From Diplonema papillatum (taxonomy: Eukaryota; Euglenozoa; Diplonemea; Diplonemida; Diplonemidae), in the NCBI GenBank assembly GCA_030068145.1, contig JAPJBO010000831.1, positions 37,493 to 101,492 on the forward strand: 64,000 bases of DNA. The letters are read 5' to 3'. The notes under the pieces were generated by a model that did not search any database, had not been told where the DNA came from, and worked only from the letters and a program-made list of their open reading frames with translations. A program made the position numbers and the translations under genes. Of this stretch, positions 1 to 64,000 are shown in pieces (position 1 is the first letter of the stretch; every line of letters begins with the position of its first letter).

Positions 1-1857
1 CCGAACGGAATATCCTTCGGCCCTGCCTTTGCAGCCGTCTGCGTCTTTCTGAGAAAGGCCCTTCTTGTGGAGCTCGAGCAGGTACATCTCCGCCACTTCT
101 GATGCATTGCGCAGAGCTGCTTCTGCCCCATCTACCGAACGTTTCCGGCGTAGTGCCGCCTCGAGTGCGTCCTGCTCCTCCTTCTTCGTCGACAGCGGCA
201 CCTTCTTCGGAAAGGGAGCCGGTATCCAATGCGTCCGCTTCGGGTGTGAGGCTGCCCGCATGTCTAGGGTCACGAAAAGTGGACAGTGAGTCGGTATGTC
301 GTACTCGTGCGGGTTCGCTGTCCGGGTGTCGACGAGTGCTTGCGACGCGTTTGCGTTTAGGAAACACATATCGATCCTTGTGCCTGCCGCTCCTGCCCAG
401 CAGGTGGGTGGTGCGTCTCGCGACGTTTGATGTGCCGCGGCTGCTGCCGCGTCTGTCCACCCGCTCCGGCAGGCAGCCATTAGGGACACGCTCTCCTCTA
501 CTGGTGTGTTGAAATCTCCCAAGATGGCTACTGGTACCTGCCCGAGCCCTGCCGCCATTTCAAATACGTCCGATATAAACTTTTCCCGTTCCCTGACAAC
601 CTCTGCTTCTCTCCCTACTTGCGCATAAATCGAGATTACGTGCAAAACGCAACGAGCATTGCCTGTCGCTACGACGGCGTGAGCCACCCGTGTGCTTTTC
701 GCCAGTCTAGTCTCCAGTTCAGTCTTCGGGCGTGCGTTTGCGGCGACCACGCTGTTGTTTATCACCACTGCGGAGCCGCCTGGTGCCCTCTGTCCTCTTC
801 CGTTTGCCCCAACCACTGTCGGGACGTCTTCTCCCCAGCAGCACTTCTTGCCGTACGCTCCGAGAAACATCTCACACGTCCTCTTCCCCTCTGGGCCCAC
901 TCGGGTTTCCTGACAGGCCACAATGTCCGCGGGCAGCGTCGCGACAGTTCGATACTTTGTGCTCATGGAGCCAAGATTAACTGTTGCTAACACAATTGCG
1001 TCCTTAGGTGCGTGCTCCACGTCGGTGGGGTGCAACACGGCAGCAGACGTTAGCTCTCGTACGCTTACTCGGGACGTCTCGGGGGGCAAGGAAGCCAGTA
1101 ACCGATACCCTGTGTGGGGAAGCATGAGCGCGTCATAGTGCTGCGGGCGGTAGGTTAGCACGATTACCCGCGACGGGTTCTCAGCTCTCCCCGCTCGCCT
1201 TAGATGCTGCAGGTCCCCCGTTGAGAGCACCCATATGCTCGCCTTTAGAACTACTGCGGCGGCCTGCAGCGTGATCTGGTCCCCGTATGTACCATCCTGT
1301 GCGACTGCAAAGAGGTATTCGGAGAATGGTTGGGTCTCGAATGCGGTTGGTGTTGAATTGCGAAGTTGCCACGTCACTTTCTGTCGCATGGAAGCCGCCG
1401 TGATGCTCAGCTTGCTCCCTCTTACCAGAGCTGCGAATTGGCAATTCCCGTCCTTCTCCACCGACACGCGCTTTGCGGCCAGCGCCTCGGCCACACTATC
1501 AATATATTTGTCGTCGCTCTCCGCTCGCGTTAGCTGATGACGTTGAGCGGCCTTGGACCCGGCCGACTGGGGTTTTGGATTGTCGCCGCGTCGGGCTGGC
1601 GTGGTTTGGTTGTCGGCTGGTGATGTTGGGAGTTGTCCAAGGCCAAGGGTGCCTTCCGGCGATGGGGCTTGTTGTGTCGCCCTTGTCGCACTTGGTTTGT
1701 TTGCCAGGTGTAGATCGGCGCCCCGGTCAGTGTGCACAGTCTTCGGTCGTCGGTTGTTTGGATCTGATGATGATACTGATGCTGATGATGATGATTTTGT
1801 TGCCGACGGTTCTCGTTTACACACTTCTCCGACACCCTGTCCAGGACGCCCGGGGCC
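1..1857 (-). CDS. LINE-A ORF2, N-terminal part: OTU-type cysteine protease plus AP-like endonuclease (runs off left edge)
   Basis: I translated the minus strand directly; one frame is open from 1857 to base 1. The first ~100 codons are a Ser/Pro/Gln-rich linker without ATG. Then comes an OTU protease pattern: DGNCQFAAL with the Cys codon at 1443-1441, YGDQITLQAAA in the middle, and RPQHYDAL with the His codon at 1140-1138. An exonuclease/endonuclease/phosphatase fold follows: VNLGSMSTKYR, ADIVACQETRV, VAILGDFNTP, GTRIDMCF and PTHCPLF, the usual order of an APE-type non-LTR retrotransposon nuclease. The RT is expected beyond the left edge. The only in-frame ATGs come after the OTU catalytic Cys, and the frame is the same as ORF1 after its TAG stop, so expression by stop readthrough, a fused ancestral ORF or non-AUG initiation must be considered. 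OTU proteases cleave ubiquitin chains; activity here is inferred from motifs only. Confidence 0.8.
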
Positions 1858-1860
1858 CTA
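1858..1860 (-). other. In-frame TAG between LINE-A ORF1 and ORF2
   Basis: The codons read ATT GAG AAG TAG GGC CCC GGG CGT, and the same frame stays open for at least 619 codons after the stop. The stop is followed at once by a GC-rich palindrome-like stretch (GGGCCCCGGGC). It may be a readthrough site of the gag-pol type or a single nonsense mutation in a formerly fused ORF. One copy cannot decide. Confidence 0.7.
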
Positions 1861-3051
1861 CTTCTCAATTGGACTGTATCGGTTGGCGCCGGTGGACATC
1901 ATGTCCACAAGGGACTGCTGCTTCCCGCTTCCCTTGGCACCCTTGGCTTTCCCGGCCTTCTTTGTAACCTCGCTCATCTGCCGGAGCAGCTCGGCCTCTT
2001 GCTCTTCCGCTTCCTTCTTCGCTGCTTGTTTCTTCCCCTTCTTGCTCGTTTGCGACGATGTCTGGCTTGAAAGAGGCTGACGTGGAGGTTCGTCGTCAGG
2101 AGGTGAAACGGGTGCGGGCGCGGGATTGCCGATTGCTGGCGCTGGAGGCGCTTCACTCGGGATCCTGCGCATCGATTCGATTCGCGCGTTCGTTTCGTCT
2201 TCGAACGCGAGTAAGCGGCGTTCGACGTCCCCCATCCAGAGCAGCTGCTGTTTGTACGTTTCGTCGTACCGCTCCTTCGCTATCTGGGTCTGGGCTTCCG
2301 CCCACTTCAGAAACCGCTGCTCGTACGAGTGCTCCCATGTCGCTCGCGCCACGGCCCGTTCCTTCTCCCACGCTTGGCGTTGCTGCTTCTGCTGTTGGGC
2401 CCAAGCTTCCCAGGCAACTGCGGTCTCCGCGCCGGTGGGTACTGCATCCTGCTGCATCTCGACGTCCGACTCGGCTTTGGCAGTCGGTTGCAACTCGTCA
2501 AGCTGCTGTTGGAGCCTCGCCACTTGCCTCTTCCTTGCCTCGGTGTGCGCTTTCACCGCCGTGCGCCACTCTCTCTCGCCCTCCTTCTTTCCGAACTCCG
2601 AGACAAACTCGGCCTTCGTGTACCTCGGCCCCCGAGGGATGTTGTTGTCAGGGAGGCGTAGCGGGTGTTCCGGCGCTGCGAGGCGCTCGATGTGGCCTTT
2701 GAGCCGCTGGACCTTCTCCCGCCTCAGCTCCTCTTGGCGCTGTTTTTCCCGCTCTTCCAGGTCGACCACGTCGGCCTCCTCGTCTCCCACCCGCACCCTC
2801 GTCACCGGCGGCGGGGTGGCGGCTTCGATGATAGCGACACCGCGCCTCATCCTCACGCGCGCCCCCGCCCATCCGAGCTGTTCGATGACAGCCTCGTACG
2901 CCCCTGCCCTGCCTTTGAGTCCTCCCAAATGTAGAGAGAACTGCCTGAAGACAGGCAAGTGCACCACACGTACCACTGGCATGGGCTGTTGGTCACCCGA
3001 AGCTCTGGCACCGGGTTCCAGGGGAACCGCGTGGAGGTCGCCCGTGCTCAT
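1858..3051 (-). CDS. LINE-A ORF1, coiled-coil nucleic-acid-binding-like protein
   Basis: ATG at 3051-3049 (MSTGDLHAVP) to TAG at 1860-1858, 397 residues. The N-terminal ~90 residues look globular. The middle is a long Gln/Glu/Arg-rich, Trp-containing coiled coil (AWEAWAQQQKQQRQAWEKE, YEQRFLKWAEAQTQIAKERY). The C-terminus is Ala/Pro-rich and then Lys-rich (KKGKKQAAKKEAEE, KAGKAKGAKGSGK), which suits an RNA-binding LINE ORF1 protein. No CCHC knuckle or RRM was recognised. It directly precedes the OTU/APE frame, separated only by one TAG in the same frame. The 5' side is a (CA)n tract on the coding strand, so the element seems to begin at a microsatellite. An upstream in-frame extension runs through the (CA)n tract as poly(His-Thr) and is unlikely to be translated. 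Confidence 0.65.
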   Translation of the reverse strand: MSTGDLHAVPLEPGARASGDQQPMPVVRVVHLPVFRQFSLHLGGLKGRAGAYEAVIEQLGWAGARVRMRRGVAIIEAATPPPVTRVRVGDEEADVVDLEEREKQRQEELRREKVQRLKGHIERLAAPEHPLRLPDNNIPRGPRYTKAEFVSEFGKKEGEREWRTAVKAHTEARKRQVARLQQQLDELQPTAKAESDVEMQQDAVPTGAETAVAWEAWAQQQKQQRQAWEKERAVARATWEHSYEQRFLKWAEAQTQIAKERYDETYKQQLLWMGDVERRLLAFEDETNARIESMRRIPSEAPPAPAIGNPAPAPVSPPDDEPPRQPLSSQTSSQTSKKGKKQAAKKEAEEQEAELLRQMSEVTKKAGKAKGAKGSGKQQSLVDMMSTGANRYSPIEK

Positions 3052-3091
3052 CTTTTCGTTAGTGATTTTGTGTGTAGTGTGGATTTTTCCC

Positions 3092-3093
<2 letters not shown>

Positions 3094-3149
<56 letters not shown>
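3094..3149. repeat. (TG)n microsatellite at the 5' end of LINE-A
   Basis: About 28 TG dinucleotides without interruption. It abuts the 5' leader of LINE-A ORF1 on the minus strand. Confidence 0.95.
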
Positions 3150-3151
<2 letters not shown>

Positions 3152-3297
3152 TTGTGCACTCCCCGTTCCGCTTCGCCGAAGACCGGTAGAATAAATAGCG
3201 AACCTGTCAATCCTTGAGATCGTCCTGACCTAGTAAAACTCTCCGTGTTGAGTCAAATTAAGGCGGTCGGCAACGGCAGCATAGGCAAAAGAGCATA

Positions 3298-3600
3298 CTA
3301 TTCAGTGTTCGCGTCGACGATTCGGCAATCGAGCCAAGTTGCCAAGCGTCCACTTTTTATGAAAGCGAGCTCAGCAGGAGAGCCTTCTTCCAACTGGGTC
3401 GGAAACGCCAGCTCTGCAGCCTCTTCGTCCCACACAGGAGCATCGACGATGCACGTCGCATCGATCCAACCGACCACCGGTGCCGCCAGCCGCACACGAT
3501 TTTCCTTCTTCAGTGACACTTCAACTGCGCACCTCAGAGGGAGTTTGCAGATCACAGCGCTTGTGGCTGCTTCGTCCTGCGTCACAACGGCAGCCATATC
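3298..3600 (-). other. Probable terminal exon of the PH/coiled-coil gene
   Basis: The acceptor CTCCAACAG precedes GAT ATG GCT GCC. The frame is open for 100 codons to a stop at 3300-3298 and has balanced, host-like composition (APVVGWIDATCIVDAPVWDE). It fits phase 0 of exon 2. It could instead be the last exon of another gene, because one or more small exons may be hidden in 3601-5596. Confidence 0.4.
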
Positions 3601-6600
3601 CTGTTGGAGAAATAAAGGGAGGTTGCTGCGCGCAAAGTTAGATCCTGCACGTCAACACCGCAACGGACCTTCACCAGGGTTTCCCCCGGCTTCGTCCTAC
3701 AGGCATAGTTCACCATCTTTCGGGTCCCAACAAGTGTACTTAACCTCAAATCCCTTTCCAGTAAATCAGGATCGGGCTGTTCTGCGTCCTCAAGGATTGG
3801 CACACATCTTCTTTTCAGTACGGCTTGTGGGTTTGACACCCTGTACCCTTAACGAATCCTTTCCTACCTTGGTTGCTGCACCGCAGTACTACCTCGAGTC
3901 TCCGCGCCCAGCACCGCCGCTGGTCGCCGCAGATGTGCACGATGAAAACAAGTGGGGGAAACCTTATTGATGATTAGGCAGTACTGTCTGCTTTTCATGC
4001 ACGTCTGATGCCAAGCATAAGTTTTCTTTTGGGAGAAGCTGAGAGAAAAGAGATGCGGGTTTGTTAGCGTTTATTGTGGTTTAGAGGTTCTGTGTTTTAG
4101 GGTCTCCGGTTGACCATTGAGGCTGTGAGGCGGGTTAGTATCAGGGTAGTAGGTTGTTTTTAGAGTTAAAGTTCGCTTGCAATTCCGGGGGGTTAAGGTC
4201 TCCGTGTGACCGTTCATGAATTTCTAGACTGTTTCTTGTAGTAAGCGGTCGGTTTTTTGAAACCTCCGTTTGACGTGTGAGGCGGGGGGGAAAAGGGGGG
4301 GGGCGGGTTCCTTTTGTTCTGTTAGAGCCGGGCCTGGGCAGTGTGTTTTCATTCCTGTTCGTACTTTGTGTCGCTTTTACTTTACTGTTTACTGTCACAT
4401 GTGGTTGCGCATCCGTGTAACTTCGTTTTTAGCATATGTGACCGGCACTTTTTTTCTCTGGTTGCGCATCCGTGTAACTTCGTTTTTAGCATATGTGACC
4501 GACACTTTTTTTCTCTTAGAGAAGGGCGAAACGGGGAAGAGGAAGAGAGTGCGTGATTCCTTTGTGTGCACCCTCGTTCTTCGTCTTGGGTTTTGCTCGT
4601 GAACGCAGACCAATTCAAAGCGGGGAGAAAATCTTAGTGGAATGTTTAGGCAGAGCACTGCCTGGCTGCTGCTAGCACCAACTCCTCGTCGAGGAAGATG
4701 TTGTCTATAAAAGTGATGCAAGAATAGAACGAGGTAAAAAGGGGAGTGTACGGCTCCCAGAGTGGGGTATGAAACTTTGAGGGACTAGCCCCCTGTATTT
4801 TTTTCACCGCGGTGTTGTGTGCCCCTCGTTCTTCGTCTCAGGTTTCGCTCTTGAACGCAGACTCATCGCACGGATGGGGAAGGGGATCGTTGTTATTGGT
4901 GCTGGTTTTGAGGGATGAGGAAAAGGTAAAAATCTTTTTGCGGTGGCCCCCGCTGGTCTGGTAGTCTGCTGATGGGGAAGGGGATTCCAAGAACGTGCTT
5001 GGAATGGGTATGTGCTCAACACCGCACTGGTCCCGTCTGCGCCGTGTTTCGGTCCTTTAAGCCACGGACACATAAGGCGGACCATCATCAGCGTGGAACC
5101 TGAGTGTCTGCAGCCAGGACTGCGGTGTGAGTCTGGTTTGTCAGGCGGCTGTTCGTAGCTCGTCACAGCCAGGACCACCCGTGCTACTAGAGCACAGGCG
5201 AATCCGTCACGGGGAGAAGGCCCCTACAACCGTGTCTGAGCAATCAGTTAAATAACTCAGGGCACTCGCCCTGATTGTGACTGCGACTTGCTAGGCAGCA
5301 CTGACTTGTCTTCTTTTTACGGTGGCAATCTGCGAAGTAAACTCCGCAGAGCACAGTGGACATGGGGTTGCCGTGTGCAGCACCAGTGGTTGAAGTACCA
5401 AAAGGAAAAAGAGTGCGAGGAAGTTATCCTGCGTGCTGAGGGCAGCAAGTCGCGTTACGCGAAGTACCCTACTGGAATGGGGGGATTGCAAGAACGTGCT
5501 TGGAATGGGTATGTGCTCAACACCGCACTGGTCCCGTCTGCGCCGTGTATCGGTCTGATAGTCTGCTGATGGGGAAAGGGAGGGGGGTAAGCAGACCTTT
5601 TTAGTGGTGTACAACGCCGCGGCAGCTGGCGAAGACGGGCGGGTTGCATTGCTGAAAACATCGTTGGTGGGCGGGGCCGTGGACGCCGCCGGACTCTCCG
5701 GGAACAGCGCTCGTTTTTCCTCCCCAGCGGCAGTGCTGTCGGGTTCCTGCGCTGTGGTTCTGACTGAGTCGGTAGTGCTCTCGAGCCGTCTGAACCGTTC
5801 CTGTTGCTCCGACGCTTCGGCGAGGAGGCTGTCCTTGATTTCTTCCCGTTTCAGACCTGTGTGGATGTGACCTTTTAGCCCTGTTTTAGGCTACGTAAGG
5901 TTTTCCGACCTCCCGCAATCGTGAGCACACACTCACGTGTACGATTCCTGCATAATCACAAGAAAGCGACAACGGGGTGGAGGAGCAAACCTTGTTGATG
6001 ATTCCGTCTCTGACCGGCGAACACACCACACACAAGAGAAATGCGTAGTTTTGATTTATTAGTTGCATACGATCGCAGATCTTAGAAGGTTGATATATCC
6101 GACGAATACCTGACACTTGTACAAGGTTAATAACCCCGTCGCTATCCCGAAAACATCGTAACTTCACCCTTGCTTCACCCACCCTTGCCCCTTTTTCTGA
6201 AGCCGTGTCCTGAGGCGTCACGATTTTTGAATCACGCGACGGTGAAGATGAAGCAGCAGACGGAGCCAGTATACGCAGTAGGAGGAGGACGTATTATTTT
6301 ACTTGTTAGTTGTCGACAACTTGTTTTGTGTTGAGGTGTCATTCAGTTGTAAATCTGAAGCCGCCCACGTCAAATTTTGATAAGCGGCGTTGAGATTCTT
6401 TGAGTACATGAGCCGCATGGACTAGCCATGCACTTTGTTATGCAGCGGCTGCCAAAAACTTGCCGTGACACCTATGACCAAAGCAAGTGGAAAAAGAAAA
6501 AGAGGCGCGAGGCTTCTGGAGGCACACCTTCCTGCACCTCGCGGCTGAGGGCCTCTTTTTCCTGCCGAAGGGCGTCCAGCAGCGCCGCCGCGGCGGCCCG

Positions 6601-7623
6601 CTCGGAGGACGCGTCCCGCTGCGCGCTGCGGTGCTCCCGCCTCGCCTCGTCGAGCTCCCGCTCGAGGTCGGCGACGACGGCCGTCGCCGCTTCGAGGCGC
6701 TCGCTGCGGCTGGCGGCGGCGGCCCGCTCCTCCCGGAGGCTGTGCCGGAGCCCGTCCTCGGTCTCCTGCGCGGCGCGCACCGCTTCCTGCAGCTTCGACT
6801 CCATCTCGAGCACGATCCCCTTCCGCTTCGCCTCCGCCGCGGATCGGTATTCGGACAGCTCCGCCACCAGCGTCGACGACGCCTGCTGCTCGTCCGCCAA
6901 CGCGGCCCGCAGCGACTCGACTTTGGCCAGGCTCCGCGCGAGGTCATCGCTCAGAGCGTCGGCACGCGACTCAGCCGCGGCCAGCCCCCTCTTCAGCTCC
7001 GCCGCCGCTTCGGCGTGCTGCTTGGCGAGCGAGGCTGAGGCTTCGAGGGAGGCGCTGAGCTCGGTTATGTCGGCCTGGTGGCCTTCGGCGAGGCGGGTGG
7101 CCTTCGCCGTGGCGTCGCGCTGCCGGTCGAGCTCCGCCGTCAGCTCGCTGCAGCGGGTTTCCGCCATCTCGGCGGCTTCGCGGGCTTCGGCGGCTTCGTG
7201 GGCCTTGGCGCGGTACTCGTTGGCGATCTGCTTCGAGGTGACGGCGAGGGCCTCCCGCTCGCTTTCCAGGCTCCTAACGCGCTCTTCGACCCATCCCGGG
7301 CGGGGCCCGGCCATGCTCTTCTTGATGGCGGCGATCCACACGGCGCGGTCCCTGTCGTCGGCGGCGCACAGGGTGTACGCGTGCTGGAGGTGGTCCCCCG
7401 TGATCGTGAGCTCCTCGTCTCCGTCCGCCCGCAGCTTCACCGGCCGGCTCAGGTCGACGCTGCCCTTCGGCGGGTCGACGTAGTACATCAGCCGCTGCCC
7501 GCGCAGCTCGAACCACCGCTTCTGCTTGTTCTTCCCGCCCACGCCGCCGAGCTTCCGCAGGTATCCCTCCGCGTACTCGGGGACGAACACGCCGCCGCCG
7601 TTCCCCGGCGGCCATGACGACAT
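3298..7623 (-). CDS. PH-domain/coiled-coil protein, three-exon gene model
   Basis: Proposed join: 7623-6528, 5856-5597, 3600-3298 (552 residues). Exon 1 opens with a pleckstrin-homology domain at about residues 10-110: EGYLRKLGG, KQKRWFELRGQRLMYYVD, then HAYTLCAADDRDRAVWIAAI with the conserved C-terminal Trp. About 250 residues of Ala/Glu/Arg-rich coiled coil follow. Splicing GAAG|GTGTGC to ACAG|GTCTGA gives REVQE-GLKREEIKDSLLAE, continuing the coiled coil, so exon 2 is well supported. Exon 3 follows TTTCTCCAACAG|GATATG in the matching phase and ends with a compact, probably beta-rich domain; its link to exon 2 is weaker. PH domains bind phosphoinositides or proteins at membranes, so a membrane-associated scaffold role is likely. 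Both introns hold dispersed repeats. Without splicing exon 1 would stop at TAG 6474-6472. The upstream in-frame GTG at 7656 is not a plausible start. Confidence 0.65.
4222..4282 (+). repeat. Dispersed repeat, copy 1 of 2
   Basis: About 60 bp starting TTTCTAGACTGTTTCTTGTA recurs almost unchanged at 22953-23015. The flanking TTTAGAGT..AAGTTCGCTTG piece (4155-4215) recurs at 36437-36495 and in part near 22040. Confidence 0.75.
4402..4516. repeat. 57-bp direct tandem duplication
   Basis: Two adjacent units, each starting GGTTGCGCATCCGTGTAACT and ending TTTTTTTCTCT, with a single G/A difference. Confidence 0.9.
4627..4706. repeat. Hairpin-rich dispersed repeat, copy at 4.6 kb
   Basis: Starts AAAATCTTAGTGGAATGTTT and keeps the first hairpin AGGCAG-AGCA-CTGCCT. 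Later hairpins are degenerate. Related copies lie at 7.7, 12.5, 28.1 and 43.1 kb. Confidence 0.7.
4975..5180 (+). repeat. Dispersed ~190-bp repeat family, copy A
   Basis: Contains AACGTGCTTGGAATGGGTAT, CACCGCACTGGTCCCGTCTG and TCAGGCGGCTGTTCGTAGCT. Other copies lie at 5470-5580, 13690-13825, 14225-14420 and, inverted, 52395-52550. It produces short open frames with no protein character. Confidence 0.85.
5470..5580 (+). repeat. Dispersed ~190-bp repeat family, copy B (truncated)
   Basis: Matches copy A from GCAAGAACGTGCTTGGAATG to TCTGCGCCGTGT, then jumps to TAGTCTGCTGATGGGGAAAG, a sequence that precedes copy A. Confidence 0.85.
5597..5856 (-). other. Exon 2 of the PH/coiled-coil gene
   Basis: 260 bp beginning after ACACAG. 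It encodes GLKREEIKDSLLAEASEQQ, then an Ala/Pro/Ser-rich tail. The proposed donor is AAAAAG|GTCTGC at 5597/5596 (phase 0). Confidence 0.6.
5857..6527 (-). other. Intron 1 of the PH/coiled-coil gene (671 bp)
   Basis: GTGTGC at the donor and CACACAG at the acceptor. It contains a SINE-like repeat copy at about 6308-6487 that recurs at 21650-21829. Confidence 0.65.
6308..6487 (-). repeat. SINE-like repeat, copy 1 of 2
   Basis: About 180 bp shared with 21650-21829, including GCCGCCCACGTCAAATTTTG and GCAGCGGCTGCCAAAA. Read on the minus strand it ends in an A-rich tail after the palindrome GTTGTCGACAAC. It lies inside intron 1 of the PH gene. Confidence 0.75.
6528..7623 (-). other. Exon 1 of the PH/coiled-coil gene
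   Basis: ATG at 7623-7621 (MSSWPPGNGGG). It contains the PH domain and most of the coiled coil. The donor is GAAG|GTGTGC at 6528/6527 (phase 1). Confidence 0.75.
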
Positions 7624-7707
7624 CGTGTGCTTTCTTTTTTCGCTCTCCCTCTTCACCCCCCTCGGGGAGAGAGGGCGGCGGCCCTCTCTGCTGCTTTTTC
7701 TTGTTGT

Positions 7708-7795
7708 TCTTGGGAGAAATCTTAGTTTGAATCCTCAGACAGAACATTGCCTCTCATGCATGCTTGATGCTAGCTTTCAGTCTTCAAAAGGGTGT
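7708..7795. repeat. Hairpin-rich dispersed repeat, copy at 7.7 kb
   Basis: Contains AAATCTTAGTTTGAA, ATTGCCTCTCATGCATGCTT and TTGATGCTAGC. It lies about 85 bp upstream of the ATG of the PH/coiled-coil gene, so it may be in that gene's leader or promoter. Confidence 0.7.
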
Positions 7796-7799
7796 GGTG

Positions 7800-9700
7800 G
7801 CTGACTACGCGCCTTCGCCTCAGGCATTCTGGGGGGAGCTAACCCCCTGGTTTCCGTTCTTTTCTGTGACAGGGCAAAAAGTGAAGCGCAGCAGATGCTT
7901 CTTCTGGTTGCTCGCCCACGTAGTACTAAATGGCTGTGCGAGCTGGCGATTGATATTGATGTCTTTCTCGCTGCGTCTTGCGTCTTCCATACGAACCGAT
8001 CAGCGCCGGTGCGGTGATCTCTCCGTATTCGGGCACGATGGTTCCTTGCATCCCGGTACAACCGCGATTTTGCACTGCAACACCGTCAAAACGCTGACAG
8101 GCGTGCACGGTCCCTAGACTCGATGATCGCCGCTATCGGAACCGCGATTGAAAATGGGAGAAGGAAAATCGGTATCATTTTTACTCAGTACAGTTTATTA
8201 GCACAACAAGACGGAGCCGCAAAGAAGGAAGGCAAGAGCTGACGGGAGGGGGGCGGTCCCCCCGTCTGCCGCTGTCTTCGGGTTGAAAACTAGGGAGACT
8301 GCACAAGAAGCTTCGAAAAAGCAAAAAGGGCTACAGGGCTACAATAACGGGGGCAAAGCAGCGCGATGCAGGCGGATCTCCAAAAGAAAAGGGGACCAGC
8401 GCGCGCCGCGACAACGTGATGTCGCACGTCGCATCACGCACATTGATGTCCCCGTGAGGGCTCTACGCGACTGTTCAAGGCAGTCCAGGTTTCGCCAAAG
8501 GCGCTTCGTTGCCGTCGTCAAAAGTGTGCAAACCCCTTTTGAGAGAACGAATCCTGGCCCTTTCTTACGGAGGCACCCTGGCCATGCTGTTTTTTTCTCA
8601 GACGCGAAACCACGTGTGCGCCCTCTCTGTGAAAGCTGGAAAACAAGAAGACCGCTCAGCGAAAAGAACCGTGCCGCCCCGCTCTCTAAAACGAGCCTCA
8701 CGTTTCGCTGAGCGGTTCGTGTTCCCGGCGACGGCTGCTACCGCACCCGCCAGATCTGCGGCAGAGGCAAAGGCGACATTGCCGCGCAATACAAGGTTCG
8801 TATTGGGCCTTCAGAATGACAACGCGGAATAAGCCACGTCCCCTGCGTTCAGAAGAAACAGACATCCATGGCAACGAGAACAAGTGCACCTCCCATATCC
8901 CCCGGCGATTGTGCACGGAAAAAAAGTTGGTTTTGATTTGTTCCTTTATTTTGTCGTTGTCGACAAACAAAACAACGATTTCCTGAGCTGGAGTCCTTCG
9001 AACGCGCCATCGGCCACGGGGCAACAGCAAGAGCACGCCACGCGCCAACGAACGACTGCAGGGAGCAAAGAAACTGGCTGGGTTTCGTTGAACGCTGACT
9101 CTGGATGCTTTCTTCCACGCCGTTGTAGCACGCGTGCATCCTATTTCCGTTTTGGTCAGAAACTTCATAAGTGCGGCCGGTGGATCCCTTTGTAGAGAGA
9201 CAGAGCGACACACTGTAACTGCTCGAAGAGGACCGTCGGCGGAACCTGGTGCTTTGCACAAGATGTCTTCGGAACTCTAAATGCCGCGAAGCCACGCTCG
9301 GTGCCAGGCAGCTAGCCGGAATGAAGCAACCCTGACCATCACGTGGTTAACCCGTTCTCTGCGGGTGCTCGGCAGAAGTGCTCAGCCCTCAGTTGCGTCA
9401 CACATCAGTACCGTCGGACACGTGAACACGTGTTTGCTCACGGTACACTTCCCAAGGTGCAGGCAGCGTCACCAGGGATTCATGAGCCCCCCCCCGCCGG
9501 CGCCAACTTCGGCGTCAACCCGCCATGTCGTCAGCGAAGACCGCTCCACATCGGGAGTGGAAACAGAAATAGCTGTAGCCGTAAAAACTGACAGCTTCCC
9601 CACGAGACCTCACTTATGCATCAGTGTCCACGTAGACGGAGCGAGTCCTTGTGGGACCGCCTCGGCGCGAACACTCGGGTGGTTCAGACGAACGTTGGTG
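7800..9700. other. Intergenic, no supported gene
   Basis: Only short overlapping open frames on both strands, without domains or consistent splice-linked exons. The one notable site is GTTGTCGACAA at about 8956, shared with the SINE-like tail. Short exons of an unrecognised gene cannot be excluded. Confidence 0.6.
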
Positions 9701-9771
9701 GACACACAAACAGCTGTGGTAGGATGACACAAACAGCTGTGGTAGGATGACACAAACAGCTGTGGTAGGAT
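9701..9771. repeat. Three tandem copies of a 23-bp unit
   Basis: GACACAAACAGCTGTGGTAG-GAT is repeated three times without mismatch apart from its flanks. Confidence 0.9.
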
Positions 9772-9831
9772 GTCCCGCAGCCAGCTACTCATGTAGGCCT
9801 CGCGGTCGTGGATCTGCACCGGGTTCGAAGC

Positions 9832-10376
9832 CCGTCGAGGAGTGGTTTCGGGCCAGAAGCCCGCTCCTTCGCTGTGCACCTTAGCGGCTTGTTCAGAAGC
9901 GGGCACGCGGCGCCTTGTTAAGTTGCTTTGCGAGGAAGATGTCGGACTCCGACCCCCGCCGCGACGTGGTCGGAGACGCGAGCTTGAACTTCTGCATCGG
10001 CGGGTTCACCGTCGGCACCGCCGAAGGCAGCCTGCGGGCGACGGGTGCCGGATCGTCCGCCAGTCTCGCCTCGCATCGGCGACGTCGGGTACTTCATGTA
10101 CCCCGCACCACAGACGTCCCCGGGGACCTCCCCCGCTGCGACATCTCCTCTGCTGTTGGCCTGCTCCTTCCGGAACGACCCGCTGCCGCTGCTGCCGCCG
10201 CCGCCGCCGCCGCCACCCTGCGATGCGAGCACGTCGTGTCTCACGATGAGGTGATCGGGTGCCGGGGCTCGCCGCACAGGCCGTGGTCGAGGAGTGGTTT
10301 CGGGATAGAAATCCGCTCCTTCGCTGTGCGCCCTCGCGGCTTGTTCGGAAGCGGGCACGCGGCGCCTTGTTGCCAG
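9832..10376 (-). pseudogene. Decayed tandem copy of the 3' part of the neighbouring Ser/Pro-rich gene
   Basis: The block 9946-10285 closely matches 10719-11080 inside the gene at 10377-12020 (VRHDVLASQGGGG, GYMKYPTSPMRGE). Several indels shift the frame in the middle of the copy (FRKEQANSRGDV against FRKKSRPTAEEM). A further ~80-bp module (GCCCGCTTC-GAACAAGCCGC) occurs at 9832-9913 and again at 10289-10370. The frame after the parent gene's TAG happens to stay open through the copy for about 150 codons. I read this as a partial tandem duplication, not an extension of the gene. Confidence 0.75.
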
Positions 10377-12020
10377 CTAGCTCAGGCGCTTCCTGGCCGT
10401 CGGCGGCGGCGGCGGCGGCGGCGAGGACTTGGTGAGGCCGCCGAACGACGCGTACTTCGGCGCGACCTTCGCCGGCTTCGCCAGCCCCGCCTCTTTGCGC
10501 GCGGTGAGCACCTTCGGCCCGCGCGCGTCCGGCTTCCGGAGGGACGAAGGCTTCGCGTCGTCGGGCGCGGCGGCGGCGGCGTGCTTCGGGCTGGGCGGCG
10601 GCGGCGCCTTGTCGTGGTGCTGCCGGAGGATGATCGGCGAAGCCGACGCGTCCCAGTACGCGTCCGCGTGGACGGGCGGCGGGTTCGAGTGCGACGGCGG
10701 CAGCGAGTAGTGGGGGAAGATGTCGGACTCCGACCCCCGCCGCGACGTGGCCGGAGACGCGAGCTTGAACTTCTGCATCGGCGAGTTCACTGTCGGCACC
10801 GCCGAAGGCAGCCTGCCGGGCGACGGGTGCCGGATCGTCCGTCCCTCGCCAGCCTCGCCTCGCATCGGCGACGTCGGATACTTCATGTACCCCGCGCCAC
10901 GGACGGGGCTGCCCCTCCCCGGGGACCTCCCCCGTTGCGACATCTCCTCTGCTGTAGGCCTGCTCTTCTTCCGGAACGACCCGCTGCCGCTGCTGCCGCC
11001 GCCGCCCTGCGATGCGAGCACGTCGTGCCTCACGATGAGGTCAACTGGGTGCCTGGGCTCGCCGTGCAGGCCGTGGTCGAGCGGCGTCGATGCCAGGGAG
11101 AGGTACACGCCGGTCTTCTCGTGGACGAAGGTGATGGCGTCGGCCATGGGGGTAATCGGGTCGGCTTGCCTGCACAGCTGGATGTACTCGGCGAGACCTT
11201 TGGTGTGGAGGAGCTTCGCGAAAGGCTGGTGTTCGAGCATTTTGAGCATGATAGGCTGCATCGGGTGGTCATGGACCGATACGATGGGCTTGACTCGTAT
11301 GTACACGTTGGGATCTCTCCCTTCGCTGGATGGCGTAAACGGCTGTTCGTAGTGGGTGGACGCGTGCACGGCCTCATGCGTCGAGCGGCGGGCGGCTTCG
11401 TCGCGTTCCCGCGACACGAGGGACAGCTGCTTGGTCACCTCCGACAGCTGCGACTGCAGCTGTTCGATCTGCCGCGCCTGCTCCGCGGCCACGGCCAGGG
11501 CCGCCCGGCTGTCGGCGCCGGCGCCGGCGAAGCTGGGCGGCGCGGCGCGGATGGAGATGCTCGCGTCTTCGACCCAGGCGCCGTTCACGTACTTGACCCA
11601 GGCCACCATTTCTTCGGGCGGCACGCCATAGTGCGGGTGCACTCCGCCTTTCCCGTCGCCGGCCGCGATGCACGCTTCGGACGCGAGGACACTCTGCATC
11701 CCGCCGTCGGTGACCGCCCACGCCCCGTGCTCGTCAGTGAACAGCGCGTACCGCTCTGTTCGCCACCACGTCGGCCAACCGCGGACGTCGTGGCCCCTCG
11801 TGTACCGGCCCTCCAGGGTCGACCACTGCGGGGCGACGACTATCAATTCGTCCGAAGCGTAGGCTCCGTTCGACGGGGGCGCGTAGGGGGGGTGCCGGGG
11901 GTGGGGCTCGTGGTGCTGGGGCTGGGGCAGTTGGGGCGGGAACGGCGCGTTTCCTATATGGAGGCGGTTCGCCGGCGAACCGCGCCCGGGCGACACGTCT
12001 CGTCTCTCTCGGAACATCAT
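10377..12020 (-). CDS. Ser/Pro-rich protein with Trp-rich N-terminal module and coiled coil, function unknown
   Basis: ATG at 12020-12018 (MMFRERRDVSPGRGSP) to TAG at 10379-10377, 547 residues. I do not recognise the family. Residues ~50-150 form a compact module rich in Trp, Gly and Tyr (WPTWWRTERYALFTDEHGAW, MVAWVKYVNGAWVED). A short coiled coil follows (AEQARQIEQLQSQLSEVTKQ), then a second folded stretch (YIRVKPIVSVHDHP, LAEYIQLCRQADPITP). The rest is low-complexity Gly/Ser/Pro with repeated SPGRGSP and SPMRGE motifs and a basic C-terminus; the many SP sites suggest phosphorylation. The frame extends upstream through a (CA)n tract as poly(His-Thr), surely untranslated leader, so I chose the later ATG pair. 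No intron is needed. The 3' part is duplicated downstream. Confidence 0.65.
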   Translation of the reverse strand: MMFRERRDVSPGRGSPANRLHIGNAPFPPQLPQPQHHEPHPRHPPYAPPSNGAYASDELIVVAPQWSTLEGRYTRGHDVRGWPTWWRTERYALFTDEHGAWAVTDGGMQSVLASEACIAAGDGKGGVHPHYGVPPEEMVAWVKYVNGAWVEDASISIRAAPPSFAGAGADSRAALAVAAEQARQIEQLQSQLSEVTKQLSLVSRERDEAARRSTHEAVHASTHYEQPFTPSSEGRDPNVYIRVKPIVSVHDHPMQPIMLKMLEHQPFAKLLHTKGLAEYIQLCRQADPITPMADAITFVHEKTGVYLSLASTPLDHGLHGEPRHPVDLIVRHDVLASQGGGGSSGSGSFRKKSRPTAEEMSQRGRSPGRGSPVRGAGYMKYPTSPMRGEAGEGRTIRHPSPGRLPSAVPTVNSPMQKFKLASPATSRRGSESDIFPHYSLPPSHSNPPPVHADAYWDASASPIILRQHHDKAPPPPSPKHAAAAAPDDAKPSSLRKPDARGPKVLTARKEAGLAKPAKVAPKYASFGGLTKSSPPPPPPPTARKRLS

Positions 12021-12168
12021 TCGATCATCTACAGATCGAACACCGCAACGCGGGCACACAAGGGAACGATCCCTCGCTGCGGTTGAGCAAAACAGAGAGT
12101 GAGAGAGAGCGAGTGAGGGACAAGAGACTCGGTGGGGGGAGTAGGGGCCTCCCTCTGTGTGGACCGGT

Positions 12169-12206
<38 letters not shown>

Positions 12207-12216
12207 TGTGTGTGTT
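12169..12216. repeat. (TG)n microsatellite
   Basis: Nearly pure TG run interrupted by single C or G bases. It lies about 150 bp upstream of the start codon of the 547-residue gene, on its leader side. Confidence 0.95.
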
Positions 12217-12454
12217 GCCCTGTCGTTCGTTCTGAGTACTGAATGCACTGCGCGTTTGTGGAGGGCTTTACAAGACTGTGTTGGAACACTTCCATTGGGC
12301 CGATATGAGCTTGTGTCCCATCGTCGTCTATTCGGCATTTCGATGCGGCAGCCAGCGTCAGCTGCGGTCTTGTAGGCAGAGCCACAACCAGAGTGAGCAC
12401 CACTTTCCAGAGGTTCCCGTCTTGGAGTTTTGCTGCGGCGCACGAGTAACGCTT

Positions 12455-12510
12455 TTGGCAGAACACTGTCTCGCATACATGTTTATGATGTTAGCATCAA
12501 CTCTACTTGT
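12455..12510. repeat. Hairpin-rich dispersed repeat, partial copy at 12.5 kb
   Basis: Matches the family in GGCAGAACACTGTCTC and ATGATGTTAGCATCAAC. It lies about 440 bp upstream of the ATG at 12020. Confidence 0.6.
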
Positions 12511-13689
12511 GCATTTGGTGGTTCGGTTTTCGCTGAGCCTTTCTACTTCTGAGCGCCGGTCTAAAGCATTTCGAGAATTCACGACGGCCGGACTGGTTTC
12601 TGCCTTCTGCGTCGCTGCAACGAAGCAAAGCGGAAAAGGCGCAGGCAGGGAGCAAGAGCGTTGAATGGCAGTTTCTAATCTGTCTTTGTCGTCCAGCCGC
12701 CGTAGGCGGTGGGAGGGGTCCCAACTCCCGGTGCAAACACCCTGTGGTAAAATGAGACGGCCCCACCCACCCCCCGTGCAGCCACGGACAAGAGAACGAC
12801 AAAAAAAGCGCAGTTCGTTCGGTGTTCCTTCTTCCTTCCCGACGACAGCGAGTCTCAGACTAGCCCACCTGGAGGTTAGTTGATTCCTTGAGGCACGTTT
12901 TCTCTACCGGCGGAAGTTGTTTGGGGCTAGCTTTTCTTTTCAATTTTCTTTCATCAGCCGCCCATTGCCCTTTTTCTCCCTACCGTGTCGTATCTCTTCC
13001 AAAAGGCTCACTTTTCTTTTTCGCAAGGCCCATGGAGACGCAAGCGGATCGTCACAGTGCTGACAACGTGATGATTGCTACTCGCATAAAGTTCAAGAGA
13101 ATGTAACCACCGGGCTGAGAGGATGCTTGTTCGACACTTCGCTGTGTGATGCATCGGCAGAGAGCAGGACGTGCAGTGCGGTTGAGGAGATGACAACCGC
13201 AGACCATTTGCACGCAACCTTGATGTGTTTTTATTTAACCCAACGGCGGACAAGGAACGGGCATGCAAGGAACGTTCTTTCAATCTTAGAATCTGAACCG
13301 CGCTTCTAAACCTCGTCACATAGTTTCGTCCCGCCGCCCAAGGCGAGTCTTGGTTTCTATATCATACAACGAAGAGTGGCGTCGCCGTGGAACTGCAAGG
13401 CCGAAGGTCGATGCCCTCACGTGTGGCGCAGCCGGCAAAACTCTCGCGCGTGCACGCGTCGGTGCATGGATCGACATCGGAGTGATGGATTTGGTTGAGC
13501 TGGACAAAAAAGCTGGGACGGACTAATGACGGCCTCTATCGTCGGACTAAATTCAGACCACGGGCCCAGAACCTCGCCGGACCCAGACGGAAGTTAGGGA
13601 TTAGGCAACAGACACTTGGAGCACAAACAAACTTTTGCATCAGAAAGTCCGGAAACAGCGAGAGCAAGATGAAAAAGACCCGTGAGAGA

Positions 13690-13825
13690 CCGCTGGGAGA
13701 TCGGGGGATTGCGAAAACGTGCTTTGGGATGGATATGTGTCCGACACCGCACTGGTCTCGTCTGCGCCGCGTTTCGGTCCTTTTAGTCACAGGCACCATC
13801 ATCAGCGCGGAACCTGAGTCTGCAA
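13690..13825 (+). repeat. Dispersed ~190-bp repeat family, copy C (diverged)
   Basis: Aligns with copy A through AACGTGCTTTGGGATGGATA, CACCGCACTGGTCTCGTCTG and ACCATCATCAGCGCGGAACC. Confidence 0.8.
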
Positions 13826-14224
13826 CACACCGGGGGAGGGGATGGGGCTCGTCATTTATCTGCTTCAGCTTTTATTCGCTCAATGTCAAAGTCAGTGTCA
13901 CGTAAGCACCATGTTGCTCTTTTCTAGAGTGGTTTCTTTCTGCAGTGGCATGGGTGTTTCTCTGCTTCGTGGCGGAACCATCTTCCAACACAAAGCACGG
14001 TGCTTGTGGGTTGTTTCTTGTGCATAAAACAAAACGAAGACCCTCCTCGCTCACATAGGACCGCCAATGGATGAATTTAGATGGCCCAATACACTGTTCT
14101 GGGTCATCTCGCCGACTCCTGGATGAACTCTGAGGGACATAGCGCGGTTTCCGGCTCGTCGGGACTCAAGGAAGCCGCTGCAGACGACCTTCAAGCAGGC
14201 AGTGGAACTGGCAGGGATGGCACA

Positions 14225-14420
14225 ATGTTCCCGGGGGTGCTTGCAAGAACGTGCTTGGAATGGGTATGTGCTCAACACCGCACTGGTCCCGTCTGCGCCG
14301 TGTTTCGGTCCTTTAAGCCACGGACACACGAGGCGGTCATCGAACCTGAGTGTCTGCAGACAGGACAGGCGAGTCTGGTTTGGCAGGCGGCTGTTCGTAG
14401 CTCGGCACAGCCAGGACTAG
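14225..14420 (+). repeat. Dispersed ~190-bp repeat family, copy D
   Basis: Near-identical to copy A from TGCAAGAACGTGCTTGGAAT through GGCGGCTGTTCGTAGCTC, with a short deletion after GAGGCGG. Confidence 0.85.
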
Positions 14421-15322
14421 TCCCGTGGGGGAGGGCGAGCAAAAAATGGGCTCTCGGGGGAAGGAGTGCACCAGCAACGTGTCGTGCTTTTTTTGAAATC
14501 AGAGGCGGTAAAATACTTGCAGCAGAAAGCTACGTGTGGCATCGCGCACTCTTTAGTTGTGCCCCAAGAGAGCACAAGTTTGAGTTAAACAAGAGCAGAT
14601 AATAGGATACGGCCCCAGGCCTCACACACTCCTGTCTCAGCCCGACAGTAGACGAGAGAGTACGACTAACAACGCGCATTCTGTCGGCCTGTAGAAGAGG
14701 ATCGATATCGGCCTCCGTGACAACCACGTCCCACGCACTCGTCTCGGTAGATAGGTACAAGGTCCGATCTCTTAGTTTGAGTCAAGCAGCACGCATGTTG
14801 CCGCGGATGCGGATTTAGTTGAAATCAGACCCCGCTCTCTGCCTCAGGTCGGGAATAGATGATGGCACGGTCTCTTGATGCAATCAACCAACGCGCGTTG
14901 GCTGAACTAGATCCTACCTTTCGCGTCTTCCTGATTGGCCTTGACCGTCGACCGTAGGATCGCCACCTTCGCAAGTTTCCCCTCCCTCTTCTCTCACGAA
15001 GCTGCGCCCTGTTCAGAGAGGAAACAATAAACACATAATCCCCGGGGAATACCCTTCGCTGCATTGGCCCTTCGTGTTCTTCCCGTGGCCGGCATTTTCA
15101 GGGCACGCGGCACACACGGTTCCTCAGGAGAAGAAGCTCATCCGACGCTGCCGTATTCACTTGTGTCGCCGTCAGGTGTTGCAACGGTTCGTTCACGATG
15201 ATGATGTGGTCATGCCATGGACAGACGCGAGCGCCGTGGAACCGGCACAGCTCTTTTCGATCCTCTCGCCGCCATCAGGAGCTGGTGTTGCGTGGTCATC
15301 ATCGTATCGCAGCCGCCAGAAG

Positions 15323-15394
15323 CTAGCCCCGCGGCCGGATGGCGATTCCTTCGAACTTGAAGTCTCCTGGGATGGGCACGTCGTCCATCACAAC
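15323..15394 (-). other. Apyrase exon 4 (C-terminus)
   Basis: 72 bp encoding VVMDDVPIPGDFKFEGIAIR plus three residues and TAG. It matches the family's conserved C-terminal K-(Y/F)-E-G-I segment. Confidence 0.75.
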
Positions 15395-15601
15395 CTGCAA
15401 TGTGTAGAAAAGAAGGTGGTTTGGTGCCGTGACGCCGAGTGAACAACGCGGTGAACTCGGCGGTGAAATCGGTCGGAAAAGAAATGCGTTGTGGACATCG
15501 ATTAGGCGCGGATTTGTATGTTGCCTTGCTTCCTTTTACTTTCATCAACAGCACCATAATTTATTTCTGCCGCCTTTTATTCTCTGTGTGGTGCTGCCGA
15601 A

Positions 15602-15632
<31 letters not shown>

Positions 15633-18600
15633 CGAGTTAGAGTGCAGGGACCATCTCTCCGGGGAGTTTCCGGTCTCCTCACTTCTCTTCGCACTGCTAC
15701 GGCGGGCGTAAGTCGCTCCGGAGGCGCGCTGCAGGTTGCGGCTCTGCTACAGTGAGTGGCGGCACCGGAGTTGGTGCTGCAGCGGGCGCTCTGGCCGGCG
15801 GGCGAGCTCGTCTCGCGGGGGATCGCCGCCTTGTAACGCTGCGGGCCCTCTTCTTCCTCGCGACTGCGCGGCCTACGGCGGCGGCTAACACCTTGATGGG
15901 AAACTTCAGCTTCCATTGAGCGAAGGCTACGTCCTGAGGGTACACGGGTTTGGCGTCATTCCAGCTGTCTTTGGAGCAAACTGCTACTATGCCGTTTAAC
16001 ATCGCCTCTGTCCTCCGTCCAGCCGCAAAACGTGGACGGTGTGTGAATCCCGGCATTGCCGGCGCACCCAGGCAGCGTAAAGAGCATACACCCTGACGCC
16101 ACTTCCCGGGGAAGGCTGAGGCCCCCGTGTCAGCAAAGCTTAGGTCGTTGATGGCTCGTGTTAGATATCCTATCTGCAACCCTTTTTCGGCAAACGTTTC
16201 CCCAGGCAGCTTGGATCGCGTGTAGGCCTCAAAATCCAAAGCGAGTTCCACGCCGGTCGTAGGGAGAGGGGGGGTGTTGACCCAACGTAGATTCCTTAGC
16301 CAGTAGACTAGCGTCGCCGCGAAGCGCGTCCCGATCTGCTTCGTGAGGAGCTCACGGCTGTCCCTTGCCAGCTCAACGTCATATCTCCCTGCCGCGGCGG
16401 AGGCAAGCTCCCAGGGGCGCGTCGTCGCGATATTACGCTGCGCTTGCGCCATCTCGATGGAGATGGTCCCGATCAGCTTCTGGACCCTCTCCACGAGTAC
16501 CGGCGGGGTTCCGATGGGGGGAATCCCCCGTGTGCTCAGGCATAGGGGCATATTCTGTGCCGCCACTCCTGCGACGTCGAGTCGGCAACGTAGATTGACC
16601 CACCTGCCCCCCGGTCCCGGGCATTCCCAGAAATAGTGCAGCAGGGTCCCCGGCGTCCCACCGTCGCAGAACTCGCATACGCCGTCATCCGTTCCCCATT
16701 TTCTGTTGCACCACTCGCGAGAGTACACCGCTCCTGCGATGCATTTGCGGATTGCAAAGCTGAGCCTGTCCTCCGTCGCGCGGTTCTGCCACAGTCTGTT
16801 CAGCAGGCGCACATCCACCCCCCTCTCGATACCCGAGTAGCCTTGCCTTTGTGTCGTCAGGTAGCGCCACGCTCGAAGACGCAGGCCCTCACGGACGAAG
16901 TGCAGTGTCTCCTTCCCGGAAAAAGGCACGGTCGCACCTTCGAACGATAGCAACTCGAAACTGTGCCGCTTCGCCGGCAGGAAACGTATCTCTCGAAGGA
17001 GATTGGATATCAGCCCGACGGGGCCCTTTAAGGAGGCGTCAGCCCCGGATACAAGAAGGGCATCCATTCGCAGCCGAAACCTCTCCTTCTGGTATTGCTT
17101 CGCGGCGGTGCGGAGTGAGCTGTACCCGGAGGCGCATGCCGGATCGCACAAGTGCGCCTTCGCAACAAGGGTAAGTGTCGCGAGGGGGCTCTTCGCCCGA
17201 TTTGAGCGAGGAATCAAGCAGGCGGAGAGAGCCGTGCGAAGGACGGAGTTGTTCGCAAAGCCACCGGCCGAGTTGGCGCAGTAGGCCGCGCCGTAGTGCG
17301 CGGATGCCGCGATCGTCTGCATGACGCGGAACTTGGTGCGCGGCTTCAGTGGCGACGCTTCCAGCCTGGCTGCGGCTTCCACGGTCGCGTCAGACCTACC
17401 GTTGTCCACAGGCCCTTCTGTGCCCAGGGGAACGCCCAGAACCTTAACGGTCTTCACCGACTTCACCGCCTTGCCTCCAACCTCGAGACGGGGGCCTTTT
17501 TCCGACGTCGAGAAGGAGGCACACTTGCCTTCGTTGAGAGCGAGGCCGGTCAGACTCCCGAATATCGCGGTGACTTCTATTCCTTCCTGGAGCAGCTTCG
17601 CGAGTCGCGAGAGGAGGTACAAGTCATCAGCAAAGGACTTCGGACTCACTCGTGCCCGGCTGACCAGGGCTTTCGAGAGCACGGACAGAAGGGCGTTGAT
17701 CAGGACCACGGAGATAGGGCAGCCTTGGAGGATGCCGTTCGTGACCTTGAATTCATCGCCCACTCCCAGCGGGTACTTAAAACGACGTCTGAGGTACTTA
17801 TAGACGTGGCGCAGCGGCGCCAGCACACGCTCATGCAGCCCCAGAGCCTCAACTAGGTCGAGTACCAAACCTTGTGGAACGCGGTCAAAACATTTCGCAA
17901 AGTCGAGCGCGATCCCATGTAGCGGCGTTCCGTTAATAAGGGATTCCTCTATCGACAGCGCGATGTCCATGACGACGTCGTCGCAGGAGTGGCCTTTCCG
18001 GAAGCCATGTTGAGACTCGTGTATCCACTGCTCTTGCCAGACAAGAACCTCCTGCAGACGCACACTAGCCCAAAGACGATAAACGACACTGGAGACGGTG
18101 ATGGGCCGCAGCTTCAGGGGGTCATCTCCTTCTCCCTTGGGAATCAGGGTGACTAGCGCGTCTAGAACCCCGTCGGGCCATAGGCCCGTCTCCTCGACTT
18201 CGTTCAGTACTGCAGCAAACCCTTCCAGGATTGTGTCCGGCAGGGCCGCAACTTCTCGCATGCGCCAGCCGTCCACGCCGCATGACGATTGCACACCTTT
18301 CTTCCTCGCTATCGACCGTAGGCGGTCGGCCGTGATGGGGCCCAGTTGGCACGGGTGTTGCGCAATAAAGTCACCATATTCTCGCAGGAAGGGGGCGAAC
18401 TCGGGTTCCTTTTTCCCGGCATACATGCGTAGCACGGGGTCCCACTTCCTCCTTACCGTCGCGTCAACTTCCACCAAGTTCGCCGTGAGTCGCCCGTCGC
18501 GACCGTTCGTAAAATAGAATGTCGGCGGCGCCTCCTTCTTCACCCAAGCAAAAGACTCCTTACCCAGAGGGTTACGGAGCTCGCGCTGACACCTTGCGAT

Positions 18601-21600
18601 TTCCAGGTACCTCGAATTTAACGTAGTCTGGGCCAGGCTCTGGCACACGTCCGAGATAGTGTGTGATAGGCCCCGCGCGGCCTTCGCCGATGGCGGTATC
18701 AGTGGCAAAGCACACTTCCCGTCCGTACGCTGGAGGATGAAGCTTTGAAACGACCGTATTTTGTCCCACTGCCCTTTGAGCAGGAGCGACAACGGGCACG
18801 GGGCGCTGGACATATCCTCCCATTTGGCTCGTGCGGCCGAGTATTCCCGCATGCGTCCGAGAAGACACCTGGCTCTCTTCAGAGGTGCGGTGTCGGCCCC
18901 CGCACCCTCCGGGGACGGCCTCGCGGACACGCGCTGGGTGCTCAGCCTCCGCCGCTCTCCTCGCCCGCGGTAGGCCGCCAGGTTACCCTCAATCTTGGAC
19001 TTCTGGAGCAGATAATCCTCCGCCGCCCGCGAGATACGCAGCCAGAGAAAATCCACCCTCTGGCTGTCTTCTAGTCCGCGGGGGCACGGGTCGGCGAGTC
19101 GGTATTTCGCGACTACAGCTTTGAGAGCTGCGGTGTCGGTACGGTCAGTCAGACCGGATCCAGGGATGGCACGGGGGAAGCGGAACACCGCGTTAAGTTG
19201 CTGGAAAGCGGTGAGGTGAAGCTCAGCTCGAATCGCCTTATGTGTCGGGAACCCGGCCTCGAAGGTTTCTACGTTTCCAAGAGCGGAAGAGGCGATTTCG
19301 TTGGTAAGCACAAGGTCAATGCGTGACGGCTCCCCGTGGTAGCAGGTGTGCTCCGGAGGCCTGCTCAGGGACTTCGCGTGAAGCTCGGCACAGTCAGTCC
19401 ACCCGTTTCGCAGTGCGAAGCGTAGGGCAGGAGAGTTCAGAGGGTCTGTGTTCAGGTCACCTGCAACTACAATCGGTACCGCGCCCAGGCGCCGGCGCAT
19501 GCCCCAGAGAACCCCCTCGACCAACTTCTCACGTTCAATCCGAGCCGAGTGGCCGCAATGTCCGTACAACGAAACCACGTGAAGCGCACCCTTCCCGCTT
19601 CCGGTCGCGACACGTACGTGGAGGAAGCGAGCTGCCTCGTAGGCCCGCTCTTCAACGACATCGAACGGGCTAACCACGCATGCCGGCAGGCCTTTCCTCA
19701 CAAGGATTGCTACACCGGCGCTCCCCCCGGTTATTTGGGATGGAACGTCGTTGCCACATTTACGCCCTTCGCAGCAGGAACCGAAGAAAGGCTGCCAGAC
19801 GTCGAGAGCAGCACACTCCTTCAGGGCCATCCGGATTTTCTTCTGCCCGGTGCTCGTCAGCTTCGTCTCCTGCAAGCAGATGACGTCCGCCACAATGCCG
19901 CAGAGGAGGAGCACGTTCTTTAACAACGAGGTTACGTTGATCGTTACTACACGTAAGGGTGGTAGGCGAGGGCCGGACCCAGAGGATGTAGTGAGGGTAA
20001 GGTTGTGTGACGCGTATGACGCGTGGTATAATTGAGGGCTCACCATTTTGAGTCCGCGGGGTCGACGGCGGGCGCCTGCGCAGGCGAGGGCGGTGTTGGG
20101 GGGGCGTCTTGCAGTTTAGCCCAGCACGCATGGCAAACCACCGCCTCACAGGGGCCGTGTGCACATTGACGCCTCGCCTGTCCTACTTGCATACTCTTGC
20201 AGCAGACTTCGCATAGGAACGCTTTATCGTTTTCGTATGCCTCCTGCCAGTTGGCGTGCCGGCAGTCGGTAGCCATATTGTCAGCGGTGTCGACCCGCGC
20301 CACCTTGTCCTGGGTCGTCGTCTCATCGCTGGCGCGGCTCCGCTTCTGTCCAGGAACGGGTTCTGGGCGTTCTTGGAGGCTCGCGAGGAACTCGCGAGGG
20401 AGATTAATCTTCACCCGCTGGCACTGTGTGGTGAACCCCTTCTTTTGCCTCGCGTCGATGGATCGGTCGTATTTCCTGATCGAGATTGACGCCCGATCAA
20501 GGCGGTAGAGCACTGGTGCCGGAGGTCCCTGGTCGGCAATGACCACGCACACAGTATCCCCTCGCCGTTTGAACGAACCGACCGGCTCCACATTCCATTC
20601 GGCTGCTGCGCAGGCGGCGAGGAGGTCGGACGGGTGCTCCGCCGGACACGCCGTGGTGACGATGTACTTGTCACCCCGACGCTGGCGCTTCGACAGCTTC
20701 TTCCCGACCGCCGATTCCGTGGCGGCGACGTGCTCCGGGGTCGTTCGTATGCCGAAGACGCCGGTTTTCGCACCGCCGATCACACCGAAAGTGTTCGGTG
20801 TCCGGGAAGCTATCTGGCGCGCTTCCTCGAGGGCGCAGTCGCTCACCCACACCGCCGGCAGCGTGTCCGTTCCGTTGACGAACGACATGGCCTTCCAGAA
20901 AGTGCCGGCCTTCCCGGAGCTCCGAAGCAACTTCGGCACGTCTTCGACTGGAACGCGGACGCTCACCTCACACACGCCCTGACGTCGGTGCACCTTCGTA
21001 AACACCGACGACCAGTCCATGCGCAGACCTTCGGCTTCCGCCGCCTTCTTCGCCATGATCCTGACCGACTGGCCAGCCTTCATCGCCGTCTCCCACGTAG
21101 TGGCGTGGACATAAGCCGCACGTACCTGGAATAGGCACACCTGTGTCGTCGGCTGCCCGGGGGCGACCGTTTTGCACGATACCGTCGGCGGGGTGACGTT
21201 GTAGTACTTCGCCCACACGTCCTGGTGGTTCCCGTCAGAAAGCACCACCAGGTGCCTCGCCGACTCTGCCCACGGCACGGTGCACACGACGGCTACTTTT
21301 GCGCCCGGACAGACCCCGATGAGGTCCAGGGCAGCCCCCCATGCGTACTCCGCATCCTCGGTGTTCGCGGCAACAAGGACGCCGCCTTTCTTGCACCCCA
21401 TCTCGACACCGGACTCGACCTTTGGCACTCCCCAGCCATCGAGTACCATGACGGCCTTCGGACGTGAGCGTCGGGTCTTTTCGGCCCACGTGCTCCCTTT
21501 GGGCGTGTTCGGTTGCGCCGCCGCTGCATCGCGCACTTTCCGTATCGTCGCTGCAGAGGCCTGAAGTGCTGTACCACACCTGAGAACAGGTGTAAAACAG

Positions 21601-24600
21601 AGGCGCGCCACACACTGCACCGTAGTTTTGTTTTATTTTTTTACTTTTTTGTTGTCGAAAACATATTGTGGTTGAGGTGCCACTCAGATGTAGATCTAAA
21701 GCCGCCCACGTCAAATTTTGTTAAGCATTGAGTTCTTTTAAGTACATGAACCACATGGATTAGCATGCACTGTTTGTTAAGCAGCGGCTGCCAAAACTTG
21801 CCGTGACGCCTATTTGATGCAAACTGGAACCCACTTCCTTGCTCGGGTTCCGTCTTCGTATCGCAATTCGCAAGATTGTAAGTATATAAGGGAAGGGAGG
21901 GGTTTAGGCAGAAGGTTCGACAAAGTGGCGGAGACAAGTCTGTACTGTAGTATGGTATGATTTGGTCAATACGGCATGTGCGGTAATAGTTGCGGTTGTA
22001 GTACACATATCGGAACCCTCAGTTGAACTACGAGACCTTTTCTAGAGTGAAAGTTTGCTTCTTAAAATGTTCATCACCTGTTTTGGTCATTTTCACAGCA
22101 CACTAATGCTGGCACCAATAATATCATGTAACACAAAAGGGTACCTCGCCATCGATGTTGAAGATGGTCAGGAAATTCTGCGAGCGCGTGCCTCGTGTCG
22201 TGGTCGCAGCTACGGGGTCTTCGACGAGCATGGACCGGATGGCTACGACGGTAGTGTCGGTGCCATCGGGGAGAAACTTGAAGTCGGCGAATCCCAAATT
22301 GGGGTTGACGGAGCACTTGACGGTCGTCCACGTGCACTGCACCATGGAAGAGTTGCACCGGATGATGACGTTGCCTGCACGCCCCTTGTGGTCCCCGTCA
22401 TCGTACGGCTCCTGACTGACACGGAACGGCAGGAATACCCACTGTTCCAAAGCATCACTCCATTGAACCGCCTCGTGCACCACGTATCCCGGCGGGTTGC
22501 ATTTGACGATCTCCCGGATGCGTTTGAAGACGTTCTCCCACAACACACTGCGGGCCCTCCCGTCCTTATCACCTGGCAGCACTTTCACCCACTGAAAGTC
22601 GTTGTGCACGATGTCCCCGTGCTCGACCCACTCCTTCCCGATGCTTCCCGTGTAAAGCCGCCCGTCTTTTGTCGCCATCCACTTGCATTTGAACGGCCGC
22701 TCACTGTTGCCGTCGCCTCCCGCCAATATCCACCTGTGTTGGCGTTGCTGTCTCAGAGCTAGCTACTGGACGAACCTCCTTGTGCCGAAGAGCTCGAACC
22801 AATCAGTACTTTTCAGGTCTCGGAAAGAACGCCTCTAATTGATGAAAACGCGTCAAAAGTCGCGGACGATCGTCGACTTGGATTGTGTACAGATATATAT
22901 GCAGATGTGTCAGAACCCCTTCCCATGCGCACCGGGTTGCTATCCTTCCTTTTTCTAGACTGTTTCTTGTAGTAAGCGGTCGGTTTTTTGAAGTCTCCGT
23001 TTGCCTTGTGAGTTTTTCTCTGCGCAAGCAGAAGTCGGGAAGTCTTGCATACCGTGGGTACAACTCGTGCGTCTCCGTGCGAAGTTCAAAGATGATTCCA
23101 GTCTTGTCATCGCAGGTGTACAACTTCTCATCGTCTTTCCAGTACTGCAAACACGACAGCTCCATGCCGCCCCCGCTGTGGCTGTAGCCGCCCCTGAGAC
23201 GATGACGCTGCCCCCAGTCGACCTGCGGGTGAGTTCTCAGATTCGAAGCCCAGTCAGTGCCGGCCCGACCCCCCAAGCCGGTCCGGCTAACTTCCCACGC
23301 GGCCACGGAACGAGAGAGAACAAATGTGGTGTGGTCGGTGGGCCAGTTCCCCGTAGTTCCCTCGTAGTTCAACACGAGGGGGGGGTGTCTTTTTTTTTTT
23401 TTTTTTCTTTCTTGCTTTTTTTTGGGCAAATTATCTTATAGCCACCCGGTATTTTCAATATTCCCTTAGAGCCACGAAAAAAGAATTTTATTCCCTTATA
23501 GCCACGAACTGACTACAACCGTTTTTTTTTTCCCTTGTAGCCACCACGAAAGAATTTTATTCCCTTATAGCCACGAAAAAAGAATTTTATTCCCTTATAG
23601 CCACGAAAAAAGAATTTTATTCCCGCCACGAAAAAAGAATTTTATTCCCTTATAGCCACGAAAAAAGAATTTTATTCCCTTATAGCCACGAAAAAAGAAC
23701 TTTATTCTAGCCACGGAAAATGAATTTTATTCCCCTATAGCCACGGAAAATGAAGTTTATTCCTGGAGAGCCACCTTCTCCTGTTCGTGTTCATAGGGTG
23801 CCCACCGCTCGCAAGATCAGTCTAAAACTATGTTCCTACCTCCATGAGAGTTCTGAGGAGGATACCCCTGTCGTCCCCATACATCGTGAGGCTTGCTGCT
23901 CCGATCATCAAATTGGTCCTTTGCATTTTATCCGAGGGAGAGGGAGGGGATGCAAAATGCAGTTCAGACTGAAATAGAAGGATGGTTGACTTGTCTGTTG
24001 GGTGGTTCAGGCTGTCCAGGCTGGTCAGGGAATAAAATTCTTTTTCCGTGGCTAAAAGGGAATAAAATTCTTTTTTCGTGGCTGTAAGGGAATAAATTTC
24101 TTTCGTGGTGGCTACAAGGGAAAAAAAAAACGGTTGTAGTCAGTTCGTGGCTATAAGGGAATAAAATTCTTTTTTTGTATAAGCACCTGCTTTGTAGGAA
24201 ATACTTGAGGAGGCTGCCAGCTGCAAAAGATCAAAGGAGGTAAATGTGCTGTAGCCCACACGAAACACAGGTGAATCTGGGTTTAGTGGCGGGCGTAAGC
24301 GTTCAACAAAAAAGACCCATTTTGTAGTTGTATTGTTTCTCCCCCTCTAGCCTCCTTCGAAGTAAGCACAAGGCAGCCCCTCGAGTATTTCCGTGGCTAT
24401 AAGGGAATTAAAAAACATGTGGTGGCTGTAAGGGAATAAAAAACATTGACGTGGCTATAAGGGAATAAAAAAACTGAAGGGACTGCTCGCGGACTTTGCA
24501 AAGAAACGAAGAGACACGATCCGGCACGTGGCGAAACGCGTGAAGTTCCTGTGCGACGACCCGTTAGCGGCACGGTGGTCCTCGCTAGTTTTGAGATATC

Positions 24601-24721
24601 TCGAGTAAATCAGCACTGCGTCTTGTGTGGGGGGCAACGGAAGAGGAAGAAGTGGAAAGAGAAGGGATCGGAGCGGTAGGGAAAAGGGAGAGTGAATGAC
24701 TAACGATATCAACGGAAGGAG

Positions 24722-24765
<44 letters not shown>

Positions 24766-27700
24766 TCCGCCGGTAGAGAAACCTCGCCTAAAGAAATCAA
24801 CTGCCTTCGGGTAGGCTAGTCTGACACTAGTTGTCGTCGGGAAAAAAAAAAAAAAAAATCGTGGTGGCTAGAAGGGAATAAACCCTTTTTTTTTTTTTTT
24901 TTTTGCTGAGTGCTTCAGGGATGCAGCCTTGGGTCCTGGAGAGCATTTCTAAGCTACCTTGCACTTTTGCGTCACAAAATAAGGACAATTTCGGGTAATT
25001 CGAGCGTCTCAAGATCAGAAACCCCAGGAGACAAGCCACCGGGTCCAGGCCAAAATCGGTGAATTTCGGGGGGGAACTCCTTTGTGGCGACCACTTCCCC
25101 TGCAGTCGGCCCTGGTGAAGGTGGGACGGAAGAGCTACAAAGGTGCAGCTCCAACTTGGGCAGTGCGGCCCTGTGATATACGTGCCCCGAAGAGGAACGA
25201 ATAGGATGAGAAGGAAGGACAGACTGGGAGTCACGGTTTGACAGGTAGTGACAGGATTAGCTGCGGCAAAAAGGAGAGCAGGAACGGCTCTATCAGAGGG
25301 TTTCGAAGCGATCGCGGGACCGGAGACCTTCGCGGCGGTCGGAGGAGAGAGGTAGTTCCGGGCGCTGCAGTATTGACTGGATGGGAAGTGCTGGGCGGTG
25401 GCGGGTGACGTCTCGACGGCGGAGCTCGCCGTCGACTTTGAAGTGTGCACCGGACTGGATCTTCCGGGCAGTGTCGTAGCGACGACGGACGGGACACCGT
25501 TGAGCATGCGTGCGAGGGTACTCGGAAAACTTTTAAAACCCGTCGGGGATGCGCTGGAGCGAAACGGTGACGGACCGCTTCTGCCAGGCAGGAAACTGGA
25601 GAAGATAGGGTCGCTGAGAACGGTGGGAGCCCCGCCGTGCCTCACGGGGTACGAGATGAGGCCGATCTTCCGTGGTGGTACGGAGACGATGGAAGTGCTC
25701 GAGACACAGGTGACGACGGCACGAGTCAGCGGCGAGGCGCGGGGGATGGATCTTTTCCCGACGTACGGAGGTGGAAGGGCGAAGCGTGCGGCGAGATGGG
25801 CGGTGTTCAACGACGCTAAGGAACACGAAAAGTGGAGTGAGCGGGTGTGCCACGAGCACCAGAAAGTGAAGTGCGGCGTGTGAAAGCGCCGGGGCAAGTC
25901 GGCGTGGTGCTGTGAGGTCCACCACAAGGATGACGACGGCCTAGCGGTGAAGTTCTGCCGGCAACACCGCAGGACGCGATGCGCGACGTGTAAGACGATA
26001 GCAGAGTGCTGCCGCAACGGACACCTGATCATGGCATGCCGACGTGTGCACTGCAGCCGGCTCGCGGACTTGCGAAGTCGAAGGCCCAAACTGTGCTGTC
26101 GAAGGGGCACCACCGGGCGGCCTTGGCGAGCGGAGAAGGCAGCAAAGAAGAAGAAGAAGAAGGCGGAGAGCCCCGTGTCTGCACCGAGGTGGCGAAGAGG
26201 GAAAACGCTCCCAGAAGCAGCGGGAGAAGATGGGACCGAAGAGCGGGAAACCTCATCGCCACCGAGAGCGAAGGTCGAGAAGACGGCGCCAACGCGAGCG
26301 AAGAAGCGGCAATCGGACTCCGCGGCGGAGCCGGTATCAAAAGGCGCAAAGGACGCATCGAAGCGCAAGCGAAGAAGCCGAGCGGGCAGACGACCCCACA
26401 GAAGGCAACACGGTCATCGCCCTAGCGCCTTGAAGAAGCAGAAATCGACGCGCAACCGATGAACCTCGACGAGCAATCGAAGAAGAAGCGAGGCACCAAA
26501 CGCGCGCCTGAGCGCGACGATCAAGACGAGCTAAAGAGGCGAAAGCATGACACCGGCGATGCAAAATATTTATCGCCACAGATTATTTGCATTCCAACCC
26601 AAACTATCAGAGGCGGTCACGGTCGAAGACGGCAACCCGAGCGAGGAGTAAGGTTGATAACCAGAATGACAGTCAGAATGGCCATGCTGAATACAAAGTT
26701 GCGTTGCGGAGGAGAAACTGGTGCTTGGCCGAGGATAAGATGGCTATGGCGGCAGGGACAGAACAGAGAGACAGCGAGTCCTTCTTGTGTGGGGTAGTCA
26801 CACCTTCGCAGTCCCAGGACCTCCACCCACTTGCAAACAGCCGTTGTCTGACCTTTCCGGGAAGGGACGAGTTGGAATGCAGATACCATCTCCGGAGAGC
26901 TTCCGGTTTCTCCCAGAGTAGAGGAGCTGAAGCAAACGCCACCTGGGCCTCTGAACGTGATTGCGGATCACCTTCTTGCTCAAAGCCAAGAGGGATTGGA
27001 GTGTCGGAATGGCGCGCAAGGAGAGGCTCTTGGCTTGTTTGCTTCCTTCGCTGGCAGGAGGGAGATTTCGGACGCGGGAAAGCCTTGGGTTCTTCGGGCT
27101 CTGCATCCTTCTGTTCCAGAGATCGTAGAGCAGTTTGCCCACAACAACTTTAGCCTTGAATTGTATGCTTCGGGTGAGGGCATGCAGTTTATCAAGAAGT
27201 AACTCAGCTTCCCTTGCAGACACAAGTTGGACTCAGCTTGCTGAGCAAGCACATCCTTTCGTCTATCACATCAAATCACCATGGGACTCTTGATTGCGTG
27301 CTGCCGACCAATTTTACCTGTGGGCTGTCCAAGATATCCTAGATCTCGATCGGCCTCTGTCACGAAAACGCGACTATGTTCAAGGATGTACAAGCACGCA
27401 ATGGTCGCAACTGAGCTTTTCCTTCAGTCCTCCTGGCGAACGTTGAAGGGCCGGTAGCGAGATTTACTTAGGTTCCTGCAACCGACTTTTGCGAGTCCTA
27501 CGATAGCGGTCTACTTTTTCAACAAATCCTTCATGCGCATTCCACGGCGGCACGAAAGCACCACCCCCGACGCCCCCTGTCCACCGACAGGCTCCATTTT
27601 TTGAAAGGCTTGGCCCTGTTGTGGAAGGCCCAAGCAAGAGGAACCGTTTGGGTCACTCCAAAGCTCCGGGTTTTGCGCCGGTGCGTGGCGTTTGAAAACA

Positions 27701-30700
27701 ATCCCCCCAAATAATAAAATCCTCACTCCTATGCTTGTGTCTGTCACTCTCGTCCTCCGCTCCTGCTCTGCTTGCCGCGCGCCGTATAGTTGGAGTAAAA
27801 GGTGAAGCCAGAAAGCTGTTAATCAGCAAAGCAAGCTACTTTGTTTCTCTGGACGGATTGGGAGCGGCAAACCTGTCGTTCGGATTATTATTAGTCTTCA
27901 AAGAAACAAGTTTCTTTTCCTACAAAAAAAAAAAGGACACCCCAAGGTCAGTTCCCCGTAGTTCCTCCGTAGTTCCCCTTGGCTATACCGACCACACCAA
28001 AATGCGCAGTTTTGTTGCCTTCAAAAGCGATGGCGTAAAAAATTAGTATGGCTGGTGTGGTCGGTGGGTCAGTTCCCCGTAGTTCCCCCGTAGTTCAACA
28101 AGGGGGGGAAATCTTAGTTTAACGTTTAGGCAGAGCACTGCCTCTCATGCATGGTTGATGCTAGCATCAAGTCTTCTTCGAGGAAGATGTCGTCTAGGAA
28201 AGGGCGTCTAGGAAACCGGGATATAAGGGCACCAAATTTGTTTTGAACCGGGATATCAGGGCACCAAATTTGTTTTGTACCCAAGATACTGGAGCCAAAA
28301 AATTCGGGGGGAAATCGAAGAAAGTTCAAAAGAAGTTCGAAAAAAGTTCGAATCTTTTGTTGGTGGTACCGTGCTTGCGCCCGTTGAATCTGGAAGAGCA
28401 TTAAGTCGTTGATGCGGTGCGTGGTGGTCTTGGTCTTATTGGTGTCGTAAAGCTTGCAGCCGTCACATTTGTAGCCGTGGGGTACGGACCATGCGCAGTG
28501 TTCGTCGAGGCATCCCTGCACGGTGTTGGCTTTGATCGACAGGATGGTGGCGTCTTGCTGCGCAAATTTTGAACGACTGAGTCCGCAGTGATCGCAACGC
28601 ATGGTTGTGGTGGTTTCGTGTGTGAAGCCTTCTATGTAGTCCTGCCGTTGGCCGGGGCAAAGTCTGTGCGCCAGATTTTCTTCCAACAACGCGGTGGTGC
28701 TGGCGCGAAGGGCTTCTCCTAAGTCGCACTGCTGTCCGTCGCCGAAGGGTCCACTGATACTCGCGAAGACGCGCAGAAGTGTATCCGGTGTGCGGGCGTT
28801 GCGTGTCCAGTTGAAGACGGCTGTGGTACATTCGCCCTTAATGTGGGTGGTGCAATTGTGATACGCGGCGACCTGCTGTGCTAGTACGGTGGCGGAGATC
28901 AGGTTTAAGGCTGCTTGGAGGTAGCAAGAGTTTGTCGTAGTAAAACGAGAGGTCTTCCACTTGGTACTGGCTGCGTCGGCGGCGATTGCGGCCGCAAGGG
29001 TGGCGGAAGCGACAAGGTTGGCGACTCTTTGCACTGGGCTGAAGTTATGGGTGGATTGGGACACCGCGTGTAGGGCGGTTTCGCGCTCGATCGTCGTAGT
29101 GGAACTGTCGTCCGAGCTGTTTGAACGGTCGTCTGGGGTGGTTGGAAGCTCGGCCGGGTCGAAGTTAATCGGTCTGTGCTTTCCGGCGTATTCTGGTTCG
29201 AGAATGCGCGGCTTGCCGCTTCTGTAGCGCGCTATGGAATAGCCGAGGAAAGGTTTGAGCTGGTCATGTAGGCGCGGAAGGCGCTGGAACTCTTCGGTTA
29301 GCCAGGCGTGCCAGGGTGGGTAGAGGACTCTTGGGCTGTGCCCGCGTTCCAGCATCGTGTAAACGTTTCGCTGGATTTCGACACGGAGATCCTGCCAATG
29401 GTTGGTCTGGCGGATTGCTCGTATGAGGGAGCCCTTGAAGATGCCACTAGCTTGGGCCCTGGGTGGTTTGGTGGTGTGTGAAGCGTGTACCGTGCGCTTT
29501 GGGGTGGATGCTGAGCCTTATGTGTGGAGGGTGCGGTGCCGCCGGCCGTTCTATTCGTATGCGCATACCCAGGAACACGATGTCGTCTTGGGCTGTAGTC
29601 GTATCTTTGTATGACATACGATATAGAGATTCCGGCGGCGGTTTGTTGTCCCATTGCAAAAAGTCGTCGATGTATCGCCACGTGTCTGCGTGTGCTTTGG
29701 CCTCCTCTGTCTTGCCTTCTGCTAGGAGCCCGTCGATGTAAAGGGCTTCTATGCAGTAGCAGTAGAGGTTAGCTAGGTCCGAGCTAGCATTGCCTCCCAT
29801 CGGGATTCCTTCTACTTGTCTGAGTATCTCGTCGCCCTGTTCTATGAATACGTTGTCGATGACGAATTCGAGTAGGGTTTTGATCTCCTCCCTCGAGTAG
29901 TTGCGGCTTGTATTGTTCGCTCCTTTTCCAAAATTGAACGTCTTCTTGCCCTGCTGTTTCGCGCCTCTCGTGAGAGATTTGTGTCCTCGTTTCTCCTCGT
30001 AGTCGTATGCCTCGTCTATCGTCTGCCCGACTCTGCGCTTCAGATCATCGTGCGGCAAATTCGTATACATGGTGTAGAAGTCGTGCGTGCCCGGCATCTT
30101 GAGACGTAGACGTATTTGGTGCTGCTTGATGTGTAGAGCGATGTCGTCTGGGCTTTCTGTGAAAAAGGCACGTTTGATGCCCGTCTGCCGCTGCCTGTGG
30201 CGGTCCTCCTCCTTCAGGGATCGCATAATTGCTTTGAGGAGACCGGACAGCTCGAGATGTGCGTTCGTCGTGGTGGCTTTCGGTTTCTGCTTTCGTCCGG
30301 GGGTCGTCTTGTTGCTTCGCTCCGCAGCCACGCCGGCTATCCAACGAAAGCTTGGCTCGGCCTTGTGGAGTTTGAGGCTGCCGTAAAGGTATGGTAAACT
30401 TCCGTGAGCTTGCAATTTGAAAGGGTCCAGTTGACGTTGGTGCTCCTGTTGCAACTGGGCTTTTGTAACCGCTTGTTTCTTGTAGGTTGTGTTCGACTGA
30501 AGTTGGTGTTGCAATGCTGTGGAGTATGCGGCCTTACAGCAGTAGCCGAAATCGTGCGTGGTTTTGTCGACGGGGAGGATGACGAGGTCTTCTTTGAGGT
30601 TCCGAAGCTCCTGAGATGCACTACTGCTGAGAGTTTCCTCGTCGGAAGGGGGCAAAGTGGAGAGACGTAGTGAGAGCTCGAGCTTAAGAGCGGCTTCGAA

Positions 30701-33700
30701 GTCGGTGGTGCTGCTACCGAGTGTGAAGTATTTGCTGATGTATTCATCTATGGCATCGTGCACGCCGGCTTCTAGTGAGTGGTGGTCTTGGTAGCATCGG
30801 TACTTCCGTCCGCGTTTGACCACCTCCGTGAGCCCTTTGTCTTTGGTGATGTCCGCCAGAAAGCCGATCGCGTGCCCGTCTAGGTTTCGGTCGGCGCGGT
30901 AGTGTCGGCAGGCACACTGGTCCGCGGGTTTCAGCTCCACTTTAGGCGCGAGTTTGCTGACTTCTGTGACGTTCTGCACGCGTAGGAAAAGCGGGGGGTT
31001 CATCCGGTACGTGATTTTGGTTCTGTCCAGAGTCTGCTGGCTGGGGCAGGCTTGACGTATGTGCGGCTGCTGCAGCAGGTCGTTGAGGTGGAGTCGGTGT
31101 ATGTGGTCGCTGCCGTGGGTGATGATAAGCCGTGCCGGTCCGCCGTCGTTCTTCTCGACCTTGGCTAGCGTGATCTCGCTTAGCCGCTCCTTCAAGTGGC
31201 TTTCGATCGTTGTGACCTTCTGTGGTAAGCCAGTCTTGGGGGCGTGGGCTATGAGCCAATTGAGCAAGCGACGGGCTCTCGGGCGGCCTATTCTCTGGTA
31301 TTCGTAGTTCTGGAGTTCGTCTTCACTGAGCGTCAGTAGCTGATGTAGCTGCTTGCGGATTGAGTATGCACGGCCTTGAATGGTCTGGTTGATCATGAGT
31401 TGACCGTTTTGTATCCAGGCCCAGACTGTGCTACAAGGTGCGGTGGGTGGTCTACTGCGCGGCTGGTTGGTCTTACGCTTCCGGTGTCGCTGCTGACGGT
31501 TTTGGTAAACCTTTGGGAGTTGTAGTAGGGCTGGAGGTGAGAGATCCACCAGTTTTCTCTTGGGAGAGCGAGACGTCTGAAGTTCTCGAGTGTCGCTTTC
31601 TCGTCTATCTTGATTTTCTCTATCGGCACCGTGAACAGCGGGTAATTGCGTTTGAGCATCGCGGAGGCGACCGGGGTGCCATTGCGCCTTGCGTACCAGT
31701 GCGAGGTCAGTCGCTCGCGGGCTGTTTTCTTAGTCTGTCCTACGTATCGTGGGCTGCCTCGCTCGTCTACCAGTGCGTATATGACGCCTTCGTCCGCGTA
31801 AGCAGGTTTGTCGGCGTCGGCCTCTTTCCAACCTCTGGACAGTTTGCGGTGGTATTTTGCGAAGAAGGTTTTTTCCGCCTTCTTTCGTTTGGCTTCATAT
31901 TCGTCCCAGAACTGCTTGCCGAAGTTATACTTCGGTTTCGTACGGAAACAGGTAAGAAACGGATTTTTGTGAAACTCGGCCCGTTGCACGTCCTGCGAGC
32001 TGATCGCGTTTTTGGTGATGGTGTGCTTCTGGTAGTCCTTTCCGCGCGGGGGCGTTTCTACCTTGCCGGCTGACCCGTTGAACTGTGGTAAACTGGTGCC
32101 GAACGGAGCTGCTTCGTCGGGACGGTAGTGCCAGTTGCCGTATCGTGGTTGGACTGGGGTTTGAGCGTGTCGGTGTGTCGGTTGTGGTATCGCGGACGAC
32201 GAGCTTTGTAGATCGAAACGTGTTCGTTTGCGCGGATGATGTTGACGAAGGAAGGGTAGTGGGATGGGGGATGGTGAAAGGGAAGGTTGCTCACATTTTC
32301 TTTTCAAAGTTCCTCCCGTTCCGCTGAGCTCGCGCGTGCTGGAAGCGGTGGTGGTGGTGGGTAGAACAGGAGAGTCGGGCCGTCGCTGGTGTTTGTCGCT
32401 AGTGGTTTGCAAGGGAGGTGGAGCGGGGGGCGGTGGTAATCTGTCGGAGACGTCTTGGTAGGGTGGTGTGGTTTGCAGGCGTTTGCGTATGGTGGCTTCC
32501 AAGTACGAGGGTAGCGGGGAGTTGTCGTCCGGTGTGCTGAGTGGTGGATGTACGCGTCGCGAGAAACCGGGGCTCCTCGTAGCGCCTAGGCTTGGTGTCG
32601 TGGACTTGGGTTGATCGATCGACGGGTCGCGGAGTACATGCGTCGGCGCCGGGGTGATTGGTGGGGCCTCGTTCGAGCTGTATGTATTCTCATGTTGGGT
32701 TAGGGACCGTGCACGAGGGCTCGTGCCGAGCTTGGTTTCGGTGGGTGTGGAGGGTCGGTAGTCGTATTCGTTCGGAAGCCGCCTTTGGTCTCGTGTGAGC
32801 GTTTTGTTTGCGGTATGGGGCGCAGAGCTCGTGGCGGTGGACGGAGAGGAGGTTGTGTCCGAAATATTATGGATGATGTGTTGCGGAGTGTAAAGCTCGA
32901 AGTCGGGTGGTTTTATGTGCTCCGGTTTGCGAGTTGGGTCGCGCTTGCTTCCGTCGAGGCGCGTGGAACTTTTAAGAGGACGATACGACATGTCAGTAAC
33001 CAATGGTGGGGTGTGGTACAGCTCTGGCGGAAGCAAAGAACTTCTGTAAGTGTTGGATGATGTAGGTGGTATCGACCGAGGGCGGTAGTCTTCTTCGGGT
33101 AGTGCTGGCGAGTGCGGCTTGGATAAAGGAGGGTTTGAATAGTCTGCCAGAAGCGACGGGACGCGCGGTTTGAGGTGGACTGGACTGGTTTTGTGGCGTT
33201 GAGGGTGGTAGGTTTCAGCCGCCGGTGCAGGGTATTGTAGTTGGTGTCGTGGTTGTGGGTAGAGGTCTACGTCGGGCGGCGTTAGGGAGCGCGGTTTGTG
33301 ATGGCGCATTGCTTTGCCGGCTTTCGACGGCGTTGTTTTGTGGTGCGGTTCGGGGTGGCATGGTAAGGGGTAGTAACTCTCTGCAGCAGTAGCAAGGGAG
33401 CATGGTGCGGAGTGGTCTGAGCGCTCCCCTGGCGAACGTTCGGTGGAGGAGATCTTGGGATGGTATGGTTGCGGGATGTAGTACTCTTCGTTGGGCGATC
33501 GGGGAGAGAGGCGGTGAACGAGTGTTTTGACGTCTTCTGGTGCAAGCGCAGTGAGGTGTGACTTGGCGTGGTAAGGCAGGGGGTAGTAATCTTCGGTCGT
33601 GGGCGCGCGGGAATATGGTGTGGTAGAGCGGTGTACGCGGCTCTTTGCGGGATGAGTGGTGTGGTGGGATTCAGAGAGGCAAGGACGAGGGATGTAGTCC

Positions 33701-36700
33701 TCGACGGAAGGTGAAACGGAGCGTAGTGTAGGGTGGTGTCGACGTCCGTTGCTGACTTCGGAAGGACTTGGTACGAAGTGCGGTCCGGGGGGGTATGACG
33801 GGCGTTAATAGTTATTTGTTGAAGGAGTTGATGACTGCGCGGTGTGGTTGTAAGGGAGTGCACGGTACGGTTCTGTGGTGGAAGCTGTGGAGTTGGCTTT
33901 GGACTTGTATGGTTGAGGGTAATAGAACTCTGTAAATCGTGTGGACTCGTTGGCAAGAGAATGTGAGCGGCGTGGTGAGGATGAGCATAGTTTTGTACTG
34001 TTGGCATGGCGTAGTTGGTGGGGGCGTACGTGCATGCAAGCCTTCGGGCAAACCTTGGGCGAAGGACTCGAATTGGTGTCATGCTGGCGGCGTCGTGCGG
34101 GACAGTTTGCCGTCGTTCGTGCACGGTTGGGCTTCCCGCCTGAGTGAGCTCGTGAAGTCGGGTCGGCGCCGTGCTTTCGAGCGAGGTGATGTCCAGGGGT
34201 GTTGCTTTGCGGTTTGTCGTTTGTAGCAAACTTGTTGTAGCGGCTCTTCGGTAGGTTTTTAGATGGATATAATCGGTCGCGGTTGGGGCAGCCACTAGGA
34301 CTGGAGGGTGAGTGGGAGGGAGTGGGAGGGAGGGGGTGACGTGAAAGCTCATTCGTGAAGAATGAACGTTAAACGCCGCGATGTTTCTTATCGCTGTAAG
34401 GAACTCAGAGTCCGGGCCCACATGTGCCGTGCCATGTGGGTAGTTTCGCATTTTAAATGCTAACGTAACAGGTATGTTATTTAAGGAGAAGGAACACCCC
34501 AACTCGCCGCTCAGGGACCCGAGTTGGATGACGATACGTTGTACGCCGATTTTTTTCTCCTTCGAAGTAGAAAAAGAGAGCATGGTGTTGGGAACCTCAG
34601 TACGGTCTTGTGATCGGCCCTCGCTACTGCCGTCTTTTGGCTCAGGTTTCAAACGTTAGGAACGAGGGGCTTGCTGTCATGCTCAGGGGAGGTTGTGGGA
34701 GGAATGGGCAGAAGCTTGGAAGCTGTATCAGGCGAACCATCGGTCCGTGTCCTCAACGGGTGCAGAGGCGCCGGGACCTCGCTAGCTGCTTTTAATGGGT
34801 TAGCTTCCTGGAGAGCTAGCTAGGAGAAACGGGAAGTTGTCCGAAGGTCTGCTACAAGATTGCGGGCTGCTGTTGGTTATTGAGGCGATAGAGGGCGTAG
34901 GTGAGGTGTTGAAGCGGTGCGGAGGAGGTAATCGTGGGAGTGACGGGCCGAGAATCTTGCGCGTTGTGCTGCCTGCCGGTAGAACAGCGCTGGCGCGTGT
35001 GCGTTGTAGACTTGCGGGTAGCTAGTGGAGAATGGTGGTGATTTTAACAAGAAGAGGGGAAAGGGAGTCGTGGTGGGCCGGTGGTATGTCGGAGTCGCGT
35101 AAGAACTGAGTAGCGCCGGACTATGATAGGCGCGGTGATTGTGTTAGAGACGGTGTGCCATGAGTGAGGAGGCGGAAGGCCTAGGCGGGAATCGGATGTC
35201 GTGAGCGTGTGCGAAGTGAAGGCAGGAGTAGTGTACGGTGGTTGCCGCGAGCGGAGCTGCGGCTACATGTGCGTTAAGGGCTGTCGTCGGTATTGGTCTC
35301 CGTGCGGGAAGTGTTCAACTAGAAAACTGTGATAAGGCGACGGTATATCTTGAAATACTTGCGTGCGGATGTGTTGTACGGAATCGGCGAAATGGTAATG
35401 CAAGCGGCGGTGCGTAAATAGTGTGGTGGTGGAAGGTCTGGCAGCGCGCTGCGGTAAGGCGACGATAGAACATGTAGGACTTGCGTGCGAATTTGATGTA
35501 CGCAATCGGCGAAATGGTAGTGCAAGCGGCGGTGCGCTAATAGCAGCGTGCTGTGGCGAGGCGACGATGGAACGTGTACGCCTTGCGAATGAATTTGATG
35601 CACGGAATCGGCGGAATGGCAGTGCAAGCGGCGGTGCGTCGAGAGTGCGGTGGCGGAAGGTTTGGCGGCGTGTATTCGAACGCTGAGTGTCGGGAGGATA
35701 AGGGGCGTTGATGACAATGGAAATGCTGAGTGGTATGGAGGGTCGTTGCGTTGACAAACGGCCCATAAGGTAGGAATGATGCAGGTGCGCGAGAGGCGGC
35801 GAACGCTTCGAATGACAGTGGAAGCCGGGATATCTTGCTAACTCGGCGGTTGCAATGTCGGAGCATCGTTTTCTGCTGGAGTCGGTTGGCGTCAAAGTAC
35901 AGGAATGCGCCGGTAGCATGCGTGGCTGCGTTTGTAAGTGCGGAAGGAGTAGGGAGTCTGTCGTCGGTATTGTGGTGTCGATAGGGCAGATGCGGAAAGT
36001 TGGATATGTAGGTAGCTGTTGGCGGCAATAGAAAGAGCACGGCGATGAAGGTGTGCGAAAGCGCGTGAGAGCGGCGGGTTTGTTGCGGGTACGTACGGTG
36101 ATGGACTTGCGCGTCGTGGCAGCTAAGCGGAGAAAAGAGCTGTAGAAGAAGATCTGTGCGTATGAAAGGGGTGCCTAGGTCGTTGGTGTGAGCGTTTAGC
36201 TTTGTTGTCAGCTCGGCGTAAGCGGAGGTGGCAGTAGATCGTATGCGGAGTGGTAAGAATCGAACGACTAGGCGAGGTTGGGACTGCTTGCTAAGCAGGC
36301 TGTCTTTCGTTGCGAGTCCGCTAGCGTCGGCAGTGTTTCTTTGCGTGAGATGAAAGTGTGGCGTTAAAAGCCGAAGCTCTTTTTGCTTGACCCAGCCCAC
36401 AGGTAGCAGCGTAGTGTGCCACAGTGCTGAGTACTTTTTTTAGAGTGAAAGTTCGCTTGAAACTCCGGGGTTTTAAAGTCTCCGGGTGACCTTCGTCGTT
36501 AAGGGAAGATATTCTTTGTGCTCTGAGTGTCGTAAGAGTGGTGGTTACACGAGGTAAGAGGATCGGTGGGTACCTTGGTCGTTGGTTATTGGTGGTTTCG
36601 GCCATTGTCCACATACCTTACTTACGGTAGGCCCTCCTCAGTATGGTGCCGCAGTAGGTGACTGTCTGTCTTCTTGGTACCGTCTGACCGTCTCTTTTCG

Positions 36701-38337
36701 TGTATTTGTGGTGCTGCTTATGGTTTGCGCAGGTTGAATATCCGTAACTATATCGTATTGCAATACGGGTGGGGTGCTACAATTAGCGTAGCAAGGAGTC
36801 GCGAATAGAAGTAAATAAAGAAAGAAAAAAAAATTTCTCGAGGGATTTTTAGGGGGTCCGCGGGCGAAGCCCGGGGGCACTTCTTTATAGTGTCGTTTCG
36901 TAAAGTCTCCTTAGGAAGTTTTCCCCCCTGGAACTGACACCGTGATGGCAGAGTGAACGGTGCACGCCTTCAGGGCTTGAAGACCCCGGTTCGAACCCGG
37001 TCGAGGACACTTTTCCGGTCGAAAATGATTTTTTCGGGGTTTGTTGGTTTTCGGGTCTAATGTGCCCGAAACTTGCGTTTTTTGCCGACTTTCTCAATAT
37101 CTCGCGGTTTTGGGTCACCTTGGGTAGTTTGAGTCAGCCTACCAGAACGTAGCATCGCCCATTTGCCTCACCAGAACTTTGCTTCGCCCGAACTTTGCTT
37201 TGCTTCGCCTGAACTTTGCTTTCACCAGAACTTAGCTTCATGCTTTGCTTTTTGCTTCACCAGAACTTAGCATCGCCCGAACTTTCCTTCATCAGGACTT
37301 ACCATCGCCCGAACTATGCTTTGCTTCGCCCGAACTTTGCCTTCACCAGAACCGGCACTTAGCTCACCAGAACTTAGCTTTGCTTCGCACGAACTTTGCT
37401 TTTCACCCGAACTATGCTTTGCTTCGCCCGAACTTTGCTTTCACCAGAACTTAGCCTCATGCTTTGCTTTGCCCGAACTTTGCTTCACCAGAAATTAGCA
37501 TCACCCGAACTTTGCTTTGCTTCGATCAGAACTTAGCATCGCCCGAACTATGCTTTGCTTCGCCCGAACTTTGCTTCATCAGAACTTAGCATCGCCCGAA
37601 CTTTGCTTTGCTTCGAACGAACTTTGCTTTCAAGAATTAGCCTCACCAGAACTTTGCTCGCCCGAACTATGCTTTCACCAGAGCTTAGCTTCACCAGAAC
37701 TTCGCTTCGCCAGAACGTTAGCTTCGCCCGAACTTTACTGTTTCCCGAATTTTAACTGCTGCCTCTAGTCTCGCTGGGCGCCGGTCTTTACCGGCGCAAA
37801 TGTACTTCCTTGACCGCACTACCCTGAACCCAAATCCTGGACGTGGTTGCAGGTGGCAAATTGGCAAATGATCACGATCAAAAGGTCCTACTCGGGCGAT
37901 TCTCCTATGTGGCTACAACTTAAAAGCCATACCGAGTACGTCGCGTTCGCTTGGTCGCCCAGCTTCACGAGGGTCCCGATCTGGAGGATGGACCTCCATC
38001 CTTTGTCGGTCTCCTTCATGCCCGCCTCCTTCAAATCGGACGCTTTGGGCCCGGCGTCCCCTACGAGGTGCAGTAGAAATGCATTCCCAGATGCAAAGGC
38101 GTCTTCTCGTTGCTTTGCTGAGGCTGTGGCCTTGACGCCGACCTTCGCACCAAAGTCGTGCTTGTACTGGTGCCGGCTGGAAGACCACGTGTGGAGAACG
38201 ACGAGAAAGAAGAACACGAACAGCAACAGCATGCCGGTCAGCTGCTGCTGGTTCAAGCTGCGCACGAACCGCGTCCACCGCTCGACGAGAGCCGCGGCCA
38301 GGCCGTCATCTTCCCGCTTGCTCTTCAGGATTTGCAT
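15323..38337 (-). CDS. Soluble calcium-activated nucleotidase (apyrase), four exons over 23 kb
   Basis: Proposed join: 38337-37933, 23222-23053, 22733-22145, 15394-15323 (1236 bp, 411 residues), close to the ~400 residues of animal CANT1 proteins. Exon 1 gives a type II membrane anchor (LTGMLLLFVFFFLVVLHTW, about residues 36-54) and the start of the propeller (GWRSILQIGTLV, ATYS). Exon 2 gives VDW, GMELS and LYTCDDKTGIIFEL. Exon 3 gives WILAGGDG, KCKWMATKDGRLYTGSIGKEW, PGYVVHEAVQWS, WVFLPFRVSQEPY and LGFADFKFLP. Exon 4 gives VVMDDVPIPGDFKFEGIAI. Each join restores a family motif in frame: TYS|VDW, YP-R|WIL, DGE|VVMDD. The family is Ca2+-dependent and hydrolyses UDP, GDP and other nucleotides in the endoplasmic reticulum or Golgi, or when secreted. 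Introns 1 and 3 hold retroelements in the same orientation. All introns are GT-AG and all downstream exons begin AG|GT. Confidence 0.8.
15606..15632. repeat. (AG)n microsatellite at the 3' end of LINE-B
   Basis: About 13 AG units. It marks the 3' side of LINE-B on the minus strand, about 65 bp after the ORF2 stop. Confidence 0.9.
15697..20046 (-). CDS. LINE-B ORF2: AP-like endonuclease plus reverse transcriptase
   Basis: 1449 residues, ATG at 20046-20044, TAG at 15699-15697, apparently intact. Residues ~30-290 are an APE-type endonuclease: VTINVTS, ADVICLQETKL, IVVAGDLNTDP, SRIDLVLTNE, FPTHKAIR. The RT lies at about residues 600-880: LRPITVSSVVYRLW, QHGFRKGHSCDD, ALDFAKCFDRVP (motif A), NGILQGCPISVVL (motif B) and SFADDLYLLS (catalytic Asp pair). 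A C-terminal CCHC motif follows (CEFCDGG, LLHYFWEC), as in many non-LTR elements; the C-terminus is basic and Pro/Ala-rich. No RNase H or restriction-like endonuclease was recognised. The protein would nick the target and reverse-transcribe its own RNA. The whole element lies in apyrase intron 3, in sense orientation. I cannot assign the LINE clade. Confidence 0.9.
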   Translation of the reverse strand: MVSPQLYHASYASHNLTLTTSSGSGPRLPPLRVVTINVTSLLKNVLLLCGIVADVICLQETKLTSTGQKKIRMALKECAALDVWQPFFGSCCEGRKCGNDVPSQITGGSAGVAILVRKGLPACVVSPFDVVEERAYEAARFLHVRVATGSGKGALHVVSLYGHCGHSARIEREKLVEGVLWGMRRRLGAVPIVVAGDLNTDPLNSPALRFALRNGWTDCAELHAKSLSRPPEHTCYHGEPSRIDLVLTNEIASSALGNVETFEAGFPTHKAIRAELHLTAFQQLNAVFRFPRAIPGSGLTDRTDTAALKAVVAKYRLADPCPRGLEDSQRVDFLWLRISRAAEDYLLQKSKIEGNLAAYRGRGERRRLSTQRVSARPSPEGAGADTAPLKRARCLLGRMREYSAARAKWEDMSSAPCPLSLLLKGQWDKIRSFQSFILQRTDGKCALPLIPPSAKAARGLSHTISDVCQSLAQTTLNSRYLEIARCQRELRNPLGKESFAWVKKEAPPTFYFTNGRDGRLTANLVEVDATVRRKWDPVLRMYAGKKEPEFAPFLREYGDFIAQHPCQLGPITADRLRSIARKKGVQSSCGVDGWRMREVAALPDTILEGFAAVLNEVEETGLWPDGVLDALVTLIPKGEGDDPLKLRPITVSSVVYRLWASVRLQEVLVWQEQWIHESQHGFRKGHSCDDVVMDIALSIEESLINGTPLHGIALDFAKCFDRVPQGLVLDLVEALGLHERVLAPLRHVYKYLRRRFKYPLGVGDEFKVTNGILQGCPISVVLINALLSVLSKALVSRARVSPKSFADDLYLLSRLAKLLQEGIEVTAIFGSLTGLALNEGKCASFSTSEKGPRLEVGGKAVKSVKTVKVLGVPLGTEGPVDNGRSDATVEAAARLEASPLKPRTKFRVMQTIAASAHYGAAYCANSAGGFANNSVLRTALSACLIPRSNRAKSPLATLTLVAKAHLCDPACASGYSSLRTAAKQYQKERFRLRMDALLVSGADASLKGPVGLISNLLREIRFLPAKRHSFELLSFEGATVPFSGKETLHFVREGLRLRAWRYLTTQRQGYSGIERGVDVRLLNRLWQNRATEDRLSFAIRKCIAGAVYSREWCNRKWGTDDGVCEFCDGGTPGTLLHYFWECPGPGGRWVNLRCRLDVAGVAAQNMPLCLSTRGIPPIGTPPVLVERVQKLIGTISIEMAQAQRNIATTRPWELASAAAGRYDVELARDSRELLTKQIGTRFAATLVYWLRNLRWVNTPPLPTTGVELALDFEAYTRSKLPGETFAEKGLQIGYLTRAINDLSFADTGASAFPGKWRQGVCSLRCLGAPAMPGFTHRPRFAAGRRTEAMLNGIVAVCSKDSWNDAKPVYPQDVAFAQWKLKFPIKVLAAAVGRAVARKKRARSVTRRRSPARRARPPARAPAAAPTPVPPLTVAEPQPAARLRSDLRPP
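20040..21449 (-). CDS. LINE-B ORF1 with C-terminal Cys/His zinc-binding module
   Basis: ATG at 21449-21447 (MVLDGWGVPK), TGA at 20042-20040, 469 residues. The frame is open to about 21630, so a non-AUG or upstream start could add ~57 residues. The body has alternating alpha/beta character (VRIMAKKAAEAEG, SVRVPVEDVPKLLRSSGKAG, GVIGGAKTGVFGIRTT) without a recognised RRM. A basic linker (GQKRSRASDE) precedes a Cys/His cluster near the C-terminus: CRHANW, FLCEVCCKSM, QCAHGPCEAVVCHACWAKL. This resembles a RING/PHD-like zinc site rather than the usual CCHC knuckle. It probably packages element RNA. Its stop overlaps the ORF2 start in ATGGTGA, suggesting termination-reinitiation coupling. Confidence 0.8.
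   Translation of the reverse strand: MVLDGWGVPKVESGVEMGCKKGGVLVAANTEDAEYAWGAALDLIGVCPGAKVAVVCTVPWAESARHLVVLSDGNHQDVWAKYYNVTPPTVSCKTVAPGQPTTQVCLFQVRAAYVHATTWETAMKAGQSVRIMAKKAAEAEGLRMDWSSVFTKVHRRQGVCEVSVRVPVEDVPKLLRSSGKAGTFWKAMSFVNGTDTLPAVWVSDCALEEARQIASRTPNTFGVIGGAKTGVFGIRTTPEHVAATESAVGKKLSKRQRRGDKYIVTTACPAEHPSDLLAACAAAEWNVEPVGSFKRRGDTVCVVIADQGPPAPVLYRLDRASISIRKYDRSIDARQKKGFTTQCQRVKINLPREFLASLQERPEPVPGQKRSRASDETTTQDKVARVDTADNMATDCRHANWQEAYENDKAFLCEVCCKSMQVGQARRQCAHGPCEAVVCHACWAKLQDAPPTPPSPAQAPAVDPADSKW
21650..21829 (-). repeat. SINE-like repeat, copy 2 of 2
   Basis: Matches 6308-6487 (GCCGCCCACGTCAAATTTTG, GCAGCGGCTGCCAAAA). It lies directly upstream of LINE-B ORF1. Its A-rich end on the minus strand runs into TAAAACAAAACTACG at the LINE-B 5' side. 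Confidence 0.75.
22145..22733 (-). other. Apyrase exon 3 (main catalytic part)
   Basis: 589 bp, from W-I-L-A-G-G-D-G to FNIDGE, donor GCGAG|GTACCC. Reading straight on would end after VPFCVT at 22126-22124 and lose the conserved KFEGI tail. Confidence 0.85.
22734..23052 (-). other. Apyrase intron 2 (319 bp)
   Basis: GTATGC donor and CCAACACAG acceptor. Splicing gives CCA CG|G TGG ATA TTG = P-R-W-I-L. It contains a dispersed repeat copy at 22953-23015. Confidence 0.85.
22953..23015 (+). repeat. Dispersed repeat, copy 2 of 2
   Basis: Near-identical to 4222-4282 (AGTAAGCGGTCGGTTTTTTG). It lies within apyrase intron 2. Confidence 0.8.
23053..23222 (-). other. Apyrase exon 2
   Basis: 170 bp, begins GTC GAC TGG (VDW) and ends CCA CG|GTATGC. 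It encodes the GMELS and DDKTG motifs of the family. Confidence 0.85.
23325..23380 (+). repeat. GTAGTTCCC dispersed repeat
   Basis: TGTGGTCGGTGGGCCAGTTC followed by CCCGTAGTTCCCTCGTAGTT. Related copies lie at 28050-28100 and, partly, 27945-27980. Confidence 0.75.
23437..23770. repeat. ~31-bp minisatellite, forward array
   Basis: About ten degenerate units of TTCCCTTATAGCCACGAAAA-AAGAATTTTA. The same unit appears inverted at 24025-24180, 24395-24475 and 24860-24885, so the region can fold into long hairpins. Confidence 0.9.
24025..24480. repeat. ~31-bp minisatellite, inverted arrays
   Basis: Units of GTGGCTATAAGGGAATAAAA in two blocks (24025-24180 and 24395-24475), reverse complement of the 23.4-23.8 kb array. 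Confidence 0.9.
24722..24763. repeat. Poly(A) tract of about 42 bases
   Basis: Uninterrupted A run. Another A/T-tract pair occurs at 24842-24900. Confidence 0.95.
25377..26462 (+). pseudogene. Cys/His-rich hypothetical protein interrupted by an in-frame TGA
   Basis: The plus frame from 25377 runs to TGA at 25881-25883 and then on in the same frame to a stop at 26460-26462. Protein character changes little across the stop: VCHEHQKVKCGV before it, and SAWCCEVHH, FCRQHRRTRCATCK, ECCRNGHL, ACRRVHC after it. Together they form one Cys/His cluster that looks zinc-binding. A Lys/Arg-rich tail follows. There is no ATG at the start of the open frame; the ATG at about 25506 is a possible start. I do not recognise the family. 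It may be a decayed transposon protein, a gene with a nonsense mutation or, less likely, a recoded UGA. It lies inside apyrase intron 1 on the opposite strand. Confidence 0.35.
26470..28050. other. Intronic stretch without supported gene
   Basis: Only short frames on both strands. Near its end are the GTAGTTCCC repeats (27945-27980 and 28050-28100). Confidence 0.55.
28106..28200. repeat. Hairpin-rich dispersed repeat, best copy
   Basis: Three successive perfect or near-perfect hairpins: AGGCAG-AGCA-CTGCCT, the 16-base palindrome TTGATGCTAGCATCAA (one base interrupted by context) and TCTTC-TTCGAG-GAAGA. It follows the 3' end of Penelope-like copy 1. Confidence 0.8.
28217..28285. repeat. Two tandem ~33-bp units at the 3' end of Penelope-like copy 1
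   Basis: AACCGGGATAT-A/C-AGGGCACC followed by AAATTTGTTTTG, twice in a row. Confidence 0.85.
28345..29470 (-). CDS. Penelope-like copy 1, C-terminal part: RT thumb tail plus USP-type ubiquitin peptidase domain
   Basis: The frame continues the RT of 29447-31549 after a one-base shift: ASGIFKGSLIRAIRQTNHWQ is shared with copy 2, so this was one polyprotein. Counting from the Met at 29355, residues 142-150 read NSCYLQAAL, the Cys box of USP (C19) deubiquitinases, with the catalytic Cys codon at 28926-28924. GQQCDLGEAL follows, matching the family's GQQDAxEFL segment. The zinc-finger insert has MRCDHCGLS and YKCDGCKLYDTNKTKT, then INDLMLFQIQR, matching the lP-x-x-L-x-x-x-x-R strand after the fingers. 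The usual His box is absent: after about residue 332 the frame enters AT-rich, non-family sequence to TAA at 28128-28126. The domain may be 3'-truncated here, or the His half lies in lost sequence. USP enzymes remove ubiquitin; in an element this could protect its proteins or alter host chromatin, which is inference. Confidence 0.75.
29447..31549 (-). CDS. Penelope-like copy 1, reverse transcriptase with CxC linker
   Basis: 700 residues in this frame. The N-terminal part (STVWAWIQNGQL, LRKQLHQLLTL-like) aligns with the linker of copy 3. A CxC motif occurs in DQCACRHYRADRN. RT landmarks: VILPVDKTTHDFGY, PYLYGSLKLHK, FYTMYTNLP (motif A), EGIPMGGNASSDLANLY (motif B), TWRYIDDFLQW (catalytic Asp pair) and DDIVFLGMRI. 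This order matches the group with N-terminal GIY-YIG (Naiad/Chlamys type), RTs related to telomerase RT. The frame breaks twice relative to the one-ORF copy 3: at ~31.5 kb against the GIY-YIG frame and at ~29.46 kb against the USP frame, both single-base shifts, so this copy looks recently inactivated. It lies in sense orientation in apyrase intron 1. Confidence 0.9.
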   Translation of the reverse strand: MDLSPPALLQLPKVYQNRQQRHRKRKTNQPRSRPPTAPCSTVWAWIQNGQLMINQTIQGRAYSIRKQLHQLLTLSEDELQNYEYQRIGRPRARRLLNWLIAHAPKTGLPQKVTTIESHLKERLSEITLAKVEKNDGGPARLIITHGSDHIHRLHLNDLLQQPHIRQACPSQQTLDRTKITYRMNPPLFLRVQNVTEVSKLAPKVELKPADQCACRHYRADRNLDGHAIGFLADITKDKGLTEVVKRGRKYRCYQDHHSLEAGVHDAIDEYISKYFTLGSSTTDFEAALKLELSLRLSTLPPSDEETLSSSASQELRNLKEDLVILPVDKTTHDFGYCCKAAYSTALQHQLQSNTTYKKQAVTKAQLQQEHQRQLDPFKLQAHGSLPYLYGSLKLHKAEPSFRWIAGVAAERSNKTTPGRKQKPKATTTNAHLELSGLLKAIMRSLKEEDRHRQRQTGIKRAFFTESPDDIALHIKQHQIRLRLKMPGTHDFYTMYTNLPHDDLKRRVGQTIDEAYDYEEKRGHKSLTRGAKQQGKKTFNFGKGANNTSRNYSREEIKTLLEFVIDNVFIEQGDEILRQVEGIPMGGNASSDLANLYCYCIEALYIDGLLAEGKTEEAKAHADTWRYIDDFLQWDNKPPPESLYRMSYKDTTTAQDDIVFLGMRIRIERPAAPHPPHIRLSIHPKAHGTRFTHHQTTQGPS
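31393..33309 (-). CDS. Penelope-like copy 1, N-terminal Pro-rich repeats and GIY-YIG endonuclease
   Basis: 638 residues. Residues ~508-600 are a GIY-YIG nuclease: GVIYALVDERGSPRYVGQTK, ARERLTSHW, then LPRENWWISHLQPYYN with the conserved Glu. Upstream is a long Pro/Thr/Ser/His-rich region with degenerate repeats of a P-x-D/E-x-Y-x-P pattern, which extends out of frame to about 34.3 kb. The nuclease lies before the RT, the permuted order. It would nick target DNA for priming. The true frame leaves this one at about 31.5 kb and continues in the RT frame. The start codon is uncertain because the repeat region upstream is shifted. Confidence 0.85.
   Translation of the reverse strand: MRHHKPRSLTPPDVDLYPQPRHQLQYPAPAAETYHPQRHKTSPVHLKPRVPSLLADYSNPPLSKPHSPALPEEDYRPRSIPPTSSNTYRSSLLPPELYHTPPLVTDMSYRPLKSSTRLDGSKRDPTRKPEHIKPPDFELYTPQHIIHNISDTTSSPSTATSSAPHTANKTLTRDQRRLPNEYDYRPSTPTETKLGTSPRARSLTQHENTYSSNEAPPITPAPTHVLRDPSIDQPKSTTPSLGATRSPGFSRRVHPPLSTPDDNSPLPSYLEATIRKRLQTTPPYQDVSDRLPPPPAPPPLQTTSDKHQRRPDSPVLPTTTTASSTRELSGTGGTLKRKCEQPSLSPSPIPLPFLRQHHPRKRTRFDLQSSSSAIPQPTHRHAQTPVQPRYGNWHYRPDEAAPFGTSLPQFNGSAGKVETPPRGKDYQKHTITKNAISSQDVQRAEFHKNPFLTCFRTKPKYNFGKQFWDEYEAKRKKAEKTFFAKYHRKLSRGWKEADADKPAYADEGVIYALVDERGSPRYVGQTKKTARERLTSHWYARRNGTPVASAMLKRNYPLFTVPIEKIKIDEKATLENFRRLALPRENWWISHLQPYYNSQRFTKTVSSDTGSVRPTSRAVDHPPHLVAQSGPGYKTVNS
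33310..34330 (-). repeat. Coding-like degenerate tandem repeats upstream of Penelope-like copy 1
   Basis: On the minus strand, units of roughly 110-150 bp repeatedly encode a Tyr-Tyr-x-x-x-Pro-Tyr-His-like peptide in shifting frames (plus-strand TAGTA followed by TGGTA/GGGG blocks). It looks like an expanded N-terminal region of the element that has lost its frame. Confidence 0.55.
34330..36900. other. Intronic stretch without supported gene
   Basis: Pro/Thr/His-rich open frames on the minus strand reflect base composition. It contains the ~110-bp tandem repeat at 35377-35660 and a copy of the TTTAGAGTGAAAGTTCGCTTG repeat at 36437-36495. Confidence 0.5.
35377..35660. repeat. Tandem repeat, ~2.5 units of ~105-120 bp
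   Basis: Each unit starts TG(T/C)ACG(G/C)AATCGGCG and contains TGCAAGCGGCGGTGCG, then GGCGACGAT(A/G)GAAC and GCGAATTTGA or GAATGAATTTGA. Confidence 0.85.
36935..37010 (+). other. tRNA-like sequence, possible tRNA-derived SINE head
   Basis: TGGCAGAGTGAACGG fits an RNA polymerase III A box and GGTTCGAACCC is a perfect B box, spaced as in a tRNA. The T arm pairs 4 of 5, but the acceptor stem pairs badly and the anticodon loop lacks U33. I read it as a tRNA-derived fragment, not a functional tRNA. Confidence 0.4.
37140..37745. repeat. Degenerate minisatellite of ~18-22-bp units
   Basis: Many repeats of TTCACCAGAACTTAGC and ATCGCCCGAACTTTGCTTTG in mixed order. It gives false open frames rich in Ala/Arg/Thr. 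Confidence 0.9.
37933..38337 (-). other. Apyrase exon 1 (start codon, membrane anchor)
   Basis: ATG at 38337-38335 (MQILKSKRE). It ends TAC TCG|GTATGG, phase 0. It carries the single transmembrane segment and the first propeller strand. An upstream in-frame Met exists but gives a longer, Cys/Arg-rich leader without support. Confidence 0.7.
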
Positions 38338-38829
38338 GTGGCGCGCCCCCCTGTGCACGAGGCATGCACAGGACGAGGTTCTTCTCCTTCCCCCCTTGCG
38401 TGGATGTATTTCCCTGCAATTTAGTTCCGGACTCTGCGCACTGCCAATCTGCCAGACGGGCAGACAATATACGGAAGTTGCGAGATCAGCTTTCCGGTGG
38501 GCTACACCCAAGAGTCATGCAATCAAATAAATTAGGGGTTCTTTCTGGCAACCCACTCCGCCAGGAAGGCAGTACTCGAATGTCGCGAAAAGAATCCTTT
38601 GTTTCGGGTTTTCGACATGAGCCTTTGTCCCGCAAGGGTATCCCCCTGGGGCAGACTAACGCTGTGCGACCCAGACGCTGACTGGCAAACCAAACCCAAC
38701 AACAGAAGTGAGATATTCGAGGGATCCCACTACAGGGGAAGTGGATGCACAAGCCCGGTGGCCACCCGGCGGCCCCCCCGACAGAGGGTTTCTCCAATGT
38801 TTGCCTGACAATGCCGGCGCGCAGCTCGA

Positions 38830-40432
38830 GTACTCTGCAGTGCGCCACTTGTGCGTCGATCGTCGATGTTGTCACACACGGAGCGGTGGTCGCACGCTCA
38901 GGAGGAGCCTCCTCCGCTCTCGGACGATGTGTTGAATCTCTGCGCTGGATCTCGACGCGAAGGTCCTGCCAGTGGTTGGTCTGTCGAATTGCCCTGATGA
39001 GAGACCCTTTGAAAATGCCGCTGGCCTGTGATTTGGGGGCGGTGGTCTGGTAGTGTGTGAAACGTGTGCCGAAGGTTTTTGGGTGTACGCCTAGTCTTAT
39101 GTGTGGCGGGTGTGGTGCTGCGGGTCGTTCAATACGTATACGTATTCCAAGGAAGACGATGTCGTCGCGTGCTGCTGTCGTCTCCTTGTACTCCATACGA
39201 TAGAGTGATTGAGGTGGTGGTTTGCAGTCCCATTGGAGGAAGTCATCAATGAAACGCCATGTGTCGACGTGGGCTTTGGCTTCGTCGACTTTGCCTTCTG
39301 CGAGCAGTCCGTCTATGTACTCGGACTCCACACTGTAGCAATACAAGTTGGCCAGGTCCGAACTTGCATTGCCTCCCATCGGAATACCTTCCGTTTGGCG
39401 TAGTATGGTTTCGTCTTGCTCGATGTAGGCATTGTCGATGACAAAGTTGAGGAGGGCTTTGAGCTCTTCTTTTGTATAGTTTCGGCTGGTGTTGTTCGCC
39501 CCTTTGCCGAAACTAAAAGTCTTTTTGCCCTGTTGCTTAGCTCCTCGGGTGAGGTGGTTGTTGCCGTGCTTCTCCTCGTATTCATAAGCTTCGTCGACAG
39601 CTGAACCAACCCTGCGCTTGAGATCTGCGTGCGGTAGGTTGGTGTACATTGTCGTGAAGTCGTGGTCGGTGGGTGTTTTGTATCTCAGATGGGTTTGACG
39701 CTGTTTGACGTTGAGGGCTATGTCGTCGGGGCTCTCGGTGAAGAAGACCTTCTTTATTCCCGTCTGTCGTTGGTTCCGTCGGTCCTTTTCCTTTATCGTC
39801 CGCATAATCGCCTTCAGCAGACCGGACAGCTCTAGGTGGGCGTTCGTAGTAGTTGCTTTCGGTTTCTGCTTGCGCGCAGCTGCCTTGTTGTCTTTCCTTA
39901 CGATGTCTGTCGCTACGCCCGCGATCCACCGGAAACTCGGTTCGGCTTTATGCAATTTGAGACTGCCGTAGAGGTATGGTAGTCCGCCTTGTGCTTGTAA
40001 TTTGAAAGGCTCGAGCTGCTGCTTGTGTTGTTGTTGAAGCTGCGTCTTCGTTATATTTTCCTTCTTGTATGTGGCGCTGGTTTGTATTTGCTCCCGTAGT
40101 GTGTTTGTGTAGTACGCCTTGCAACAAAACCCGAAGTCGTGTGTGGTTTTGTCTACGGGCAGTATCACCAAGTCTTGTTTGAGTCTCTTGAGTTCTTGCG
40201 ATGCGATACGGCTCAAAGTTTCTTCGTCAGATGGTGGTAAGGTGGCTAGGCGTCCCGAAAGTTCGTCCTTCAACGCGGTTCCAAAAGCGGTAGCGTTTGG
40301 TTCCGACGGGTAGTATTTTTCTACGTATTCGTCTATGGAAGTGTGTAGTCCCTCTTCGAGTGCGTGATGGTCCTGGTAGCAGCGGTATTTTCGTCCGCGT
40401 TTGATACACTCAGTGAGGCCTTTGTCTTGTGT
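38830..40432 (-). pseudogene. Penelope-like copy 2, 5'-truncated reverse transcriptase
   Basis: One open frame of ~530 codons matching copy 1 from QDKGLTECIKRGRKYRCYQD to ASGIFKGSLIRAIRQTNHWQ. It includes PVDKTTHDFGF, MYTNLPHADLKRR, EGIPMGGNASSDLANLY and TWRFIDDFLQW, so the RT core is complete. It starts abruptly at ~40432, missing the CxC linker and GIY-YIG domain, as expected of 5' truncation during target-primed reverse transcription. After VEIQR it diverges from copy 1 and no USP domain can be seen. It lies about 490 bp upstream of the apyrase start codon in the same orientation. The open frame runs on to 38486 through unrelated sequence. Confidence 0.85.
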
Positions 40433-40434
40433 TT

Positions 40435-41490
40435 TTCTCAAAAAAATTCGAGCGATCCGCCATGTTGAAGCACATTTTCGGGATTTTCCGCCAAATTTTT
40501 GGAGAACCGCGTAGTTCTGTCACTGAACCATATCGGCACCCCCGTAGATTTCTGTGGCGAGTCAAATCTGACTTGTTCCTGCATGCCGAGAGAAAAAAAG
40601 TCGATTTTCAGACCCCATTTTTTTTGAGACCCGGCCTCCATTTATGGGGGGGGGGGGTCGGTCAAAATTTTTATCCGACCAGATATTCGGAAAGCCCTGT
40701 CCTCGGCGGATTCAATCGTGTCCTCAGAATCTTGAAACCGACCATTTTCGCACCTACAGATGGAAAAAATCGGCAGAAAGCCAAAAAAAAGTCGTTTTTA
40801 TGACACTTTTTCGTGGAATGAGTGATACGCTGACAATACAAGCTACAAGAGAGCAAAGGCAAGCGCGGCGGATAAGAAAGAAGAAGGATGGTTCCCTCAC
40901 GGCCGAGTAACCGAAGGAGCCCGGAACTTCTGAAGGTCACGAGCATGTTACCACTCAAGCACTGAAACCAGTAACAATTACATCGACCGGATGACACAGA
41001 ACAACCATATCGTTCATGTGTGCGGTTCGGTGCTGAGATACGGTCCAAACGCATTCTTTCGTCGATAATCGTGGAGTATGAGTTACACTAACAATCGACG
41101 ACGATTTGCAGCTCGACCCCCGGGTGAGAAGCTTTGCGTGGCTTTTTACCGCCTGCCTGCTTTTTCTCATCTCTCTTCCTGTTAGCCTTTTCCAGGTGAA
41201 GACGCAGTGGTCCAACAGGTTCTGTGTACGATTTCAGGGAGTCGTGATCAAAACCACACAGGCATGGTGTCACTCTGCTGAGTCGATATCAGAAGCCCGA
41301 ACTTGCTGCTGCTTCCGGTTTGGGGGCGACGAAGGGTATCGAGTGCTTTTTTCATATTTTCGCAGGTAGTAGAATCCACCCGATCCCGCCCTGTGAATTT
41401 GACTTGACCGCCACCGCACAGGACTTCATCTCCACAATGGTAGGGGAATAAAAACTCGACTCCCGACTCGTTGCGCTTCTCCGACACGAG
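40435..41490. other. Stretch without supported gene
   Basis: Low-information A/T-rich and G-run sequence with short frames on both strands; nothing recognised. Confidence 0.5.
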
Positions 41491-41499
41491 AATGTGTCC

Positions 41500-42960
41500 C
41501 TCCTTTAGCAAATCTCACACCTTCTCAGTGTCGGAAAATGAAGGGAGGTCCAGCATTGTAGTGCACTGTGTAGAAACAAGTTTCTTGCGGAGGTTCTGCG
41601 CATCGCCTACCCACTTGCCCGGGCACGCTTCCCCCAAGGTTTGCTGACCCACCGTGCTCAACCGTCTGGCTTGTTCGAAACATGCAAGGAGGTTTTCCGC
41701 AAAGTACTCACCCTTATGGGCGGCCTGCAGATCATATGCGAACATCTCCTGCAGCATACGCGAAATGACCAGGGTCGAAGCCTTCCCTCTGCAATCGTCT
41801 GCAGCAAGCTGATCTGCCCACATTCTCAGTACAAGAGGATGTAGGTGTGTAGCTCCGCGTGAGCCACCCCTTCGTTGAGAGGAAGAGCTGATCCTCACCT
41901 GAAAGGAGCTCTCGACGCAGCATGCACTTGACAATGTTGTTCAGCTTGCTGGAATGGCTTTTAGGGTGGCACGCCGACTGCGAGATATTGAGAATTTTTC
42001 GTATAAGCTCGGCAAGCATCAGGTGTCATATTTTTCTTGGCGCGGCAGTCCCTCCAATGCGTAACGAGGGGTTGGGATGCACAGCTGAAAAAGCAGTTGG
42101 TACCACGGATACGTCATGCAAGCAGTGTGCTTAAACCATCTCTCTTTGAGGAGGTTGTTGATGTCGTCTTCTGTGAGCTTGGGAAAACGAGGTGTTACAG
42201 GCTGACGCCCAGAAGCCTGCGATGCCGCTTCGACCATTTCCTGGTTCACACTCGAAAATAGAAACACGGTGCGGTTTGCGATGCTGCGGTTTCCGGCTTG
42301 GTAGGCCGCGATACTTGCGTCTTGGTAGACAAGCAAGTCCCGCATCAATCGGCCGATGTATTTTAGGGTAGTATTTTCGACCAGCGGCACCTTCACGAGT
42401 TCATCAACGCATACAACCATGGTTGTGTCATCAGACAAACGAAGTCTCTTCTTGATCGAGTGACATGCCCTGTTGCAAACTCGTGACCTTCCGCGCCTCC
42501 TCCTCCGGCATATTGAAAGAAGAGCAGGTGGCGAGCAAAGGTCGTTGTGCTGTCGGGGGCCGGGGAGTGAAGCGCTGGGTATATCGTCATTTCATTGTAT
42601 GTGAGTCGAATGAACTTCGCGTCCAGATCCTTTTGAAGTTTGAGCGGATCTTGCGGGGCGACACAGCTCGTTGAAATAGTGCGTTTTGTCCATACCCACA
42701 AGTTCAGTATGGCAGAATATCTGGGATTGCGGTCCGTCACGACCTTCCGACTTCGTGACACACCGTAGCCCGCTGAAATATGCAGTCGCTGGCCAACACT
42801 GCGGTAATGTACGTTTTCACGTCCACATTGGCGTCTCCTGCATTCAAGACCTTCCGCTTCAGAAGGCTCTCGTTTGGGTGTTCCGTCCACTTCCAGTTCG
42901 ACAGGTCGGGTTCCTGAGTTGGGTATTGTAAGAACTGCACGAATCCTCACCTGTGATAGC
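41500..42960 (-). pseudogene. Decayed RHS/Crinkler-type P-loop NTPase gene
   Basis: Family-like pieces occur in order but in alternating minus-strand frames. LSNWKWTEHPNESLLKRKV (about 42.9 kb) comes first, then VGMDKTHYFNELCR (about 42.68 kb), a Walker-A-like motif with Asp for the usual Gly. DAKFIRLTYNEMT, MVVCVDELVKV (Walker B), RTVFLFSSVNQE (sensor-like), TPRFPKLTEDD, IPTPRYALEGL and LHPLVLRMWADQL follow. This series is typical of trypanosome retrotransposon-hot-spot proteins and Crinkler-RHS P-loop proteins found in many protists. At least three frame changes are needed without convincing GT-AG sites, so I call it a pseudogene, though small introns are possible. Family assignment is from motif pattern only. 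Confidence 0.5.
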
Positions 42961-43067
42961 GGCTCAAATCTGCGATGTGCAAAATGTGATTTAAATTCCG
43001 CTCCTTCGAGGGGTCGCTCGGAGCCGTTGCTCCCGGACCTTGGCGCAGCGCCCGAACGAAGGAGGGA

Positions 43068-43142
43068 GGAAAATCTTAGTTTCGTGTTCAGGCGCTACTT
43101 GCCTCTCATGTGTTTGAAGCTAGCATCAAGTCTTCTTCGCGG
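43068..43142. repeat. Hairpin-rich dispersed repeat, copy at 43.1 kb
   Basis: AAAATCTTAGTTTCGTGTTC, TTGCCTCTCATGTGTTTGAA and GCTAGCATCAAGTCTTCTTC. It lies ~110 bp upstream of the RHS-like pseudogene on the minus strand. GTTGTCGACAAC follows at 43176. Confidence 0.75.
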
Positions 43143-43352
43143 ATTGCAGAGTCTTATTTTCTGTTCTTTTCTTTCTTTCGTTGTCGACAACTTCTTTTTT
43201 CTCCTTCTACTTTCTTTACCATGGTTTTTTTGGACTTTCTCGATGTTCGTTTGGAGGGGGTGAAGCACTGAACGGTAGCTAGCCTCGCCAACCGCGTCTC
43301 CTTCGCGACCTCAGAGGACGCGGAAGCGCCGCCTCCTAGTCGGCGGCCGGCC

Positions 43353-43990
43353 CTAAAGCACTTCCGCTATTGCTGCGTCTACAACACGCCGGTCGACTTC
43401 TCTCCACTTCGGCAGGACACCCCGGATGGGGATTCCCGCCCAAGCGTGTAGGAGCCTGCTGGGCAGGTCCGCGATGTTATCAGTCCCCGGGACTCGTTCG
43501 AACCACGCGTCGCCTCTGGACCTGGCCAACCGCTCCCAGAACAGGTGAACGGTCGCCCGCAGCTCCCTCGCCGTCCTCCCCTGCACGAGGCTGCCTAGGA
43601 CGACGACCCACACCGAAACGGTAAAATCGTCCTTGTAGAACCACAGCGCGAACGCCACCGTCACGGCCACGAACTCCTGGTGAATTTGCAGGCCCGCGCC
43701 TTCCTGGGGAACGGGGTGCGAGAAGTACTCAATCGCTACGACATCCCCATCGGTTATCGTGGCGAGCCATCATCGCGCCCAAGCCGAAGAGGCACGCGTC
43801 CGTAAGGAGCACGTATCGGGTTCCCTCGCCCGGCTGTATCGGGTTCAGCGGCACGGTCCTCCGAAAGCACTGCTCGTCCTCCGCCAGAGTCCTGACCCAC
43901 CACCCCAGAGCCTCTTCGAGGTCGCCGCCGAGCTTGAATCCCGCGAACGTGGGTCCATTTTCCACGAATCTCTTTATCGGAGCAGAACGT
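43353..43990 (-). pseudogene. DIRS-type element, RNase H region (inverted relative to its RT)
   Basis: Two frames joined by a shift. 43965-43729 has ENGPTFAGFKLGGDLEEALG, WWVRTL and YVLLTDACLFGLGAMMA, the connection to and first strand of an RNase H fold with the first catalytic Asp. 43670-43353 has WFERVPGTDNIADLPSRLLH, the usual end of DIRS/Ty3-type RNase H (ADLPSR). The RT that should precede it lies at 45.3-46.35 kb on the plus strand, so the element has been inverted or scrambled. No intact reading frame remains. Confidence 0.7.
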
Positions 43991-44389
43991 GAGCATAAAT
44001 TCGACGAAAAGGGTCAGCTACGCGGACCAGCGAGAAAATCTCCCCAACAAACGAATTGACGGCGCATGAAAAGCGCACCGGTGCGGAGGTCGGTGCAGCC
44101 CACACTGTATCTACAACGACACTGCATTGGTGAGTCCATGCGGAGCTACGAGCCGGTCCACGGTTTGGTAGTCTTCTGAAGAGTCACAAATCTTTCAAAA
44201 TCACCCTTCATCGGACAAAACTGCTGCCAAGCTGCCAAGCAGATGCCACTGCAAAACTTGGGGCCTGGCCAGAAATTGGTGTTTTCGAGTTCTTGCCTGT
44301 GCAAAAAAAGGCCGATACCCGGGACGTCAAGAAGGAGAGCTCCTCGAAGAGGCAGCGGAGATGAAGTTCGGCGAACCCCACTGCCCCCT

Positions 44390-45290
44390 TGGGCATGCCG
44401 ACAGATGGCTTGTGGGCAGACGCGATGGCGAGGTCACTACCTCGAAAGAAAGATCACTCCTGTCCCGATCGAGACCGGTTTCAGGAGGATCAGGAGGCAC
44501 TCCTCCTTGCCATGCAGAGGTGCTACAAGAGCCGCCCAGCCATGCTGTCCGTTGTGAGCCGCGCTCACAAGTACGCGTTGGAAGCCCGACGCTTTCACCC
44601 GACGCTGACCGACGAGGAGGCCTTCCTCATGTGGGTGAATCGGAAGGTGGCGAGAGGCGAAATCAAGGCCGAGTCCGCTCTCCAGTACGTCACGTACTAC
44701 CGGATGTCCCGAGTGAACTGGATGAGCGCGTGGTCAGACTTTCCATGGACAAGTTCGAGGACCGACGCACCCGCGATGCCGGGCGCACTCCGACCAAGGA
44801 GGAGATCCAGCAAGTGGTCTCACGGCGCGCCAACCTACACACCATGGCCTTGCGCTTCCAGTGGTCTACGGCTTGCCGATTCATCGACCTTCAACGGGTT
44901 CGATTGGACCACGTGTGGACTGTGGACGCGCAACAGGTCAGGATCCTGTTTGTTGGCGGAAAGACCGACCCCACCTCTCCAGGACAGGGTCTATTACTGC
45001 CTCGAAGCGGTCCTTTCTAACGCCTTTGGAAATGGATCACTATCCATCGCCCCCCCCATGGGGTCCAAGGCATTCGTGTTCCCCGACCTGTCACGACAGG
45101 CGTACAACAACTTCCTACAAGAGGAGTTGGGGGTCCCCTCCCACCGGATCCGGCATGCCGCACTCACTTGGGTGGCTTTGGTGGAAGGCGAGCAGACGGC
45201 GATGTGTGTGGAAGAGGTCCTCACAACTTTCGCCGCGTGGGGCTGGTCCGTGCCACGTGGACATCCTGGACGAGATGCTTCGGGATCTGG
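44390..45290 (+). pseudogene. DIRS-type element, tyrosine recombinase
   Basis: Three consecutive frame segments. The first has SRAHKYALEARRFHPTLTDE and ALQYVTYYRMSRVNW (N-terminal core-binding domain). The second has LSMDKFEDRRTRDAGRTPTK, MALRFQWSTACRFIDLQRVR (box I region with Arg) and ILFVGGKTD. The third returns to the first frame with FPDLSRQAYNNFLQEELG and SHRIRHAALTWVALVEGE, the H-x-x-R box. The catalytic Tyr is not certain because the frame breaks after FAAWGWSVP. Such recombinases integrate circular cDNA without a DDE integrase. Frame changes show it is inactive as it stands. Confidence 0.7.
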
Positions 45291-46350
45291 GTATCCGGGG
45301 CGCCGACGCTCTGCTGCACCACCTCAGGACGGGATGCCCGATGTCGGGGGTAGTGGGGTACGAGGAGATTTACTCGCCTGGCCCGCCAGGTGAACCCGAG
45401 ATCACCGAAGAAGAGCTGCTGCGCCGCCAACCCGACGTCCTGGCAAGGTCTAAGCAGGCCATACGTGCTGAATCCCCGGCGAACAAGGAGGCTATCTGGA
45501 TCTCGGTCCGAAAGGAGCTGCAGGCGGGTTTCGTGGTCGAGCTCCGGAATCCACCGGCGAACGCGGTCTACCTGAGGAGGTTCATGATCCGCCAGGTGAA
45601 GTCCGATGAGCCCGTCCCCCTGCGACGACGGGCGGATGGTTCTAATAAGCAAGGCCGTCCGGATGGCGACGCCAGTGAAGCTGGACACGGCGGACGTTTA
45701 CGCGGAAGTCGCCAGGAGGGTCGCTCACAGGGCGACGACACGAGACCCGGGCGCCGCGTTGTCAAGTCAATGGGGTTGGACCACAAGGAGGCGTACCGAC
45801 AGCTGCGCGCCAGAAATGACAGGCTCTGCAGGTGTGTTGTAGCCGAGGACCCATCGACGGGCCGGGTCAGATTCTTCAGGATGGAAAGGCTGTCGTTCGG
45901 GGAGGCAGCGGCGGTCGTTCACTACAACGCATTCGCGAAGGTCCTGACGAGGGTCGTGCGCAGGGGATTGAAGCTGCCCCTGTGCCAATACTACGATGAC
46001 TTTGCGTCCCCATGCCCCGCCAACGACGACACGGCCCTGACCGACGCGTTGGAGCTTCTGCAGGGCATCCTCCACACATCCTTCAACGAAGACAAGACGT
46101 CCGAGGGGCACAGTTTCCGACATCTCGGCCTAGTCTTCACCATCACAAGCGAAGGCGTGGGGGTGGCGATCTCGGCCCCCAGGAGGGAGGGCCTGGTGCA
46201 CATGTTGAAGGCCCGCGACTCCTTGTCACCGGGCGAGGCGGCCTCCCTGGCGGAAAAGCTGGGCTTTGCGACGTCAGCGCTCTTCGGCAGGGTGGGCCGG
46301 GTCCCGCTGCAGCCCGTCTTCAGGAGGGCGAAACAAATAGATAATTTGCA
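45290..46350 (+). pseudogene. DIRS-type element, reverse transcriptase
   Basis: It follows the recombinase on the same strand. KELQAGFVVELRNPPAN leads in; DDGRMVLISKAVRMATPVKL lies in a shifted frame at ~45.6 kb; then MGLDHKEAYRQL, RMERLSFGEAAAVVHYNAFA (motif B region), LPLCQYYDDFASPCP (YDD catalytic pair at ~45.99 kb) and SFRHLGLVF. It ends with LAEKLGFATSALFGRVGRVP, the segment that normally joins RT to RNase H in DIRS elements. The protein frame stops at ~46360 and no RNase H follows on this strand. Confidence 0.75.
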
Positions 46351-46359
46351 CAAGAACTG

Positions 46360-47200
46360 ACCACAACGTTACAAACTGGTCGGTTCGCCTCTGTCTCGTC
46401 GTGGTTCTAAAGCACGCGCTCTCAATGTGTTCAGAACAGCACCAGGCCACAGCTACAGACCCGGGGCAAGTGTATCCCAAGCCAGGGTAACTCATCGAGG
46501 AAACACATTACATTGCACATTGACATTTCCTGAGGGAGACAATGCTAGTGAGAACAAGCTGTCATCCGTGTTTGCCACCAAGGGAGGGATGTCCGATGTA
46601 CTGCCCATGGCGAGTGGACCTTGAACCTGACGACTCTCTACAACGGAAGTGCAGTACGATTCAAAAGATCTGTGATCTGTGTCGACAACGTGGACTGCAC
46701 CCTGCGAAAATGTTGATCAACGAGTCTGTGCTCAGAAACCGCCGGCCCGCCACATCGCAGTCTCAGAGTCAACCACGACAGATCATGTCAGATGCGACGC
46801 CTTAATGAAGCAGAGGCTCAGAGAAAACCGCCTTAATATGCCCTATTTATTTGTTTTTTGCGTGCGTGCGTACAGATTTTTTGGGGGGGCCGGGACCAGA
46901 AACAAAAAAAAAAGTCAGAGCACCCTTAAAGGTATAAGGTAGAACAACGAGCCTGGCAAAACAATACCGAAAAATACCAGCCTGGACGTCCGTCATTATA
47001 ACACAAACATCAGAAACATGTGAGATTGAGCAAGTTGTTGATGGAAGAAAATAGAAAGAACTGCGTAGTTTTGTTTTATTCGAACGTTTTCACCTCGCCT
47101 TGGTCTCGTCCCGTCGTGGTCGCGGGTGTCTCTGCATTGGTGCGGTCCAACAGAGGGGGGTGTGGTGACACGGGAAGCGGAAGAGGAAGGGCAGCGGGTG
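46360..47200. other. Stretch without supported gene
   Basis: Short frames only. TGCGTAGTTTTGTTTTATTC at ~47062 is a recurrent motif also seen at ~6045 and, as CGTAGTTTTGTTTTATT, at ~21622. Confidence 0.5.
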
Positions 47201-47204
47201 GTGG

Positions 47205-47459
47205 ATGAGGTTCAGAGGGACAGCCAAATATCGGGACTCGAAGTCGTACGCGATGAAGAGCGCGATGCGGCGGCTGACGAGTATTGTGCAGACACCGATT
47301 CACCCGGCACTTGAGATGCACGTCTCTCGGAGGCGGAACATGGCTGGTCTCAACAAAAGGCCACAAATGGCGAGCCAGCAGGCGTTTAAAGTGGTGATGC
47401 GCGCCTACGAAGCCGCCGCACAAGAGCAGACGGCGAAGAAGGCCGGCGACAAGGTGTGA
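47205..47459 (+). CDS. Small hypothetical basic protein
   Basis: 84 codons, ATG to TGA: MRFRGTAKYRDSKSYAMKSA at the start, QQAFKVVMRAYEAAAQEQTA near the end. The amphipathic helical, basic composition looks more protein-like than surrounding frames, but no family is recognised. It may be one exon of a larger gene, since basic frames continue to ~47.8 kb in shifted phase. Confidence 0.2.
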   Translation: MRFRGTAKYRDSKSYAMKSAMRRLTSIVQTPIHPALEMHVSRRRNMAGLNKRPQMASQQAFKVVMRAYEAAAQEQTAKKAGDKV

Positions 47460-47977
47460 GCCGTACCGCAGGCTGGGCTCCGCAAAACTGCGACACTGAA
47501 TGGCAGTTTTCGTCCTCAGACGCATTACCCGAAGCGCAAGCAGGCCCGATAAGCACGAAGTCAGGCAGGAGAGACGAACTGCGCAGAATGAGCGCAAGAC
47601 GAGCACCAAGGGCAGACCAGGACGTTGGGACCGTGCGAAGTCGAAGAAGGAGTCCAAAAGCGAAGCAACATCACCTCATCCGCGACCGCACTGGCTCCGA
47701 CTCGGGTCCCTGATTCTGAATCTCATTCTGATGAACTTGGGCACTGGCTCTCGGCCACTGCCTACGGGGGCCACACTACGACTTCTAAGCGAACCCTGAA
47801 GCAGATGTAAGCGAACGCGGATTTCCCTCCATTTACTCTCTTCCCACCGGTTTGCTGCGTCGTTCTCGCTGCTGCGCATGCTAACAACCGCAGAGAGACC
47901 GTGCAAAGATTCTCGTGTCTGCCACGAACTTCTTCGAACTCTGGCTGGCTCATCAGAACAAAAAGACGTGAGCATAC

Positions 47978-48672
47978 TTTCCACTTAGCAGCGAGTTCGC
48001 TTAGGTTCGTTGTCCCTTTGCTACCCTTTGTGGTGTTGGCGATGAATAAACTGTGCGGGTTCACAGCACCGGTGGCTTTGATGGCATTCTTCTTGTCCGA
48101 GATGGCCTTTCTCTCAGCTTCGCCTGCACGGCTATCTTCTTCTTCGTCAATCCTGACTTCTTTCTCAAAGTCGCCGCCTTCTTTTTCGCAGCCAGCTTTT
48201 CCTCCTTCACCGCAGACAGCTGTCGGGCACGGGCCGCCTTCTTCTTCTGTGCCGCAGCCTTCTTTTCCGCCGCGGCTATCCTCGCTGCTTTCGCTTTTGC
48301 TGCGAGCGCTTTTTTTCTTGCCTTTGCGACCTCTTTCCGGGCCTTTAGTTTCGCAAGCTTCGCTTTCTTCGCGTCTGCCTTTTTCGCTGCCGCTGCTCTT
48401 TTTTTCAAGGCGGTCGCCTTCTTCTTCGCTGCCCTGACCTTCCTTCCCGCGAGGGCGCGCGCAGCCTTTGCCTTTTGAGCCGCCGTTGTCTTCACTGTGC
48501 GCATCTTCTTGAAGGCGGTTGCCTTCTTCGCTGCAACAGATGCAGCAGCTTTGCTGTTTTTGGTGCCGAGTGGTGCTTCCTTTATCGCGGCCTTGCCCGC
48601 GCAGCGGAGCTGGTGACATGGTGGTGCCAGACGAGCTACCGCCCGCACGGCAGCTGTGCGCAGCGCGTTCAT
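47978..48672 (-). CDS. Lys/Ala-rich DNA-binding-like protein with HMG-box-like C-terminal segment
   Basis: ATG at 48672-48670. The N-terminus MNALRTAAVRAVARLAPPCH is Arg/Ala-rich, amphipathic and lacks acids, like a mitochondrial presequence. About 150 residues of Lys/Ala repeats follow (KAKAARALAGRKVRAAKKKA, KKADAKKAKLAKLKARKEVA), resembling histone-H1-like proteins. The frame then shifts by one base at ~48.1 kb; the continuing frame reads SDKKNAIKATGAVNPHSLFI, then LSELAAKWK, similar to the start and middle of an HMG box. It ends at TGG AAA|GTATGC (47978/47977), a donor identical to the apyrase intron 2 donor, so a further exon is likely. Without the shift the frame ends at TGA 48063-48061. 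The shift may be an indel or a decayed gene. A role in compacting organelle or nuclear DNA is inference. Confidence 0.45.
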
Positions 48673-48799
48673 TTTGGGCTTGTGTGTTCCGACGAGCCTG
48701 AGCTCGTTGCCTGTATGTGCCTTGAGTCTTGACTGGATGGCAAATAATGAAACTTGGTTGCGGTATGCAGCATATCCGCGGTACTTCATGCACTTTCGG

Positions 48800-51672
48800 G
48801 TTCACGACTCGAATAAGTCGGTCCATCCGGTCCTGAAAGACCGTGTGGCAACGTAAGGTTCGTGGCGCTTTTTTGCGCAGTCGAGCGTAGTTCGTCTTTA
48901 TGTGTACTGCTACGTCATCGACCGACTCCACGACGAAGAAATGGTAATCGTGGTTAACTTTCTTTTTGTTCCTTTTACGGCTATTCTCTCGTTTTAGCGT
49001 CTTTTGCTCTCTATTGCTGGGAATACCGGTATTCCTGGACTTTTGGTGCTGAAGGAAGGGATGAATCCGTTCACTTCACCCCCCACGTGGCGCTCGTTTC
49101 TCGGAACGACGCGTTCTTCGAAACGACGTATCCCAGTTTGCGAAAACGCCGCTTCGTCCTTGCTTCGGAGCGTTGCTAGCACCAGCTTCAGCAAACCGGA
49201 GGCTTCTTGGTGTGCAGGGGTTGTGGATGCACGTGTCTTCATTCGTTTCTTGTCGCGGCCTTTTTCGTCTCGGTCCTTCTGTTCGTCTTTCTTCTCAACG
49301 TTTCCTTTCTCCGACACGCCGGCAATGTACCGCATCCGTGGTTCGGGTTTGTGGAGCTTCGGGATGCCGTAAAGGTACGGTAGGTTGTCGGCGTGTACGA
49401 ACTTGTGTGACTTGTTGAAGTCACGGTGTCGTTCGAGCACGTCATCAATCGACTCGCCAACTTCCTGGTACGTTGAGCTCTGTTGTAATTCGTCCCGTAA
49501 GAGCTCCTTGTATTTTTCCTTGCAGATAAACCCGAAGTCATGGGACGTCTTATCTACAGGGAGAAACACGAGGTGCTCCTGGAGCTTCTTCAGGGTGCGT
49601 AAGGCGTCTCGGAGTTGAGGTTCGTCGGTGTGCGCGTTGAGAGTTCCAAGGACGGCGTCGAACTCTTCGACCAGAGTCGTTGAAAATCTGGTCTTCTCGT
49701 CCTCGCTCGCCTTCGGGAAATTCGAGTTCACGAATTCTTCGACGTCGTGTCTTATCGAGTCGTACATAGTCATCGGACTACTCGCGACCCGGTATTTTCG
49801 TCCTTTTCGAAAAAGTGAAAGGAGGGCTTCGTCAGTCTTCAGATCCGTTGCAAGTCCTAAAGCGTGTCCACCAAGATCCGGGCGGTGTGGTGTCATATGC
49901 TGCATGCATGGACAAACCGAACCTGAGCTAGTCGGTTGATTCGCTTCGTAACTTACTTCGGTGACGTTGCTGACGAGGGTTACCAAAGGTGGCTTCAGGC
50001 GGTTGCTCACCATGAGGTTTTTGAGGACGGCCGGGTTGGGGCACGTTTCGCGAACCCGTGCGCGTGACAGGACGCCGGCAATTGCTGTCCGGTCTTGTGC
50101 CGGGTGATGATGCGTCAGCTTGAAATACCGTCGTGGGGGGGCCGCCGGTTTCTCGGTTCTGTTGCGGATGCGCGCACTGAGGAGTCGTTCAAGGATTCGT
50201 ACTTTGTCTGTGACGTCTTTTCCTTGAACGAAGGTTCTCAGCCACGTGCGTAGGCGGAGGGCGCGATTGGGATGCCATGTTGACATGTCGTAGGTTCCCA
50301 GTCGGTCCTGTGGGAGTGTCAACAGGTGGTCCAACTGTTTCCTCAACCCAGAACAGAAGCCCGGGGAGGTGTCAATGTGGAGTTCGTCGTTTTCCATGCG
50401 GTGCCAGACGCTGCCGTCGGTGCGTCGTTTGCGGAGGCGTTGCGGTGGACGTTGCCTCCTCTTCTTCTTTGCAGCCTTGTTGTTGACCCTCTCTCCCTGT
50501 CGCCGATTCGTCATGTTCAATGGCGGGTTTAGCCATTTGATCCAAAAATCTTCGATTGGGAGAGCCACGCGCGCGAAGTCAGCGGGCTGTACGTACAGCC
50601 GTTCCGGAACATTCTGTATCGGACACGCGTAGAGCTTCCGGCCTCGCTTTCGTAATTGTTGCGATACACGGTTGCCCTTTGAGTTCCGATTTTCCCAGTG
50701 CTTGCTGTTTCGCACCTCGGCCGTCTTCGACGTCTGACCCACGTAGAGGACGGTGCCCCCTTCGTTCAGAAGTACGTAGATCACTCCCGTCGTGCTGTCG
50801 GCGACGTCGCTTCGGTCGGTTCCGCATTTGTTCCGCCCATTCGACACTTTTGTGCCGTATCGCTTCCAGAAGATTTCGATCGCGCTTTTTCTTCGGCTTC
50901 CGTGATCGTCGTCGTCGTCGTCAGGGTGGCGGCGCGTGTGGACAAAAGCGGCGAGGAAACGAGTGTCAGATTTGGGCCGGTTTGTTTTTTGTTTTCGCCG
51001 TTCTTTTCTGTTGGCGCGTGCACTTTTATTGTTTTTTTGGTTTTTTTGGTTTTTTTCGTTTTGTTTTTTTGCCTCAGAGTCACGTGGTCGTTCTTCCGAT
51101 TTTTCTTGGCGGCGTTTTCGTGCTTGTGCTCTGGGTTTTTCTTTTTGCGGCCTCTTTTGTTCGCGCTCCTTTTGTCGATCGTTGTGAACCGGGTGGCTAG
51201 TCGTTCCACGGTTCCTCTGTTCTGGGGCTGCTTGGGGTCTGGAAAGACCTTTCTCGCAGGGCTTCTTTGTTTTGGGGGCCGCTTGGGGTCTGGGGTGACC
51301 TTTGTCGCAGCGTTTCTCTTCCTTTCCCTCTCTCCGTGTCGCTGGGAAACGACCAACAAGTTCAGGTCCTTCCTGGGAGTGGCGCTGTCGGAAAATAAGG
51401 CATTCGTCATCTGTCCGAATCGGATATCCGACGACTACCTTAGCGTCTGTTCCGTCGAGTTCATCATCAAAGTAGTTAACTTTCATGTTTTCGGACTCGG
51501 TGGTGGTAGACGACGCAGCACTCCGCCTCGAATGGTTATGCTTCCTAGGCACTTTCAATGGCGATTTAGAGACGGGTGTGGGATTTTTTACTTTGGGTCT
51601 ATCAACGTGTCGGGCTGACAGGTCCAAAAGCGGTCCTGCGGCGTTTTTTAGGGCCACACGGCAAGGGGCCAT
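48800..51672 (-). pseudogene. Penelope-like copy 3: GIY-YIG and RT N-terminus in one frame, RT core lost
   Basis: ATG at 51672; the frame is open for 892 codons to 48994. After a Lys/Arg-rich leader, GIY-YIG is at about residues 300-390: TGVIYVLLNEGGTVLYVGQT and ALPIEDFWIKWLNPP. A CxC motif follows (SVCPCMQHMTPHRPDLGGHA), then RT N-terminal motifs: VFLPVDKTSHDFGF, PYLYGIPKLHKPEPRMRYIA and ASGLLKLVLATLRSKD. Near QTGIRR (~49.13 kb) about 170 bp of foreign sequence interrupts it. The next RT piece, ESVDDVAVHIKTNYARLRKK, resumes in another frame at ~48.93 kb, after which homology ends at ~48.8 kb. Motifs A, B and C are missing. It is diverged from copies 1 and 2, so it is a separate family. It shows that GIY-YIG and RT are encoded in one frame ancestrally. 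Confidence 0.85.
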
Positions 51673-52336
51673 CGTGTGGTTACAACATCCATGAGGTCGG
51701 TATCAGTTCGGGTCTCCGTCGTTGCCCGGGGTTCTGGTTTCCCTGGTCTTGCTGCACTGGTGTGGATGGCACCTGTGCTTTTCTGTACCCTTTTTAGTTG
51801 GGGTATTTTTGCTTAGAAAGGACCCTGGAGTTCGTCCGTTCGTCTTCTTCCTGTCAGTTGTGAATGGCTGCCCCGACAAGAGCCACTGACGGGGAGTTGG
51901 CTTGGGGCTCGCTCAAAGGTTGTTCTAAGCTGGGGGAAAAAGTGGGGCGCAGGAAGGTTGACAGCCTTCCTCTCTGACGCGGGGTTGCGGGGCGGGGGTA
52001 AAATAAAACTTTTACTTTGCATCGGGGCCGGTACCGTATGGCGCTCGAAAGTACTGTAGTGGTACCGGCCGCGGCCAACAAAGGGATGCGGGGTTTTGCT
52101 TCCGGCTATCAGTCCCTGTGCTGCAGAGAAGCTGGGACGTCACATTTTGCATCCGGTAGGCGGGACGGGGGTAGGCAGCTGAGTGCTTTGTTTTCCGTTT
52201 CGCCACCCGGAAAACTGTTTTTTGTTGGGAAATGAAGGAGGGAAGAGAATAACTGGCAATTGACCTTTTCCCGCGTAGACAACGCGGTCCTTTCCAAATC
52301 TCGCCTTGTTTTGGGAATTCGGAGGTGGGGTCCCAC

Positions 52337-52392
52337 CCAGGGTTAGCAACTTCGTTTTGGGTCTCAGGCTTAGTATCAGCACTGCCCCCCCC
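52337..52392 (+). repeat. CCCAGGGTTAGC dispersed repeat, copy 1 of 2
   Basis: CCCAGGGTTAGCAACTTCGT, then GGGTCTCAGGCTTAGTATCA and a C run. Copy 2 is at 56321-56378, also ending in a C run. Confidence 0.8.
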
Positions 52393-52394
52393 CC

Positions 52395-52550
52395 CTCCGA
52401 ACAGCCGCCTGACAAACCAGACTCACACCGCAGTCCTGTCTGCAGACACTCAGGTTCCACGCTGATGATGGTCCGCCTTATGTGTCCGTGGCTTAAAGGA
52501 CCGAAACACGGCGCAGACGGGACCAGTGCGGTGTTGAGCACATACCATGC
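52395..52550 (-). repeat. Dispersed ~190-bp repeat family, copy E (inverted)
   Basis: Reverse complement of copy A, with GACAAACCAGACTCACACCG and GACGGGACCAGTGCGGTGTT. Confidence 0.85.
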
Positions 52551-53609
52551 AGGGTCAAAACCTTTTTCTTCGCTTTCTTGGCAACACGTCATGAAACAGC
52601 CAGAAATACCAGCGCCGCAGGCGCGGAAAATTTTTCAAGCTATTGGGCCAGTCGCAGGTTCCAAAATTGAGGCTGTACGTTGCTTATCCAAAGGTGCAGT
52701 AACCGGTGCTGTGCACTGCTAGTGTGACTGCTGTACTGTAGCACTACTACTGGGCCCCTCAGCCGGGGCATTCTGTGCTTTTTTTTTTTTTTCGTTGCTC
52801 GGACTTGGTCCGAGCACCAGACCCATATATATAAGCCACTGGCTGCTGAGGAAACCACCTTAGAGCGGTCACCACCCTGCTGCACACAGGCCCTGCAGGA
52901 GGGGGGGGGCAGCGCTCTTGTTAAGGATCAGCCACTTTGGCCGGATGGCCGGATAAACCAGACCCCCCCCCAGGGTGCGCACTAAGGGACGTTGCCCCCG
53001 TTGCACGTTGCACCGCCCTTTTTTTGGGGGGGGGTCGTTTTGGGGGCTGTTTTTGGGGTGTTTCCCAGACCCCCCGGTGCCGAGTGGGTACTCCGTTTCC
53101 TCCAGATGAATCCGTTCTCCTCGTTTTCGAAATCGGAACCCACTTTTGCGGAAAAAACGGTCAATCCCCACCAAAATGTTTTCCTGCACTTTTTTGGCAG
53201 GGAAATGTACTTGGCAACTTTTGAGCAAAGTCAGTTTCCCCGAAAACCAAGATTCCTGCAGTGCACTCAAAAATCAGCCAAAATCTGGAAAATTGGCCCA
53301 AAAAGTGAAAATTCGAGCAAATTTGGCCGATTTACCATGAGCTTTCCCCAAAATGCCAATACCCCCCAAAAGCTGTTTTTTCAGGCAAATCCGCTGGGAA
53401 ACGTACTTAAAGAGTTTCGAAACAACGGCACCAAGAAAACCACAAAAGGGCAGATTTTCCCGGTTTCAGCCTGTGTTTTGCACGTCTAATTTCAGGTCTC
53501 ACAGACGAACCGAGGACGGAGTGGAAAGATCCATCGCGAAAGAGCGCGCTTAAGGGGGTCCCCGGAAAAAAGGGTGGGGGGGTCCCCGGCCACCAGGTGC
53601 ACACGGTGC

Positions 53610-53812
53610 ACTAGTAAGGCCAATCACTAGTCATTTTAAAGTGAACTTACTAGTAAGAAATCTTACTAGTAAGAATGACTAGTGCCACTAGTCATTCTTA
53701 CTAGTGCCACTAGTAAGAATGACTAGTGCACTAGTAAGAATGACTAGTGCACTAGTAAGAATGACTAGTGCACTAGTAAGAATGACTAGTGCAAGTCATT
53801 TTTGCTAGTGTT
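53610..53812. repeat. Palindromic ACTAGT array
   Basis: About eleven ACTAGT palindromes joined by AAGAATG or GC, often as GCACTAGTAAGAATGACTAG. Every unit can pair with its neighbour. Confidence 0.9.
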
Positions 53813-54039
53813 TTACACAGTAAAGTCCATTTTTAGGCGGTGGATATGGCGTGGGTGTCCGACCCACGCTCGAATACTGTTCCGCAGGTTCGTCCTGCCG
53901 ATGTTGTGCACGCAGAAACATGAATGGTGAACACTAGGTTGCCAAGCCACCTGCCGTAAGTGCGCACAACGTTTCCAGTCGCCTGGCAGAGGAGTTTCCC
54001 AAGAGCCTCTTGTGTTGTGAGGCAATGTTGCAGCGGAAG

Positions 54040-54765
54040 CCCTGCGCATATGTTGTGGAGGACAGCCCCGTGGTCGGCCAAGCTCGCCATTCACTGCTGT
54101 AGAGAGCCAGCTGGGCACACTGATGCATAGACATGCCGAATCGCATTATGTTCCCTGCAATGATGGCACCGATAGCGCGCGCTGTCGGTGCATGGTATGC
54201 ATCCATTGTTGTTTTCCCCTGCGGTGTTTCGTGAGTGATAAGGCTGGCGATGCGGGACCGTACGAGAATCATACTACACAAAGTTACGTACGAACTATTG
54301 CAACGCGCCCCACCCTCTGGCCCAAGTGCACTCGCTGGTGAACAATGTGGTACCACCAGGATATGTCCATCAGGGCTGCCATTGTCTTCGTCAACTGTCA
54401 TCGTCATCATCAACAGGACTACTCCCAACAGAAAACAAAATGAGCATGTGTTGACGATGATGTCAGCCCTGATGGACAGGAGTCGGGGTCTCGGCCAGAG
54501 AGGAGGGCGCGTTGCAATAGTTCTTACGTAGTATGATTCTCGTACGGTCCCACATCGCCAGCCTTGAAACACCGCAGGGCGAAAACAACAATCGATGCAT
54601 ACCATACACCGACAGCGCGCGCTATCGGTGGCATCATTGCAGAGAACAGAATGCGATTCGGCATGTCTATGCGTCAGTGAGCCCAGCTGGGCTCGCTAAT
54701 TAATAGCGAACTTGGCCTGACCATGCGGCTGTCCTACAACACCCTTGCTGCACGCGAAGCAGGGT
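54040..54765. mobile_element. Foldback (long inverted-repeat) element
   Basis: The left arm, about 54040-54400, and the right arm, about 54450-54765, are reverse complements with scattered differences. Shared stretches include GACATGCCGAATCGCATT, ACCGATAGCGCGCGCTGTCG, GTATGCATC-ATTGTTGTTTTC and GGGACCGTACGAGAATCATA. The loop is about 50 bp. The outer arm ends show small indels (GCCAGCTGGGC against GCCCAGCTGGGC). There is no coding capacity of its own; it may be a MITE or a palindromic duplication. Confidence 0.8.
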
Positions 54766-54839
54766 TCAAGGCGATGGCCGACGAGTTGGTCGGGGATACC
54801 CCGAAGGCGGCGGTCCCGATACCGTCTCATGAGACCTTA

Positions 54840-55105
54840 TCGATACCTTTTTTGCCCATTTCTGGGTTGCGCCCTTATCTCGACCTTTTTGGCCCGTTTT
54901 TGGGTTGCGCCCTTATCTCGACCTTTTTGAGATGCGCCCTTATCTCTACCTTTTTGAGCTGCACCCTTATCTCTACCTTTTTGGCCCGTTTTTGGCTTGT
55001 TCCCTTATCTCGACCTTTTTTGAGGGTTGCGCCCTTATCTCGACCTTTTTTGGGGGTTGCACCCTTATCTCGACCGGTTGCGCCCTTATCTCTACCTTTT
55101 TTGGG
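54840..55105. repeat. ~25-bp minisatellite GCCCTTATCTCGACCTTTTT
   Basis: About nine degenerate units of TTGCGCCCTTATCTCGACCT followed by T runs and GGCCCGTTTTTGG. Confidence 0.9.
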
Positions 55106-55134
55106 ATCGTGACCAAATTTTCCCGAAATATTTT

Positions 55135-55375
55135 CAGGCCAAAAAAAAATCCGAAAATTTTCCAAAAAATTTCGAAAAAAATTCCGAAAATTTTTTGGGC
55201 CGAAAAAAAAAATCCGAAAATTTTGGGCCAAAAAAAAATTCCGAAAAAAATTCCGAAAAATTTGGGGCCAAAAAAAAAAAAATCTGAAAATTTCCAAAAA
55301 AATTTTGTGCCAAAAAAAAAATCCGAAAATTTCCGAAAACTTTTTGGGCCAAAAAAAAAAAAAAAAAACGAAACC
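55135..55375. repeat. A-rich low-complexity array
   Basis: Runs of A alternate with TCCGAAAATTTT and GGGCC. It gives false Phe/Lys-rich frames on both strands. Confidence 0.9.
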
Positions 55376-55727
55376 ACCCAATCAGGGGTGTTTCTAAATC
55401 GGGACCCGGTACCCGCTTTTCCTGGAAAAAACTTTTTTTCCCGGTTTCGTTGCTGGGGGCTTCGTAACCAAAAAAACTTTTTTTCCCGGTTTCACTCTCC
55501 TTGGTATTACCCTTTTCCCCCAATGTTTTTTAGCCAAAAAAATATTGTATTCACTCAACTTTGTTGTTGCGGACGCAATCGTCCAATCGAAGAAACAGAA
55601 ACGCCTCGTTATTGGGCTCAGCCCGCCGCGTTGTGGACGAGGGGGTTGTATGCCTGCCGGGTGGTTTGTACAGAACCACTGTTGGTGCGCAGACGATCTC
55701 ACAGGAGCTGGTAATTTGCTGCCTCCT

Positions 55728-56091
55728 TTGGTTTGGGCCTGGCTGACTTTGTGTTAAACAAGAAACAAGACAGTGTGTTTGTTAACCTCATCCTGAGTCC
55801 CTCTCACAGCCTCCGCGGGCCCGCCTCTGCACTCGACTGTGCTGTTGCCCGGGACCTCTCGTGCATCACCCAGCCTCGGCCTCTGGCCTCGCCTGCCCTG
55901 TCTCGGCCTTCTCGGGCATCACCCAGCCTCGGCCTCCGGCCTCGCCTGCTGTCTCGGCTCTTGTAGGTGACCCCCCTGACCCCCCACGCAAAAATCCCTT
56001 TGGCGAAAAAAATATTTTCGCCAACCCCTTTTCAGATTTTTTTTTTTTTTTGGCGAAAAAATTTTTTTTTCGCCAAAGGGAAAAACCCCTG
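55728..56091 (+). repeat. 364-bp direct repeat R1
   Basis: From TTGGTTTGGGCCTGGCTGAC to CGCCAAAGGGAAAAACCCCTG. It is identical by eye to R2 (60567-60929) except for one base in a T run. It contains stem-loop pairs TTTGGCGAAAAAA/ATTTTCGCCAA and internal GCCTCGGCCTC repeats. Confidence 0.95.
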
Positions 56092-56211
56092 CAAATCCTC
56101 CCAAAAAAGCACTCGAAAAAAAAAATTTTTGACCCACTTTTTCCACCATTTCACCTTAGAGAATTTAGCTAAGGTGGGTCCCACAGTAGGTCCACAGTGG
56201 GTTGCACCAGG

Positions 56212-56305
56212 AGGGGGGGGGGGGGGGGGGGGGAGGGGGGGGGGGGGGGGGGGGCGGGGGGGGGGGGGAGGGGGGGGGGGGGGGGGGGGGGTAGGGGGGG
56301 GTGGC
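56212..56305. repeat. Long interrupted poly(G) tract
   Basis: Nearly 95 bases of G broken by single A, C or T. Strong G-quadruplex potential; assembly across it may be unreliable. Confidence 0.9.
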
Positions 56306-56320
56306 GGGGGTACCCACCCA

Positions 56321-56378
56321 CCCAGGGTTAGCAACTTCGTGGGTCTCAGGCTTGTATCACATGCCCCCCCCCCCCCCT
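56321..56378 (+). repeat. CCCAGGGTTAGC dispersed repeat, copy 2 of 2
   Basis: Same start as 52337 with a short deletion (CAACTTCGTGGGTCTCAGGC), then a C run. Confidence 0.8.
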
Positions 56379-56571
56379 TGGAGCCTTGGCGTCCAGCAGA
56401 CACAAAATCAGGCCCAAATTAGCCCGAATTACCACCGCGGGGGCTTGTACACCCCCCAGGCATCTTGTTAAGAACCATCCATCCATCCATCAGCCGGCTG
56501 ACCCCCCCCCCCCCCCCCGGGTCGAGCTAATTTATTCCTGGGTGAGCTTTTTTTCAGGCTTTTTTTCCGAC

Positions 56572-56692
56572 TAATTTGTTCCGGGAAGTGAAAATTTATT
56601 CCGGGAAGTGAAAATTTGTTCCGGGAAGTGAAAATTTGTTCCGGGAAGTGAAAATTTATTCCGGGAAGTGAAAATTTGTTCCGGAAACTGAA
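56572..56692. repeat. 20-bp tandem array TTGTTCCGGGAAGTGAAAAT, array 1
   Basis: Six units of TT(G/A)TTCCGGGAAGTGAAAAT. The core TTCCGGGAA is palindromic. It recurs at 61.5-61.9 kb. Confidence 0.95.
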
Positions 56693-56757
56693 AATTTGGG
56701 GTTTGCCAAATTTTCCAGATTTTCACCATTTGTGTGTGATTTTTACAATTTTTGTGT

Positions 56758-57172
56758 AAGGTACGCATACCCGAACCCGCATACCCAAACCCGCAAACCC
56801 GAACCCGCAAACCGCGTACCCTAACCCCGCAAACCCTAACCCCGCAAACCCGCATACCCAAACCCCGCATACCCTAACCTCGCAAACCCGCATACCCGAA
56901 CCCGCAAACCCGCGTACCCTAACCCCGCAAACCCTAACCCGCAAACCCGCAATCCCGCGTACCCTAACCCCGCAAACCCGCAAACCGCATACCCAAGCCC
57001 GCATACCCTAACCCGCAAACCCGCATACCCTAACCTCGCAAACCCGCATACCCGAACCCGCAACCCCGCGTACCCTAACCCCGCAAACCCCGCATACCCT
57101 AACCCGCAAACCCCGCATACCCTAACCCGCAAACCCCGCAAACCCTAACCCGCAAACCCCGCTTACCCGCAT
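56758..57172. repeat. Degenerate telomere-like array (CCCTAACCC / CCCGCAAACCCGCATA)
   Basis: About forty units of CCGCAAACCC, CCGCATACCC and CCCTAACCC in mixed order, without pure (CCCTAA)n runs. A few more CCCGCAAA units occur at 57427-57460. Confidence 0.85.
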
Positions 57173-57927
57173 GCGATAACGTTTTTCAAATACACACAGC
57201 AGATCAAAGAAAGGGGGGAAGGTGGAAAATGCAGATCAAACGGGAGTAGAATCTGCACACTCGCTTATCCGACTCTTGACTTACTATGCCGTGTTCTGAA
57301 AGCTGTCGAGGGGCCCCTCCATAGGTTCTCGCATGATTCGTTCGCCTACGTAACACTATCCGTTTGTAGTACGCTTCGCAATTGTGTTCTTGCACTCTAG
57401 CCGAATGGTGGGTGGCGGAATTCCGCGCAAACCCGCAAACCCGCAAACCCGCAAACCCTCTCGGGCGCAAGACACAATTATGCTGCTTTTGCAGTGCAAG
57501 CCGAACCCGGTTCGCGACTTCGGTTGCGGTAAAGTGTTACAAAGTCTTCGGCTTTCAGATCCGGATACGCGTATGCAACAGATAGTTAGAGGTCACTTGA
57601 AGGATACCCGTGTGCAGCGTTCGAAAGAGTTTGCGTATCTGGAGTCTTTTTTTTTTTTTTTCGGGGGGTGCAGGGGTTATTCTGCCCGCCAGCAAGGCCA
57701 AAAATGCTGGCGAAAAAATTTCTTCTGTCAGCGAGAAAATTTTTCTCGCCCTCACGTCGTACAGAGCCCGTCCACCCGCATCTGTCCTTCCATTCTGAGT
57801 CTTCGGCGGTTCGTGGTGCAAGGAGGAAGAGAGAGTCGGAGAATACGTGCGGTTGGTCTGGTGGAAGGGACGGGTACAAGTTAACAAAAGAAGAAGTCAA
57901 GACAGGACAAGGAGGTGCAGCAAGGTT

Positions 57928-60561
57928 TCAGGGTAGTGTCAAGTCAATTTTGCGCTTTTTCGCTACCTTCTCCACCGGCTCAGACTCTCCAGCAAACCAT
58001 GCTGCCCTTAGGGCTTCGGCTGCGAAGCCAGAAGTAAAAAGGTCGATTACCTCCTCCGCAGTCGCGTCGTCCATCTCCTTCTCATCGGTGTCTTCGATGA
58101 AAAAGAGGGCGCGCAGTGTCGTGTTCAGCATGCGGTTGCGCAGTCGGGTCTTTACACGGGCCAGGGTACTGAACTGGCGTTCACTTTCTGCAGAGGAACT
58201 GACAATGGTCTGTGCCAGTTCGACCAGTTGTCTCAATGGCTGCATGCGGGCACTCGCAGTGCCATCAGGGGCGAAGGCTTGATACACCGCGTGTGCATTT
58301 TTGGAGTATCTTGAGGCGCGTAGAACCTCCTTAAGTAGGGTCCAGTCTCTCACCAGGTCTGCCTCGGTCATTCCGTGCAAAAGGGGAGTGCCGTGGTCTG
58401 TCTTCGTTTCCGAGCGAGTGGTGCTGTATGTGGGTCGAGGCATCGTGTCTGTTGCTGGCACGTCCACTTCATATTGTCGGTACGTGACCCGGCCGGGCTT
58501 GCTGTAGTATCTGTAGAGCTCCCGGATGTGTTCATCCCCCCAGTTTGTAAGGTGCGCGCCCTCTGGCCACGCAATGCGGTCAAAGACAACGAAGTGCCGA
58601 AGAACTTCCTTGGATTCAAACCGGACCGTTGTGGACTTGAGGAGTGCAGCAATGTATGGGGAGGCGATAGTCTGATGGAATGTGCTGAACGCTGCAGGGG
58701 TAACGGCAACGTTGGTCGCTTCGAAGAACGAACGGCGCCAGCAAGTGTAGTATTTCGTGATCTTTTTGGCCCTTTCTTCCGAGCTTAGTGCCCTCAATTC
58801 TGCTTCGAGCGAGTCCACTTCTCTGCAAACATCCGAGATGGTGGTCGCGGTTCCTTGGAAAACAAGAGAGATTGCATGCAGCTTTTCCAGAACGTCACAC
58901 GCAAGTGCAAGACATGCAAAAAATTGCGGCTTACTCACCTCTTTGTACAGGTGCTCTGCGTGGGTGCTGTTCCGCTCGTTCCAGATGCGTCTAAGGGCTT
59001 CGCGTATTGCAGAATACTGCATACGGATGACAGAGACACTTCTCCAGTAGGCCAGCCAGCGTGTATCGGACGGCTCCACCAGGGCACGATTCACCTTCTC
59101 ACACATCGCTGCAAATGTCGGGTCTGCGAATACGCTGCTCAGAAGTAGCTTGTTGATGTCGGAGTCGGAGAAGATCAGCCAAAGGGCGCGGACGGTTCTG
59201 AAGAAGTCTCCCATGAACGCAACTGCTTTTATGCCATCCTGGGCAAGGAGGTTGAGGACGTGGGCACAACACCACATGAAGAGCGCAGTAGCATTGATCC
59301 CACCGCGAACCTTCTTCTCGGCACCCTGAAACTTCCCAGACATCGCCGAAGCCCCATCAAACGAGCAGGATACGAACGAGCCCTTCGGGAGATAACACAG
59401 CATCTGCTTTATCTTCGTTGCGTAGCCGGTTGCAGTTTGATCGTGCAGGACTTCAAGGCCAATGAAGCGCTCTTGGACAGCATTTCTCCTGAGGTAACGA
59501 ACGGTGGCCACAAGTTGGTGCTTTCCCGTCACGTCGGTTGTTGCATCTGCTGTGGCTGACCAAAACCGGGACTCCCTAATCTCGGTGTACAGCCGCTTCT
59601 CTAATACCAAGCCGATCAACTCCAGAAGCTCTCTCACCACAGTTGACGATGTATACGTCACATCCTGCTTCAGCCAAGCACAGAAATCGCGGTCCTGGTG
59701 CAAGCAAGAAAAGAAGGATAGCAAGTCGTGCACGTGCACCGTGTGGGGGATTTCCAGGCGTGCGATTTTAAAGATTGTTTTGACAATCTTGCGCAGTTGA
59801 GCCCGCATCTTACTGACACCTGAACGAAGGTTTGTCATAATGTCAGAGACAGAAACATGCTCGGCGGACGTTTCGTGCTTCTTCATGCGGTTTCGGAGGT
59901 GCGTTTGGTCGGCGTAAGGCATGTTGATGAGGACTGCTCTTGTACGCGGAAACTTTTGGCTGCAAACCTTGCACTGGGCCCCCGCATCTGACACATCGAG
60001 CCATGGATACTCGGCAAGCCACCTGTCAACAGTGGATCGCAGAATTTTGCCACTGCCAAATGTACGAAACTTCGTGTTTTCTTCCGACTCAGGAGCGGGC
60101 TCGTCGTCAACAACAATCGGCTCAAATGCCACTGCTGAACCGGACAGGATCACGACCACGACAGCTACTAAAGCAAGAACGGAAAGTCCGACAAGACTGT
60201 CATCATCTGGGTCCGACTCATACTCGGCAACAACCTCGTAGCCTTCAAATGCGGGGGGTTCAACTGCAGCAGGTGGTGTTGGGATGGCAACTTCTGCTTG
60301 AGCGGGCAGGTCTTCGGCTGATGTGCGAGCAGTGAGAGCATTCTCGGCGGCGATCTTCTTTTGAGCAGCATCGTAGGCCTTCACCTTAGCCAGCAACTCG
60401 GCGTTCTTCAGCCTGTTGCTGCCTGTCCCCTGGTTGATGCGCCTGAGGCTTGCTTGCTTCTCAAGCTTCGGTCCTCTCCAGTTCGCGTAGTCGAACTGGA
60501 TGGTTTCGTCTGAGGGGCCACGTGCAGCGGCCGCACGGAAACCGAAACTCGCAAGCGACAT
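57928..60561 (-). CDS. hAT-superfamily transposase
   Basis: ATG at 60561-60559 (MSLASFGFRAA), TGA at 57930-57928, 877 residues, apparently intact. The N-terminus has a Cys/His zinc finger (CKVCSQKFPRTR ... HLRNRMKKHETSAEH). The catalytic domain shows FWSATADATTDVTGKHQLVA (first Asp), FVSCSFDGASAMSGKFQG (second Asp), MWCCAHVLNLLAQD and EPSDTRWLAYWRS. The C-terminal hAT dimerisation region is present (SSSAESERQFSTLARVKTRL). Such transposases cut and paste elements with short inverted ends and 8-bp target duplications; I could not define the ends. An upstream ATG at 60630 adds 23 residues, but these lie in repeat R2, so I prefer 60561. The gene is bracketed by R1 and R2. Confidence 0.88.
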   Translation of the reverse strand: MSLASFGFRAAAARGPSDETIQFDYANWRGPKLEKQASLRRINQGTGSNRLKNAELLAKVKAYDAAQKKIAAENALTARTSAEDLPAQAEVAIPTPPAAVEPPAFEGYEVVAEYESDPDDDSLVGLSVLALVAVVVVILSGSAVAFEPIVVDDEPAPESEENTKFRTFGSGKILRSTVDRWLAEYPWLDVSDAGAQCKVCSQKFPRTRAVLINMPYADQTHLRNRMKKHETSAEHVSVSDIMTNLRSGVSKMRAQLRKIVKTIFKIARLEIPHTVHVHDLLSFFSCLHQDRDFCAWLKQDVTYTSSTVVRELLELIGLVLEKRLYTEIRESRFWSATADATTDVTGKHQLVATVRYLRRNAVQERFIGLEVLHDQTATGYATKIKQMLCYLPKGSFVSCSFDGASAMSGKFQGAEKKVRGGINATALFMWCCAHVLNLLAQDGIKAVAFMGDFFRTVRALWLIFSDSDINKLLLSSVFADPTFAAMCEKVNRALVEPSDTRWLAYWRSVSVIRMQYSAIREALRRIWNERNSTHAEHLYKEVSKPQFFACLALACDVLEKLHAISLVFQGTATTISDVCREVDSLEAELRALSSEERAKKITKYYTCWRRSFFEATNVAVTPAAFSTFHQTIASPYIAALLKSTTVRFESKEVLRHFVVFDRIAWPEGAHLTNWGDEHIRELYRYYSKPGRVTYRQYEVDVPATDTMPRPTYSTTRSETKTDHGTPLLHGMTEADLVRDWTLLKEVLRASRYSKNAHAVYQAFAPDGTASARMQPLRQLVELAQTIVSSSAESERQFSTLARVKTRLRNRMLNTTLRALFFIEDTDEKEMDDATAEEVIDLFTSGFAAEALRAAWFAGESEPVEKVAKKRKIDLTLP

Positions 60562-60566
60562 GTTAC

Positions 60567-60929
60567 TTGGTTTGGGCCTGGCTGACTTTGTGTTAAACAA
60601 GAAACAAGACAGTGTGTTTGTTAACCTCATCCTGAGTCCCTCTCACAGCCTCCGCGGGCCCGCCTCTGCACTCGACTGTGCTGTTGCCCGGGACCTCTCG
60701 TGCATCACCCAGCCTCGGCCTCTGGCCTCGCCTGCCCTGTCTCGGCCTTCTCGGGCATCACCCAGCCTCGGCCTCCGGCCTCGCCTGCTGTCTCGGCTCT
60801 TGTAGGTGACCCCCCTGACCCCCCACGCAAAAATCCCTTTGGCGAAAAAAATATTTTCGCCAACCCCTTTTCAGATTTTTTTTTTTTTTTGGCGAAAAAA
60901 TTTTTTTTCGCCAAAGGGAAAAACCCCTG
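60567..60929 (+). repeat. 363-bp direct repeat R2
   Basis: Second copy of R1, starting 5 bases from the hAT start codon. It ends at CCCCTG, after which the two flanks differ. Confidence 0.95.
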
Positions 60930-60934
60930 GGGGG

Positions 60935-61510
60935 GTGCCCTTTTGACCCTGTGTATTTTAATATTTTTTGAGAAGAGAATTTACGACAGCCTCGAGGATA
61001 TTCGTCATTTCCTGCGTTCGTCCAGTGTAATTGTCGTCCAAGTTACTGACCGTGGGAAGGGGTTCCAAGTACATGCTGTTAAGTCTGTCTGAGTGCGCGA
61101 TGCAGTTTACCGATAGCCACCGCGTGCCTTCTGTGCCAGGGGTCGGATACGTTTACTTGCTGACCGGTGCTAACGTTGTAGAAGGCCCACCTATCAGCCT
61201 GAGTTCAGCTCCACAAGGTTCGTTTCGTTAAGGCAACTCATGATCACTTCGGTGTGAGGGATTAGTCCTGTTAGAAACTACTTGTGGGCGCCTGCTCCGT
61301 TGCGTGGTCTTCTCTCCGTACAGTGTTCCACATCTGGAAGGTCCTTGCGTTCAGTTCGCGCTTCCTGTGGGCACAAAGACAGTCGATGACTTCAGGAAGG
61401 AATCAGCCATTCTTGCGTGATGTAATGTGGAGTGCAGATTCCGTTTGTTGCCACCTTGGGTTGTCAGCCCAGTCCTCCCCAGTTCTGGGTTCGGTCCGGG
61501 TCCCGTGAAA
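60935..61510. other. Stretch without supported gene
   Basis: No domain or repeat recognised. Confidence 0.45.
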
Positions 61511-61514
61511 TTAG

Positions 61515-61885
61515 GTGAAATTTGTTCCGAAACTGAAAATTTGTTCCGGGAAGTGAAAATTTGTTCCGGAACTGAAAATTTGTTCCGGGAAGCGAAAATT
61601 TGTTCCGGGAAGTGAAAATTTGTTCCGGGGTGAGTTTTTTTTCTGGGAGGCTCACTGATCGTGTCAGCCATTTTTAGCCCAGAAATGAAAAAAAACTCAC
61701 CCAGGAACAAATTAGTCAGAAAAAAAGCCCACCCCGGAACAAATTTTCAGTTCCCGGAACAAATTAGTCAGAAAAAAAGCCCACCCCGGAACAAATTTTC
61801 ACTTCCCGGAACAAATTTTCACTTCCCGGAACAAATTTTCACCTCCCGGAACAAATTTTCACCTCCCGGAATAAAAAAGTCGGAA
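61515..61885. repeat. 20-bp tandem array, two opposed blocks
   Basis: The forward block (61515-61632) has TTTGTTCCGGGAAGTGAAAA units. The inverted block (61695-61885) has CGGAACAAATTTTCACTTCC units. Together they form a hairpin around ~61665. Confidence 0.9.
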
Positions 61886-62729
61886 AAAAAGTCGGAAAAA
61901 AAGCCACCCCGGAATAAATTAGCCCCCCACCCCCCCCCCCCTCAGGCTATTTTCACTGTGGAGGGGGGAGACGCTACCTGTCACACTCTAAGGTGGTCAC
62001 CACGGTGGGCGGTCAGAAAAAAAAAATTTTTTTTTTGCCCCAAATACCCCAAATACCACACTTTGGAAAGTTTTTGTGGGCCCACTTTTGGCAGGGAATT
62101 TTGACCATTTCACCTTAGAGAATTTGACCACCCAGCCTCCAAGGCAACTGCACTGTAGAGGGGGGGGGGACGTTGTATAATGGTTTAGCTTGAAGGGTGT
62201 TGGAAAGGTTGAAAAAGGTTTTGGGGGTCACCGCCGGTTGTGTTTTTATTTTTTTCTGTATATTTTTTTTGGGGGGGTAATTATTTTTTCGGGGGTTCGC
62301 GTAACCCTTCTTTTCCGGAAGATAACGTTATCTTTTCTTTTCTCTTCTGGCGCTCTTTTTCTCTCTATCTCTCTCTTTGGCTAGCGAAAGCGACTATTGC
62401 GACCGACATCACGACCACACCCGTAATGAATGTGATCAAGGGCCCCCCACGTTCTACATGTTGAGCAGGGGTTGCCATGTAGCCCGTACCGGTCTAAGCC
62501 TTCATTGCAGCTTCCATAAGCACCCCCGTTGGGACGGGTCCGACGGTCCGTTAGTCATCAGCGACATCGGGCGGGAAAAAGTAAATAAAAAGAAAGGGGA
62601 AAAATGGGGGTGTGGGTGGATAAGCTCGTGGTTGTTCGGAAATAAGTACAACCTCCAACTTTTTTTTTTGGGGTCCATCGGCTCCGCGGGAGCGTTTTAA
62701 AAAGACACAAGGTTTTGACCCTGCATGCT

Positions 62730-63052
62730 ACACCTTGTCCGGCAGCCAACTACACTTTGTCTGACAAGGTGTAGCTGCCGGACAAGGTGTAGTTGGGGCT
62801 GCCGGACAAGGTGTAGTTGGACCAATCCAAAATAGCCAGGGGCCAACTACACCTTGTCCGGGAGCCCTAACTACACCTGTGTCCGGCAGCCAACTACACC
62901 TTGTCCGGCACCCAACTACACCTTGTCCGGGAGCCCTAACTACACCTTGTCCGGCACCCAACTACACCTTGTCCGGCACCCAACTACACCTTGTCCGGGA
63001 GCCCCAACTACACCTTGTCCGACAAGGTGTAGCTCGGACAAGGTGTAGACCC
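62730..63052. repeat. Satellite of ACTACACCTTGTCCGG units in both orientations
   Basis: About thirteen units of CAACTACACCTTGTCCGGCA or its reverse complement, spaced 20-35 bp, with two head-to-head junctions (near 62760 and 63030). Confidence 0.9.
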
Positions 63053-63054
63053 GC

Positions 63055-63320
63055 CTCAAAATTTTGGGTTGAAAATTTTGGGTCAAAATTTTGGGTTGAA
63101 ATTTTGGGTTGAAAATTTTGGGTCTAAAGATTTTCATAGTGAAAATGTGAAGGGTCACAATCGCGACTGTGACTAAAGAATTTCCCTGGTAAAATGCCTT
63201 GTGCGACTGTGACTAAAGGTTTTTCCAAGGTAAAGCAAAATTTTGCATTGCGACTGTGACTAAAGATTTTCATAGTGAAAATGTTAAGGGCCACAATCGC
63301 GACTGTGACTAAAGGAATCG
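63055..63320. repeat. AAAATTTTGGGTTG and GCGACTGTGACTAAAG satellite units
   Basis: Five AATTTTGGGT units, then four GCGACTGTGACTAAAGATTT units with ATAGTGAAAATGT-AAGGG spacers. Confidence 0.9.
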
Positions 63321-63653
63321 TCTTCCCTGCGCTTTCAGCCACGTAGAAATAAGAAGAAGGCAAACGAGAAACAAGCTCAGGATCTTAGACAAACGTTGTG
63401 GAAGAAACAAGAAAGCCTTGTGAGGAGAACAAGGTCACAGGGGGATGGGTGGGCGGGCTTCAAACTTTCGGTTTTCACCCCTTCACCGCCCTCCTGGATC
63501 ACGGTTCGTTGAAAAGCGACACCGGAGTGGCAATCTTCGGGTCGTTGATTCCCCAGATGAATCTGCAATTTTCCATGCAGGGTCAAAACCTTGTGTCTTT
63601 TTAAAACGCTCCCACGGGGCCGATGGCCTCCAAAAAAAAAATTTGGGAAAAAA

Positions 63654-63892
63654 AAAATTTGCTCAACTTTATCAAAAATTACTGCAGAGTTTGTTCCAAA
63701 CCTTTAAAATTCAAAAAACCCATTTTTTTTCTGGAATATACGTTCTCTCACTGGTCAAAATGAGAGAAAAACGGAAAAACTCACTGGTAGGCCAAAATTT
63801 TATTTCCAGAAAAAAAATGGGTTTTTTGAATTTTAAAATTTTGGAACAAAAACTGCGGTAATTTTTGCGGAAGTTGAGCAAAAATTTTCGAG
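63654..63892. repeat. Foldback pair of ~80-bp arms
   Basis: The left arm GCTCAACTT.ATCAAAAATTACTGC .. CCCATTTTTTTTCTGGAA mirrors the right arm TTCCAGAAAAAAAATGGG .. GCGGAAGTTGAGC around a ~70-bp centre. Confidence 0.8.
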
Positions 63893-64000
63893 ACTGGAGG
63901 TCCTATGAACATGCAACGGAATAGCCTCTATTCGGCCAACCCGGCTTTTCTTCATGAAAAAAGTGTATTGTTTTTGGAAAGAGTCGGGCAAGCTTTTTTT

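Follow-up and report, generated by a model that had tools for sequence, protein, structure and literature searches.

Copy 1 in the window, the whole 64,000-nucleotide stretch of DNA from the marine protist Diplonema papillatum analysed here, belongs to a large group of Penelope-like elements (PLEs) in this organism and is broken at its 3' end. The protein of the group carries a GIY-YIG endonuclease, a CxC linker, a reverse transcriptase (RT), a variable linker and a complete ubiquitin-specific protease (USP) of the C19 type, followed in two of the three clades by C2H2-like fingers. This USP is integral to the element, and purifying selection acts on it. Taken as a whole, the data are probably best explained by a USP-bearing PLE group with a selected and active USP, most likely serving protection in cis. 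To our knowledge, the PLE class has so far been described only with endonuclease and RT. A complete deubiquitinase domain is an addition to this class, and its retention by selection in three diverged lineages means that the ubiquitin system must matter to the life of the element.

Layout of the element copies in the window

The body of copy 1 occupies 28353..35542 on the minus strand and is 98.6% identical over 7,216 columns to its sibling L031 (G000:C1280), the upper limit being the start of the L031 sequence used for comparison. Unrelated sequence at 28094..28352 stands in place of the 3' part of the element, with the breakpoint at 28353; positions 28094-28202 match window positions 4614, 7712 (part) and 43063 (part). 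On DNA comparison with copy 1, L031 continues beyond the point matching 28353 with the remainder of the USP. Upstream of the body, 36438..36829 (minus strand) holds the 3'-end sequence of a sibling element, a pseudo-LTR-like partial tandem unit whose 392 bases agree at 99.7% identity with L031 8213-8604, which lies behind the L031 USP frame.

All parts of copy 1 lie on the minus strand. The stop-to-stop frame P0003 (31396..33804), for which L031 has a counterpart of equal length and nearly identical letters, encodes a Pro/Tyr-rich N-terminal part and the GIY-YIG domain (residues 673-758, 31531..31788), matched by Pfam PF01541 at E 0.012 with 16.4 bits, below the cut-off of 22.6. The RT core lies in frame P0002 (29462..31018) and was located by tblastn to copies 2 and 3 and by eye through DFYTMY, GIPMGGNAS and RYIDDF, which we take to be RT motifs; a CxC linker (CAC) occurs near 30910. 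The RT thumb or C-terminal extension (29173..29478, P0001 residues 14-115) is in a different frame from the RT, which makes the window copy the sole exception among 53 loci, thumb and RT sharing phase in the other 52. It is followed by the variable linker (28951..29172, residues 116-189) and by the front half of the USP (28369..28950, UCH profile positions 6-174 of 254), with Cys box and zinc pairs; the His box is lost.

The frame reported by the earlier note to carry USP motifs exists on the minus strand; its limits, given there as 28126-29355, are 28126-29517 (P0001, 463 aa). NSCYLQAAL, GQQCDLGEAL, CDHC, CDGC and INDLMLFQIQR stand in it in USP order, as had been described, and the Pfam UCH search proposed as a check matched residues 194-395 at E 2.9e-4. 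The score of 21.0 bits, with the His-box half absent, is below the curated cut-off of 23.9, which is exceeded in relatives, including L031 at 34.6 bits. Over 193 columns the USP part of P0001 shares 43% identity with P0004. Below approximately 28369 P0001 is not USP, because DNA homology with L031 ends at 28353 and the reading frame is lost slightly earlier. The catalytic boxes are incomplete in the window copy taken alone, where the His half is missing. A chance motif match is ruled out by the UCH profile matches of P0001 and its relatives and by the USP matches in the fold lists.

Copy 2 (38941..40433, minus strand) is a piece of RT from a sister subfamily that breaks off ahead of its USP; it is 95.8% identical to L029, whose RT continues into USP. 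Copy 3 (48836..50949, minus strand, frame P0012) belongs to a third clade, C, of which it retains parts of the GIY-YIG and of the RT, the break falling within the RT. Over residues 1-610, P0012 shows 99-100% identity to C-clade copies, among them C21, which has a USP in its frame. The segment ASGIFKGSLIRAIRQTNHWQ is common to copies 1 and 2 (38903-39052), as had been claimed, and in copy 2 lies in the RT frame. The homology between the two copies ends at 29369/38943, ahead of the USP, and copy 2 alone therefore cannot prove that the USP is part of the element.

The USP in genome-wide relatives

That proof came from copies across the genome, which bear out the USP as an element part where the earlier argument from copy 2 was insufficient. 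Many loci hold one frame that spans GIY-YIG, RT and the full USP, in support of the proposed GIY-YIG PLE with a USP after its RT. When copies consistently ending at the RT were sought, the window's clade gave 59 scored RT loci, every one of which continued into USP sequence. At least 214 matches were scored, fragments included (54 B-like rows, 92 and 68). With UCH, A, B and C reached 61-84 bits and W relatives 35-52 bits, against a cut-off of 23.9. Frames reached 2,663 aa among those examined, and C2H2-like zinc fingers follow the USP in two of three clades.

Under a chance neighbourhood, the USP behind the PLE in the window would be a host USP gene, or a fragment bearing a USP, that happened to insert there. 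This would accord with the likeness of copies 1 and 2 stopping ahead of the USP, as seen in the window alone. However, the order RT, linker, USP recurs within one frame at many loci in three clades, and in a tree the PLE USPs group on one side of seven host USPs (support 86/88, not strong), the host sequences being drawn from the eight best-scoring UCH loci with the long-branched host_L007 left out. Such a coincidence is thus exceedingly improbable, and a neighbouring host USP gene as source of the USP is ruled out by the genome-wide copies.

Some sequences fall short of the USP. Eight equal-scoring C-clade loci match residues 1-506 only, in frames of 609 aa that stop inside the RT, and the GenBank gene models P0006 (7 member sequences) and P0009 are without most of the USP. 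These USP-poor models may represent deleted copies or invented introns.

Relation to Penelope-like and other elements

In all scanned copies GIY-YIG lies ahead of the RT. PF01541 scores exceeded the cut-off in L044 (25.9 bits), L045 (27.0), L032 (25.3) and L011 (22.9) and fell below it in L009 (22.4), L020 (22.3) and L033 (15.2), as in the window copy; clade C relatives were over the cut-off at E 1.2e-5 and 5.5e-6. A CxC motif between endonuclease and RT is a criterion of N-terminal EN+ PLEs. It was present as CPC or CAC in 6 of 16 frames (L009, L011, L028, L029, L032 and L033), the remaining frames starting further on or having CxC matched elsewhere; the clade C motif is CPC. A fold search with the RT model of a relative, itself not reliable, returned telomerase RTs. 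Partial tandem units are evident in L020, where 238-714 repeats 5732-6194 (a pseudo-LTR), and as evenly spaced copies on C510, C61 and C2819. No empty poly-C insertion site was found in the loci examined.

We know of no USP in described N-terminal-endonuclease PLEs. The Naiad and Chlamys groups of such elements were reportedly described by Craig et al. in 2021. The Diplonema elements resemble them in the GIY-YIG ahead of the RT, the CxC linker, the partial tandem units and the lack of a hammerhead, no Rfam family reaching the gathering threshold in the four loci scanned (L009, L011, L018 and L020). They differ in the USP after the RT and, in two clades, the C-terminal C2H2-like fingers.

Protease-type domains have been recorded in other transposons. 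The nematode non-LTR retrotransposons NeSL and Utopia carry a ubiquitin/SUMO-protease-type domain, but it is a Ulp1-like cysteine protease, N-terminal, and in another retroelement class (PMC4640811). OTU or Ulp1 in Ginger1, Helitron and Mutator transposons, and a C19 domain in a Trichomonas transposase, likewise place a deubiquitinase-type domain in a transposon protein; these are DNA transposons without RT, and one C19 protein is named (PMC2836005). The giant Gypsy-like Burro retroelements share ubiquitination-linked domains (MATH/TRAF, BIR and others), but are of the LTR class, and the available text names no USP among their domains (PMC6431247). The cellular genes USP12, USP46 and USP1 are of the same C19 group in fold, Cys and His boxes and zinc pairs, but lack an RT and are approximately 20% identical to the element USP.

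Searches of open-licence PMC literature gave no paper that names a ubiquitin-specific protease together with PLEs, or a domain of that name together with retrotransposons; Penelope with ubiquitin carboxyl-terminal hydrolase and retroelement returned only a nematode transcriptome study, and Diplonema papillatum and Penelope occur together in PMC12278014. When the RT and the USP of the window were joined into one protein query, nothing came up at E ≤ 0.01; this search was uninformative, since even P0004 was missed. An IMG/VR scan with the RT alignment yielded 48 pattern matches with no relative among them, NCBIfam gave nothing useful on four proteins, and a BFVD fold search with the RT model gave nothing under E 0.001.

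Catalysis, selection and possible role of the USP

All 13 of the longest frames, drawn from three clades, retain the Cys and His boxes, so that copies with an intact His box, of the kind the earlier note asked for, are present in the genome. The third catalytic residue, read by eye, is Asp or Asn (apparently Asn in L032), and Asn is allowed in this place in USPs. As these boxes and residues are kept, the USP is predicted to be catalytically active. An AF2 model of middling confidence (pLDDT 57.7, pTM 0.66) matched the USP fold, with USP12, USP46 and USP1 structures high in the fold lists and USPL1, solved with SUMO, among the rows. A PDB sequence search with the full family A USP gave 108 distinct sequences at E ≤ 1; among the 60 listed nearly all were USPs and two were bacterial TssM deubiquitinases. 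The same database gave no USP or RT match with P0001, P0002 or RT profile A3.

Within clades, dN/dS was 0.05-0.17 for the RT and 0.26-0.72 for the RT-USP linker, rows of 15-27 codons at truncated ends being left out. The USP evolves faster than the RT; the tail behind it gave 0.00-0.17 in close pairs of A (few changes), a constraint at least equal to that on the USP. One between-clade USP value was 0.59, with between-clade dS saturated. Identity of the USP between clades is 14-23%. This divergence, with the apparent replacement of Asp by Asn in L032, would suit an enzyme that no longer works and has been retained to bind ubiquitin or the RNP, its fold selected and its catalysis not, but the retention of both boxes in every one of the longest frames argues against this reading, which we consider improbable.

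Action of the USP in cis on the element's own RNP is the likeliest single mechanism, and is put forward tentatively. The USP would ride on the RT/endonuclease protein bound to element RNA and strip ubiquitin from that RNP, which would thus escape the proteasome in the interval from translation to target-primed reverse transcription. Second in likelihood, and rather doubtful, is action on the target, where removal of ubiquitin from histones or damage-response proteins at the GIY-YIG cut would let reverse transcription start or forestall nick repair. Histones, PCNA and FANCD2 are substrates of USP12, USP46 and USP1, whose structures rank high among the fold matches, and in two clades the C2H2-like fingers that follow the USP are candidates for nucleic acid binding. 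A link of OTU and Ulp1 domains to DNA repair is made, as a proposal, in the Ginger paper (PMC2836005). A more specific and unlikely version holds that a deubiquitinase became fused a single time to the RT in a euglenozoan PLE ancestor and is now a required catalytic step of retrotransposition, in which it edits the ubiquitin of chromatin or of repair factors where the target is nicked; if true, no earlier retroelement class would have had a deubiquitinase built in and coupled to target-primed reverse transcription.

The long single frames, up to the 2,663 aa noted above, and the presence of USPL1 among the fold rows would allow the USP to act like a retroviral protease and process the polyprotein of its own element, or to cleave a ubiquitin-like protein other than ubiquitin. 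However, USPs require a ubiquitin fold ahead of the cleaved bond, and a Pfam scan of nine frames detected neither ubiquitin nor a ubiquitin-like domain at E ≤ 1; this role has a low probability. Protection of the RNP in cis remains the preferred mechanism.

The presence of an RT-fused deubiquitinase-type domain in several PLE families suggests interference with the host protein-tagging system. A role of the ubiquitin pathway in transposition was raised earlier for OTU and Ulp1 domains (PMC2836005), and the USP cysteine offers a single-residue handle on it. In GenBank, 'putative ubiquitin carboxyl-terminal hydrolase 16' is the name given to members of families A and B, a public annotation that the present finding corrects.

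The USP domain in copy 1 and clade W

According to the earlier note, a Penelope-like element (PLE) at 28345-31549 on the reverse strand carries a C19 deubiquitinase (USP) domain behind its reverse transcriptase (RT), and such a domain is present. The frame at 28126-29517 (P0001) carries the Cys and QQCD boxes together with two CxxC pairs and a K/T-rich segment, and its residues 194-395 match positions 6-174 of 254 of the Pfam profile UCH (E 2.9e-4; 21.0 bits, curated cut-off 23.9). The low score is probably due to copy 1 being broken. Copy 1 is 98.6% identical in DNA to its closest sibling, L031 on contig G000:C1280, over 7,216 columns from 35542 to 28353, where the homology ends. Beyond this point L031 continues through a His box (AGHYVIH), the motif WTLLDG and two C2H2-like fingers, and the residues of P0001 past approximately 383 are out of frame or foreign. 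A short dispersed repeat occurs in the window at 28094-28202, 4614-4713, 7712-7785 and 43063-43143, one copy bordering the broken end.

A genome search with P0001 yielded 92 scored matches from 2,511 candidates, most of which cover the RT thumb, the linker (the variable stretch between RT and USP) and the USP jointly at 50-97% identity, the window itself aside. Searching with the window RT frame (P0002) yielded 59 scored RT loci (63 rows) from 719 candidates. In 53 of the 59 the RT leads directly into a USP match, which is in phase with it in 52 and out of phase in the window copy alone; the RT is interrupted by a stop in four of the 52. The remaining six loci (L034-L039) also hold USP-homologous sequence by tblastn, spanning the whole query in L036 and L037, in pieces in L034, L035 and L039, and its first part only in L038. 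None of the 59 scored clade W loci therefore ends at the RT, in keeping with the earlier assignment of the domain to the element. Stop-free frames of at least 2,000 aa were found at 25 of the 59, and two loci, L032 (2,210 aa) and L033 (2,663 aa), encode the GIY-YIG endonuclease (EN), RT, a full USP and two C2H2-like fingers in a single frame (UCH E 8.9e-14 and 1.1e-9, respectively). Tyr/Pro-rich repeats of the YxPxPY type lie N-terminal to GIY-YIG in both loci and at 31900-33804 (reverse strand) of the window, and L033 has more than 1,200 aa ahead of the endonuclease. Copy 2, 95.8% identical to locus L029, falls within a W subfamily and breaks off at 38941, ahead of its USP.

Families A and B, clade C and insertion sites

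Across the genome, the UCH profile gave 149 scored matches from 935 candidates, many of which tie in score and lie within frames 1562 or 1585 aa long. Twelve matching places were fetched for reading, a set that is not an unbiased count because it was retrieved through the USP. At each of eight (L009-L014, L019 and L020), a single stop-free frame, 1562-1652 aa long, matches the window GIY-YIG and RT frames and bears the USP boxes. Pfam was run on three of these frames, with UCH E-values of 1.5e-20 for family A and 5.7e-23 for family B, whose proteins (1499 and 1485 aa from the ATG) are 67% identical. L015, L016 and L018 are 5'-truncated copies that retain the USP. No PLE query matched L017, which is among three partial UCH matches (profile 132-254) tied in score, in 334 aa frames on G000:C287, C1461 and C1783; these represent either a duplicated fragment of a host USP or some other repeat.

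Full copies are 99.6-99.9% identical in A and 99.95-99.98% in B, with differing flanks and variable 5' ends. The 3' ends of both families terminate in CAACGACCCCCC, several copies sit within C runs, and a partial repeat of the element's own 3' end lies upstream in L020, as it does for the window copy. No empty insertion site was found among the loci fetched. At 56490-61943 the window holds another insert between the same flanks (CAGCCGGCTGA poly-C ... poly-C CAGGCTATTTTCACTG) as PLE copies in L014 and L020; the C-run repeat may therefore serve several elements as an insertion target.

With the frame of copy 3 (P0012), 68 clade C loci (69 rows) of 658 candidates were scored, 35 with frames of at least 1,400 aa. 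L044 (1,513 aa) and L045 (1,448 aa) gave UCH E-values of 1.3e-16 and 3.8e-18 and GIY-YIG matches above cut-off. The region behind the match was read at four loci besides copy 3, leading to a USP on C21, C271 and C510 and breaking in the RT on C977. Some copies stand in regular tandem arrays, every 5,726 bases on C510 and 5,850 on C61 and C2819. Eight loci (G000:C150, C667, C1582, C1646, C2153, C2233, C2318 and C2436) tie in score and match residues 1-506 only, their 609-aa frames stopping inside the RT; they may form a subfamily that is short, non-autonomous or dead. From their family membership, each of the three PLE copies in the window comes from a family in which some members bear a USP.

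Age and selection

Between clades, identity is 33-41% for the RT and 14-23% for the USP. In a tree, the PLE USPs fall on one side of seven host USPs (support 86/88), and the same split was recovered with fewer PLE rows and eight host USPs (71/81). This placement favours a single RT-USP fusion, short of establishing it, with long branches meeting in the tree. A finger motif behind the USP, GLR.H....C, is also common to A/B and W.

Ratios of dN/dS were calculated by the method of Nei and Gojobori; dS approaches saturation in many comparisons, and between-clade ratios are meaningless (one USP value is 0.59). Between A and B the ratio was 0.12 for the USP, 0.09 for the EN, 0.05-0.08 for the RT, 0.32-0.39 for the tail behind the USP and 0.22-0.59 for the linker, varying with the cut position. 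The pair L027/L033 (dS 0.83-1.9) gave 0.14 for the USP, 0.05 for the RT, 0.30 for the linker and 0.35 for the tail; the USP, RT and linker gave 0.21, 0.17 and 0.28 in L032/L033 and 0.11, 0.08 and 0.53 in L044/L045. Close A pairs gave 0.26-0.28 for the USP and 0.46-0.72 for the linker. The USP ratio is below that of the linker in every within-clade pair having a value; the contrast with the tail fails in close pairs, where the tail gave 0.00-0.17 on few changes. The domain order and integrity of the RT-USP element, and selection upon it, are demonstrated.

Function, novelty and annotation

Deubiquitinase activity of the USP is inferred from its sequence. In the preferred reading the USP would deubiquitinate the element's own RNP in cis; that it acts instead on chromatin or repair proteins follows close behind. 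Ubiquitin- and SUMO-protease domains are already known in transposons. Ulp1 occurs in NeSL and Utopia retroelements (PMC4640811); Ginger1, Mutator and Helitron transposons carry OTU or Ulp1, and one Trichomonas transposase has a C19 domain (PMC2836005). Among the open-licence papers searched, which do not include the key PLE paper, none was found to describe a USP in PLEs or in other retroelements. As far as this search extends, the PLE USP is therefore a new variation on known transposon protease domains.

The D. papillatum assembly (271.4 Mb, 2,910 contigs) agrees with the size of approximately 280 Mb given in the genome paper (PMC10161547), which names LINE-1, SLACS, R2, jockey, TATE, MULE and Helitron proteins and in whose main text 'ubiquitin' occurs zero times. 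That paper was not among the literature matching 'Diplonema papillatum' and 'Penelope'. The GenBank protein P0005 from D. papillatum, 100% identical across 95% of the L009 frame, is named 'putative ubiquitin carboxyl-terminal hydrolase 16'. Two GenBank models, P0008 and P0011, join PLE pieces with host genes (Ribosomal RNA-processing protein 12 and a magnesium/proton exchanger), which probably reflects chimeric annotation or insertion into genes. The family A and B gene models P0006 and P0009 lack most of the USP, reflecting either deleted copies or invented introns. A further D. papillatum protein, P0004 (GenBank DIPPA_23746, 811 aa), has a complete USP nested within those of the W-clade PLEs and no RT; it may be either a USP recaptured by the host or a separate element.
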